Source: Pseudoscleropodium purum (Eukaryota; Streptophyta; Bryopsida; Hypnales; Brachytheciaceae). Taken from it: 64,000 bases of DNA. Positions 1 to 64,000 of the stretch are shown piece after piece. Location: contig OZ017797.1 of the NCBI GenBank assembly GCA_963969395.1, forward strand, positions 34,472,001 through 34,536,000, in the 5' to 3' direction. How positions within the stretch are numbered: the first letter of the stretch is position 1; each line of letters opens with the position of its first letter. Under the pieces are notes generated by a model, which saw only the letters and a list, made by a program, of their open reading frames with translations, searched no databases and had not been told where the DNA came from. Both the position numbers and the translations under genes were made by a program.

Positions 1-3000
1 GACATTAAAATCTCACTTTAGATTAGGTTTAGGCTTTTAGATGATGTCTACAGCAAAGCTTTAAGAGAATTTTACATTGAAATTCGTGATGGGTAGTCTA
101 GATTAGGAAGGAAGAGGATTACTTGAAAAAATAATATATCTTCACCTAAAGTGTGTGTTCTCATAGAAAATATATGAAATCTTCCAACTTCAATAATCTT
201 GTCAATCCCTAAAACTTCATATGAGGTAAGAATTTTACTAGAGTACAAGGGCATCTTCTTACAATGCAATGATTGCCTTGAACTCAACCATGGGGAAGGG
301 AATTGTTCCAACTCAAAACACAAAAAAGATCATCATTAACACAAAAAAAAGATGTCAACAACAATAGGAAAGCTCAACTAAAATTGGAGCTCTAGCATAG
401 AGACAAACATAGTATAATACCTAGCTTAAGCAAAGAGCCCATTGTTTGGAAACATAACCAAACCCCAACTTGAAGTTCAGATGCCTAACTTGTTAGGTAG
501 TACAAGAATAAATGATACCCAAGCTAATGCTCTACAACAACAAAACCTAACTCAAACAAGCATATAAAATCTAGCCCTAGCAAGTTTTGCAAATGCCGCT
601 CACAAGTCTACCCAAAAGAGATAGTAGCCATATAACAATGATATCCAACATCCCATTGGTTACAAATGATTTAGAAAAGAGGAGTAAAAGGTACTTGAAT
701 TTCTCTACCAATTGGGATAGAGCAAATAAACAAAACATCGAGAGTTAGCTTTTGGAGCCAAATGTAGATAGACATTGGAAAAAAATTGGTTTGAGTAGTA
801 GATGCCTTGTTACTGGATAGTGAGACAGAATAGAGTGGATTAGCAACTAACAAGAACTAGATGACAACTTCCTTACGTGTCACATGATTGTACTCATGGA
901 ATATACAACAAACAATGATCTTTTCTACTTAGAAGATTCCAATCACTAGTGAACAATTGCAAAATCAAATTCAGTCCCTGCCCAATCATTCATAAAATTG
1001 TGCAACGACAATCCCCAATTCATCACTGGACTTAACATTTTTTTCATTCCTATGGTAACAATTCATGGTATAATCTAAGAACAATTTTTGGGGTATGGTC
1101 TTATCTTAGTTTGCTTTGTGCTCCCAAATGTCTTTTTGACTTAGTCTAGTTCCATATAAGCTAAGCTTAATTTTGTTTGGAAGCCACAACCAAATTAATT
1201 TCTGTCGTATACAATAGTTGATGTTGTCCTCTTGCACCTGCTTGTAATTGATGGACAGTTAGGGCGCTTCACAAATGGGTTGACCAAGTCGAGAGGCTGT
1301 GGGAGTTCATGGCCAAATTTTGGTCGAGAGTCTGTCGTGAGGCCATTGCCACGAAGGAGCTTGGGCTTCCATGTAGACACTTTGGAGGGTGACGGACTTT
1401 GGATTGTGCCGCCTTGTGTGAAGGGTTGAGAGGCCAAAGTCGGAGTTTTCTGAAATTTGATTGGTGTAAGCTGACGGACTCTCAACCTTGGGCCCATGTG
1501 TGAAGCAGCCCTTAGACCAAGTATGAACATGAGCAAAGATGTCAGGTACATGGGGTGAAGGGTGCCAGATGAACGTGGTTCATGGAACATGAGCTCCATC
1601 CCTGCTGTCCAATGTTGGATTGATAGTGCCAGGAAGTTGACATTGCAAGGTGCATGGACAAACTCAAGATTCGTACAGTAAGTTATACCTAAGTTATGCT
1701 CACTCCCTCCAAGAGTCCAAGTGCGGCAGCTGCACAAAAAAAATCCGATCCAATAAGTTTTTAACTTACAGATGCAATACGTTTTCATGATCAAATATGA
1801 TTAACTTGTCTGAGCAATGCATCTTCTTGGACAATGTACTGTACATATGGAAGTAAGTTTTGTGGTAGCACTGTTCCCTACATTGGAGAGGGGGATTGGA
1901 GAGACTGTTGGTGGATGCCCGATCATAGTCCCTGGTAAGGTAAGGTAAGGTAAGGTGAGGTAGTTGGTGAGTCTCTCTTGGGGGAGGAGGGAGGGATCCA
2001 TCAGCAGAAGGGAGGGGGATGGACTGGCACCAGGGCTACCTGGGTGTGTACTGTACACTCACTAAGTTATGTACAATTGCTTGTGGTGGTTATGCAAAGA
2101 GGGGAAGGGAGGGTGGTAACCCCTAAATGTTCAGATCCTTTTCCAAAACTGATGATTTGAGGAAAATTGTTATAGAGTGCTATTTGGATGAATATTTTGG
2201 AATCAATATACAAAATAAAGGTGTCGATTTTGAGTTTTAGATTCCATGCCTATAGTTAAATTCACTAGTGCTATCACCAATATTATTTTATAAATTTTGA
2301 AAGAGAAATTTAAAAATTACTTCTACATTCAATTACAAGCAAAATATTACCATTTTTTTGGAGTAAAACTTATTGGAATAGATTAGAAATGAGGTTCTCT
2401 TGATATGGTGATTTTTGAAATTTTTTTGGGTTCTTTACATCTATAACCTCATTTTTGCAAATCTAGTTTTGAACTACAATCAATGCAATTTTTGGCTTGA
2501 CACACTTCCACATTTGTAATTTTTTTAAAATATGAGTTTTAGTAACACCAAATGCAACCATTGGATAGGACATCAACTTGATAAAGTATCTCCAAAATTA
2601 AATGACTTTCATTCAAGCAATAATGAGAAAGAAAATTGAATTTCAATTTGTTCATTGTCCCAAAATTGAACATTGGAGCGCTTTAGGGTTAAGGAATCAA
2701 GTCTAAAGTAGTGCAATTAGCTTCTTGTGGAGGTCTAGCCAAGGGTGAATGTAAAAATAAATAAATAAATTGTATCATAATCATTTTATTGTTAATACCT
2801 CTGGAGGCTCATTTGGGGCGTGTAATTGAAAATATGAATTCAAAATTTGTAAAAGAAATGAAAGGATTCCTTCATTTCCCCCAGGATAAAACATGAGGGA
2901 AAACCTTCTCCCCAAGAGGCTCGTTGCACTACTAAAGACTCTAAGCATCCCCACGCGTCTTGCAAAACGGATGACTTTATAAAGGAGATTGGTAGAACTA

Positions 3001-3432
3001 CCCTACCTGTCCTGTAAAACGGATGACTTGTTTAGTAGCCGGTTGACAAACAACATGATGAGTGGCAAAAAGAGGTCCTTTTGCTAGCCGGAGTTTGGCC
3101 TATTCATGGTTTGTATAACTCAATATGACAAAATCCCCTTCTTGATCTCCAACACTCACTGACAATCTTTTTCACTTGCTGCAACACTTTTGCAAATAAG
3201 ATATACTTTCTACAACACTTGTTCCGAGCTTTTTCAAAGTGTCAAGCCTTTGTTTGATGTTGGAGCCTCAATTCCGACACTTCTTTGATTCTCGATCTCA
3301 ACGTATGCCATTACATTAGCTTGTTAAGTGTGAATGGGTGCACCATTCAACTTGCAAAATGGATGGCTCTCCATTTTGCAAGCCAAAAATCCACCGCATT
3401 TTGCAAGGTGGGTGGTGATGCTCTCAACCATG
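1..3432. other. AT-rich intergenic DNA, no gene recognised
   Basis: No recognisable protein, RNA gene or clear element end was found. A stretch at about 1,200-2,130 is less AT-rich and holds a 199-codon open frame on the minus strand (1,195-1,794) and short plus-strand frames. None resembles a family I know, and both strands are open in the same place. A short (GGTAA)n run lies near 1,936-1,958. This part may be a decayed gene or element fragment. The rest is low-complexity A/T sequence. Confidence 0.5.
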
Positions 3433-4411
3433 TTAACCCTAGACCGCCCAAGAGGACAAAAAGTGTCCTCACATAGTTTTAAGTCCAATTGAAAGTAAAG
3501 TGACTTTTGTTTCTAATGTCTAAATTCAATAAAACTTATAGGAAAAGTTGTGTTTTGTCTTCTAGCTTGTGTGGTAGAATTTTTAGAACAATCCAAAATG
3601 AATCAAATTTCTGAAAGCTAGTCGAAGTTCACAAGTTCAATTTGAGTTCATCAAATTGCATTCAACAACTGCAACTTTGAGGGCTTGTATCTACTTCGTC
3701 AAATGTTTGTTTTCAATAAAATTTGTTGAATTATGTTCCCCTTTTAGTCTAATTATTGTGGTAAAATATTCATGTAAACTCAAGTTTCTTTGAATGTTTG
3801 GGAGCAATTCGAAGTTCAAAATCTAGACATATTTGGATCACAATGAACTTTGGCGGCTTGTTTCTACTCCATACAATGTTTGTTTCCAATGATTTTTTTT
3901 GGTAAAGTTGTGCATACTAGTCTAGTTTGTGTGGCTAAAATTTCACATCAATACAAGAAGTTATGAGTGACTGAAAAGCATTTTAGTAGAAGGAGGTTTA
4001 GGCTCATATGTGTTTTGGGTAACTTTTCTTGCTATTTTTTTACATTTCAAAACCTTTTTGCAAACACATTGAGTCATTTGAATGATATTTCTTTTCACCA
4101 ATGTGTTTGTATGTTGGTTTTGAATCACTTCATAGTTTCAAATTTATTTCATTTGAGTAGGTTTAGAAATCGAATTTCACCTCCAAATGTGTTGTCAGGA
4201 AAATTTCAGCATCTTTTTTCAACATTAAAACATTATTATCTTGCAATCCATGCGACCAAATGACTCCAAATTTGACTTATGTTATCTAGAACATGTTCAC
4301 TACAATAGTATACAGTTGAGATTTCTATAACCTAGTGACATTTAGATTTATAGCACTTCGAAAGCAATGATGTTTTTGAACCCAAAACGACCTTGGGCCT
4401 TCTAGGGTTAA
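3433..4411. mobile_element. piggyBac-like non-autonomous element, copy 1
   Basis: The segment begins TTAACCCTAGACCGCCCAAG. The reverse complement of its right end reads TTAACCCTAGAAGGCCCAAG, so the termini are inverted repeats matching at about 18 of 20 bases. Each is bounded by TTAA, the target site used by piggyBac elements, and the CCCTAG start resembles known piggyBac termini. Length is 979 bp and no transposase frame is present. The 98-codon frame at 3,967-4,263 is not recognisable. Related copies of similar length lie elsewhere in the window. Assignment to piggyBac rests on termini and TTAA only. Confidence 0.6.
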
Positions 4412-4624
4412 GGGGCCTGCCTGGCCTGGGTGGTTGCTTCATGGCTGGGCTGCACAGGATTCCAGAGATGCACAAGCATCATGAGAGGGGGGACACAACA
4501 AATGTATTTGGCTTTGGAGTCCCCCAGACCACAGACCACACCCCACAAGTGATAAGTCACCTTAGATTGGCTGATAATTGAAAGACAACTTTGACGAAAA
4601 TCATAACAGAGTGACTGTGACTCT

Positions 4625-6351
4625 TTTAGACTACGGTCAAGAAGTGCACCTGTTGGTCAAGAAGTCTTGGCCAAGACATGACTATTTGAAGCAACCGGTG
4701 GAATGTTAGACAAGATGAAAAAATGATAAAATAACATGTGAAGAAGTCTTGACCGGTTGTAGTCTAAACACCATGCGGAGAACTCTTTTGGCCAACTTCA
4801 TTAATTGAAGTCCACCGGTGAACTTCACCTCCAAGAAAATTGAAGGCGGTCAAGAAACTCCAATGTTCTCTAAATTCTTCTTGAAACAATTTATACTTTT
4901 GGGTGAGTTTTTTCTTGTTGTGTGCTATTTTGTATGACTTCTTATTTTTTTCAAGTGGTTTTGGTGAATCTCTAAATTTGTATGCATTGATAATAGTTAA
5001 TTGAATTTTTTAAAAATAAATGGGCATTGTTGAATTAGGATAAACTTTGATGTTTTTTATGTCCTTACAAGGTTTAATTTAAAAAAAAAATTTCACTACC
5101 CACATAGTCCTCATCTTGGCTGCAAGTAAAAGGGAGCTGCGAGAAACCTGCCATCTCAAAAGGAGACGAAATAGCAACTCTGAAATACACACAACACCAT
5201 CACATTAGTAACAATTTCAAAGTTATATGCAAATGCACAACTTCCCAACAAATTGAATTGAAATTAGACCTTCCAACACAAAAAATCCAAGACAATAGAA
5301 ATGCCAAACATTGAGGTTACCTTGACCTCCCCTCCCACTAAACCTCCTTGTAATCAAACCCCAATCAGTCACTCGAGTTTTTCTCAATGTCTATGAAATT
5401 TATACCACAAAAACTAGAAAAAATTGTGCAACTTCTGACACAAGTCTCATAACATTTGGACCTTGCATCACTAAGATACAAGACGCCGAAGTTGACAGAC
5501 CCTAAGGTTACTTTCACCTCCCCTCTCACTACACCTCTTTGTACTCAAACACCAATAAGTCACTATATTTTTGCTCAATGTTTATGAAATTTATACCACA
5601 AACACTAGACAAAATTGTGCAACTTTCAACACAAGTCTCATAGCATTTGGACCTTGCATGACCAAGATACAAGATGCCGAAGTTGACAGACCCTAAGGTT
5701 ACTTTCACCTCCCCTCTCACTAAACCTCTTTGTACTCAAACACCAATCGGTCACTCGGTTTTTGCTCAATGTCTATGAAATTTATAACACTAAAACTAGA
5801 CAACATTGCGCAACTTTCAAAACAAGTTTCATAACATTTGAACCTTGCATGACTAAGATACAAGACGCCGAAGTTGGCAGTTGTTCAAAACACGTAATTT
5901 CTTTCAAACACCAAACTAACTAGGAATGTGCACAAGTTTTTGAACTCACCAAGATCACTTTGGAGACTTGAGGATTTGTGAAGAGCTACGTTGATCGAGT
6001 GAGAGGATTTGTTTGAAATACTTGAATTTGTAACAAGAGGAGAGTTGCAACAGCATTGCGATTCGTACGGGGAAAACAATATTTTATTGAAAGTAGCTCT
6101 TGACCAGAAGCCCAGTTTCTTGTCCGAGGGGTTGAGGCTGGACAAGAAACTTGGCCTCCGGTCAAGAACTCTTACAAAAAGTGTTGCCACCTAGGATGCC
6201 ATGTCATTTTTTCATCCATACTTCAAGTTCTCCACTGGACAAGAGTTGGCCGAGTGTAAACCCACTCCGGTCAAGAACAAGATTTGCTCCAATCATATTG
6301 CTCCATTTTCCTAGAATTCTTGACCGGTGCACTTCTTGACCGTAGTCTAAA
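4625..6351. mobile_element. 1.7-kb terminal-inverted-repeat element
   Basis: The left end reads TTTAGACTACGGTCAAGAAG followed by TGCACC, and the right end carries its reverse complement (about 6,326-6,351) almost perfectly over 26 bp. Inside both ends the words GGTCAAGAA and TTCTTGACCGG recur many times, like subterminal repeats. A second inverted copy of the terminus at 4,743-4,768 makes a 144-bp mini-element at the left end. No transposase is visible and no clear target-site duplication could be fixed, so the superfamily is unknown. A 191-bp tandem array fills the middle. Confidence 0.6.
5315..5880. repeat. 191-bp tandem repeat, about three copies
   Basis: The unit starts at the GGTTAC motif at 5,315, 5,506 and 5,697, giving an exact period of 191 bp twice. 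Copies two and three are more alike than copy one. The third ends near 5,880, just after the GCCGAAGTTGGCAG version of the unit end. A weak, degenerate fourth copy may precede 5,315. Short frames here, such as 5,529-5,720 minus, are by-products of the repeat. Confidence 0.85.
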
Positions 6352-6413
6352 CCGGCCCTTAATTTATGCCAATCCAAAGAATATAGTAGTGGTTTCTCTG
6401 TCTGAGAGAATGC

Positions 6414-7698
6414 TAAGGTAGGAGGCTCAAATGTTGGAGGGTCAATTTGAATGGCTCCTACAAATGGGCCGTGAACCATGCACAACATTTTGAAAATGGG
6501 TGATTCTTTTTGTCATCAAAAAATGGTAGTGAATGTGCTTCACTTAAGGACAATTATGAGTTCAAAATTGATTTTCAAATGAGCATTATTTGCTAGTAAT
6601 GGAGTTCTAATTTGACATAATGTAAAAAGCTAGAGTTCTTCATGAAGTATACTCATTATATTGATTACTTAATTACAATGGAGGACTATGCTAAATTTTT
6701 CACTTTTTGTTCATTAAGTGCTTGCTTTTCTGACAAAAACTAACCATTCAAAGCATTGTTTCCATTTGTTATTGTATTGTGTTGTTGTATTCAAAAGCAT
6801 GTTTGAATTTGTTATTGTTGTACCTATGAACAAGAATTGCGACCTATGGCTATAACCCTTTAATAATCCATATTTATTTCAATTCGACTCCAAAAATTAT
6901 GAAAAATTCATGATAGGATAGCCATCCCATTTCCAACCACTTGACCAATTATATATATTTGGAATGCAAGTTTTTTGAATTTGTAATTTTTTTCCATGTA
7001 CAAAAATATGGTTTGGAAGGATTTTGTGTTTTTCTAGAATTTTATTACACAAAATGTAATTACTATGAATTTTTTAGTGGAAGATTCTCTTTGACCTATA
7101 ATAGTGATATAGACCTTTCTATTTCTATCTATAGGCTAATTGCAAAATCAACCCGAGGCTTGGTTGCAATATTGTGAATCTTGTAGCTAATAGTAATGTG
7201 CCACAATTGCGTTGGGAATTGTGCCATAATTAATCATTACTCATCTCCTGCTAATCAAAAAGAGAATAGTCTATATCACAAGAAAAGGGGGCAGTGATTA
7301 GAAATGGGTTGGCTACTAATTTATACAATGCTTTTCTATTGCTTCCTTTGTCAAAAAAATTCAATACTTTTGGCTCTATAGATTTGTTTAGAGCATTAGA
7401 AGAGTTTTGGAGGGTCTAGAAGCCTGTTTCAGGCTTGTTCCCCATAGCTATTCCCCACAACAAGGGGAACGGCCCACTTTTAGAATTTTTTTCTCATACA
7501 AAAAAAAAATTAGTCTCCAAATGCAATTTTTTTTTTGGGTCAATGACGTGGCAGGGGCTCGGCCACGTCAGACCGCTACGTCGAACCTGTTTCCTGCATT
7601 CGCAGGCTATGATAACTCGCAAACATCCAAAAGCCCCAAAAATCTTCTAGTGACACATGTCTTTCTTTAAGTGCACCATTCAAGAGCCTCCTACCTTA
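6414..7698. mobile_element. Non-autonomous element with TAAGGTAGGAGGCTC ends
   Basis: TAAGGTAGGAGGCTC at 6,414 is matched by GAGCCTCCTACCTTA ending at 7,698, a perfect 15-bp inverted repeat, giving an element of about 1.29 kb. The outermost TA on each side may be a TA target duplication. The same terminal motif ends a shorter family at 51.7, 53.4 and 54.4 kb. No transposase is visible. A second MITE is nested in its right part (7,394-7,652). Confidence 0.55.
7394..7652. mobile_element. CATTAGAAGAG MITE, copy A
   Basis: The left end CATTAGAAGAGTTTTGGAGG is mirrored by the right end, whose reverse complement starts CACTAGAAGATTTTTGGGG. It is about 259 bp long. Near the left end lies a TGTTTCAGGCTTGTTCCCC block also seen in two other copies (19.0 kb and 47.2 kb). 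No coding capacity. The overlapping 87- and 71-codon frames here are incidental. Confidence 0.6.
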
Positions 7699-9664
7699 CA
7701 TCAAAAGCTCTTGTTAAAGGATTGATAGATCAATGGAAGAAAATTTCCAACTCAATTTAAATGCACAAACTACTAGTACTATGTCTATTAGGCAGGTTGG
7801 GAGGAATCGATAAAATATATGATCAAATTTTATGGGAAATTATTTTTTCTAATCTTTTGGTTTGGAGGTGAAATTGAAAATTATTTCTATATTTAGCATG
7901 TGTTGAACCTTGTTTCTTAGAAAATGTTTAATATTTAATATTGGGCCATAAATAAAAACATGGCCTAAGGAGACTAGCTAAGTGACCATCCGAATCACTA
8001 TTAAAGAAATTCATAAATCTACCCAATACAACCAAGTATTTGAAATCATGGTTGATGGCATTGGTAAGGTTTGAACTCTTGTCTCAACGAAGCTATGAAG
8101 TAACCATCCTCAGCTAAGTGGCATATATGTCTCTACACTTCATGCATGTGCAAAAACACTACAAGTATCTATTTGTAATTTGAGTGTGCTTGGACCAAAT
8201 CATAGTTGTAGATGAAAAGTGATGCAAATGATGATATAAAGTGATTGTGTGCTAGGTATAATTATATGCTACACTATTTTTTACCCCCATCATGCAAGTT
8301 GCCAACCCAAGTTCACCAAGTGGAAAAGAAGGGTGGATTGCGTAAATTGAGATTGTAAGCAATGGTTGACCACTTACATTGTAGGGCTTGTAACTCTAAT
8401 TGCAGCCTCAAAGTGTCAAAGGGGGAGTCATGTGTCACTGCAAGAAGCCAAAATGGATGCTTTCTCTTGCAAATTGCCTATAGCAAGCCAAAAATGGATG
8501 CTTGCTCTTATGAATCGATTACTACAAAATTTGTAGTCTTAAGCTTGCAAGAAGTGCACATCTTGCTCTTCATTTATGGTTCACCAAATATTTGTGAAAC
8601 CTACATCTTTGGAATCAGACTTATCCATTGATTTGTTATTATTTTAGTTCCAACTTCAACCAAATCTAAAAATCAAATCCCTAAGATCATTATGGAACTT
8701 TAATAAAAAAATTGCACTACTAGTATTTTCATGTGTAGAATTATGAAACTTTTAAGAAATTTTCATTTAAGCTTAATTATATTGTGGGTACTATGTCACT
8801 AGTAGAAAGGTCTTGGAGGCACCAAGCTACAACACCAAAGTTTGGTGTAAACCAATGTATACAAATTGTCACCAAATTGATGCATGAGTAGATCTTGGGC
8901 ATCAAGTTGTAATACTAAGGATCCATTTGGTCATTCTACATGATATTTATACTTCATATGATCATATTCATTATTTTTTCATGTAATAAAATGACAAATC
9001 AAAGAATTTTCTATATATGAGTTATTTTCTCAACCCATTATAAAAATATATTTATTATAAGCAATCAAAACAAAAATATTTAGCTTGAATTGTCTTCCTT
9101 TAAATGAAATTATTCTTGTCCATTTGAATGCTAATATAGTTCTTGTAATTCCGTAACACAACCATGCATTATTGTACAAAATCATAACAAAGTGAATTTT
9201 ACACAAATTTTGTAAGCTTTTAGTCTTCTCTTCTACTTCACAATGTCATATTGTGATGGATATAGGAATCCTACGAGATAATTTTTTTGACAATATAATT
9301 TTACATTGGTTGATATAATATTAATGACCAAATTTGAAATTGTGATTGAGAAGCTATCATATGTCTTCACTTATCATATTTGTATTTGTACAATACCATT
9401 TCAAATCCAACCAACAACAACTCTATGGTTAGATTACAAAATTCAACGTATCTAATTCATGTTTTGCAATGACTATTTTTCTCGATAATTAATTAGCCCA
9501 AAACTTAATATACATCAATCTTCACACAAATCACACAAATTCAAGAAAGGATCACATTGGAGACAAAATCCTTACACCCATTTCTACTAAAATTCAAGGT
9601 ACTATATCATTATGTCTTTTGTAGTGTTATACTATTATAACACTCAAAGTACCCAAGAAATGAA
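7699..9664. other. AT-rich intergenic DNA
   Basis: No gene or clear repeat boundary was found. A GGTTTGAACTC word near 8,068 recalls an RNA polymerase III B box in reverse orientation, but no matching A box or tail was found, so it is not called as a SINE. Confidence 0.4.
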
Positions 9665-10095
9665 GTTTTGACTTTTTGACTCATATTTAGGGCACTTAAT
9701 TGCTATAGAATATTATATATGAAGATTATACAATATGAAGTCCTAAACCTACATTTGATATTTGGTAGTCACTTTTTATAATCCAAGAAAGTTGGAATTT
9801 AGCCTTGAAATGAGATTTCCAAAGTTGGGATTTGGGATGTAGCTAGCATCCTTTAGTCTCTATGCTAGCATGTTTTCTACTAACTTAGAAGCAATTCACA
9901 CTACTTTCCAAGTTCCAACTTTAATAGTCCCAATTCAAGGCTAAATCTCTACTTTCTTAGATTGTAGAAGGTGAATAAAAAATAATAAATGTGGCAATTG
10001 GGATTCATATTGTGAAGGTCAAAGTCCCAGCTTGTTGCTTGTATAAATACCATAAAGCAATTATGTGCCCCCAAAATGGGTCAAAAAGTTAAAAC
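9665..10095. repeat. 431-bp foldback (near-palindromic) element
   Basis: The two halves are long imperfect inverted repeats. The left arm starts GTTTTGACTTTTTGAC. The reverse complement of the right arm starts GTTTTAACTTTTTGACCC and stays alignable for about 200 bp per arm, including a well-kept AAGAAAGT..GATTTAGCCTTGAA stretch near the centre (about 9,785 and 9,925-9,965). The loop is about 60 bp. A transcript would fold into one long hairpin. It is most likely a foldback MITE. Confidence 0.7.
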
Positions 10096-10457
10096 AATCA
10101 TTTTGTGGGCACTTTTATCATCAAATCTGTAGTGGAAAAGAATTCAGCCCACTAGCAAGCATTATATGGACTTTTTCTCTTCTTTGTATATCCAAAAAAA
10201 TTGTTGAGATTTGAAGGTCAAGTTGGGTTTCCATTTTGACATTTAAGTCCCACTTCATTTGTACTAGAACTTCCAAAAAGCTTTTCCATGTATGCATTTT
10301 GGAGTGATGTGAGATTTGGAACTTGGGACCTACAATATAGTATGAAGTCTCAAAGTCCTATTTTTTGCTTTTTGCAATTCAGATTTTGAAAATCCAATAG
10401 GACTTGAACCTTGGTGTGAAATAGCTTATAGTGAGTCTTAGAATAAAGTCTGACGGG

Positions 10458-10632
10458 AGAACTACCTTATGTGAAGGTTTAATTTGGCACTTAGGTCCCA
10501 AAATTGCATTTCCACATTAAATTCTCAAGGGACCATGTTACTCTCACACCTATCACAAGATGACATATGGCACTTTTTATTTACAAAAATGCCTATTTAT
10601 GACGAATTTGACCTTCACATAGGGTAGTAGTC
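10458..10632. mobile_element. Small MITE with ACTACCYTATGTGAAGG ends
   Basis: ACTACCTTATGTGAAGG at the left is matched in reverse by CCTTCACATAGGGTAGT at the right, an inverted repeat of about 17-20 bp around an about 135-bp core. No coding capacity and no clear target duplication. Confidence 0.5.
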
Positions 10633-10666
10633 TAATACCACACATTCAAGTCCTCAAGGAAGTTGC

Positions 10667-11162
10667 CTGGGGTGAACCGCCCTCCTTGCTTGTCCGTAAG
10701 GGAAAGCACTGAAATTTTTTATTTTTCACATTTGATAAAATTTGCAAATTCTGAATTCATATTTGCAATCAGAGGCACCAAGTTAGCTGGGAGAGGTGTA
10801 GAAGACAAATTATTTAGGCACAAAATAGTTTTAAATTTTTATTTTTATTTTTATTTTTTTACATGCAACCTTGGAATGATTGGTGCTGGGTGAGCAAGTG
10901 AGGGGGTCGGTGGTTCACTAGTCAGGGAGGATTGCCCCCTCTTTGCCCCATTAGAGGGTAAATGTCAAAATTGACTCCTATTTTGTGCCCCTTAAATTTT
11001 GGATTTCATCACATACCCTGGCTAACTTGGGGTCTCTGATTGCAAATATGAATTCAGAATTTGCAAATTTTATGATACGTGGCAAATAAAAAATTTCAGT
11101 GTTTTCTAAAGGGGCAGTAGAGGGGTCAATCCACCTTGCCCGTGGTTCACCCTGATCCAGGA
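10667..11162. mobile_element. Long-inverted-repeat element (about 0.5 kb)
   Basis: The arms at about 10,667-10,835 and 10,975-11,162 are inverted copies of each other. Both start with CCTGG...GGGTGAACC and share the block AAATTTGCAAATTCTGAATT. Because each arm is read in the same frame from its own end, the two arms encode the same short peptide motif (KFANSEFIFAIR). This is a consequence of the inverted repeat, not evidence for two genes. Confidence 0.65.
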
Positions 11163-11240
11163 AGCCCTGGTTGCCCTGTTTTTCCATTTCTAGTGACAGA
11201 AATTGTACATGCTCAGCTTGTGGGGGGTAAGTATACTCCA

Positions 11241-11242
11241 GG

Positions 11243-11279
<37 letters not shown>

Positions 11280-11293
11280 GATGATGATGATGA
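11241..11293. repeat. (TTA)n / (TGA)n microsatellite
   Basis: An uninterrupted ATT/TTA trinucleotide run of about a dozen units passes directly into a short ATG/TGA run. Read as protein it gives poly-Tyr followed by poly-Asp on the plus strand and poly-His/Asn on the minus strand, which creates spurious frames there. Confidence 0.9.
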
Positions 11294-13119
11294 CATGGAA
11301 ATAGTTGAGCTGCTTGTGCAATTTGACAATTTGACAATTTGTTTGTCTTCCTCTGACAGACCCCAACCCCCAAGCCAGAAAAGGTCAAGTCCCTGGTCCA
11401 TGCACATGTAGATAAAGTGCTGATTTTTCTCTTGAGGCGTGAATCATGAGTGCATATTCCTTCCCTTTTTTGTCAATTGAGGATCTGTCTTGCCTGGAAA
11501 TACGTGGCATCAATGTAAAAGAGGAGCCCAAGAATAGGGTCAAGAAATTATTGCCAGTCAATGCGAAGTGCAACTGGTGGGAGGGAGAAAAAGGCATTCA
11601 GTTGCCTGGAAAGAAAAGGAAATGTGTTCCAAACTCCACTCAAACTCTAGAGCCTGCCACCCTGGCTTGGAGTGCTTGCGTGTATAACTTAATACTAACG
11701 CAATAACGGAATACCCAGTTTGCTTTTATTTTTAATTTTTATTTGCACTGCAAGCGAAGGCCGTGACGACAGATGCCGTTGTCCTGCCACTTGCCACTTG
11801 GAATTGAACGAAAAGATCTGTGCCAGGGTGGACTCGTACTGCCACTTGTCATTGCAGTCCATAGATAGAGGGTCGGATTCAAGGCGACAGCCTGGTGCAG
11901 GACTACTGCAGGGGAGCCTGGCCTGGCCTGCGCCTGCGCCTGGCGTCCGAAAAGATTCGAAGCAGACGGTGCCTAATATGATGTCCAGGTGAACAAGGCG
12001 CCGGATTGACTTATTTAGAGTCGAACTGAACAAGGGAACAACTGTTGATCGTCTATCCAAACAAACGCGAAGTCTGCATGGAGCCATGGACGGAGCGACA
12101 GCCAGAGACGGAATGCTAGACAAGTGCTCACAATGATAATAATAATAATAGGATATGGATCACAATAGCAAGTAAAGAGGACCAAATTGACCTTCTTTTA
12201 TCTTTTGGAATGATGGGAATGGAAGAGGACAGATGCTCCTTGTCACTTTTCAAAGTAATAAAAGAAGAGAGAGGAAGCTTGTTCTTCTTTCATTTCTTAC
12301 TATTGATATGAGTTTCTTTTAAGAAAGAAAGGGAACCTTCAAAGAGTACAACTTTCCATGGTCTTACTAAAAAAATTTGGAAACAAAAGGGACCCATTTT
12401 GACATTTTGAAAGGGAAAAAGTACAACTCATCATTTGAGGACCCTAAGTCAAAACACATAGGTGGAAAACACAAGACAAGAGCAAGTAGCACCATTAGCA
12501 CTTGGCCTCCAAGGCACACTATAGGCAGCCTCAATAGCTTCGAGTGGGCCCTTGCAACTTTTTGCTCTCCACCGTCACTCTTACAAATGCAACATTCAGA
12601 GCGGCCACTTACAGAATGCATTCAACCATTCAATAGTAGGAAATCCTTTCAGTAATTCAAGGTTGGAGCATGTGTAGAATCTTTGTCCGAATATGACTTT
12701 GCGCAACAATTTTGGAAGTTGAAGCTAATACATAGCCTCCCCCCAAAGCATGGAGGTAGGGTTATAGTTTTAGATGTGGGAGCGAACCGAGAGATAGTGG
12801 GGTCCCTACTCCACTTTTTAGCCTTCATCATGCAAAGGCCCATTCAATTTACTATAACGAGTCAAATTGAACGGGTGATGGTAGCCATGTTCCTAGGTTG
12901 TAAGTTGAGCCTGAATCACAAGACCTTTGTCTTCACAAAACCTGCATTCTTGATGTGCTACAAAATACTTTCATACTAAGTCATGACATCTCTATGTAGT
13001 TCTATGTGTGAGATTAGGTTGCCCACAACGCACTAGAAAAAGTATGTTTTGGAAGACCAAGCTTTGAGACCCATGCCTCATCTAATTTGTCATGTTGTAA
13101 CAAGTCGAGTCTGATATGG
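11294..13119. other. Less AT-rich, possibly low-copy region; no gene recognised
   Basis: Base composition here, especially 11,400-12,130, is more balanced than the surroundings, and several frames of 70-140 codons occur on both strands (for example 11,446-11,706 plus, 11,695-12,123 minus, 12,683-12,979 plus). None resembles a known family and they overlap one another, so none is called as a gene. It may be an untranslated or promoter-like remnant of a host gene. Splice sites could not be assigned. Confidence 0.3.
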
Positions 13120-13797
13120 GTCTTATAATCTAGAGGACCAAGTTGTGTTTTTTGGTTACATAAAATTTTTGCGTAGGTGCGTGTGACTTGAGATTTTTAT
13201 ATTTTTGGCCCAAATTTTAGCAAAAGGTGGAGATAAAAAAATATCTTTGGTATGCACTAAATTTCATGACATTTTGAAATATGAGTCAAAATAAAATTTT
13301 AGAATGTAAATTGTTTATTACAACATTGCAACCATTGGGATTGGCATTTTTCAATTTTGTAATTAAATTCTTAACAATTTAGTATTTTGAATCATTCTCT
13401 ACTATTGTCTATTTACTAGTTTTTTCCTATATGTTGTACAATTCCAAATGATTTAGTATTTCACGCATGTCGAGAACTTGTCTAGAAAAAAGAATCTAAA
13501 GAAGAACCACCATTTTGGACATTTTTTTTGTAGAAAAGTGAGCTTGTGAAGTGTAGCTGCCTTATTTTTTACAGGGCCAAAAAAATGATTTTAGCAAATT
13601 TGAATGCTTATATCTTGTAATCCATGAGGTGGAAGTTTTTGAAATTTTTAACACATGTTTTCAAATTATCATATTCCAAGATCCTATAGTTAAATGTGTT
13701 AAGAAAAGTTTTTTCTCAAAAATTTGTTACTTGTATTGAAAATGGCAATTTTTGAGCATTTTCGGTGAAAACATAGTCATAAAATGTTAGGGGTTAA
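13120..13797. mobile_element. piggyBac-like non-autonomous element, internally deleted copy
   Basis: It is collinear with the copy at 21,716-22,654: the GGACCAA(G/A) start, the TATTACAACATT block, the TTTTTTCCTATATGTTGTA block and the AAAACATAGTCA...TTAGGGGTTAA right end all recur in the same order. It lacks part of the middle and its left TTAACCC end is degenerate, so the left boundary is approximate. No transposase. Confidence 0.5.
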
Positions 13798-15344
13798 AGC
13801 TTTGTTGAATGAAGCATGTTTTGTACTAGTGTGAAGAGTTCTTGTGGTGGCTTTGGACTCATTGTCTTTTGCAATTGAAATAAAGTTTCAATGTTGTTCC
13901 AAACAATAATAATAATCATAGTAGTAAAAGCAATTTTAAAAATCCATTGCAAAAAAATCTTTTATTAATTTCATTTTAAACCTTTGATACAAATGGGACA
14001 ATTTATTTTTTATAAATACAAAAGGGGCAAGCCCAATGCTTCAAAGGAAATTAACACCACCACAAATGAAGGGCTAAGGCCAAGCACTTGAGTACCAAGA
14101 GAGTATCAAATTAATAGCTACTCAACATCTTGAGGCAAATGGAATCATTTCATTCTACTAGGAATCAATACAAAACAACAAATCACATCCAAAACAATTA
14201 CAAGAAGACAAAACCCTTTGAAAAAAATCTCAACTCAAACTAATCACTTCTAAATTTGGTTCACTTTGTAACTAAATTTGAATGGAATTTCTTTCTATTT
14301 AAAAAAAAATTCAAATCTTTTTAATAAAAAGTTGTAATTTAGTGAATTTTTGATGAAAAATAGAATAAAAAATCATATCAATTATAAATAAAGCTATAAA
14401 AACATTAAAAAAAATTCTATCATAGGGATACATTATAGTATGGAACATCATAGTGTAACCAAATTTCAATATATATAATAATAAATCTTTGTTTTATACA
14501 ACCAATTTTCTAGCATTAATCAAATTTTAGATAAGATTATACTAAATTCAATTTACGACTTTTGTATTTATCAATTTCAAATAATACTATGTCAAAGATG
14601 AGATGGTGCTTGGCATTTATCAAATTAAAAACAACAAATGGTTGTTAAGATTTTTGAAGCAACATGACCGTTCTTTTGAGAATGGTAATCTCCTTGGTTG
14701 ACTCAATTTATGCTTGTATTGATTAGATAATGAAACCAACTTTTGTTAAAGATAGATTTCAACTTTTTACTTCAAAATTATAATCAATGTCACAATACAA
14801 ATTGTTCTTTTATGTAAAAATATCTAATATTGTTATTTTGATTTGATTTGATTGAACTCACTTCAAAATGATGAATAGGAAAAATTAGGGTTTGTAGTGA
14901 AAACCACAATTTCGTTGTATGTCATAGCTTGTTAGCTATATCTGACCCAAATGTATTAGTTATTGACTCTTTTGAACTCTTTGTGACAAACTATCACAAT
15001 GAGCTCAAAAGTCTTTCAAGTAAATTTTTTCTTCTTATTTCTTCTTATTCAATTTTTCTGTTATATTGACAAAATGTGGAAACCCTAATTGATAGCTTGT
15101 AGAAGTTACCCTCTCAAAATGAGTGAGTGGAGGAATCTACGGCCAACAAATGGTGATCTAGGGTCAAGATCATACTAGGAAATTAGAAGGAAAATCCATT
15201 TGTTAAGATTTCAGGACTTGTATGAAAAAATTCCTTAATTTCAAATAATTGCAAGGGGCATGATTTCATCCTTCTTTTCCCTCATGTGTAGAGTGAAGAT
15301 ATGAGTTTGCACATCTTTTTTTAAATTCTATGAGAGGTCTTACA
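13798..15344. other. AT-rich intergenic DNA
   Basis: No gene, RNA or repeat boundary that I can support. Sequence is A/T-rich with scattered homopolymers. Confidence 0.4.
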
Positions 15345-15957
15345 ATAATTTTGAGAATGATCTTCTTTTTAGACAAGATGTTTTAGATTAAGGTTAAAAA
15401 ATAATATTCTTTCAAAAAAAATTGACAAATAAATAAATTTTATTGCACTCCTAAGACTCTAAAATTTGGGGTTTTAGAATATTTTTTTAAGTGTGATTTT
15501 AAAGTAATTGAAAACTGAATTTTGAGACCATTTTTATTAAGCACCCGGTGGCCACTCAATTTTTTGCAACAGTACAAGAACATGTAGAATTGAACCACTC
15601 AAATAATGTTCAGTTGCTACCTCAACAAACAAGAGGGGCATTGATTTTAATAGGACTTTGATTGAAGACAAGTCACCTCCATGTATGTTGTTGACTTGGT
15701 ATTGCAATCTAAACCCTTCTATTGGAGCAAGTTTATCATTCAAGCCCACATCTTTGGAGTTGTCCCTAAAAAGCTACAAATGAAAGAATTATTTATAATG
15801 GAAATGAAAAGGTGTCTTAATTTTATGCATATGAGTATTACAGTTGCTACAATGAATATGGAACTATTCACCAATTTCCTTCTTCCTACAACAAGAAGAT
15901 CATTTCGGGACAAAAAAATATAGCCACTAGGAAAATCATTTTGGGATGGAGGGAGTA
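15345..15957. mobile_element. Stowaway/mariner-type MITE relic
   Basis: The right end reads TTTTGGGATGGAGGGAGTA, the well-known Stowaway terminus (…GGGACGGAGGGAGTA), with TA at its edge. The left end is degenerate, but the AATGATCTTC...GTTTTAGATTAA stretch at 15,357-15,400 matches the left part of a second relic at 28,280. Frames at 15,537-15,923 are incidental. Confidence 0.5.
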
Positions 15958-16609
15958 CTAACTAAGCTATTGATTTCTTAAATGAAACCTCAAACATTTT
16001 TGCCACAAGATTTGGGCTTAACCCCCTAAATGACAAAGCTTTGTTCCTAGCCTTAACTTCTATGTGTCCAATTTATATTCATGTAGGGTGGATTCTTGTA
16101 AAAAAAAACCAAAAAATTAGTAAAGATTACCAAAGCCCGGCAGCTCACACAAAGTAGCTCATTCTAGGCAGCTTGACCTTCCTTGAAGTGGGTCCCTGGG
16201 GCAAACTTTTAGTCTAAAATTCGGTCCTAGAATCACTAAGTAGAGGTAAAAATTAGCCAAATCAATAGGAAACAAGGGAAATAGGAAAAGATAACGAGGC
16301 AAGATAGGTGTGAAAACACAAGAAGGGGGTATAATCCAAGTACGATTATCCATTAGCAAACACAAAGACTAGTAGCAAGCATTCACTTTCTCCATCTTTT
16401 GTATATATAAAGCTAGCACTCTTGCCATCTATAACCACATATGCAAAATGGAAGGAGGAATCCTTGATATGAGAGAAAGAAGAAGTAGAAATTAGGAAGA
16501 GACTTCAACAATCTTAATAGGATTAGGAAGGAAGAAATCCAAAAAATTTGCTCTTGATCATTGAATTAAGATCAGACCATTATAGGGATAACTCAAGTGC
16601 AAGAAGGAA
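15958..16609. other. Intergenic DNA
   Basis: No gene recognised. Contains GA-rich stretches and a short minus-strand frame (16,159-16,365) with no similarity I know. Confidence 0.4.
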
Positions 16610-18655
16610 CACTAGTAGAAAAATCAACATCCAAATTGACAAAAAATTGGTAATTTTTTTTGTTGATTTTTTTGTTAATTAGGACATGTTGATTTGAATA
16701 CTACATAGCAAGAAAATGTTGATTTGGACGTCCAAATTAACACTTACCTATAGTTCATCAACAAAAAAGTGTTGATTTTCACCAAAAAAAATTATGGATT
16801 TTTATCTCATTAATAAAAAATGACTAATGGGGATGAGACATGTGGCACCCACCATGTGGGCAAGCTACCTACACAACCTCGCCACATAGGTAGGGCACCA
16901 TTGGGGTTTGAATGTGGGACCTTCGAGATGAAACCCAAGGTCCTTTACCATTAGGCAACCCACTCTCTTAAGTAATTGTGAAGTTATTAGTTTTGTATTT
17001 AACTAGTTTTTCTTTTTCTTTTTCATTTGCTTTGTAAAGTAAGTAGACTTTGGGGGTTGTTTTGACATAGTAGAGTAAGTTTTTTCTTAAAACTTTCAAC
17101 TAAGGAAAGTTGTGAAATGAAGCTACTTGTCATTTCCAAAAATTAGTTTAGAATTTTGAGTCTCCAATAAAAATTTATGGAAAAAATTCAGAGAGGATGT
17201 TCAAAAATGTCAAAGAAAAATGACCATTCCAACCCCTCTTTGAATTTTGTCCATAACTTTTGAATGGAGACTCAAAATTCTAAACGGATTTTTGTATAGG
17301 AAAGCTAACTTCATTTTCCAACTTTTTTTAGGTAAAAGTTTTGTGAAAAAAATTAGTCTACTATGTCCAAGCGGACACCAAAGTTTGCTGACTTTTAAAA
17401 GCACCAAAATTATTAGGAATCTCAAAAAAATTCTTAAAATATCTCTATTTATAAAAATAAACATTTCAATTTGATTTCTTGAATTGATTTTTACATGAAA
17501 AGCTTTGAAGTATTCTATTTTGATTAATGAGATGGAAATTATGAAGATTTTTAATTTATTGGTAATTGTGGAATTTGTACTCTAAAATAAATTTTGATAT
17601 CTTTTTTGTAACTCAATTTCAAATATTGTTGAAAAGGAAATAATAACAGTGGATCTACATTGTTTATTAAAACATTACAAATTAATCATGATTGGAATTG
17701 ACATATCTAAATTCTAGCTATAACTAAAATTTAAAAACCTTTCAAATTTAAATTATAACAATCCCTTGAAGATGTTAATTCTCTAATCAAAAGTTAAGAA
17801 CCAAATAGAGATAGGTGTTGGAAATTATTTTTTTATAAATTCAATAAACTTTGGAGGTTGTTTTGGTATAGTAGAAGATTTTTTTTGAAAACTTTTTGAA
17901 CTAGAAAAAATTGCCAATTCAAACAAGATTTCATCTCTGAAATTCCATTTGAGGTTTGAAGATTTTACTCAAAAGTTTTGGACAAAGCTCAGAGAGGTTG
18001 GGAAATCATTACTTTTGACATTTTAAAATATCCTCTCTAAATTTTGTCCATAAATTTCAATTAGAGAATTAAAACTTTAAACGGATTCTTGGAGATTAAA
18101 GCTTTCTTGAATTTCCAACTTCTTTAAGTTCAAAGGTTTTTCCAGAAAATTCTTCTACCATGCCAAAACGGCCTCCAAAATCTACTAAATTTAAAAAATA
18201 ATAATTTTCATCACTTCTTTGAATTTTGACCATAATTTTTTATTGAAGAATTGAAATCTCAAACGGATTGTTGGAGATGAAAGTTGGTTCAATTTCACAA
18301 ATTTTTTTAGTTGAATTTTTTTTAAACAAGTTCATTTTTTATGCACAAATGACCTCCAAAGTCTGCTGACTTTAATAGACACCGAATTGTGAATACTAAA
18401 TTGTACAATGAAGATTTCAATAGATTTTAATTCTTAGAAATTATTAGAAATATTCTTAGAGATTCTTAAAGATTCTAAAAGATTTCAAAAGGTTCCAAAA
18501 AATTTCAACAAAAATTTGTTGATTTTGTCACTACACTACCTAAATCAACAAAAAAATGTCATCATTAATAAAAATGTGAAAACAATCATTGCAATACCCA
18601 AATCAACAAAAATATTTTGAGTTTTTGTTGATTTGGATGTCATTTTCTAGTAGTA
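16610..18655. mobile_element. CACTA (EnSpm)-type non-autonomous element
   Basis: The left end begins CACTAGTAGAAAAATCAACA, and the reverse complement of the right end begins (T)ACTACTAGAAAATGACATC, so CACTA-type termini face each other over about 2.05 kb. Flanking triplets GAA and AAA could be a 3-bp target duplication with one change. Words TTGATTTGG and CCAAATCAACA recur near both ends like subterminal repeats. Inside are two hairpin units, each of two inverted arms (about 17,041-17,400 and 17,850-18,190) sharing the ...CATAGTAGA... motif. There is no transposase, and a SINE-like insertion sits at 16.8-17.0 kb. Confidence 0.6.
16822..16975 (-). mobile_element. tRNA-derived SINE (Au-like)
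   Basis: On the minus strand TTGCCTAATGGTAAAGG fits an RNA polymerase III A box, and about 40 bp on CATTCAAACCCC fits a degenerate B box. A GTGGCGAGGTTG-type body follows. Spacing and order match tRNA-related plant SINEs such as Au. The ends are approximate and no target duplication was fixed. It lies inside the CACTA-type element. Confidence 0.5.
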
Positions 18656-19006
18656 AAAGGTGCTTGGGACTTTGAAGTTGAAACTTACCTTGAAATATGT
18701 AGCAAGGGAGGTTGTAAGTGATAAATACATAAGATGAATAGTATAGAAGGTAAAGAGGTAGAGTAGAAAGAAAAGAGAAGAAGAAGAAAGATAGTCACTA
18801 GTTAGGAATAGGAGTGGTTAGAACTCAAAAGATTTGTGCCAATCCAAATATATAAAAATATAAAAAGAGTGACAATTCCTTTCAACATAAGATGATGGGT
18901 GAAGAAGTGTTGGAAGGAAGCCTCAACAACATGATTGAGGAACTCTAATATGAAGTGGGCTATTAAAACCCTCTCTTTCTATTTAAATTGTCTCAATTAA
19001 TGAATG

Positions 19007-19203
19007 CATTAGAAGAGATTCACCAAGTTTGGAGGGCTGTGAGTTCCATGGGGTTTTCAATCTGTCATTTTTTCAATTTTTTTTTTCATTTTAAGAATTC
19101 AAAAAAAAAATTCAAATTTTTTTTTGATAGCCTGGCTTTCTTTAATTGCGGGGAAACAAGCCCTGAAACAACCCTCCCACCCCCCCTAAAAACTCTTCTA
19201 ATG
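19007..19203. mobile_element. CATTAGAAGAG MITE, copy B
   Basis: CATTAGAAGAG at the left and AACTCTTCTAATG at the right are inverted. GGAAACAAGCC and GGAGGG/CCCTCCC blocks are shared with copies A (7.4 kb) and C (47.2 kb). The core is poly-T/A. The 80-codon frame across it is incidental. Confidence 0.65.
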
Positions 19204-21715
19204 TTAAGTAGAGTCAAGGTTAGTAGTTAAATCAAACCATTAGGATATAGAATTAGGTCTAATTTGAAGTAGTAATCTAAAATTAGAAGTCTAGAGGTTT
19301 CCAAAAAGATAAAATACATAGAAAATAGACTGAGAATGAGTAGGATATAAGTGGATGAATTTTAGTAGTTAGATTGGATGAAAATTAGTCAATTTCATCC
19401 AAATTTTTCTTAAAAATTTAGTTAGTGGTAAAAATTTCAAGGGTCAAAGTGGATACAAAAGTTGATTTTGAAATAGAGATCTATAGAAAATAGCGGATGA
19501 AGTTTTGAAGCATAAATTAGCTATCAAATTTCAATTGCCTATAACTTTCACTAGAAAGGTTCAACTCTTAAATGCTTTAGCATTTTAGATAGTCAATCTT
19601 TGCCTCTACAAAGGATCAAATACCAAAATTTGAAATTATAAACCAACATGAGAAGTCTTGAGCCATATATAATTAAGAATGAGATAGAAGGCAAGGTAGA
19701 AACAATAAATTTTGTAGATAATCAAATAGTAGTTTTAGGTCATCATCATAAATTTTAACTTTTAAGGAATATAGAACCAATTTATCCTTAGAAAAGAGTG
19801 GATGAAGTTTACACAATCCTTTCATAGGCTAAACTTCATTTGCCTATAACTTATGTTGGAAAGATCAAATTGACTTGATTCTTACCTTTTAGAAAATAAC
19901 ATAACCTATTCTTTAACTTTGTGGAGATAATAAATAATGTGTTAGTTCTAGGTTTGAAACAATTAGAATAGGAGAACACTGTGGCCAAAGGCATTTGGCT
20001 ATTAAGACTATTTTATACAGTAGGATAGGAATTTTGTAGGTTACTTTTGAAAGTTATGGAATTTAAACATTAGAAAAGATCCATTGCTTGAAAAGTGCAC
20101 TGGACCATGCCTAGGCACCTTTAGGATTGAATTTCTTATAGGATTAATACTTGGTTGTAGTTGTCTATTTATCAAAGGTGGAGAAATAAATGCTCACACC
20201 ACTTTGACTTGAGATGCCACTTTCAACCCCCCTTCACTCACACTTTTTAGATGTCTTCTACAACAACAAATTTTGTCACCTACACTTACAAAAGCACTAA
20301 CAAAGCACATGCATGAATGTATTGAATACATAATGACAAAGATGAGCATAGAAGCAGACTACTCCGATTCTAATTACAATCCATTGAATTTTGCCTAGAT
20401 CAATGCGACCAAAACAACAAAAAATATGAAGTTTTCTAGTAGAGGAAGGATGGCAACAATGGCCATGGAGGCTATTGAGTGTGACACACTACGGCTCTAG
20501 TGTGACTAGTCACTACTATCTGCCATATCTCATCACTCCTACAAAATTCAATACCTATAACATTTTAGTTCTAAAGAGGCTCAGAAACCACACTTTCTTC
20601 TATGTAGCCAATTTTTTAACATTGTCACACCGATAATTGTACTAAAATTTTGTACTTTTACAAAGTTTTATCTTTTCAAAGCCAGTCCTACCTAACACCA
20701 AATTTGCACAGAATTTTATGGCCTTCTATTGGTAGTAAATTCTATAAATTTTTAAATCCAAATTGTGTGTTTCAAAGTTTACATGATCTTATGCTATAGA
20801 AAATCAAATTGACTTTCTATAATGACAAGACAATTATGATTTTAACTCTTTTGTTAAGAGTTGTATAGGGAGGAAGTTTTGGTCTTAATTAGCACTCTAA
20901 AACTGCATCAAACATTTTTTTACTAATCTTTGACTTCAAATGAACTTTCTTTTTTGGGGGGGTGTCAATTTATAATTTTATTAAATTTTGAAGACTCCAA
21001 TTTTACATGAATTGGATGATTTCTAGCATATTTCATCCAAAACTACCTTCTTTAGATGTCAAACTTCATCATAGCCTAACTTCTTTACTTTTTGTTTATT
21101 TTTTTAAATGTAATATGTTTATGAAAACTTCTACAAATTTTCTACAAATATTTAAATCTATATCTATGAATTCAAATATTTTTTAAGGTCTAACTTAAGC
21201 ATTTAACTCACAATTCATCTCTAGAATTTGGAAACTAAGGTGAAAATGGAATAGTGTGTTTAAATATTTGCCTTGGAGTTGAATTCCAATATGGTCTTGT
21301 CATCCTTCACTTGTATCCAAGTCACTTTGAGTAGTCTGTCACATTCTATCTTATTATTAATTTTTGGTTGATAATTTAGTTTTAGTTTTAGTTTTTTTAG
21401 TTTTTTTACTAACTAATTAATTAAAGAAGTTTTTATAAGAAATAGTATTATCAATTAACAATCTAATCTACCTTCTCCTAGATTTGTTTTGTTTTTCTTT
21501 TCTTTCTTCTAGTTTCTTTTGATTTTTTTATGTTTGACTTTTGTAATATTTTTCAATGTTAAAGCCTTAAACAAAATAACACTAATAGCCCATTTAATTG
21601 ACTAAAGGGATTTAAGGCCCCAATTTCCAATTTCTTATCTTATTGGAAACTAATTATCTTTTTGAAGTCAATACTGCCCCTTCTTCTTCATTCTAAAATC
21701 AAAAGGAGTCAAGCC
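19204..21715. other. AT-rich intergenic DNA
   Basis: No gene or repeat boundary that I can support. Long A/T-rich stretches only. Confidence 0.4.
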
Positions 21716-22654
21716 TTAACCCCTACAGGACCAAACTATGTTTTTTGGCAATATAGAAATTTTAGGCAGCTAGGTGTGTGTGATTAGAGATTTCCATGTT
21801 TTTGACCCAAATTTTGATAGAAGGTGTGAATGAGAAATATCTTTCATATACACTAAATTTCAAGACATTTAAAAATATGAGTCAAAAGTTATGGCCTAAT
21901 ATGTAGTTTGTTTCTCAACTCGGGTAGTTCAAGGAGATCTGAAAAAATCAATTTTTTCAAAAATCCAAATTTGAAATTGGTTTTCTAGATTTATATATAC
22001 ACTAAAAGCTTTGAATCATTCCATTTTGATTAATGAGTCAAGAGTTATGAGGTGTTTTTGTTTGCGGGCAGTTATGAATTCTCTACCCCAAAATTAACTT
22101 TGAAGTCTTTTCTTGAACTCGATTTTCAATATTTTTGGAAAAAAAATAAAAACATTAGATGAAGATTGTTTATTACAACATTACAACCATTGGTATTGGC
22201 ATTTTTTTGTTTCCATAAGTAAATTGCTAATAATTTAGTATTTTGAACCATTTTCTACATCTTTCTACTTACTATTTTTTCCTATATGTTGTATAATTTC
22301 AAATGATCTAAAAAATTTCAAGCATGTATCCAACATGCCTTAAAGAATGAATCCAATTAGTTGAAATCATTTTGAATATTTTTTCTTACAAATATGACCT
22401 TGTGAAGTTCAGCTGCCTAGTTTTTCGCAGGGACAAAAAAATGATTTTTGTCACTTCAAATGCTAATATCCTGCAATCTACAGGATGGAAATTTCTGAAA
22501 TTTTTACCACATCGTTTCAAAATAGTGTACTTCAAGATCCTACAGTTACATGTGTCCAAAAATGTTTTTTTTCTAAAATTTGAAACTTGTATGAGAAATG
22601 GCAGTTTTGGAGCATTTTTTGGCAAAAACATAGTCAAGGAACTTTAGGGGTTAA
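21716..22654. mobile_element. piggyBac-like non-autonomous element, copy 2
   Basis: The left end is TTAACCCCTACAGGACC, and the right end reverse-complemented is TTAACCCCTAAAGTTCC. Further in, both ends carry ACTATG. TTAA borders each side. The 939-bp length matches the copy at 3,433. Frames at 22,372-22,647 on both strands are incidental, and no transposase residues were seen. Its 3' third recurs at 39,960-40,147 and in part at 48.5-48.66 kb. Confidence 0.6.
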
Positions 22655-25600
22655 TTTGATAAAAAAAATCTTTGATCTCCTAAATTAAACTCTAAGCCAT
22701 GATTTGCAAACCTCAAATTCTATCAACTCTTGAATCTTCTCTGCAATTTACTTCACTACTACTCCCCTTCTTGTAATTCCAAGTTTCCAACTACTTATTT
22801 TTAATAGCCTTCACTATGCATAGATGTTGGTTTTGCAATTTTTCAAAGTTTACAATCTACTTGCACTTCATAGTTGCTTAGACCTTACAACCATTTAGAT
22901 TCACATTGGCTTAGGCAACAATGACCGACCTAAATATCAATGACCCTTTCGATCCCATTTGATTAGGATACAAGCTTTAGACGTTGTAGTTTCAAAAAAC
23001 ATTAGGAATTGAGGCTAGTTCTTTTAATACTTTAGGGTTATAGATTGGGTTTTTCAAATTCATAGGGGTCAAGGAAATATGGTTTTCAAATATACTAGGA
23101 ATTGTGGACTAGGATTTTTCAATATATTAGATGTTGGAGAGCTACGACTAGTTTTTTTTGGACTAAATAAAAGAAACTAGAAAGTTGTTGTTTTGAATTA
23201 TCTAAATTAGTGGGTTTGTAAACAAAAGTAGGGCATTATGAACTAGTTGTTCTTTTAAACATAAATTGCTATCATTCTATCCTAATAGATAAAAAAGTCA
23301 AGGTTCAAAGTTTTGTTGTATAGTGTGTTGTCTAAGAAAATGTGGCAATAAGAATGACATTGGAGGTTTTGTAAATAAGGAAGTAATGAGCTCATTTTTA
23401 AATACCAAAAATATTTTAGTATGTTACAACATCATGAACAACCAAGTTAGCCACAATAACCATCACAAAAATATAGAATTCCAACCAAGAATTGGGTGTG
23501 GAACTTTGACAAACACAATGCAAGCAATTTGAGGGTCTCCAATAACAACATTGCTAGAATTCATTAGGGTGTTTCTCTAGAATTAGTACCAAGTGGTTAG
23601 TAGAAACAAAACACTTGATAATAAAAAAAGAATGCAAGTTTTGAAGAGACACCAATGTCCTTTAAAATAGGATTGAAAAAACAACTAAATGAGCACAATC
23701 ATTCTAGATATACCAATTTGCAAAGTTGGCCAAATTGGATAAAATCTACTATAATGAACCTTAGAAATGGTTAACAATATAAAGAAAGAAGGCTATTTTG
23801 GGGAGAGAAAGGTTGGACTTTTATACATTTTCCAAATGCCTCTATTTTTCCTTGAATCCCAAGAATTTTCTAGAACTAATCGATTATTACTGAAATAAGT
23901 CAAATTTATAGTTGGACTTATTTCTAACTTTTAGAAAAATCTCTTAATGACAAAAAAAAATTGTGCTATTGGCTTCAAAAAGCCCAAATTTGTCTGAGGG
24001 TGTCCCACACACTCTACTTGTAAATCATTCAAACTTGTAAAAGTCACAAATCACCAAAATAAAGAACTGTAAAAATTCAAGATGATTGAATTTGCACTTT
24101 CAAAGATTTTGACTTGCCTAGACTTCTAGAGTGTCCAAAGAGATTATGGAAGTATGAAAAGATTCTACTTTGGCTTCTTTTGGATGTTATATATTTCTAA
24201 GACTTCAGTCAATGCCTCAAATTTGTTAAAAATCTCTCATAAATAGTTGGTGTTGTTTGTTTGGGTACTTGTCAATGTCTTAGAATGCCTTGAAACTTGT
24301 TGGGGCATGTTATAATTACAAAATATGCTATCCTAATCTTTATTGGAATTCTACTGCAATTTGATGGTTTTCAAAGAATTTATCAAAGCTAGTTTAAGTA
24401 TTTGACCTTCCAAAATTCAAACTTCTCCTAGTGAGAAAAATCTAGAACTTGATAATGGAACTCTAGTGGGTCTTATACACTTAATTTAGACTCATTTTAT
24501 TATTCCTCATTTGTTCCAAGAACTTTTATAATTTATTACTTTCTACAAAATTAGATTATGGAGGAATCTTTGATTAGAGAGTAATTTTGACAAACTACTT
24601 CCTTGTTGGACTATTGGAATGTTTCTACCCTTAAAACACCTCCTGTAGTTTTCAAATGTTCTTTTTTTTGTGTTGCTTGAATTCTTTTATCTACAAGGCT
24701 TACAATTTGACTTCTACCTAAAAATCGGAATGACTAGTATCTCGGGTTTGTGTCTTTTACAAGTGTACCTAAGATTAACGGGTATTTATTCCTATTTAAG
24801 CCAAGATTTGTCAATGGACTTATAGGTTTGGTTGTTGGTAGTAGTTTTAGAAGGTATTCACAAAAAGAATCTACCAACTTTGATTTTTTTTTCTATCTTT
24901 ACGGCATCTGATATTGGAGCTTTTTTTTAGTTACTTTGGGCTTTTATGGACAAAATGTTATATAAATAAGTACTTCACCTATTAGGATTTAACACTCCTT
25001 TTAGTTATTTTGACCTATAATAATTAACAATAAGATGTCAAATAAATAAATAAATTGAGACCAAAGTGACAAATTGGGGGCTATATATAACTTAAAATAT
25101 TAATCCAAATGTAAATTGAATCCTTGTCCACATTGGAGAACAAAATTGATGTCTTCCACATTCTGAAATTTTTAGTATGAAAGTCAATTTCAAATTGGAA
25201 TTTTTGAAAGATCACTTTTTTGGACAAAAAATTGATGTTAAAGCCTTGTTTGGTTGTTGCATGTTTTAACTTGCCCAATTCTTGGAGAAGTCTAAGAACA
25301 AAGCTCACTAAACTGTCATTGTTAACTCTTTCAAAGCATATGTCAAGTATTCAAGAATTTTTTTCTAGCATGAAATTTTTAACACTTAGCTAGTGTTGCT
25401 TTCTAACTATTCTAATTTTAATTATTTTGATAATTAGGCTTATGTGGACAAAGGTGGGTGAAAGTCCAACTTGAACAAGTTGTTTGAAGACAACTTGAGT
25501 GAAGGTGACTAAGGCACAATTAAAACTATAAAATTCAATAAGATTTGGTAACTTGAAGAATTGATGTAGAGTGCTAAGAATTACAATGACAATTAGAAAA

Positions 25601-28279
25601 GGAGGGAGAATTTTTATGAGAAATATTGAAAAAAGCAATCAACATCACAATATGGAATAGGAAGAAATCAAAATCAAAAGAAAGGAGGACTTCAACAGCA
25701 ACCTTGCAAGAAGACCAAGAGGTGGCTTCCTGAATACTGGTAAACTAAAGTTCAAGACAATATCTCTTGATAAGGCAACAACATCTATTGTTCCTTCTAA
25801 TATGTTTTTTTTTCCCCAATGGAAGCATCCAACATGTTCTATCAACATGGTCAATCCTACATGCATTTAGAACATGGGAGAATGGGCTTGGAGATTGGAT
25901 CATTAGAACTAATTTTAATGAAATTTTGAGTAATATTAATGCTTTAGAGGTAGAATTTCTCCAAGTATACAACCCTCATATTATATGGCCCTAATTATAA
26001 TCACTTATGATGCATTTTAATCTAATTTCAAATTTGGATTCAAATTCTATACAATGGAGCCGTGTTAGAAGTTGACTTCAAGGTATGTGTCTAAAAAATC
26101 TATTTTTCTTATTTTGTTTTATCTTTAAAATTCAAATGCAAGGTAAGAATTAAATATACAAGATTGTAGATAAACTTCGGTTGTCATTTAAAAAAACTAA
26201 ACCCAAGCTAATAGTAAAAGTTCATTCCTAGAGAGGCTAACATAATAGGATTACTTCTAATTAACTCTTAATAGGTCACTGGAATTGTAGAATATTATAG
26301 GAAATATGTTCTTTAACCACATATGCAAATGTTTTTCTCTCACGCGGTAAATCTAATTGCCAAATTTAATCTCTCTACTCTTAAAAGCCACAAAGGTTAG
26401 GAAAATCTCCCAAATTGGTTCTTTATTCTTTATCTTTTTATCTTTAAATCCTTTTGTCTTTATTAATTTTAGTCTTATAATTTATTTATTTTAAAATCTT
26501 TTACTTCCAACTTAGATCTTCAATCTTTATTCCTGAACTGGATGACTCTGCCGCAATTGTTGTATGCCAGCTAGGTTTCTCCCCTTCCGAATTGGGTTGG
26601 ATTGATACTAACTGATAAGACCTTGCACTACCAAATCGGAAATCAATTTACTTAGAATTCTTTGTCTCCAACTTGGGAACCACTATATCTTCTTTCACCA
26701 ACCACACAATCTTGCTCTTTTCTCTACAATTTGGCTTCTCATAACTTTAACACTTGCAAAATTTACAGCTCCTCTTAACCGATTTGGAATTGATTTTTAT
26801 ATCTTTAAAATTTTCCATACTAAGGGGATCCTTTCCAACTTGGTCACTCATCACATAATCTCATTTATAAATCAAAACTAATTGAAATACTCTAACAACA
26901 ACATTCAAGCTTTAAATAACTCTGACTAGGGTTGTTACAAATATTGACTTTCTACATTCCAATTTGGATTCAAACATACATTTGATCTCATCCGTAAAGG
27001 TGCAATAATCATAAACACAAATTATTCAATTGACTTACAACTTGGATGCTCTAAAACTACTACAACGACATTCACATATACAATTTGGATTAAATTATCC
27101 ACATATGATTGCAAATAATGTCCAACCGGACACAAATCTAATTCTCAACCCCATGATCTCATACATTTATACAATTAGGATTCAACATTAAGCACTTTAT
27201 ACAAACATAGATTTAACATTCATTACATCAAACACAAGCAACACTAATTCGGCTAAAAATATATTTTCTTATTCATTCTGAATCGGTGATTACATCACCA
27301 TTATAGATTCAACAGTTTTGTTCATCATCTAAATTCCCGATCTATCTATTAAGCTCTAATCAACTCTCCAATTAGTAAATTCCAACATCAACATTCTACA
27401 AATTCCAACTAAGATTTGCAAATCTTCTTAACATCAACCACTAACTCGGCTAAATTTCGATCATTGCATCTTTACACTTTGCAAATAACATTGTCATGTA
27501 CTAGCACATATACATCTCCGACTTGGACATAGCCTCACTCAAATCGATCTGACCCTGGACCAATGTTGACATAATTCCCAACTAGGAAATCACACACAAA
27601 CTTGCATACAAGAATATACACATACAAAGAAAATGAAATCATATACAGCCTAAACCGATTGGGAGATGCACTAGATATTTGCTCAACATTGGATGAAAGA
27701 AATGACTCCAAATTGGGACCTAATAGGACTTGCAGAGACACTTACCAAATCAAGAAAGACAACCAACTGACATTGACCTGCAATTGGGATTTCACAAGAC
27801 ACCAACAATAACAAAAAATTCAACTTCATCTACCGGCCATTCATCCAATTCGACTGAAAACACAATTGACTCAAACTTGAATACTAACCCAGATGGCATC
27901 CACTACTAACTCACCAACTGAGCATTAAACTCTTGAATTGGAACTTAACCAACCACTTACTAGATAGCAAAAAGATTCCAATTTAGAACTAAATTAGTAA
28001 CCAAAACACTCAATTTGGACACTAGAAAAGATCACTTAATCATCAAAAAGCCTCAAACTGTCCTTCAATTGTCTCCAAAAAAATACAAGTCTTAGTCCTA
28101 TTTGGTTATCTACAAAGATCTTTAGAAAATTTCTAAACTATAAATTTAGATTTAAATTAGTGTAGATAATATCTATAAGTTTCCATAACCATGTTGTACT
28201 TAGAGAATGGAATTTAAAAAAAAAATATACAATAGGATGAAGTTCAATGTTAGTTTTGGATGAAAAGAAGTAAAAATTG
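22655..28279. other. AT-rich intergenic DNA
   Basis: No gene recognised over 5.6 kb. Between about 26,500 and 28,000 short words of the type AAyTyGGAT and TTCGGCTAAA recur many times at irregular spacing, which suggests a decayed tandem or clustered repeat. Frames in this stretch are short and unrecognisable. Confidence 0.4.
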
Positions 28280-28422
28280 TACTCCTTCCATACCAAAATG
28301 ATCTTCCTATTGGACAAAATGTTTTGGATTAAATCTAAAAATAATATTTTTAAGAGCCATTTTGCAATGTAAGTAGAGTTTGATGCACTCTTAGTATCCT
28401 ACAAACTTTGAGTTTTGAAGCC
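28280..28422. mobile_element. Stowaway-type MITE fragment (left part)
   Basis: Starts TACTCCTTCCATACCAAAAT, close to the Stowaway terminus CTCCCTCCGTCCCAAAAT, and continues with AATGATCTTCCTATTGGAC...GTTTTGGATTAA, as in the relic at 15.35 kb. No matching right end was found. Confidence 0.45.
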
Positions 28423-28440
28423 CTTTGCAAAGTGTAGTTT

Positions 28441-28598
28441 GGAAGTATTGAAAAGTGGAATTTTTGGGGCATTTTCAAAGAGCACCACTAGAAATTTAAT
28501 TGTTGAATGTGGAGTTGGTGGAAGTATTGAAAAGTGGAATTTTGGGGCATTTTCAAAGAGCACTACTAGGAATTTAATTGTTGAATGCAGAGTTGGTG
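28441..28598. repeat. 79-bp tandem duplication
   Basis: GGAAGTATTGAAAAGTGGAA occurs at 28,441 and 28,520. The two 79-bp units differ by only a few bases. The similar open frames on both strands here come from the duplication. Confidence 0.85.
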
Positions 28599-28939
28599 CA
28601 AACAATTACTGCCTTTTTTGAGGTGATAGTGATAATGTAAAACCATATACAAACCGAATAGTAGGGTAGTTAGGGAATAATTTATGTATATGTGGCATGT
28701 AGACATTGAACAAAAATCATTTCCAATTTCCTACATTGAAACACTCAATCTCCAGATTTACTTCCTTCCTCCTCAATCGCTTTCTTCGTGCAACAAACCC
28801 TAAATTACATTGAAAAATTCAATTTCTCATTTTTACATTTCACGTATAACTTTTATACTCAATCCTAAACCCTAATCCTCAACATTTTTTCTTCAATCTC
28901 ATGCTATTAAATTTGTGTTTTTCATATTATTAAAATTAT

Positions 28940-29115
28940 CTCAAATGAATTAATTTGAATTCATTCTTTGAAGTGAATTAATTTGAATTTGTTCTCTCAA
29001 ATGAATTACATTGAATTCATTCTCTCAAATGAATAAATTTGAATTTATTCTCTCAAATGAATAAAATTGAATTTATTCTTTCAAATGAATAAAATTGAAT
29101 TTATTCTTCAAATTT
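28940..29115. repeat. About 30-bp tandem repeat (CAAATGAATnAATTGAATT)
   Basis: Five to six degenerate units of about 30 bp, each containing CTCTCAAATGAAT followed by TTGAATTyATT, run head to tail. Later units are the most alike. Confidence 0.75.
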
Positions 29116-30133
29116 AATTGTACAAAATTTCATTAAATCATTCATTAAATTTAGTTTGAGTTATTTCTCTACAACCAACTACATTTTTCAAAGTCAATCA
29201 TAATTATGTATAATTTAGAAATCAACAAAATTTGAACATTTGATTTACATATTACATGTTTATATGAAGAAGCAAAAACGAAGTCCTTGTTTTCTTTTCA
29301 AATTACATGGCTAGTGCAACTTCAACAACATTTGTCTTCTTAATTCACATCACACGGTAGCAGAAGGTGGTCTTAGGTTTTTTTAATCTCATCCAATGGT
29401 TGCTATTTTTTCATTTTGGAGGGGGGATAAAAATAGATTGCTTGACAAGTCTTAGGATATAATCATTATATGAGTGTTTAGTATGAGCCTAAGACCATGT
29501 GTAAACCTTTGTTTTGCCTCTCAAAACTTCATCTCCTTCAATTGAGTAATATTCAAAGAGAGGTAAAAAATAAGAACGAACAATGTTGATTGATCCTTTC
29601 AATCCTTTCAATTGTTTTTCAATTGATGATTGCATAAATGGAGGGAGAAATATTGCTTGGGTTGTTTTGTTGGTCTAAGATAGCAATGAAAAGCCGAATT
29701 TGACCAATTTGCAACACCACAGGTAGAACAAGATCATTTTAGGAGAAAAAATTAAGGCCAACTAAGAGATCATTATAGGATAAAAGGAATATAGGTTAGA
29801 GAGAATAGGAGATTAGATAAAATTTTGAAGGCCAAAAACAAAGAGGAAAGTCATTTTAGAATTATAAATCAATAGGAATCATTGGATGAAATTTTAAGGT
29901 GCTAGTTAATGGCCACACTTCATTTTTTTGTAACTTTTGATAGGGAAGTCCAAACTTGAAGTGTTTTGACAACTCATAAATCCAATTTTAAGCTATACTA
30001 ATTAGAAATACTAAACACCTAAAAATAGAAAATAAAAATAAAAGGCCTAAGTAGAGGCTTAAAAGTAGATGGTCAATGAGAATCTTTTGAAGACAACTGA
30101 GGAACAAGTTGAATCCAAAATCACTTAGGGAAT
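29116..30133. other. AT-rich intergenic DNA, left flank of the large element
   Basis: No gene or repeat recognised up to the target-site duplication at 30,134. Confidence 0.4.
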
Positions 30134-30141
30134 ATTTAGAG
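30134..30141. repeat. 8-bp target-site duplication, left copy
   Basis: ATTTAGAG directly abuts the left terminus and is repeated perfectly at 45,229-45,236 next to the right terminus. Eight bp is the duplication length typical of hAT elements. Confidence 0.85.
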
Positions 30142-30159
30142 CAAGGTTGACGAATCTCA

Positions 30160-30325
30160 ACGTCCGCCCCAAAATAGCGTCCGTTTTTCGGACGTCCGGA
30201 CGCTAGCGGACGCAGCGTCCCTCCCACCGTCGGAAGGCGGACGCGCGGGGCGGGGCGGACGGCTGGGGCGGTCGGGCGTACAGAGCAGACGGGGCGGATG
30301 GACAGGGCGGACGGGGCGGACTTCG
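30160..30325. repeat. GC-rich motif island, left subterminal
   Basis: About 165 bp of dense GGACG/CGTCC words. An inverted block (CGGACGTCCGGACGCTAGCG) is followed by repeated GGGGCGGACGG units. It matches the composition of the right subterminal island (45,065-45,218) and of the islands upstream of the internal genes. Its placement next to the terminus suggests a protein-binding array, as subterminal repeats serve in other hAT elements. Confidence 0.75.
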
Positions 30326-30623
30326 CATTGCCATTAGTCATTAGAAAATTTTATATTGTTATGTAATTTGAATGTTACACAATCACAAATGAATGCATCC
30401 ACGTAAAATAAGATGTACATATAAAAATATTTTTATACGCAAATGAAAATATAGCATCTTTATATATAAATATATATGTATAAACAAAATACATGAAAAC
30501 ATAGTTCCAATATCACTATTGAATCCTATACGATCTTTTTAAGATCTAAATCTTTCACATTCTTTTTTGTTTTTAAACAATGAAAGGACCATTGTTTTTA
30601 AAAAACAAAATTCTCCTCAAATC

Positions 30624-33600
30624 CTACTTTCCACCAGATGGACCACTACCTTCTCCCAAAACAAAAGGAAAATCTGCTGTACCGAGGAGTTTAGCAGATG
30701 ATTGACGAGTTGATCGTTGTTGACTTGGACGGACTATTCGCCCTCCAGATTGAACTTCGATGTCCACCTTATGAAATTGTTTCTTGGTTTCCGGAGAGAA
30801 GTCATCGTCCTCTTCACGCTTCCTTTTTTGTTTTCTTTTCGGTGATAAATCGACTTCGTCTGCCTTCAAGGTTCTCAAGTTGCTCTCCACACGATCTACC
30901 ATCGCTTAAACAACTTCATCATCTGCTTTCCCTTGCCATATTGTGAGGCAGTCTCCATCCAATAGGAAAGCCTTCCAATGCCCTATAATATCGCCAATGC
31001 ACCTATCAAATGTTGCTGCCACATCTACAAATGAATGTTCTGTGCTTGTTTGTCCATTTGTATTATAGACATCACGAACTTTTGCAGCCTCTTCCAACTT
31101 CGACAATAGAAGGGCCTTACCTACGAGGGTGTGGTCGTATGCCTTATACTGCTCATCGAACTCTTTTCCATGGTTCACCTCCACCCAACTGTCTTCTGGT
31201 CCTCTCTCCACTTTTTTATCTGGAAAACGAAAGAACTTTTCGTGTTGCAAGCTCCAATGTCCCCCCATGTTGCGACAAAACATTTCACGGGCCGCGTCAT
31301 CTACGATTCCTCGAGCTCGCAATTCCACCTCTCTATTGTGAGTCATCCACACATCCAAATCCAATGGTTGCTGAGATTCCTCGCACAAATCATGCCTTTG
31401 TTCATTTGCATTCTACCGGATTGGCTTCCCCCAATGTTGATAATTTTGAAATTTGTACGGCGCTTGATCAAGAGGAAGATTCCAACGATTGTACTCGTGG
31501 CCTGGAGGCATAGCTTCCAAGATACCAAACATTTCGTAGAACCTAGCACTCAATGGACTACGACACTCGGCACACACCGAACGAATGAGTGATGCTTTCA
31601 CAATGCAAGTGACATGGAAAGTGTGGCAACATTGGCCCATGGTTACCGCACCTTCCGGTCCAAAGAGGCCTTGGCAAAGGCTACAACAACCATCCAAGAT
31701 TGGAGAGGCTAGATCACAAGCATGCACCACTCGCTTGTCTTTCACATTGATGTGTGCTGAAAGTGTGTTGTAAAGGACCCATCCTTCCTCTACTTCCAAG
31801 GCCCAATTGATGGGTGGAGCTTGGTCCTTCTGTGTGTGGTTTAACCGCTCAAACATGGCATTCATGTCTCCCCAACATGTGATCTCCGTATATCCCTTTG
31901 AAGGATGTTGGTCAAACATAGTCTTGAACCAACTCAAAGAGTTTTGAATGGCATCGCAATTTTCATTCGACTCCATTGCCAATGTTTGAAGACCTGCCAT
32001 TGTTCGAGATACTATAGAGGGTCTGTCTTGGAGTCTTTGTACCCATGCTAACCATCGAGACTCCAAGCCGCTAGATGGCATAAACTTCTTCAAATCCAAG
32101 CACAATTGCAATCGATTCAACTTGGATTCAATGATTCCTTTTGCTTCAATTGCCTCCTCCAATTTATGCTTCAACTCTTCAAAGTCACAACTCTCCGTTT
32201 GCGTCTCCGCATTCATGTAAACGGATGAAAGCTTTTCCATTGACGATTGTTGTGTCGCTTTTAACATGCTCATGTCGTGACTTTCTTGTACATTCACAAT
32301 GGCAGGATTGTTGCTTGCTTCGGCCTTATCAAAAGGAAGAGAGAGCTTATCTTCACTCTCTTGAGTCTCTTGACTGTCTCCGAGTACAATCACTGGTGAG
32401 ATTGCAACCTCATTTGGATTTTTGGAGGTCCTTTGCAATTCTGCAATCCGTTTACGCATCTTCATCAACTCCTCCATTTGCCTTAATGATTGTTGATTTA
32501 AATGTTCAACCTCACTCTCCAAAGTCTTTAATTTCAACTCCAACACTTTGCACCTTGCTTCCACTCCTCCAAGGTCAACAATTTTCTTCTCATATTCCAC
32601 CAATTGTAGTATGTGAAAATCTTTTTCTTCGAAAAGTGGTCCGAAAGTCTTCGTGAGATTCTGAAATGCTATAGCACCTTTCAACATCTCTGGTGCTATT
32701 AAAGAAAACTCCTTGGCCAAATTCATAAAAGTCGGAGCAGCTTGCGCTAAAAATTCAGCTGACATCGTTATCTTGAAAGTTGTATCAAGTATATGTGCAA
32801 CATCCTTTGGATCTGCAAGTGGACTCATTGGAACAGTAGTAGCACCATCATCGGGGTTCGACGATCCGCCTATTTCTTCATGAAGGTTAGCAAAATGAAC
32901 CGAGAGCTTCAAAAGATTTTCCAATTGTTTTGGATTAGACATGTCTTGTAAGGTTCGATGTAGAGGACTTAGCAATGCCGCTGTAATTGGAAACTCCTCC
33001 GCCCGCCTTTTACGCTCGGAACTCCATAATGACGATATATTATCAATCGTCACGCCTTGTCCACGAGGCGTATGTACTTTGTCTTCTAAACTTAAGGCTA
33101 GACTAGATTCAACGCCTTGATGCACAGGCGGAGATTTGTAGACCAAACTATCAAAACAATTGTTGGCTATCAGACTATCAATTGTAGCATTAGCCTTTGC
33201 CACTTTCTCTGCCAAGACTTCGTCTACTTTACTTTTTGAAGTTTCCCCGCGTTCCGTACAAACCTTGCCTTTGTTTACAAACTCTGTTTGCGTTTGTGCC
33301 GCAACATTTGGTGTAAAGGTCAAACGCGTTGGAGCTGTGGAAAAGACTTCACCCTCCTGCGCCTCTACATCTTTCTCCACATCTTTCCCCACATTTTTCG
33401 AAGAGCTTTCATTGATTGCTTTTGTTAGAGATTGTATAGACCGTAATTCTTCAACATTTGAGGCTTTCTCCACACCATCTGTTTTCACCTCAATAGTATT
33501 TTTTAATACTTTTTCTATTTCTCCCTTTGAATTGTACAAGTCAGGAATGTCCTTTTGATTGGCTTCAAGTAGAAGTAGGCAAGCTGTTGTCGTCGGAAAC

Positions 33601-34018
33601 GTGCTCCAATTGATCTTGCGCTCTAATATAAGTTCTGCATAAACCATACACGCCACGCTATAATTAATATAGCCTTTACTTCTGCACTTGTTTCCGAATA
33701 GAACATGCCACACCTCCTTAGATCGATGGACAAAATGTTGTTGCAAGTCCATGGTTTACAACAAAAATCCCGTGTATGACTCTTGTGTGACTCCTGAGGC
33801 CACAACTTGTCAATGTGGTACATTTTAACATAGGTCCTGCACATTTTTGATGTCCAATACTCCACGTCTTCATCTTCCCACCCGCTCTCTGCTTTAATTG
33901 TAGGGTCATTTAAAATGTCAAGCCGAAGGTCATGCGTAGCCCCCTTCACTTTGCTTTTTTTCTTCACTTCACTTCCCGGAGTCACCCCATCCATATTTCG
34001 ATCACCTTCGCCGTTCAT
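30624..34018 (-). pseudogene. Zinc-finger-like / coiled-coil / RING-H2 protein gene, broken
   Basis: The gene runs from the ATG at 34,018 to 30,624. The first part (34,018 to about 33,760) holds MCRTYVKMYHIDKLW, homologous to the N-terminal domain of the gene at 40,697. A one-base shift near 33,750-33,800 moves to the main frame (33,752 onward), which has NYSVACMVYAE, coiled coils at about residues 385-441 and 530-570, and a RING-H2 finger (C690, C693, C708, H710, H713, C716, C727, C730). The frame then passes a TAG (31,413-31,415) and a TAA (30,906-30,908) and continues in phase to a Lys/Arg-rich, nuclear-signal-like end. Both stops could be changed CAG or CAA codons. A RING-H2 finger suggests ubiquitin-ligase activity, which is inference. 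The tail beyond the first stop could be non-coding, but phase and charge pattern argue it was coding. Confidence 0.7.
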
Positions 34019-34089
34019 GATTGTCAATTGGATTCAATAACCAATTGAAGTGAATAAAAAAATCTCACGTGATAGTCAAAAGTGATGGC

Positions 34090-34389
34090 ATCAACCGCAA
34101 CACAGTAACACAAGATAGAGGACCCCAACTCTCCACCCCGTAGGAGCAACTAGCGCATAAAGCAATAGTAACACATCCAACTTGGCACCGAAGGAGAATT
34201 GAAGTGAAAAGAAATGAAAAGTCACTCCACCCTTATAGCCATCCGCCGCCGAACCTAGAGGCCATCTGCCACCGGACCTGCCCCGGACCGCGCAAAGCGG
34301 CCCCGAACCTCGTGTCCGCTTCGGCAGCGGACGCGCCGTCCGCCCGTCGCCCCGTCCGACCACCCTGACCGACCGCCCCGTCCGACCGC
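34090..34389. repeat. GC-rich motif island upstream of the RING gene
   Basis: Dense CCGTCC/GTCCGCC words at about 34,230-34,389, just upstream of the minus-strand gene start at 34,018. It is cut by the nested element and resumes at 37,643. It corresponds to the islands preceding the two plus-strand genes, so it probably carries the promoter. Confidence 0.65.
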
Positions 34390-34398
34390 TGTCGCAGT

Positions 34399-35572
34399 AC
34401 AGGGCAGGTAAATTCCCCATTATACTCACAAAAATCGCTCTAGAGTATAACTAAGTGACTCTAAAGATCGAACCTACGAGATCCTGTGAAGTATCTAGCT
34501 CTATTAAGCAGTTAAGCTCAGTCAGTAACCCAATCTTACTTTCCGGTCCTAGATCTAAAACCAGAAATACCACCACACCGGATAACTATAGACCGGATTA
34601 TTCCTTCTTCCGATCCTACTAACTATCCGGTCTGTGCAAATATCCAAATCCCAGGATCTTTACAACTTCCGGTCCTGGAAATCCGTCCTGACCAATCCGG
34701 TCCGGATGGTCATCATGTATCCGTAATCCTATCCGGTTTGGTTTTGCCTCTGTTTCACCATCAGAGGGGTCGCCGCTTAATTTTGAGAGTGGTAGGCCCA
34801 CCACTCCTTCCGTGACTTATAGTGGCTGAAGACCCACTATCCTACTTCCTAAACTCCTAAGCTAATCCGGATCCGGTTTGGTCCTTCACAACAACCCAGA
34901 TAGCAATCCGGGTTGTAGGTCACACAAAGACCCCACACTCGACCCTCTCATACTACAACGACCTTGATGCTACTTCCGATCCGTGCGAAGACAGGTGGTT
35001 ACAAGTGTACCCGTCCGTTCCAACATCAACTAAAGTTCTTCCGTTTACCAACTAAGGCGGTAAGACCTCACAGGAGATCGGACACTCGACCGGATTTCCC
35101 ACCCGGGAGTTCTAGCGTAGCTAAGGAATCCCTCCCTACCCGCCTAGCCTAACAACGGCTTTCTCACCCGGAATCTCAAACTCTAGACGTGCTGAGGAAC
35201 TAAGTTCACTCCCAACTCTTAGATACCTACTCACATGCACCTAGGATCGGAAAAAAAACACCAAGGGGAGAAATCACTCGCAAACCGGCTCGTACTATCC
35301 TAACTCTACATCATACAATCCTGTCGCGCTGGAGAGAGACACACAATGAGGAGAAGAGAAAGGTACAAGAATTTTGCAAAATGAAGACTCCCAGTTCCCA
35401 TCGCAGGAACCGATTTATATACAAAGGGTAAAAACCCTAAAAGCACAAAAAGGAGCGGAAAACCCGTGGGGGTCCGCCGCCACCCTAATCTAACTTCCGG
35501 TCTGACCTAATACTGTTGAGCCGGATCCGGATCCGGATCCGCTCCTACTCCTAACTGAAATCAAAATCCTAT
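34399..35572. other. 3' non-coding part of the nested element
   Basis: No protein recognised. TCCGGTCCTA/ACCGGAT words occur every few tens of bases, and a TATATAAATCGG box lies at about 35,410-35,421 on the minus strand. A GGATCC-GGATCC run lies near 35,522-35,542. Confidence 0.5.
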
Positions 35573-37231
35573 CTACTCTACAACCCTAGATCCTATTGTC
35601 GGGCTTCCTCTCTCCGGAACCAGCTCCTCGAAGACTTCACTCAAGTTCCGGTTCCGTTCCCCCTCCGCAAGGTTAGATCCGGGTGAAGACTCCAGGTCGA
35701 TTATAATATCCGGTCTCGTGCCCAGATTCTCAGTCCGTGTTGACTTCTTGGACTCGGGAGTCCAATCCTTCCCATCCTTTAGAACGGTCGCATCCGGAAA
35801 GGAATCCGGTAGCGAGAGGTCCGAGAGGTGTATCCCCTTGGAGCACGTTGCTCCAGTCAACTTCCGGCTGCTTTCCTTAATCCGGTCCGCAGCCTTCCGT
35901 CCCTCCATCATCGCCGTCTCCACCTGCTCAGCAAAGTCGGTGAGAATCCGGACCATCCGGGAACCGGATAGTTTCTTCTCCTCGTGGATCTTCTCGTCGA
36001 AGAGCTTCGCTTTGGTGGCGGCCGTTCTGGTCTCTCCCAGGGTGGCCTTGATTTGCTCGGCTATCTTCCGAGTCTCCTCCGCCATCTCCCGGATGGCCGT
36101 CACGTCTTCCTGATAGGCAAAGAGAGTTGCCTTCAGGGTGTCCACCTCCTCCTGCAACCGGCGGATCTCCGCTTCCTGTTTCCGGGTCTCTTCCGGATTG
36201 GTGATGCACTCCGCCACCTGTTCCGCCAACTTGCTGTCCGGTGGCGCATCTACCAACTTTCCGATTGCCGAAAGCGTCCTGTGCTTGACCTCCCAATCCG
36301 CCCTGATGTTGCAGAGGAGGTTGATGAGGCCGTTGAATGGATCTTGCATTTCCGGGTCTTTCCCGGAAACCGTCTTCTCGGCTTCCGGTCTCTCTTCCGG
36401 GGCCGGTCTGTCGTGACCGGGAGGCGTCCCGCGCTTGTGGGGAGGCGTCAACTTCTGTCACTTGATGGGCGGCATCGGCTCCTCCTCTTCCTCGCTTGAC
36501 TCCCGGTCTGAACCGGAATCGGATTCGGCCTCGTCATCCGTTTCCGACTCCCCATACTTCAGGAGGACTTCTTGAGTCCTCCACACCTTCTCCTCCGCGT
36601 CGGTGAGGACTTGGTTTTCCCGATAGAGGTGGAAGAGGTAAGGGCACACTAGACTGGCCCTCTTCTTCCCAACTCTACTAACGAGCTGGGTCACGAGATC
36701 GGAAATGATCCGTGCCCAGTCCACTTTCCGGGTACCACTGAGGGCACCGAAAATGGTGTTGCCGAGGGTGATCGTCACCCTGGTCGGCTTTTCCGGGTGA
36801 AGGACCGGAACCAAGAACTGCAGAAGCCGACGGTGTCGGTCATCCACACAATCCTCGACCGCGTATCCGTCCTTCGGGTTGACGGCCCCCTGGAACTTGC
36901 CTCGGACAAACTCATCCTTCCGGTTTGCCATTCCTAACCCTCTTGCCCGGAAACCGTAAACACCTCTCCACATTCCCTCGTTCCAGCGGATGGGGGATCC
37001 CCTCACGCTGTTGTCAAACTGGTTGGACAGTTTGCCAAGGAGTTCCTTGACCATTCTCTCCTCCCTAAAACCGCAGGGTTTCTCGGCAAACCCTAGGCAA
37101 CCCATAGAGGTGAGATCCTCCATGAGTTGAGACTTTTCCGGCTCTATGGAGGGAATAACCGGAATGACTTTCCGGAGCTTCACCTCGCCTCTAGAGGGAC
37201 TCGCTGGTCTAGACCTACGTAGCGGCGGCAT
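35573..37231 (-). pseudogene. Gag-like / plant-transposon-type protein with in-frame stop
   Basis: From the ATG at 37,231 a single frame runs to 35,573 (553 codons), broken by TGA at 36,458-36,460. The first part (about 257 residues, MPPLRRSRPASP start) has a Lys/Arg-rich N-terminus, a middle with WARIISDLV and CPYLFHLYRENQVLT stretches, and a very acidic end (SEEEEEPMPPIK). The second part (about 290 residues) is Pro-rich, then a long charged helix rich in E/K/A typical of coiled coil. The CPYLFHLY-type block recalls the plant gag or transposon-associated protein families, but this is only a resemblance. The TGA could be a changed CGA (Arg), since the reading frame and style continue directly. 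Read-through cannot be excluded. A TATA box lies about 165 bp upstream. Confidence 0.6.
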
Positions 37232-37395
37232 TCCCACTTCAATCTATCTCACTCTCTCCTAGCCGCACGTCCCGTTCCTCACGTTCTCTCTCCGATCTCA
37301 ACCGGAATCAAAGCCTACAGCACACAAACGCGAAAACTCGACCACGCGCGCTCAAGGTCAAGTTTCTAAAAGGGCGTGCAACAGTGAAGGCTCCT

Positions 37396-37406
37396 CCTTA
37401 TATAGT
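37396..37406 (-). promoter_or_regulatory. TATA box of the nested element
   Basis: The minus strand reads ACTATATAAGG here, about 165 bp before the ATG at 37,231. This is a good match to a plant core promoter in both sequence and distance. Confidence 0.55.
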
Positions 37407-37642
37407 CTCTGGACCATTTCCGGTTTGGTCATCATGAATCCGGTCCTAGACCTAATCCGTGTTGTATTCCGTTTCCATCGATAGTTACTCCTGACCGGAT
37501 TAGATCCAAGAGGCCCACTACTTCATGTTCTGTGCTAATTTTGAGTTTTCCTTCTCCACCTAATCGGATCCGGTTCCCTAATGACTAGTTTCCGTTCCTA
37601 TTTTGGTGCATACTAAGAAAATCAAAATTTTAAGCTGCGACA

Positions 37643-37800
37643 ACCACCCCGCCCGCCCGCCCCGTCCGCCCGTCACCCCGTCCGACCGCCCGTCCGACCG
37701 GCGCGTCCGCCCAGACTGTCCGCCTTCCGACGCCGTCCGCACTTTGGACACGCCGACCGCCCCACTTAAACACTGACCGCCGACGGCATCCGCCCAGCTG
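37643..37800. repeat. GC-rich motif island, continuation after the nested insertion
   Basis: CCGCCCGTCCGACC-type words continue here after the nested element. Joined to 34,230-34,389 it forms one island of about 320 bp, similar in size to the island at 40.2-40.56 kb. Confidence 0.65.
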
Positions 37801-39959
37801 TCAATTGGTGCATCCTATGAGGCCATTATTATTCAAAAAGAGCGGTAACATTTCAAAAATAAAACAGCCTAATAATCACTGCTAAATGAAGATCAATGTA
37901 ATTGGTTTGTCATTTTTTTTTCTCCTAAATGTAAACCCTAAACCTTATACCCTTATTACCCTAAACCTTTTCTTTTCTCCCCTAAATTGTTTTACGAATG
38001 AGGGGAATGTGGTTAAGTTGAATATGTTTGAATTAGTTACTGATATTATTCCTCTAAATAGGTTTTGAGAAGATTTGAAGATGGTGGGGATTTTTTTAAA
38101 GTTCATTAGGAAATCAAATGTTTTGCAAAAATAATCAATTCCATTTTCATTGTAAGCAACTGAAATTTTAAAAAAAGGCCCCAATACATAATTAGAATAA
38201 CAGTTAAATGGATTTCAACCTCATGATATTTAATGAAAGGTTGTGATTTCTCATTAAAAGTGCATCACGATCTTCAAATGAACATCGAGTCTTTCATATT
38301 TCTTAATGAAATTTTGATTAGATTTGAAAACAAAGAAAAAGAAACAATGTTTTAACTTTCAAATCATGTATGGCTATATTTTTTCTTAAAAACATAGAAA
38401 AATTCGTTACTTCAGTTGGTGGAGTAGAATACATTATACATGTGCTATATTTATTTTGAAGGGTAATTCCAATATTCTTATTTAAGATGTTTTTAAATAT
38501 TAATTTTAAAAAAGAAGGTTCATTGTTTAAATATCTAAAAAATTGACAAATATAATTTCTATTATAAATAGGAATTGAATTCAGAATTCGATTTTTGAAA
38601 TGATTCAAATGAACAAGATATTGATTATAAAATATTTCTTTGTTTGAGTTTTCAAAATGAATTCACGAAACAATTGCAAACTTTTGAACTTAGGTATATG
38701 GTACTATTTTTGGTTTGTACTTTGTAGAGTATAATATTTCCATTTTAATCCTAAATAAATGAAAAAATTCCACATGAATGAAATGTTTTTATGTATTGCA
38801 CAAAGATTTCTACCAATTATTATGATAATTAAATACATTGTTACATTTCATAAAATATTCTACATAAAAAAAAAAAATCATTTCAGTTTTCAATCATGAT
38901 AAACGATGTCTTCTACTCTTTCTGTTATATGTTCATTTTATATAACGTGTACATTATACAATCTTTGAGAGCAAGGTAGTTCATTTTTGGCTCTCATTGA
39001 AATAGAAAATATATTTGTGTTTGGATTTTGAAATCATTATGTATTCTACAGTCTTACAAGAATACATCTTGTTTCTTCCTTTGAATCCTTTTGATATTTT
39101 CTTTTTTTTCCTTTTTTTTCTGTCTTATAGGGCTCTTATTATCTTGTTCTCTTCATTTGACCAACCTATTTGGCTTGGCTCTTAGTTTTTTGTTTTTTTT
39201 AATGTAATGGTTTATGCATATGTTATAAAAAATTATATATTATTTATCTAAAATTAATATATTGATGAACAAACGCATAAAGGCATTGAATGCTTTCACA
39301 TTTAAAGTTATAAATCTATCATAAATCACTCTTGCAAATTTGAATGATTGAATCGAAAATTTGAAAATGTAATTACAAGAGCTTTCAATTCAATCAATTG
39401 CATAAATCATAAATGTTGAAATGCAACTCGTATAAGTTTAGCATCTATGAAGATTAATTCATGTCATCCACATGCAATTTTCCAATTTAATAAAATGCAA
39501 TTAAGTACTTCAATTTTTTTCTTTTCAATTCTCTAAGTAACATTCACTTCATATATTTCTCTATTTGTTTATCTATTTTTTGGCAACAAATGGAGAAACC
39601 ATCTTTGTCTATATTTGCACATGCACTCTTATTTGATTGATGAAGAATAGATCTATGAAATATATAATCATTGATTTGTTCATGTTGATTTATCTAATAT
39701 ATTTTATATATGTATATATATTTATATATATATATCATTAAAGGAGTATGGAAGACAAGATTGACAGATTGTGTTTGAATGTTGTTGATTTTGAAATGAT
39801 TTAGTATTATATCATTTATAAGAATATTATAATAGTATTATGTTATAATATTCCTAAAACAATTGCAACAAATATTAAAATACATGCTAAGTTAGGTTTG
39901 TTAGCCTACCAATTGTTCATTAATAGACATAATTGAGTAGCCGCCTTAAATGAAACATT
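37801..39959. other. AT-rich central spacer of the large element
   Basis: About 2.2 kb of strongly A/T-rich DNA between the divergent gene modules. It holds (TA)n runs (about 39,700-39,735), poly-T stretches and short unrecognisable frames. No gene seen. Confidence 0.5.
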
Positions 39960-40147
39960 CAATATCTAATATCTTACAATCCAAATGGTGGATTTGTCTA
40001 AAATTTTTTCCACATTTTTTCCAACTAATTTACTACAAGATCCTACGGTTACATATGCCCCAAAGTATTTTTCCTTCTAAGACTTGATATTTGCACTACT
40101 ATTGGCAGTTTTGAAGTGTTTTTAGTGAAAAGAACTTTACGGGTTAA
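39960..40147. mobile_element. piggyBac-like element fragment (right end)
   Basis: ATCTTACAATCC, GATCCTACGGTTACAT, GGCAGTTTTGAAG and the final ACTTTACGGGTTAA follow the same order as the last 190 bp of the 21,716-22,654 copy. The left part is missing. It lies within the 15-kb transposon. Confidence 0.5.
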
Positions 40148-40204
40148 ACATCTCTACAGTGAGATTTTGAAAAAAGAACAATTTCCTTCATTAGGTGTCG
40201 GATT

Positions 40205-40560
40205 TAAGATGAGCTGTCCGCCCTGTCCGCCCGATCCGGCGTCCGCCTTGTTCGCCCCGTCCGCCCCGATACCCGTCCGCCTTGTGCACCCCGTCCGCCG
40301 CGATATCCGTCCGCCCGTCCTCCGTCCATCATGTTTGCCCGATCCGGAGTCCGCCCAGTCCGCCCTGTCCGCCCCGATACCCGTCCGCCCCGGTATGGCC
40401 GTCCGATTGACACGCAGACTGATGTGGTCCGCATGATCTGGACGTCCGTCTCGGGGCGTCCGCATATATATATGGGAAGGCGGACGGCTCATTCCGAACA
40501 ATCGTTCTCTTTTGGAGTGGGCGGATCAGTGCATTGGAAGCTCTTCGCGCCCCTTCCGCT
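40205..40560. repeat. GC-rich motif island upstream of the zinc-finger gene
   Basis: CCGCCC/GTCCGCC words with an internal duplication: the block GTCCGCCCCGATACCCGTCC occurs twice, about 120 bp apart. It ends with a (TA)n box and GGCGGACGG. It lies immediately upstream of the gene starting at 40,697. Confidence 0.75.
40464..40473 (+). promoter_or_regulatory. TATA-like box
   Basis: CATATATATATGGG stands alone in an otherwise GC-rich island, about 225 bp before the ATG at 40,697. It is a likely core promoter for the downstream gene. Confidence 0.45.
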
Positions 40561-40696
40561 TTGAGTGAATGATTGTTGTGAGATTGTTACAAATTTTCAC
40601 AAAGTTCACGCTTGTAAAATTTTAATTAATTAATTAAATCAAAATTTTGGTTCTTAAGCTTTCTAATTGTTTCATTCTCTTTGCTTCAGCTTCATC

Positions 40697-41959
40697 ATGC
40701 CAAAAGATAGAACACCTAAAAAAAGTAGTCGAAAGGGAAGACCCCAATTGTTCGATTGGGATGCTTGGGCCGATCCATTGTGCGTGGGTGAACCGGGATG
40801 GGAAGAAGAACCAACAAGAGTGTGGGATTGCTCAATGTGCAAGAAATATGTAAAAATGACTCACATTCAAAAACTTTGGCGACGTGAACGTGTAGAGCAC
40901 CAAGCGCCACGTTGGGAAGGACAAATGTCTACGTGCCAAAGTGAGCATTTCAAACAACGATACACACAAGTGCATCGAGTTCTTGGCATTAAAAGCGCCA
41001 AACCAAATATAATGAATTATAATGTTATGGCAATGGTTTGGGCAGAGATTGTACTCCACAAGGACGTGGACTAGCGTACTACTACAGGTCGCAATGTAGA
41101 GAACTATACGCGCACGGATGCCGTTATAGATACACAGTGGAGGGGCGCAAGCGATTGCATGCCAGAGTGGTCTAATCGAGGTTATCTACAACAACCTTCG
41201 GTTGTTCTACAAGATGCTGAAGATGCGTGGACAGATAACGATGATGATGATGATATGCAAGCGCCTGTCACATTTGGAGTTAGACACGAGCGGGTAGAAG
41301 AACGAGAACGAATTGAATTCGAACAACAAATGCAAGAGGCAACACGCAGAAGCCTTCAAGATCGTGGACGGCAAGATAGGCGTGGTGGGTCCTACGGACA
41401 TGAACATGGAACGCGAGAATCTGAACAAGGAAGAGGTGATTCATACTCTGGTTATGATCCTCAAAATAAATATGAAGGTGGAAGAGGGAGCTATGGATCC
41501 ACGCATTATGGTGGTTCAAGTGCAGTTGGTTCTCATTATGGCACTCCCCCTGAAATTGGCTCTCTAGGTGGAATAGGTAGCTATGGCAACACGCACTATG
41601 GTAGGTCTACTGAATCTGGTTCATATTATACGACGCCCACTCAAGTGGGCTCCGAAGGTAGTGGAGGAAGCCATGTAACCCCGCAGTATAGTTGCTCTCT
41701 TCACGGAAGCGCCCAATACTATCCGGGATCAACTAGAAGTGATTCATACGGGCATCATGGGGCCTCTTATTACGGGGCTTCAAATAAAAGAAGATCAGAG
41801 CCTACTACTCCGGTTCCTCCTCCCACTTTTGGAGGTTCAAATTATGGACAAGGAGGTGCACCGAGTGGATACCACGGAAACTACGGAGGTGGTCCGTTCA
41901 TTGGAGTACAAAGAAGAGGCAGCAGTCAACAATTTGAGTCCGATTCAGATTCCGAATAA
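40697..41959 (+). pseudogene. Zinc-finger-like protein with Gly/Tyr/Ser-rich tail, one in-frame stop
   Basis: A continuous frame of 420 codons starts at MPKDRTPKKSSRKGRP and is broken only by TAG at 41,072-41,074 (codon 126). The N-terminus is basic. Residues 43-110 hold WDCSMCKKYVKMTHIQKLW with C45, C48, H56, H68, C80 and H84 as possible metal ligands, then NYNVMAMVWAEIVL. The same domain opens the minus-strand RING gene, which has Trp at the place of this stop (INWST versus VD*RT), so TGG-to-TAG is likely. An acidic patch (DNDDDDDM) and an Arg/Gln-rich helix follow, then about 200 residues dominated by Gly, Ser, Tyr and His. The fold around the Cys/His set looks BED-like, but no hAT transposase core follows. 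DNA binding is inferred. Confidence 0.7.
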
Positions 41960-42544
41960 AAAAACATGCAAGTATATAGTGAGCATGTGTTTGCTCGATT
42001 TTCTCATTTTTACTCTCACGACAAGTATAGAGCACTAGATTGGTAGAAGTAGTACAAAATTTTAAATGAATAGAACAATTTTGAACAACAATTTTGTTCA
42101 CTTTTTCAAAAAGTGTTGTGTAATAGTGTACACCAAGTATGTATGTAGGCAAGCATATTGTTGAAGCCATCATTGTATTATTTTATAATAGCGTTGATGT
42201 ATACGGCTATAAGCGACTTTGATAAATAATAAAAATACGAAGAAAAAATGTAATTTTGTAAGAGCCATATTATGTTTATTTTTGAATTTAGCATTCGAGG
42301 TTAAATATGTACTAGCATGGTGTGTATTTTGAAATTATTGTTGTGTGTTTATTACATTTAGAAACTCGTAAATGGTATAAATGTATTTCTAATTAATTTA
42401 TGAAAGATTAAATTATTTGAATATTTGAAATTTTTTTATTTTTCATTCAATGATTGCTAAAAACTAAAATGATTTCTTATTCGTATGAAGAAATGCCCAA
42501 ATTAGACAATTAGTGGTTCTTCTTTAGATTCTATTTTCAAATAT
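41960..42544. other. AT-rich spacer after the zinc-finger gene
   Basis: No gene seen. Presumed 3' untranslated and intergenic sequence, with AATAATAAAAATA near 42,223 as a possible poly(A) signal region. Confidence 0.4.
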
Positions 42545-42985
42545 GAAAAATAAATCGGATCGGGCAGACGCTTGATTTGTCTGCCCGTGCCTGTCCGATG
42601 GGACGGACGGGCCGTCCGTCGCGACCCGTCGGATTGGGCGGACGCCAGATTTGTCCGCCCGTGGCCGTCCGATCGGGCGGACGCGGCTGTAGGGTTTCGG
42701 GGAGGCAGACGGTTGATGCGTCCGCCAGCCGCGGCCCGTCCGATCAAGCGGACGGTTTGGGGCCATCCGATGGGGTGGACGGGCCGTCCGCCGCTGCCCG
42801 TCGAATCGGGCGGACGGCAGATTTGTTCACCCGTGGCCGTCCGATCAGGCGGACGGGGCTCGAGGGTTTCGGGGAGGCGGACGGCCGATGCGTCCGCCAC
42901 CCCCGGCCCGTCCAATCGGGCGGACGGTTTGGAGCCGTCCACGCCCCAATAAGATGGGCGGACGGGCCGTCCGCATTGTCACTTT
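42545..42985. repeat. GC-rich motif island with about 175-bp tandem duplication
   Basis: GGACGGGCCGTCCG, an almost perfect palindrome, occurs at 42,605, 42,777 and 42,960, so a unit of 172-183 bp is repeated about twice plus an end. Within each unit GGGCGGACGG, CCGTCCGATC and AGGGTTTCGGGGAGGC recur. Frames of up to 146 codons on both strands come from the repeat. It lies upstream of the kinase-like gene. Confidence 0.85.
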
Positions 42986-43169
42986 TGCTTTGCCCCTTGT
43001 GAATGCAAGGTGGAGCGGAGAGCTTGGTGGTTCATCCTCCATTGGCTCCTTTCTGAGGCAAGGCAAGAGTGGTTTATTGGGGCCCCCTTGTTGCCAATTT
43101 TTTGGACACTTGCACGTGAATTTAATTTCAAATTAAAAAATTTGATCTATATCAATTTCATTTGTCACG

Positions 43170-44663
43170 ATGCCGAAGGGGAAGAAGAAGGTTGCGAAGC
43201 TTAAACATGGAGAGGGACCATCGAACTTGGAAGTAGCTCGCCAAAGTCCTTCGGAAGAATGCAAGAAATTCATGATTGAGCGCATCGTTCAATTTTAAGA
43301 ATCGGAAACAACATTGTCTTTAAACAATAAGTACATCAGATATCAAGAGGAGTGCGTGTCTAAATTCAAGGTAGACATGACACAGATGTTGTTGGATGCA
43401 TTGAATGTGGCGAAGTGGCATGACGAAATGCATAAAACTTACTTCACCAAATGTTTGGAGAACAAGGTTCATGACGCTTTGTGGAATTCCAAAGTCATTT
43501 TGGTTAAATATGGCAAGGAATATCGACCCAATGATGCCCAGTTTGAAGAAGTGATTCTGAAAGTGGACTTGTTTAGGGGGCGATGTGCTCCATTCGCCAA
43601 AAAGCACAATCGAGTTGGTTCAATTGGTTGGTGGAAAAGCAATGATGGAGTTGCTGAAGCGGAAAGGACCAAACGGCACCTCATAGCACTTCCAGATACA
43701 GCACGCGTGATTGTTGTTGACGATAGAACGATGAGAGGTGGATATGCAACGATTCGAAAGGTTCGTATTGAAGGATGTCTAGGAATACTTCCTTATTGGG
43801 AGTTTGCGGCAAAGAAATCCATTCACCACCAAACTCGACCCGATCTTGCAAAGTTAGAACATCAAAACGAATCAATGGCTGTTCGAATTCCACACGCGGG
43901 TGTGATACGGTTTACTGCAGTGCACGGAACGACGTGTGAAGGTTATGCGTATTGATGGAATGGTAGAACTCTTCGACAAATGTTGAATATGGATAAGGAC
44001 TATCCAAACAACATTCAAATCCGTTTGATGTATACAAATCCAACCGAAGAGGAGGTTGTAAAAGCTCACCGTTTAGGGCGATATCGGAAGAAGCGTACGG
44101 AGTTGACATGGACGTTTATGCATATAATGTATGCAGTGCATCTTGTTGGACATTTGTACAATGATCTTTCTCCGGACAACATTTTGTTGCATTTTTCAGA
44201 GGATGAGTCACGTGTGTATATTGGAGTTTGCGATTGGGGCATGACCACCTTAGCTTCTCAGCCAATGAAGTCTTTGTACACATTTACATCAGCAGATGAG
44301 ATGAAACAAACTTTGCAGAGGAGATGGTGGGTGGATCCACGTATTGCATATTTGCATAAAGCAGGTGCAAATGTGGAAGTCATTCCGATGTATTCACGTA
44401 AGTCGGAAGAGTATGCCATTCGAAAAATTGCTCGACGGATGAATGGAAACAACATGTCAGAGGCGTATTTCAACGTGCTACGAAAAACACCTAGTGCGAC
44501 ACAATTTGCCTTTCATGACTTTGCAAAAGTGTTTTATGCTTACTTGAAGCGCATTTCTTCGAAAACTGACGATGAAAATACTAGTTTGGCCCATGTGATT
44601 ACACGATTTTCTAATACATATAGTTGGCCGATGCCAGATGAACATTTCCGCCATTTATATTAG
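43170..44663 (+). pseudogene. Protein-kinase-like gene with two in-frame stops
   Basis: The ATG at 43,170 opens one frame to 44,663 (497 codons) with TAA at 43,296-43,298 and TGA at 43,953-43,955. The N-terminus is basic (MPKGKKKVAKLK). A kinase N-lobe is visible: Gly-rich loop RGGYATIRKV (about residues 189-198), an AAKK lysine (K215) and a candidate helix-C Glu near residue 230. In the C-lobe YNDLSPDN (Asp332, Asn337) stands for the HRD loop and DWG (355-357) for DFG. HRD His/Arg are replaced, so activity is uncertain. The TGA falls where a second Trp is expected (YAY*WNGRTL), consistent with TGG-to-TGA, and the TAA could be a former CAA. Kinase-like proteins with DLSPxN and CDWG motifs are, as I recall, common in non-flowering land plants. 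Its role in a transposon is unknown. Confidence 0.7.
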
Positions 44664-45064
44664 ATTGGTAGTGCAGAAGTAGTAGTTGAATACTTGAATA
44701 GGTTATATAGGCATTAAAAATTAGTTTAGAAATATAGAGTTGGAATGAAAAAAATTATATGTGCAATTAGCCAAATGTGCACAATGTATGGTATTCTACA
44801 TTAAATTGAATACATTTTGCCCATATTGATTATGTTTGTATTTGTGTTGATCTTGATTTTTTAAATAGTATATATATATATTTGAAGTCACAAATTTTTT
44901 TAGTTTGCCTTTTGAAAATGAATTGGAATTTTTTCATACTTTCAAGACTATCATGGACTCGTGGTCAAACTTTATAATCTTTCAACTTATGAGAGACATT
45001 GTTTTAATAACAAATCGCGAACCATTGCACTTCATTTAACATTTAATTGTTTAAAGATTAAGGG
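44664..45064. other. AT-rich spacer after the kinase-like gene
   Basis: No gene seen. Presumed 3' untranslated region leading to the right GC-rich end. Confidence 0.4.
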
Positions 45065-45218
45065 AGTGACCACGGGGTAGTTTGGGTAGGGCGGTCGGGG
45101 GAAATAGGGCCGTCTGGGCGGACGGGGCAAACGGGCAGGGCGGACGGACAGGGCGGATGGGGCGGTCCCGGCGGACGCTGCGGACACAACGTCCGCGTCC
45201 GAACGTCCCGGACGTCAT
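45065..45218. repeat. GC-rich motif island, right subterminal
   Basis: GGGCGGACGGGGC-type words lead into GCGGACACAACGTCCGCGTC-type inverted blocks next to the right terminus. This mirrors the left end (30,160-30,325), where inverted CGTCCG/CGGACG blocks also sit closest to the terminus. Confidence 0.75.
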
Positions 45219-45228
45219 GTCAACCCTG

Positions 45229-45236
45229 ATTTAGAG
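45229..45236. repeat. 8-bp target-site duplication, right copy
   Basis: ATTTAGAG, identical to 30,134-30,141, directly follows the terminus GTCAACCCTG. Confidence 0.85.
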
Positions 45237-46750
45237 GATATCATAACTAGCCTACACTTAAAAAATAGAGTTTAATCAAAGAAAATAGAGAAGGATGAAG
45301 GTTGAATTTAGAAAAGTTTAAATTTGGATGAAAGTAATATTCATCCATTTAAAAAAATTAAATTAAAACTATAGACACTAGAATTAATTTTTAATCTAAT
45401 TCCAAAAATCAATAGTGAACTTGTATAAAAAAATCAATAGAAATTGATGGATGAAGTTTGAAGGGATAATTTCAAGGTAAATTTGCATCCAGCCATGACT
45501 TCAACTAGACTTATCTACTTTCAATGATTTTTACTATTTTGAAAATGGCAAACCATAAACTATAACTAAGGATGGTGAAACTTTGACTTTTGGCAATTTC
45601 ACATTGACTAACTAGAATTTTTGGCTTATATAGGCCAAAGTAAGTAATAATTACTAACTATTGCATTTTGAACCTTCTTCTTTGCAATTTGAACTACTTA
45701 AAGCAATAAGTAATCAAATACTTGTTCATTGCTTAGAAAGCATAGTGGCCAATGTTTAGACACCCAACTTAGGAAGTTCATCACTAAAAAAAATGAAGAA
45801 CCCAATTGTACTCATTTCATCTCAAAAGTAGAGATAAAATGCTCTAAACATGTAGGAAAATTGTGGAGACAATAGGAAGAAGAATTGAAGAGTACAAGCT
45901 TTTTGAAGAAGACTCAATTGTCACGGAGTACAAGGTGAGGCAAAATTACAAAAAAGAGACAAGACTTTAGAGAGCTACACATGTGTTGCAAACTCATAGC
46001 AATTACTAGTGTAGAGCATAAAGACAACAAGAAGGAAGACAATCACCATGGTGACTACACTAGGCAATTGGTGTTGAAGAGATTGAAAGAGCCTATAGCC
46101 CAAAGGTTTGGCAATAAAGCACAAGGAAAATAGAGCCCCCAACTAGAAATCACAACAATCAGGCCAAGAGAAAGCTAGAAGGGGTAAAGTTAGGGTCAAG
46201 GCAACAATCTAAGCTATAGTGTGGAAAAAAATCCTTTTTTTTGGTTAAAGAGTATTGAATTCTTATAGAGTCTAGTTTATATTATGCATAGCCAAGCCTT
46301 GATCATTGTCATCATATAATTGATTAGGAGGGTTTGAAAAAACTAGTGCAAGAAGAAAGTAAAGGGATTGAAAAATGAGCCCAAAAAAGTATGTTGTAAC
46401 AATTAAGCCATAATAAGGCTCTCCCTAGGATGATGAATACATTTAAATAGGACTCATTGTATTACTTAGAATTTGCACATGGATATGGAAACTTAGAAAA
46501 TAATTCAAATCACTAAAAATCTCTAATGAATATGCAATTTGTATTTCAAAGATTATTTACCTTACTCCTAATTTTTTTTGTAAGGCATTCTATTATCAAT
46601 AAACCTTTGAACTAAAACCTTGTTGAAGTAAATGTTATAAAAGCTTCCTAGATCAGGTCCTAGTCTTTCGTTGAAGCTTGGAAGAAAACTATAGTAGAAA
46701 AAGAGGGTGGAAGATAACATGGGTGGATAGAGAATTATGAGGGTTGCTAT
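45237..46750. other. AT-rich intergenic DNA
   Basis: No gene or repeat boundary recognised. Confidence 0.4.
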
Positions 46751-46964
46751 TATGTGAGCCTAAGAGCATGAGCACATGAGCTTAGAAGACTATACATCTA
46801 TATTATATGCATCTATATTATAGAAAGCTTCTATAATTATAATGTAACTATAATATAGATATCTATATTATAGATATTTATATTATAAGCACCTTTAATG
46901 AATGTAGTACATCTACTTATATATAGGCTCAAAGCTCATGTGCTCACATTTTCATGCTCACATA
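46751..46964. mobile_element. TA-flanked MITE with TATGTGAGC ends
   Basis: TATGTGAGCC...TGAGCACATGAGCTT at the left is mirrored by AAGCTCATGTGCTCA...GCTCACATA at the right, about 37 bp of imperfect inverted repeat. The 214-bp element has a centre of CTATATTATAGA-type palindromes and TA at both edges. The next MITE starts on the following base. Confidence 0.6.
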
Positions 46965-47131
46965 CTAAGGTAATTGTATCTATGACAGGCAAAATGGGAG
47001 CCAAACCATCACAAACAAAATTATACTAATGGTGTACATTCCAGTTTTAAAATGTGCATAACTGAAACAATTTTATTTGTAATGGGCTCCCTCCCATTTT
47101 GCTTGTCATAAGGAGAGTTACCTTAGTGCCA
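46965..47131. mobile_element. TAAGGTAA-ended MITE
   Basis: CTAAGGTAA and GGCAAAATGGGAG at the left face TCCCATTTTGC and TTACCTTAG at the right. The 167-bp element shares the TAAGGTA terminus with the family at 51.7-54.7 kb and is directly adjacent to the preceding MITE. Confidence 0.55.
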
Positions 47132-47241
47132 TTGAATGTTAGTACTCTAGTGGCCGCTAGGAATCACGGTTTCATAGCAACTTGCCAGTAATAGTCATGG
47201 TCTTCAAAGTTGGAGGTGGCAATCAACAACAAGTGGCAAGG

Positions 47242-47532
47242 CAATAGAAGATTTTTGGGCCCTTGAGAAGGCTATGAGTTCACACTTCACAAACTGCGGA
47301 AACAACCCTGTAGAGGGCCGTGGTAGCTTGTTGATGTGGCACATCAACTGCCACATCCAAAAAAATAAAAAAATTTCAGTTGTTTTCTTCATTTCAAGAT
47401 TAAAATTTATTTATTTTTTTAATTTTTTAATTTTCTTTTGTTGAAAATAGCCGTTCCCAAAAAATTGCAAGGGGTTAGTTCACAACACACCTGCTTGAAA
47501 CAGCCCTCCTGAGGGTCTAGAAATCCTCTAAT
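47242..47532. mobile_element. CATTAGAAGAG MITE family, copy C
   Basis: The left end CAATAGAAGATTTTTGGGCC and the right end (reverse complement ATTAGAGGATTTCTAGACCC) are diverged inverted repeats. GGAAACAACCCTG and CTTGAAACAGCCCTCC blocks match those in copies A and B. Confidence 0.5.
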
Positions 47533-48399
47533 AGGGACTTTGAATTCCCTAATGAAGTTTCAAAGCCTAGATACACTTTAAAGGGTTCAACCTACTTGCA
47601 CAATTTTACCATTTCTACCACAGTGGAGCTATATTTTGAATGGCTAGTGAAAGAATGTGAATTTCAAAGAAAAAGAAAATCATTTACAAAGGGGTACAAG
47701 TAGCATTCAACCATTGGCCATTGAACTTTTCTAGAAAATGTGAAAGGGGGTAGATATGTCACTTTGCCATTGACTATAAAATTGACATGGGTATTTGTGA
47801 CATACCCCCCTTCAAAAAAACAAAACAAAACCCTATACTTGTATTTTTGTGACATGTGCTTCACCTACAAACAATATGGAATAATGTATATCTATGTATA
47901 TCATGTGCAATCCATATGTATTCCACACTTGTTTCACATGTTGTGTATATTTCATATTTTGTATCAATCATGTATATCCATATGCATATTTATATCCCAA
48001 AATAGTTGTATTTGTATTATTTATTTTTCAAGATCAACAACATTGAAGGGAAGGGGATTTTTATTTACAAGATCAACAACTCTCAATTTTTTACAAAGAA
48101 GAAGGAGGTGCATTAATTGCAACCTGAACTTAGATGCATTATTACAAGAGATAGTCGCATGGACCACCATAACTTCTAGAGAATTTTTATTTTTATTTTT
48201 TTTCCTTCTAGAAGACAAGGTTCATGTTTGTATTTTGCCTAATTAGATTTTTAAGAAAGTCAAATATAAATAAAAGAAAATTGTCCAAACATTTGCAATG
48301 CAATTGAAAACTTTTCAACATCCATTCATCCCGAATACAAACGATATAGGCTAGAAGCCTCCAATAGCAACATTATTTGGTGTACAAGTTTCTAATTTC
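47533..48399. other. AT-rich intergenic DNA
   Basis: A 168-codon frame (47,740-48,246 plus) is rich in Ile, Tyr, Cys and Phe as expected from translated A/T-rich DNA and overlaps minus-strand frames. It is not called as a gene. Confidence 0.4.
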
Positions 48400-48665
48400 A
48401 TATGATACAAAAGGGGAGGCCATTTTTTCATATCAAGATCAATGGCCCTATTTTTTTTTCACCTTGGAGGGCAAGAAATTGCAAGAATAGGAGTTGTTGC
48501 ATCTTTTTGTCTCAATGCACAACATGATCTTGTAGTATTCTACAAAATCATATGGCTGGAAATTGAATACTCACTTCTTTTTTCACATTTCTTATGTTCA
48601 CACAGAAAATGGCAGTTTTGAAAGTTTCTTTACAAACATGGTCAAGCATGTCCTTTAAGGGTTAA
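48400..48665. mobile_element. piggyBac-like element, diverged right part
   Basis: GAAAATGGCAGTTTTG, ACATGGTCAAG and CCTTTAAGGGTTAA follow the order of the right end of the 21.7-kb copy. The left boundary is uncertain. Confidence 0.4.
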
Positions 48666-50760
48666 AAGGGCCCATGAATGAAGAAATGAGCGAGTTTGAC
48701 CTACTCATATGAATGGCACAGCCCAGGGTACTTTGGTGTGGATTCATTTTTGAAATGATACATGAATGACAATTTTGACAAGAGTGTCTACAAATTGTGT
48801 AGTGAGCACAATTTTCATTTTGGGTTGGTGGCTTCCTCCTATCAGCATGGAAGACATAGGATGATAACGGTTGGGGAATGGACTGGTCCTTTCTTGCACC
48901 CAACTTGTGCTGACAGAGACTTACATTGAGGAGGTTTTGTGTGCATTTTGCATCCCATATTAGGCTGATTTGACTTGATGCAACATATGTTATAAAGAAT
49001 CACAGCAAGATTGACTTAAATTCATTAAGAATTCCACCATGTGCATAAACCAACTTAAACCCAAAATGATCCAAGTGAAGTGTACTTTCAAAATGGGCTA
49101 AAACTGTCAAGAACTTAAGCAATTTCTTTGCTTATTTTTTCTTGAGATTGGATATAATGTAAACCTAGGATCTTGAAATTCACATTGAAAGTGACCACCT
49201 CAAAAAAATTCAAATTATTTTACTGCACAATTTAGTAGCTATTTAAGTTTGAAGTTTTATTTGTGTCAATGAAAAAATAAGGCAACACACTTTGAAAGAG
49301 TATATTTAAGTGAGAATATTTCAAATCATGAACTTTTTGTACTCAGTAAAAGACAAGAAAGTTGAAAATTTTCATTTGAAATTTCACAACATTCCGAGCA
49401 TTTTGCAATTTATGGTGGAGCTTGCAATGCATAGTGGTCACTAAAATAAGAGTAGTGTACATTTGTAAGAAAAAAAAGAATGGGATACTTGTCTTCTCTT
49501 GGGCTCTTTAGATCTACTCTTTTCAAAGTGGATTTGCCCTTTTTGAAGTGGGCAACATTTGCCTTGGTTGGTTGACTTTTCAGTCCATCCCAAATCAAAC
49601 TCAAAAAAATGAGTTGTAAACTATATTGCACCACTCAACTTTAAAAAAATTCCACAACGTGGAGTTTAACTTGCAATTTGATGAAATTATCACAATTGGA
49701 TTTAAAATATAGACTATTTTCTAAATATAAATGTTATTTTTTTTAATTGAAATTTGAGAATGGAAAGCTCAAAAAAGGGGCAATGACTAGAAAATGATCG
49801 CTTGGATCATTGGAGATAAAACTAACCCTTAAAACCTGATTTTGGATACAACATGTTTTTTTTAATATTTGATATAGAAAGGCTTTAAATAAGGTACACA
49901 ATAGTGAAAATGGTTTGTGTACCTATAGAGCCTCCTAATGACATATGATACTTACAATTTGGATCATTAATGCACCTCCTACATGTCTTGAAAGCTACAA
50001 AAAGATCAAGTATTCTTTGGATATGATGTCTATTTGTATGATTTGAGTATGATAACGGATAGATGCTAACACGATATTTAAATGAAAAATGCTAATTACT
50101 GAATTGTCCATCTAATGGTACTATATGTTTTATTATATTTAAGTACATAGTTTGTATTCTAAAAGCCAAATATAGTACTATGAATATGGATCCTCCATAG
50201 ACCTTTAGGAATCTAGTTAGATGAAAAGGTGGAGTAGACACACTAAAAAAAATTTATAGTTACTATATAATAAAATTTAGTAATATAATAGTTATAACTA
50301 TAATATAAAACTTATACTTGTATAAATGTATAGTTAAATAGTTAAACTATAAAAATTTATAGTTACTATAAATATACTTGTAATACGTATAATATTTTAG
50401 ATTTCAAATTCAAACATTACTAAATTAGTTCACTTTTACTTGTGAAAAAAACAATTTTTACCTATAACTTATTGTTCATTGAATTATAGCACTTCTAAAA
50501 ATCTTGTTTTTGCATTGAAAATAAGCTTCATCTTCTTGCTTGAATTCATCACTCTACCAACCATTCAATCAAAAATAAATAAAGCTGAAGGCACCTGAAA
50601 TCGTTAAGATAAGCTTTTCAATATCTTTTGAATAACCACATTGCAAAACTTTATTCAACTAGATTTGCAAATTGTACTAGAAGATCTACCTTACTTGAAA
50701 AACTATAGGTTGTATAACTTTTGATCCAAGCACCCAATCAAAAAAAAAAATTGCATTTTT
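48666..50760. other. AT-rich intergenic DNA
   Basis: No gene recognised. At 50,250-50,400 short palindromic TATAGTTA/TAACTATA words are repeated several times. Confidence 0.4.
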
Positions 50761-51711
50761 GTTAACCCTTGGAGGACCAAGACTATTTTCTATGGAAAAA
50801 ACTCTTAAAACTAAAGCCTATTATTGCATTTATCAAAATTTTCAAAAAAATGTTTTTTTTGAAATTCTAACCATAGGATCTTGTATTAGACTTGTAGAGG
50901 AAGAAGTAGTAAAATTTCATAAAATTTGACAAATGGATTCAAAATATATAAGCACTTGAAAGAAAAATGCATTTATTCTTTCACCATACCTAACAATTTC
51001 AAATACCTTTGACCATTGATTGTGGAAAATTTTTGCATTGTAGATTTTGAATTTCAACACGATGTTAGTCATGTCTCAAAAAAATTTCAAGCCAAAAAAA
51101 ATGTGGAGTACAATCAAAAATCTTGCAATGCAACAATGTCCAAAAATTCACAATGCATAACATAATTTTTCAAATAGATATTTCACCGCATAATAATGAA
51201 ACTTGGAAATCCAAATAGTGGATTGAAAGATATACTTATGCTTTACAAGTTCCAAAAAACAATTTTGGAAAAAAAAAAATTCTCTACTTTCGATATAATT
51301 TAGAAGGAATATGTGAATAATATATAGGCAAAGGCTTGTGTTCTAGGTCTATACCTAATTTGTTCCCATGCATTGAGACCATATAGACCATTTTGTCCTA
51401 GTCCTTCACCTATTGTCCACCCCAAACCTTTTTCCCTTTGATAGCGCAACATGTGCATTTGCCTTGCTTTAGCCTTAATAAACAAAATTTTGGCAACCCA
51501 ACTTGCCTCTCAAATCAAAAATTGCCTAAATTAGTCTATAACTTCTTCACCCGACATTGGATTGAAATAAAATGTATACATTTACAAAGCTCTTGTAGAA
51601 CTAAACCTCCTTAAAAAGTTTCAAAAGAATGAAGTAAGAATTCAGCTCTTAGGAACCTACTTGAACTCTAAGTTGTCCTCCAAGGGGACAATGGTCCTTG
51701 AAGGATTAAAC
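50761..51711. mobile_element. piggyBac-like non-autonomous element, copy 3
   Basis: TTAACCCTTGGAGGACCA at the left is opposed by TGGTCCTTGAAGGATTAA at the right, with one extra change next to the right TTAA. Length of about 950 bp matches the other full copies. No transposase frame. Confidence 0.55.
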
Positions 51712-51717
51712 AAGTAT

Positions 51718-52033
51718 TAAGGTAGGAGGTCCATAAAGTGATCATTTAAGCCCTAAAACTGAATTTTGGGGAGGTAAAACATCTTGAAATATTTTTTCAG
51801 TAAATTTTCCTTGAAAGACAAGAGGAAATGGCATCTAATCCAAGTCGTTTCATATTTTTTTGGAGATTTTTGGAATTAGTTATGAAATTCTAAAGTGGAA
51901 ATGCTATAAGGCTCTAATAGCGTCCACCTACTAAAATGTACATTGTTTGTACATGGCTAAAGGCTACAAAAAAGCAACATGTACATGCAATGTACATTTA
52001 AAGATGTGGATGCTTTTAGAACCTCCTACCTTA
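51718..52033 (+). mobile_element. AAGGTAGGAGG MITE family, copy 1
   Basis: TAAGGTAGGAGGTCC at the left and AACCTCCTACCTTA at the right are inverted. The 316-bp body contains TGGCATCTAATCCAAGT, GGAATTAGTTATGAAATT and a TGTACAT pair, all shared in order with the copy at 53.4 kb. Confidence 0.75.
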
Positions 52034-53411
52034 CTTTCCACACCTTGCAAAGATCCATTTGCAATTGACTTGTTAGAAATCTACGGTAGCTAAATTTTTT
52101 CAGTTCATCATTCAATGACCACTTGATTCTTGAGGAGTTATCCCTGTGAGGATGTTGCTAGCCCCAATGCGACCAATGGATGATTTTTTATATCGATGTG
52201 GAAATGAAGAATGCACCTATTGAATCCAAAATAAGATAAAGTTTTTTTTGGCAAAGTACGCAGGTGATAGGTCTCGTTTTTTTTCATGGTCAAGCCCCCT
52301 GCAAACCATCAGCTGCATGCAGTGCTTTTCTCTAAGCATATCCCCTCACATGTGCACCTGAATTTTCGTCCTCCCTGACATTCATATGAGACAAATGTGC
52401 CCAAGGTTCAGTTGGGGTCAGTTGGGTTCCCTTGGTTGGCATCACCATTTGATGACATCGATCATGTTTTGGAAACCCAATAGAGCTCCATCCCAAGGTA
52501 CCTTATTCTGGCTCCCTTCCTGCAGTCTGGACTTTATCTGAAAAAAATAAACTAAACTAAACTACACTGAGTCCCTTTTTCTGAGCACAGGCTGTGTGGT
52601 CATGAGTCATGACCACTGAGGTGGAGTGAGTGAGGGCTAGATGACAAACCAAGGCTTGAGTGAGGGTTCAGTGGTTGTTGTAAGTTAAGATAGGATAGGG
52701 GTTCAGTTCCACACGCCTCCTATTTTATTCTGGTTTTCAGTGCCATCTCCCCGCCCTTGTAAGTACTGCCCCAGTGCCAAGTGCGACGAAAACACCAAAA
52801 GCTTTCATTCTGAGTTCATGTGCATGTGATGCCTGCCAGCCCCTGCCCCCGCCCGAGCCTGACCCTCGCTCGTCTGAAGTCTGGGTGCATCCCAAATTTC
52901 CATAGGACCAATCATGACTTCGCCGCCTGTCCAAGTTTCCTTCAAAGACACCACTTTAAAGTCTTAACTTAAGGTACTGGATGTACGAGGCTACGAGGCC
53001 AGCCTGAGCACCACATTGATAAGGTACGTTGAGCACAGTCAGTCAGTCAGTGTGAATGCATGATAGAGGGGGGGCAGGCAGCAGCAGCAGCAGCAAGCAT
53101 CCAGGAGGGCATCTCAAGCCAGAACCAGACCAAACCCACTTCAAAGGTCAAGTTTGTCACAATGGCTCAGTGCCTTTTGCCTGGGGGACTACAGGGTGGA
53201 ACTGAACTGAACTGAACCCTCCAAAGGTGGCAAGCCTAGGGAGGAGAGAACTTAACCAAGGTCCACTGTTTGTAATTCAGGCACTGTGGGCTGGAAGCAT
53301 ACATACAGTGGAGCATCAAATGTGTGCAGTTCAGTTAGAGCAGCTCCACTGAGGCAGAAGTGACCATGACTCTAGTGGGAAGGTGGCACTTTGAGGATCC
53401 ACTCCATCTCG
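52034..53411. other. Balanced-composition, possibly low-copy segment
   Basis: From about 52,260 to 53,410 the sequence is noticeably less AT-rich than its surroundings, with a short CAG run (about 53,080-53,095) and repeated GAACTGAACTGAAC words (about 53,200). Only one frame over 60 codons (52,737-52,934 minus) is present, and it is not recognisable. This could be a promoter or untranslated exon of a host gene. No function can be assigned. Confidence 0.3.
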
Positions 53412-53739
53412 AAGGTAAGCAGTCCATAAATCGCCCATTTAAGAGCTGGAACTGATTTTGGGGAGGTGAAACTTCTTCAAATATTTGTGTAGTAAATTAT
53501 CCTTGACAGACAAGTGAAATTGGCATCTAGTCCAAGTTGTTTCATAATTTTTGGAGCTTTTTGGAATTAGTTATGAAATTTTGAAGTTCTAATGCAGTGG
53601 ACTCTGAAATCGCCCACCTCTTGAAATGTAAACTATTTGTACATTGCTGATACAATGAAAAAGCAACATATACAAATAGTGTACATTTCAAAAGGTGGGC
53701 AATTTTAGAGTTTGAGTGCTTTATAAACCTCTTACTTTA
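53412..53739 (+). mobile_element. AAGGTAGGAGG MITE family, copy 2
   Basis: Collinear with copy 1 for about 320 bp (AGTCCATAAA, TTTTGGGGAGGTGAAAC, GGAATTAGTTATGAAATT, GTACATTTCAAAAGGTGGGC). The termini are weaker than in copy 1. Confidence 0.75.
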
Positions 53740-54420
53740 TTGTTGCTTTTCATTCTTCATAGAGAGATGCTACAATCCTCCACTCGCAATATTTCTCAAG
53801 TCTTTTGAGTCCATGTGAGAGCTCACGCCACTACTTGCAAGCCTTGTGTTAGTTATGGAGGGAGCAACATTGGCAAAAGGAAATGATATTCTTAAGAGGG
53901 AGCAACATTCACATTAAGATCAAGTGTGAGCAATTCAAGCTACTTTGAAGTAGAATTCTTTTGTAGAATTGGCAAGGCTTGACAGAATCCTTCAAAGGAG
54001 CCGATTAGAATGGGAACAATGTTATTAATGCATGGGAACCTACTCTTAACACCAAGGAACACGCCTTCCAAGGCGGATTCTAACCTACTTGTAGGCTAGA
54101 TCTTGTCCTCCCAAACTCGCCCATGAGCCCGCTTGCAAGGCAAAATACGCCCTGGAGGGCACATTCTCTAGTACAAGATGGTCCTAACAACAACAAAGTT
54201 ACAACAAGGTTTAGATGGGTGTGGAGCAAGAGGCATTGTGACATATCTACAAAATGCAAAGATGTTGCCGGAAGTGGCTCGGGACTTGATCCTCAAAATA
54301 GCTTTTAACATTCCATGTGAAGTTAAACATTGGCGATGTTCCTAGTAACTTATATGGTAGATGAATTTGGAGTAGTGATTGTTCTTGTCATGAAGTAGAA
54401 GAATTGAGGTCAAAAGACAC
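53740..54420. other. Intergenic DNA
   Basis: A 61-codon plus-strand frame (54,123-54,308) has no recognisable similarity. Otherwise nothing seen. Confidence 0.35.
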
Positions 54421-54731
54421 AAAGGTAGTTTACTTTAAAAGTACCCGTGGTCTAAAAGCAATCATGACACAAAATTACATTTTGCTTTCATCTATGTACT
54501 AACAGTGTACATTTCAAAAGATGGTCACTTTTAGTTAGTGACCATTTGCGTTTCAACTTCAAAAATTCATAATGAATTCCATGAAGGTCCAAAAAAATGA
54601 AACAACTTGGATTAAATACCGATTCCATTTTTTTTCCTAAGAAAATTTGCTAAAAATTGTTTCAAGAACTTTAGCTTCTTTGAAAAGGCAATCAACTCTT
54701 AAATGATCACTTTAAGAGCAAGATTACCTTA
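54421..54731 (-). mobile_element. AAGGTAGGAGG MITE family, copy 3 (inverted)
   Basis: On the minus strand the order CTAAGGTAATC, AAAGTGATCATTTAAGAG, GAAACAATTTTTAGCAAATT and TGTACACTGTTAGTACATAG matches copies 1 and 2. Confidence 0.65.
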
Positions 54732-55492
54732 GTAGAAACATGATATGTGTAGACTATAGATAGCATTGTTTACTAATGAAGCAAGGATCTTTTTTGCATC
54801 CTTGTAAAGAGGATCCCTATGATGAACAAACTAATCTTTTATGACTCCCTAACCACTCCCAATCCTTGAATTAATTGGTAAGTCCCTCCTAGGCATCTAG
54901 CAAAGCATAATACCATTCCCATTTTAGGGAAGACCATTGCTTGGTATACAATGTTATAAAAGAAAAAGGATCCATAAGAAGACGTATATAACAATTTAAA
55001 GTGATTATAAATCTTTCTGAGATCATTTTCCATGTTTTTATATAATGGATTTTTACGAGGAAGACAAATGTAAATGAAGAATTATCTAGGGTGGTTTTGT
55101 TAACAACTGTATCTACTATCATGATTGGCATTCTATGCCAAATAATTAAATAAAGTTGGGGGAATAAGTTTATTATATGCTAAAATAGGAATATTTCTTC
55201 AAATTTTGTTTTTTTCTTCATACCTAAAAAATATAAATATAAATTTCCTAAAATTCCAGCACTTCTTTTTAGATTTATTTTTTGTTGATCCTAATAGCTA
55301 AGTACAATACATCACAAAGGTCAAAATAGCAAGTGTTCTTGTCCTTAGTAATTCTTTTTGGAACAACACTCTACGGCATGGATTCATAGTCAATAACCAA
55401 TATGTAATATCTTATTAGAGTTTTGTTTTTTTGTCTAATAGTCATGACTTATTCAAGATTTTGGACTAAAGAGACTAAAATTTTAAGACATA
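54732..55492. other. Intergenic DNA
   Basis: Overlapping minus-strand frames at 54,839-55,131 are rich in Tyr, Phe and Ile and were not recognised. Confidence 0.35.
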
Positions 55493-58400
55493 CTAGCAAT
55501 TGGCCCTTGCTTTGCTACGCATTAAATATATTACTTTCATCAATTTTTCATGTGATAGAATGTAGATAAATAAAGTGAACAATGTAAGTAGAATCTTCAC
55601 ATTTAAATATCTAGAGCAATTAAGCAATAGTTTCAATTTCAAGAAAATCTTCAATTAAAAAATTATTAATCTTTGTATTAAACCTACAAATATATGTATG
55701 ATGAAATGTAGAATAATTTCAATAGTTTTGAAATCAAAATCTTTACAATGAAAGAATATGCAAAATCTTCACCTATAAAAATGTAGAATAAAGATTCTAA
55801 TTTCAATAAAAGATTCAAATAGTAAATTATAAAAATCTTCATAATCATTTGAATATATTGCAATCTAGAATAAAAGAAAAAAAAGATATATTAAAATTAA
55901 TTTTTATATATTAGAATCTTTGCATATTTCGCTATTTGCATACTCTCAAAGAAAAGTGATAAATTTTATAAGTAGATTGCATCTTAAGAGGCATGCTTTG
56001 GAATATCCTTCCATTGACTATAAAAGATTGTAGCAAAATGGCTATAAATATCATCCTACCATATTTATTCATATGGTAGGCTATCTCAATTGAGACAATG
56101 AAATAATAATGAACACCAAAAGAATGCAATTAGATAGAAGGGGATGTTGCCAAAGTGTGCATGAGCCCTAAACATGCAGAGTTTGGAACAAACTCTTAAC
56201 TTTTCCATCCACCTGATTCATTTGTAAATACATGTAGAAATCTCCAAGACAATGTCATGCAAAAACCTCATGATAAACCACATTTTTTACTGTTCCTACG
56301 GCTTTTGAATTGTTTGTAGGATGTCTACCACGAGACAAAGCCACATATAATTGACTATGGCTAAATACTTCATTTCAAAGATAAATGTCTACTCGATTAT
56401 ATGATTGGCCTTGCGATTTGTTGATTGTCATTGCAAAAGTACCAGTGATAGGAAATTGTCTCCGACATAGTGTAAATGGCAAGTGGCTATTGTTGCAATG
56501 ATGTGTGATTCTTGGAATCAACACTTTTTGGCTACAATGACGCCCTTTCACAATTTCACACAATAATATAGATGGAGATACTTGTAACAAACGTAGGCGA
56601 CTACTGTTGCACAAAGCTTTTGCTGGATCTTAATTTTTTAGCAACATTACATATTGACCACATTTAAGATTTAATTGATGAGGTGGCAAACCACTAAGAT
56701 GTAGAGAATTTAAAAACTCTACTGGATAATGATGGGTATGTTCATCATTTTCATGAACAAAATCAATGCTAAAATATTGATGTACATCATTAGGCATACA
56801 GTCAGTGATTTTATGGTTGATTTCTTGGGTATCATCATTTTGAACAACTAAAATTACATGCTCAAAGAAATCAAGGAGATCATCAAAAATTGCATCAATA
56901 AGTCCATTTAGAGAATTTTCATATGCAACCATTCCAAGTGGTAGCTCTACCTTTGAACCGGTTTTGCCTTCACCAATATTTAATAAAAATTGTTGAAAAT
57001 TCGGTTGACTTTGTAAATGCATATTAGTAGTCAATGAAAATGTTGCATTAGTGAAAACAAATAAGAATGTCACAAACAAGCCTCAACAGTTTGCTTACAA
57101 CCTCCACCTACAACGACAGGTAAAGCTTGACGGAAATCACCACCATATAAAACTACAAGACCGCCATTCAAAGTATCAATACCTCGAATATCTCGCAATG
57201 ATCGATCTATTATTTCAATCATAAATCTATGTCCAGTACAAACTTCACCAAGTACAATCAATTGTACTTCACGCAAACTTTGAGCTAACGATGATTGAAC
57301 ACTAATCAAACATGTTGATTTATCATGTAATTGTAATGAAATGGCAAAAGATGAATGTGTTGTTTGTCCTTCCTGCAAAAGACAAGCAACAATTCCACTT
57401 GTTGCCATTGCCATACATTTAATACCATAACCTCAAAGATAACCTAATATGGTATTATATATAAAAGTCTTACCAGTACCTTCAGGGCCATCCAAAAAAT
57501 ATAACTTACACAAAGAATGAGGTTTTAAAATGGCATTAGTAACTGCATTGAAAACAATGTGTTGTTCTTCATTTAATTTGTCTATGTCCTCTTCTATAAA
57601 GTTAATGTTTAAATTATCTAAGTTATTGTTGTCATTGGCATCATTACCAACATGAACAATATTTGAATAGCCAATTCATTAAAATCTTGGATATCAAAAA
57701 AATCTTCAATGTGTTTATTATTAAACGACAAATGTTCATTAATGAACAAAATCACTTTGCTATAGCAATTATGGTCATTAAGCCAATCATCAAATATAGT
57801 GTCAATATGTCTCATCAACAAACCAAAAGGATTCAATGGTTGTCCAAACATAAGAAGTGTTGCAAACAATTGTCGAATTTGTTTAGGCAATGAAATAACA
57901 ATTGCTTCTTGGAGACAATTGTTCCATTCACTATCGTCTTGTAAAAATTCTCTTGCAATGCAAATGGCTTTGTACATTGAATGTACCGTATTTTGAAAAC
58001 AAAATAAGTCATTAAACAAAGTTGGTGCCTCAATATGAGTCAATAATAAACGCAAGTAAAATAATTTGGTACCTACGGGAACCATATTTACTCTACCCAA
58101 AACTTTTATCTTGCGTTGTCTTCTTTCCTATAGATAATTTTTTTCATTTCATTTATAGTGCAATGGAAGATTCATGTATTGAAGAAGCATATGATTGTCT
58201 TGATTTCCAAAAGCAATCAAGGCATGAATGCGGCCATTGAGTTCAAAAAACTTTGTAAGTTGGTTTTAATGTTTTGATTAATCACTGATTGTAAAGATGT
58301 TCCTTCTTAGAAGGTAACATATTGTTGATCGGGAAGATGAATGGGTAAACGACAAATACTATGACTTTTGTTGTTGGTTTCAAAACCAAAGAACCTCCAA

Positions 58401-60300
58401 CATGCTTCTTGCGCAACAACATAGCATTCGTCTAAAAATTCCTTAATCTCATCGACAACCTCATGTGTTTCTACAACGCCACAATCTGGACCCTTAAAAA
58501 TATATTTATCGAGGTATTTCATAGTTTTTACTAAATTGCAAACTTCCACATTAATATAACAATTAAAACGGCCTATTAAATATGAATTGTATTGCACAAC
58601 CCATTGATTGTCCAAATGAACAATTTGACCACACATATGTTTTTTTAACATAGTGACTGTCATTTCAACAACGATACAAAACATGACCATTACCATCCAT
58701 CTCGGTGGTATCTCGAGATTGCATTGAATAGTACTTGGAGCATTTTCCATCCTTCATGCACAGACAATTGGGATTATCCAAACTACACAGACCATGCATC
58801 ATGTGCTTAGCAACTGCAGCATAAAGTTGTAGTTGCCTATTCAAATCTAGAATCTTAGTACATACAACTCTATTTACAAGGTCACAATTATTGACCTTGT
58901 CTTTCAACCAAAAAAGAATGTGAGCATGAGGTAGACCATGCTTTTGAAACTCAATAGTATAACAAAAAACAATTGTTTCCCCCAATACATTTTTCTTTGT
59001 GATTTTATCCATCATTGCTTTCAATTTGAACTCAAAGACACGTACTACAACATTTGGACAATTAGGAGGACTTTGACCTGGTTTAAGCTCATCAATGATC
59101 TCAGACCAATTTGGATTACATGTCATTGTAACAAATAAATCCGGTTTGCCTAAAACTCTAACTAAAACCATACTATCGTGAAAGAGTTTTTACATGTATC
59201 AAGGAAATCCAATGAATGTAGTAGGTAAAACAATACGGCACCCAATACATCCTCCACTATTGTCGTGCATAGCATTTATAATGTCTAGATAACATTTTGC
59301 TTGAAGTTCTATTTGATGTTGTCTAATGAAAAATAAGTTTTCATGTTCTACAGGCAAATATTGATCTACTATGTATTGTTGAAATAATCTATCAGCCCTA
59401 TGTAATATATTAGATTGAGGTCGCTTATGAAGCATATACTGAACAAATGACTTTAAAGTCACCCTAGTGTCTGCTTTGAAAGTAGGTGACCACCCATATC
59501 AACCATCCGGAAACAACAAATGGTAAGATAAAGCATCATAAACTGGATGAATTTTTTTTATCCATTGTAAATTTCCACCATGTCGGTGAAGAATAATATC
59601 TTGATCGGATTCTAAATGTTGTTCATTAAGAACAACAGTAGTAATCTCTCAAACCATAGGAAGATTGTATCGACGACGATGTTCACCAGTAGGAGTCTCA
59701 CTAGTGATACAAAGTCCCATGTTATGTCCTTTCAAAAGAACATGATGCAAAGACTTAAAACCTCGAACCAATGTATTGATTGATTCTAAAACTTTTTGGA
59801 TGTTATTAACAGTCTCACGGTCAAGATCATCAAAGATCTCTATGTAACGATTGGTTTGTAAATCATCATCTAAAAAGTAAATTTGTGCAAATCTTGAGCT
59901 GTGATCTACTTCGGGTTTTAAATTTTCAATGTGATGATATAACTCTCTATTTACACAAAAAATATATACCCCTCAACCCTCGACTTAGCCAGACTGAAAT
60001 TTACTATGCATACTTGTAAACGTAAATGCTTGATTATATTTTCTAATTCATTTAAGAAATCCTCAAGAATTGGGTGTATTATCCATAAAAAAACTCATTG
60101 AGCATGAGGTGAATGGTAGAATGACTAAGATGTTCATTACCAACTTTACCATTGTAACAACAAATTGATGCTTTTTCTTTTCTAAAACGAAATGTTAAAG
60201 ATTTTGGACATTGGATGGACATAGATCCAAGACTATCAATATCAACATCTACATAGTCATCAATTGTAAACAAAGCTCGAGTCATAGTTTACAAAAGATA
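55493..60300 (-). mobile_element. Helitron (decayed); 5' end not located
   Basis: On the minus strand the element ends GCGTAGCAAAGCAAGGGCC followed by AATTGCTAG and then T. CTAG as the 3' terminus, a GC-rich hairpin-like motif just inside it and insertion before T are Helitron features. Upstream lies the RepHel pseudogene. The 5' TC end beyond 60.3 kb could not be fixed, so the right coordinate is only a minimum. The last 760 bp before the end is AT-rich non-coding DNA. Confidence 0.75.
56255..60285 (-). pseudogene. Helitron RepHel (Rep plus PIF1-like helicase), broken
   Basis: Seen in order on the minus strand are: an N-terminal part (LGSMSIQCP, ICCYNGKV), RRYNLP and an IHPVYDALSYHLLFPDG block. 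The Rep domain follows with KPDLFVTMTCNPNW, the HUH motif GLPHAHIL (about 58,920) and the two-tyrosine motif KYLDKYIFK (about 58,505). The PIF1-type helicase starts near 57,600 with GPEGTGKT as Walker A (usual GPGGTGKT), then YGGDFRQALPVV, LKCGQYVMLLKN, FAMTINKSQGQ and QLYVALSRG. Frames change at least near 60.0, 58.67, 58.2, 57.6 and 57.07 kb. In-frame stops are TGA 59,649, TGA 59,499, TGA 59,199, TAA 59,190, TAA 58,307, TGA 57,433, TAA 56,630 and TGA 56,375. The usual DEA box is degraded (LGEVCTGH). The catalytic His and Tyr residues survive, but the gene cannot be functional. Confidence 0.9.
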
Positions 60301-60396
60301 ACAATTACGAATCCTAAAACTCGCACTTTAGAATGTGGAAACAAAAAATAATGGTTTTGAAATTGCACCTTTATAACTTGTACTCCAAAAATCTTC

Positions 60397-60495
60397 ACTC
60401 TTTGAATATGCTTTACTTCACTCTTTGAATATGCTCCACTTTACTCTTTGAATATACTCCACTTCACTCTTTGAATATGCTCCACTTCACTCTAG
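60397..60495. repeat. About 25-bp tandem repeat (four copies)
   Basis: CACTCTTTGAATATGCTCCA-type units run head to tail four times with single-base variants. Confidence 0.85.
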
Positions 60496-60719
60496 TTTTT
60501 GCTTCTTGACATCCATAATACATCAACATATATTCAATAACAAATTTTGGATGTTAACACCTATTTCAAAATTTAGGTCAAATTTCGCCAAATTGATCAA
60601 ATTCATGTGCATGACATTACTCAAATTAAATCAAACCATTGAAATTATATTCAATTGTTCATGTTTGCCTCAAAAAATGCTAAAGTTATTCAAATTAGGT
60701 TTTAATTAAGTCAAACTAT

Positions 60720-61560
60720 TGACATTAGTTTACATTGCATTGATAACATTCGATTCATATTGTTCAAATGAAACTCAAATTGCCCAAATTAGATCAAACG
60801 ATGTTCAAATTGTTCAAATTAGATCAAATTATTGACATTAAGCTCAAATTAGGTCAAATTCCTCCAATTTGGCTCTAATTTCATTAATCTCTTGGAATTA
60901 AGTTGAATTGAAGCTCAAATTGCTCTCATTAGGTCAAATTGTTGATATTAAGTTTAAATTAGGTCAAATAGCTCAAATTAGGTCAAATTCTTCCAATTTG
61001 GCTCTAATTTCATCAATCTTGGAATTAAGTCGAATTGAAGCTCAAATTGCACTCAACTTGTTCAAATGAAGCTCAAATTGCTCACATTAGGTCAAATTCT
61101 TGACATTAAATTCAAATTAGGTCAAATTCCTTCAATTTGGCTCTAATTTCATCAATCTCTTGAAATCAAGTTGAATTGAAGCTCAAATTGCACTCAACTT
61201 GTTCAAATGAAGCTCAAATTGCTTACATTAGGTCAAATTGTTGACATTAAACTCAAATTAAGTCAAATTGCTCTCTAAGAATGCTCTAATTGTTCCAATT
61301 TGGTTCTAATTATATCAATCTCTAGGAATTAAGTTGAATTGAAGCTCAAATTACACCCAATTTGTTCAAATGAAACTCAAATTACTCACATTAGGTCAAA
61401 TTGCTCCAAGAATGCTCCAATTGCTCCAAGATTGCTTCAATTGTTCCAAGTGCTCCAATTTGACTCTAATTACATCAATCTCTTGTGTGAAATTAGATTG
61501 AAACTCAAATGACATTCAAATTGTTCAAATGAAACTCAATGTTCAAACCACCATTCTATG
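60720..61560. repeat. Higher-order tandem array of CTCAAATTAGGTCAAATT words
   Basis: The word CCAATTTGGCTCTAATT recurs at about 60,863, 60,993, 61,132, 61,295 and 61,455, so units of about 130-165 bp are repeated five times. Each unit is made of shorter AAATTAGGTCAAATTG and GAAGCTCAAATTG words. No coding capacity. Confidence 0.8.
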
Positions 61561-61869
61561 CATGAATTTAAGTTTGTTCAAAACAAATGTGAAGAAGATA
61601 CCTTGGAGGTATTGTTGAACTCAAAAACACCACTACTTAATAAATTTCTTCCTTCCCAACCAATGGTGACCAAAATTGAAGAATTGAAATGCAAATTTCT
61701 CAAATTGCAAGGACTTTGTAAAGACTTTTTGTGAAATCCAAAATTGCTTCAAAGTTGTTTCAAATCATTTGATAGTAAAAATAGAACATTAGAATCAAGA
61801 ACATTTAGAAAATCATAGAATCGTGCAAGTAGAATGAAGTGTGAAGCCAAGAATATCTTAACATCCATA

Positions 61870-62035
61870 ATATCACTGCACCTCTGTAATATCACATTTA
61901 CCACTGTGTGATATTACAGAGGTGAAATGGCCGTTGTAACTCTGTATTATCATATTGAGTTAAAATGTGATATTACAGAAGCATTGGACCTCTGTAATAT
62001 CACAGTGTAAAAATATGACATTACAGAAGACCTTG
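61870..62035. repeat. Nested palindromes of TGTAATATCACA
   Basis: Perfect 18-bp arms CACCTCTGTAATATCACA (61,879-61,896) and TGTGATATTACAGAGGTG (61,907-61,924) enclose a 10-bp loop. Further copies of the same word follow in both orientations up to about 62,030. The whole can fold into several alternative hairpins and may be a small foldback element. Confidence 0.75.
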
Positions 62036-64000
62036 TGATTTTAGTAGCAGGATTTATTTAGACATAGGAAAGAATTATTATTAGAATCAATTTGGGGGAA
62101 TAGAACTTTTTTTTTTTTATCATTGATGTAGTTTTACACATCTCTTTTCATCTTCAAAACAATGTAAACCACTCCATGACAAATGTGGACCATGGTATGT
62201 GTGGTATATGCTATTGGATGAATTTCATTGGAACTTGAAAGAGCTACCGTCCTAAAATGGATATTTTTTTTGAAGTGTTAGAGTGCAATAAGATTGAAGA
62301 ATCAAAGCACATCATGAATGCAAAAAAAGAGTGCAAGGCCTCTAAAACAATCAAACAGCAAAATAGAAGACATGTAAAAATGACTACAAAATTGTTTGGG
62401 CTTTAGTTATAGAGCATTTGTAATGTTACTTCAAGATTTTGTGACATAATCATACCACTTCACACAAGGTTGTTGTCCAATCTTCAAGTCATTATTTTTA
62501 TTTTATCAACCATGAATGTTTAATTGGTTTTATGTATTATACTAGATTTATTACTTATTTAATATTAACAATTGACTTAAAAACTATGGATTTTAGAAGA
62601 AAAGCAATTATTTGATCCTTTTTTAACACCTTGACGTGTAAAGATTATTACATTAGGATTATATTAGTTAAATTTCAATCTATTGTTCCAATACAAAATA
62701 CAAATAAAAAGATTATTTAGGATTAGTTTTTTTGTATATAAAGAAATATACATTTGTCCCAATCTATTCATTTAGATTGTATTTGTTTCTTTGATTGTCT
62801 ATATGTAGTGGCAACACAAATTTCTTCAATTGTAGAGCTTATTACAATTATTTTTGTTGGTGTTTTTAAAGATATTAAAGAAAAAATGTATGCATTTGTG
62901 GTTTAGATTTGAATATAATTAACATGTTGAATTTCAATATATTTTTATAATTGATAATACAAGAAAAGGTAAAAAAAGATGTATATTGTTGATGATGCTT
63001 TGGAAATGACATGAGTTGTATATGCATCAACAGTATTGTTAAAACACAATGAAAAATATTGTTATGGCTAATTTAATGACCTAATTCTATTCCACATAGC
63101 AAGTGAAACTCGAATTGAAAAAAAGTATATATTCAATGATGATTGCATTGACTCTTTCCTGAATGCTCTAATCTTAATTATATTTTTCATAAGAAAGGAA
63201 AATGAAAAGAAAACTCATATTTTCTACCCTTGATTTCATTCAAAATATGTACTAATGGATTTCATTTCATGTGCATACATCCATTAGAGTATAGTTCACT
63301 AAGCAGAATAATCAACTTTAGCAAAGGATGGAGGTCTTGGACCTTTCATTTGTAGAATTACTAATTTAAAATATATTCTGAAGATAATATCACTCTTTTG
63401 ATGAGCATATATTATTTTGGATGAACAATTTAAGTTTCATCTACATTTTGCATATTCCATCTATTTATATAGATATAAACAATTGCATCATTCCAATAAA
63501 GATTGTTTTTTGCACTACCTAAAAGAAATGAAAGAAATTCTTGGTGACGAATTAAATGATTCCTAGTTTGAAAAACTGTCTTCTAAAAAGGGACAAAACA
63601 TAGATTTCAATTAATTAACCACACAAAAAAATAAAAAATAAAGAACTAAAATACTTGATTTGTTCACCCACCCATCCATTATCCAAAACCAAAACCAAAG
63701 AAATTCTTATATGAGTACATTATATAGAATATATATGAAATATAAACATATATGATAAATAGAATATGGATGTTATATAAAATATTGAAATGATGCAACA
63801 TTCAAGTGTTTATAGAGGATACATGGATTAATCCCAAATTGATTGTAATTGAGCATGTTCAACAAAAAAAAATACATGGGAGGTAATGGAAAAATTATAC
63901 ATAGGATAATGACTAAATATTAAATAAGTGAGTAGTGATCCTTCACTATCCCCTCTTAAGGGGCACTCCTATTTTAGAGATTATTCTTTCCCAAGTGAGT
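62036..64000. other. AT-rich intergenic DNA
   Basis: No gene, RNA or repeat boundary recognised up to the window end. Confidence 0.4.

Follow-up and report, generated by a model that had tools for sequence, protein, structure and literature searches.

The window, a 64,000-bp stretch of the Pseudoscleropodium purum genome, contains a unit framed by an exact 8-bp target-site duplication, ATTTAGAG, at positions 30134–30141 and 45229–45236. The two copies enclose 15,087 bp that begin with CAAGGTTGAC and close, in reverse complement, with CAGGGTTGAC. When the outermost ten bases on the left (30142–30151) were compared with the reverse complement of those on the right (45219–45228), nine of ten matched. 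The original prediction had described this duplication, these ends and this length, and its coordinates were exact. Each end continues inward as a GC-rich subterminal island, located at 30142–30330 on the left (+ strand; ten copies of GTCCG/CGGAC; CpG observed/expected ratio of 1.36) and at 45060–45228 on the right (− strand). The end pattern of hAT transposons is YARNG, which the ends of the element, CAAGG and CAGGG, fit; the unit thus has both the 8-bp duplication and the YARNG-type short inverted ends of a hAT element. Three large genes in a divergent layout had also been predicted inside the frame. This holds for the element's own genes, while a fourth gene-like stretch (35573–37243) belongs to a nested insertion.

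Gene 1 (30624–34018, − strand, as delimited by tblastn of its relative P0065) encodes a RING protein of ~1,120 aa with an N-terminal domain that is also present in gene 2. Among the best 7,999 candidates scored, at least three relatives were found, two of them 1,120 and 1,121 aa in length. P0065 aligned to gene 1 in two frames, with 77% over residues 1–94 and 71% over residues 95–1121. The lesions of gene 1 are a frameshift near 33737–33740 and in-frame stops at 31413–31415 and 30906–30908. All eight zinc ligands, in RING spacing, were present in 3/3 relatives. The RING family PF17123 scored 27.9 in P0065, compared with a cut-off of 27, and was below the cut-off in P0066 and the window copy; the Pfam families found in P0065 and P0066 were RING-type and weak helical ones only. 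We consider the product a RING-type E3 ligase-like protein with putative ligase activity. Its structure model was mostly helical and of low confidence (pLDDT 33). The relative P0064, from a contig no longer than 49 kb, is 95% identical to gene 1. It does not share the frameshift of the window copy but shows a different frame change, indicating a separate copy or allele and hence at least two that have decayed independently.

Gene 2 (40697–41959, + strand; stop at 41072–41074) encodes a 420-aa protein with a new N-terminal domain and a Gly/Ser/Tyr-rich tail. We found 38 relatives at E ≤ 0.1, and none of them matched a Pfam family at 1e-3; one alignment combined 19 of the 38 with the window protein and another included all 38. 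The N-terminal domains of genes 1 and 2 are related (39% over 122 aa, E 5e-22; hhalign probability 99.5), and this domain was not found in the gene 3 kinase. Residues 21–130 of gene 2 were modelled with pLDDT values of 85–94 per block, against a whole-model mean of 60. A C-x7-H-x23-C-x3-H pattern is kept in the alignment rows that have letters there, with one Tyr-for-His exception, and P0065 has Gly instead of the first Cys. The domain common to genes 1 and 2 looks zinc-binding. A structural check against RNase H-fold transposases had been proposed; for gene 2 it was run and returned no PDB match whatever, and the structure comparisons gave no viral fold match either. As no known fold matched in what was searched, any function for the domain is a guess.

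Gene 3 (43170–44663, + strand; stops at 43296–43298 and 43953–43955) encodes a divergent protein kinase of 497 aa, with 55 relatives at E ≤ 0.01. Two alignments were used, one of 18/55 relatives plus the window protein and one of 33/55; the other 22 were omitted for query coverage of ≤80%, with P0062, at 80%, retained among the 33. The kinase residues Lys, Glu, HxD-type Asp, Asn and DFG-type Asp were all found: Lys196, Glu215, Asp313, Asn318 and Asp336 are each kept in 33/33 aligned relatives. Alignment members were scanned with Pfam for gene 2 (38 rows) and the kinase (33 rows) only; PF00069 (Pkinase) was recognised at 1e-3 in 29 of the 33 kinases, and the window protein itself fell under the cut-off (18.4 vs 31.7 bits). 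By these residues, gene 3 would be a member of the eukaryotic protein kinase superfamily with predicted activity. Together with the RING ligands of gene 1, they bear out the predicted presence of RING-like and kinase-like genes.

Two of the 55 kinase relatives carry a moss name, both from Ceratodon purpureus. One of these, the kinase-family protein P0043 (KC19_VG055000, on a 110-Mb contig), represents a cluster with 126 members, a size suggestive of high copy number. Judging from the two named relatives, the element is probably of moss origin. Another relative, P0010, is 72% identical to the kinase and carries the label of a Bacilli bacterium MAG, which probably reflects eukaryotic contamination.

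The window copy is dead, which the original prediction had left unsaid. All three of its own genes are broken, gene 1 by a frameshift and two stops, gene 2 by one stop and gene 3 by two, and full-length relatives of them exist. Apart from these lesions, the own genes align to their relatives as single frames without introns. Outside the element, the window gave no match at E 1e-3 to any of the 96 relatives found.

The element has also gained DNA. A 3,253-bp insertion (34390–37642, − strand) with ends TGTCGCAG...CTGCGACA interrupts the gene 1 island, the two parts of which have a 34-nt unit in common (91%). The flanks of the insertion, ACCGC and ACCAC, are alike in four of five bases. It has TG...CA ends and a TATA-like word, and no LTRs were found in it. 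Its gag-like gene (35573–37243, − strand) is interrupted by a single stop and is not an own gene of the element. This gene gave two sub-threshold Pfam matches, to Transposase_29 (E 8e-4, 18.2 bits vs a cut-off of 27) and to a YqgF/SPT6 resolvase-like family (E 0.075, 13.3 bits vs a cut-off of 35), both within its predicted helical part; a six-frame scan of the whole insertion recovered Transposase_29 again and did not repeat the YqgF match.

Genes 1 and 2 are separated by an AT-rich spacer (37831–40170; 25% GC over 37900–40100). At 39958–40147 it contains a copy of a dispersed repeat, other copies of which lie at 22455–22654 and 13607–13771. Without the nested insertion the unit would be ~11.8 kb, and without the spacer as well perhaps ~9.5 kb. 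The 15-kb size claimed for the element thus stands as the framed length of 15,087 bp and is inflated, as a measure of the element, by nested DNA. Elsewhere in the window, dispersed AT-rich repeats occupy 13130–13797, 17432–17680 and 21723–22654 in the left flank, and local tandem duplications are present at 60762–61539 (78% alike) and 5264–5880 (86% alike). A decayed Helitron lies at 56500–60500 (− strand), with Helitron_like_N (E 3e-48), PIF1 helicase (E 2e-42) and Pif1 2B (E 1e-13) domains, each in a different frame.

We then considered how much weight the frame can bear. The 64-kb window contained eight frames in which exact 8-bp repeats flank 10-bp inverted ends that differ at no more than one base, compared with a mean of 4.0 per window over 150 block shuffles and 1–8 in 20 Markov resamplings. 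Because comparable frames are this common in shuffled windows, the frame by itself is weak proof. When YARNG was required at both ends, a single framed pair was left in the real sequence, and 2 of the 150 shuffles contained any such pair.

The strongest evidence for an element is instead the distribution of an 8-base word, CGTCCGCC. Counted on either strand, it has 27 copies, which are spread over all six GC-island pieces; none lies in the remaining 62.5 kb. The island pieces were delimited by base composition, and the word was counted independently of the frame. Each end has such an island, as does the upstream region of every one of the three own genes. The gene 1 island has a proximal part at 34201–34389 (with a TATAA-like box at 34233–34237) and a distal part at 37643–37830, both on the − strand. 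The gene 2 island lies at 40200–40500 (+ strand; 16 GTCCG/CGGAC; TATA-like run at 40465–40473) and the gene 3 island at 42541–43000 (+ strand; 19 GTCCG/CGGAC), the latter including a 172-nt direct repeat in two copies (86%). Since the word marks both ends and the gene islands irrespective of the frame, the prediction of a single framed unit is well founded.

The edges of the gene islands, as set by composition, fall ~170–200 bases before the start codons of the three genes, with TATA-like words at the edge for genes 1 and 2 and none seen for gene 3. Within the end islands, the leftmost copy of CGTCCGCC starts at base 20 of the element and the rightmost at 45170, ~50 bases inside the right end; ACGTCCG is found close to each tip, at 30160 on the left and, in reversed form, at 45209 on the right. 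On the + strand, CGGAC exceeds GTCCG by 7 to 3 and 6 to 2 in the two end islands, indicating that the end arrays point in the same direction and that only the outermost bases are inverted. The CpG observed/expected ratio was 1.15–1.36 in the islands, 0.74–1.02 in the own genes, 0.38 in the spacer and 0.27–0.28 in the flanks. These values fit islands spared methylation-driven loss and equally fit a young insertion, and the CpG of the word itself raises the ratio. The islands could be just promoters and transposase sites. The occurrence of one private word at the ends and at the gene starts suggests that the element recognises itself.

No recognisable transposase core had been reported in the original prediction, and Pfam likewise recognised none in the five proteins, the six frames of 37780–40700 (where nothing matched at E 0.1) or the six frames of the nested insertion. 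Within these stretches neither a hAT DDE transposase, with its RNase H fold, BED finger and dimerisation domain, nor a KDZ transposase was detected; the Transposase_29 and YqgF matches contradict this in name only. A transposase acting in trans, or loss of the gene from this copy, is most likely. The description "hAT-type" rests on the duplication length and the end pattern, and we do not claim membership of hAT, which is not established.

Plant transposons that protect themselves by means of sequence-specific proteins are described for the VANDAL elements (PMC5735166, PMC10398659). In these accounts, VANC binds introns and intergenic and terminal noncoding regions, often at tandem repeats, and causes local CG hypomethylation. 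The domains given for VANC proteins are DUF1985 and DUF287 (PMC5735166); neither was found in the 38 gene 2 relatives (Pfam, 1e-3) or in P0065 and P0066. Like the element studied here, the VANDAL elements of Arabidopsis, with VANA, VANB and VANC, are multi-gene DNA transposons (PMC10398659), and both have motif repeats in noncoding and terminal regions. In contrast to VANDAL, our element shows no recognised transposase, and has an 8-bp duplication, short ends, a RING protein, a kinase and a new domain. The resemblance is therefore one of design and not of membership, and motif binding and anti-silencing are proposed here by analogy.

In our judgement there is about an even chance that the unit is a decayed member of a family of multi-gene cut-and-paste DNA transposons with hAT-like ends, probably from mosses, whose proteins serve self-recognition, expression or anti-silencing. 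Such an element would bring three genes of its own, for a RING protein, a protein sharing its N-terminal domain and a kinase, each with an upstream CGTCCGCC island that may act as its promoter. It would have been moved in trans or been stripped of its own transposase. The domain common to genes 1 and 2 might bind CGTCCGCC at the ends and promoters, and a domain reading this word would link recognition of the ends with expression and perhaps also with an escape from silencing. The targets of the RING and kinase parts could be host chromatin, host silencing factors or the transposase, and their action might keep the islands open as VANC does. More tentatively, and with doubts, we propose an undescribed lineage of plant transposons in which two proteins with a zinc-binding-like domain read the private word, while the RING ligase and the kinase either remove or block silencing or contribute to assembling a new type of transposase complex.

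Of the competing explanations, the one that survives best, though we think it unlikely, is a non-autonomous hAT element in which three captured host genes ride along as passive cargo. It would account for hAT-like ends without a recognised transposase, and ToxhAT, a cargo-bearing hAT element of ~14 kb, is a described precedent, albeit a fungal one (PMC12506042). Passive cargo would not be expected to carry an island of the end word at each gene, nor a domain common to two of the genes. The intronless single frames also speak against it, bearing in mind that the protein set of the relatives may favour intronless genes, as does the divergence of the window kinase from the Pfam model.

Somewhat less probable is that the ends belong to another superfamily making 8-bp duplications, such as KDZ/Zisupton or P, rather than to hAT. 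Zisupton makes duplications of this length, and the source describing it reports accessory epigenetic enzymes carried by DNA transposons of several superfamilies (PMC12730594). The failure to recognise a hAT transposase would also agree with this explanation, whereas the fit of both ends to YARNG does not. Unlike KDZ/Zisupton and the other TET/JBP-bearing fungal transposons, the element gave no match to a KDZ transposase or TET/JBP domain in our Pfam scans. With hAT elements such as Ac, Hermes and Tol2 it shares the 8-bp duplication, YARNG ends and subterminal repeats, but it has three other genes in place of a recognised transposase. Several hAT elements have end requirements far beyond the inverted repeats, and in Tol2 mutated subterminal repeats reduce excision (PMC10368747). 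The BED finger of Hermes is given as CCHC in the same source, and the zinc-ligand pattern here differs from it.

It is improbable that one of the three proteins, most likely that of gene 1, is itself a transposase of an undescribed type: gene 1 is large, carries the shared domain and has a structure model too poor to use, but its sole recognised part is a RING and the model, such as it is, is mostly helical. Single-frame genes for a kinase and a RING protein, each preceded by repeat-rich DNA, are reminiscent of large DNA viruses. A remnant of an endogenous virus is nevertheless very improbable, as viral contigs scanned for two genes held no relatives of the kinase or of gene 1, gene 2 had no viral fold match, and no capsid or polymerase family appeared among the Pfam matches. 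Least credible of all is that a cluster of host genes happens to be framed by chance: although about four such duplications with one-mismatch 10-bp ends arise per shuffled window, the end word is packed into the two ends and the islands of all three genes and occurs nowhere else in the 64 kb.

Two further systems invite comparison with the proposed transposon. In CACTA/Spm, the element protein TnpA binds subterminal motifs and the element's own promoter, and the ends are CACTA with 3-bp duplications. The element described here would be similar in having a protein at subterminal motifs and promoters, and differs in its duplication, its ends and its unrelated proteins. The Burro giant LTR retrotransposons of planarians carry extra RING and ubiquitination-related domains (PMC6431247); these are retrotransposons, whereas the element here is interpreted as a DNA transposon.

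If the element reading is true, it may explain an unnamed kinase family that forms large clusters in public data. It would also represent a second, independent design of transposon self-protection beside VANDAL, probably in mosses, where counter-defence could be tested.
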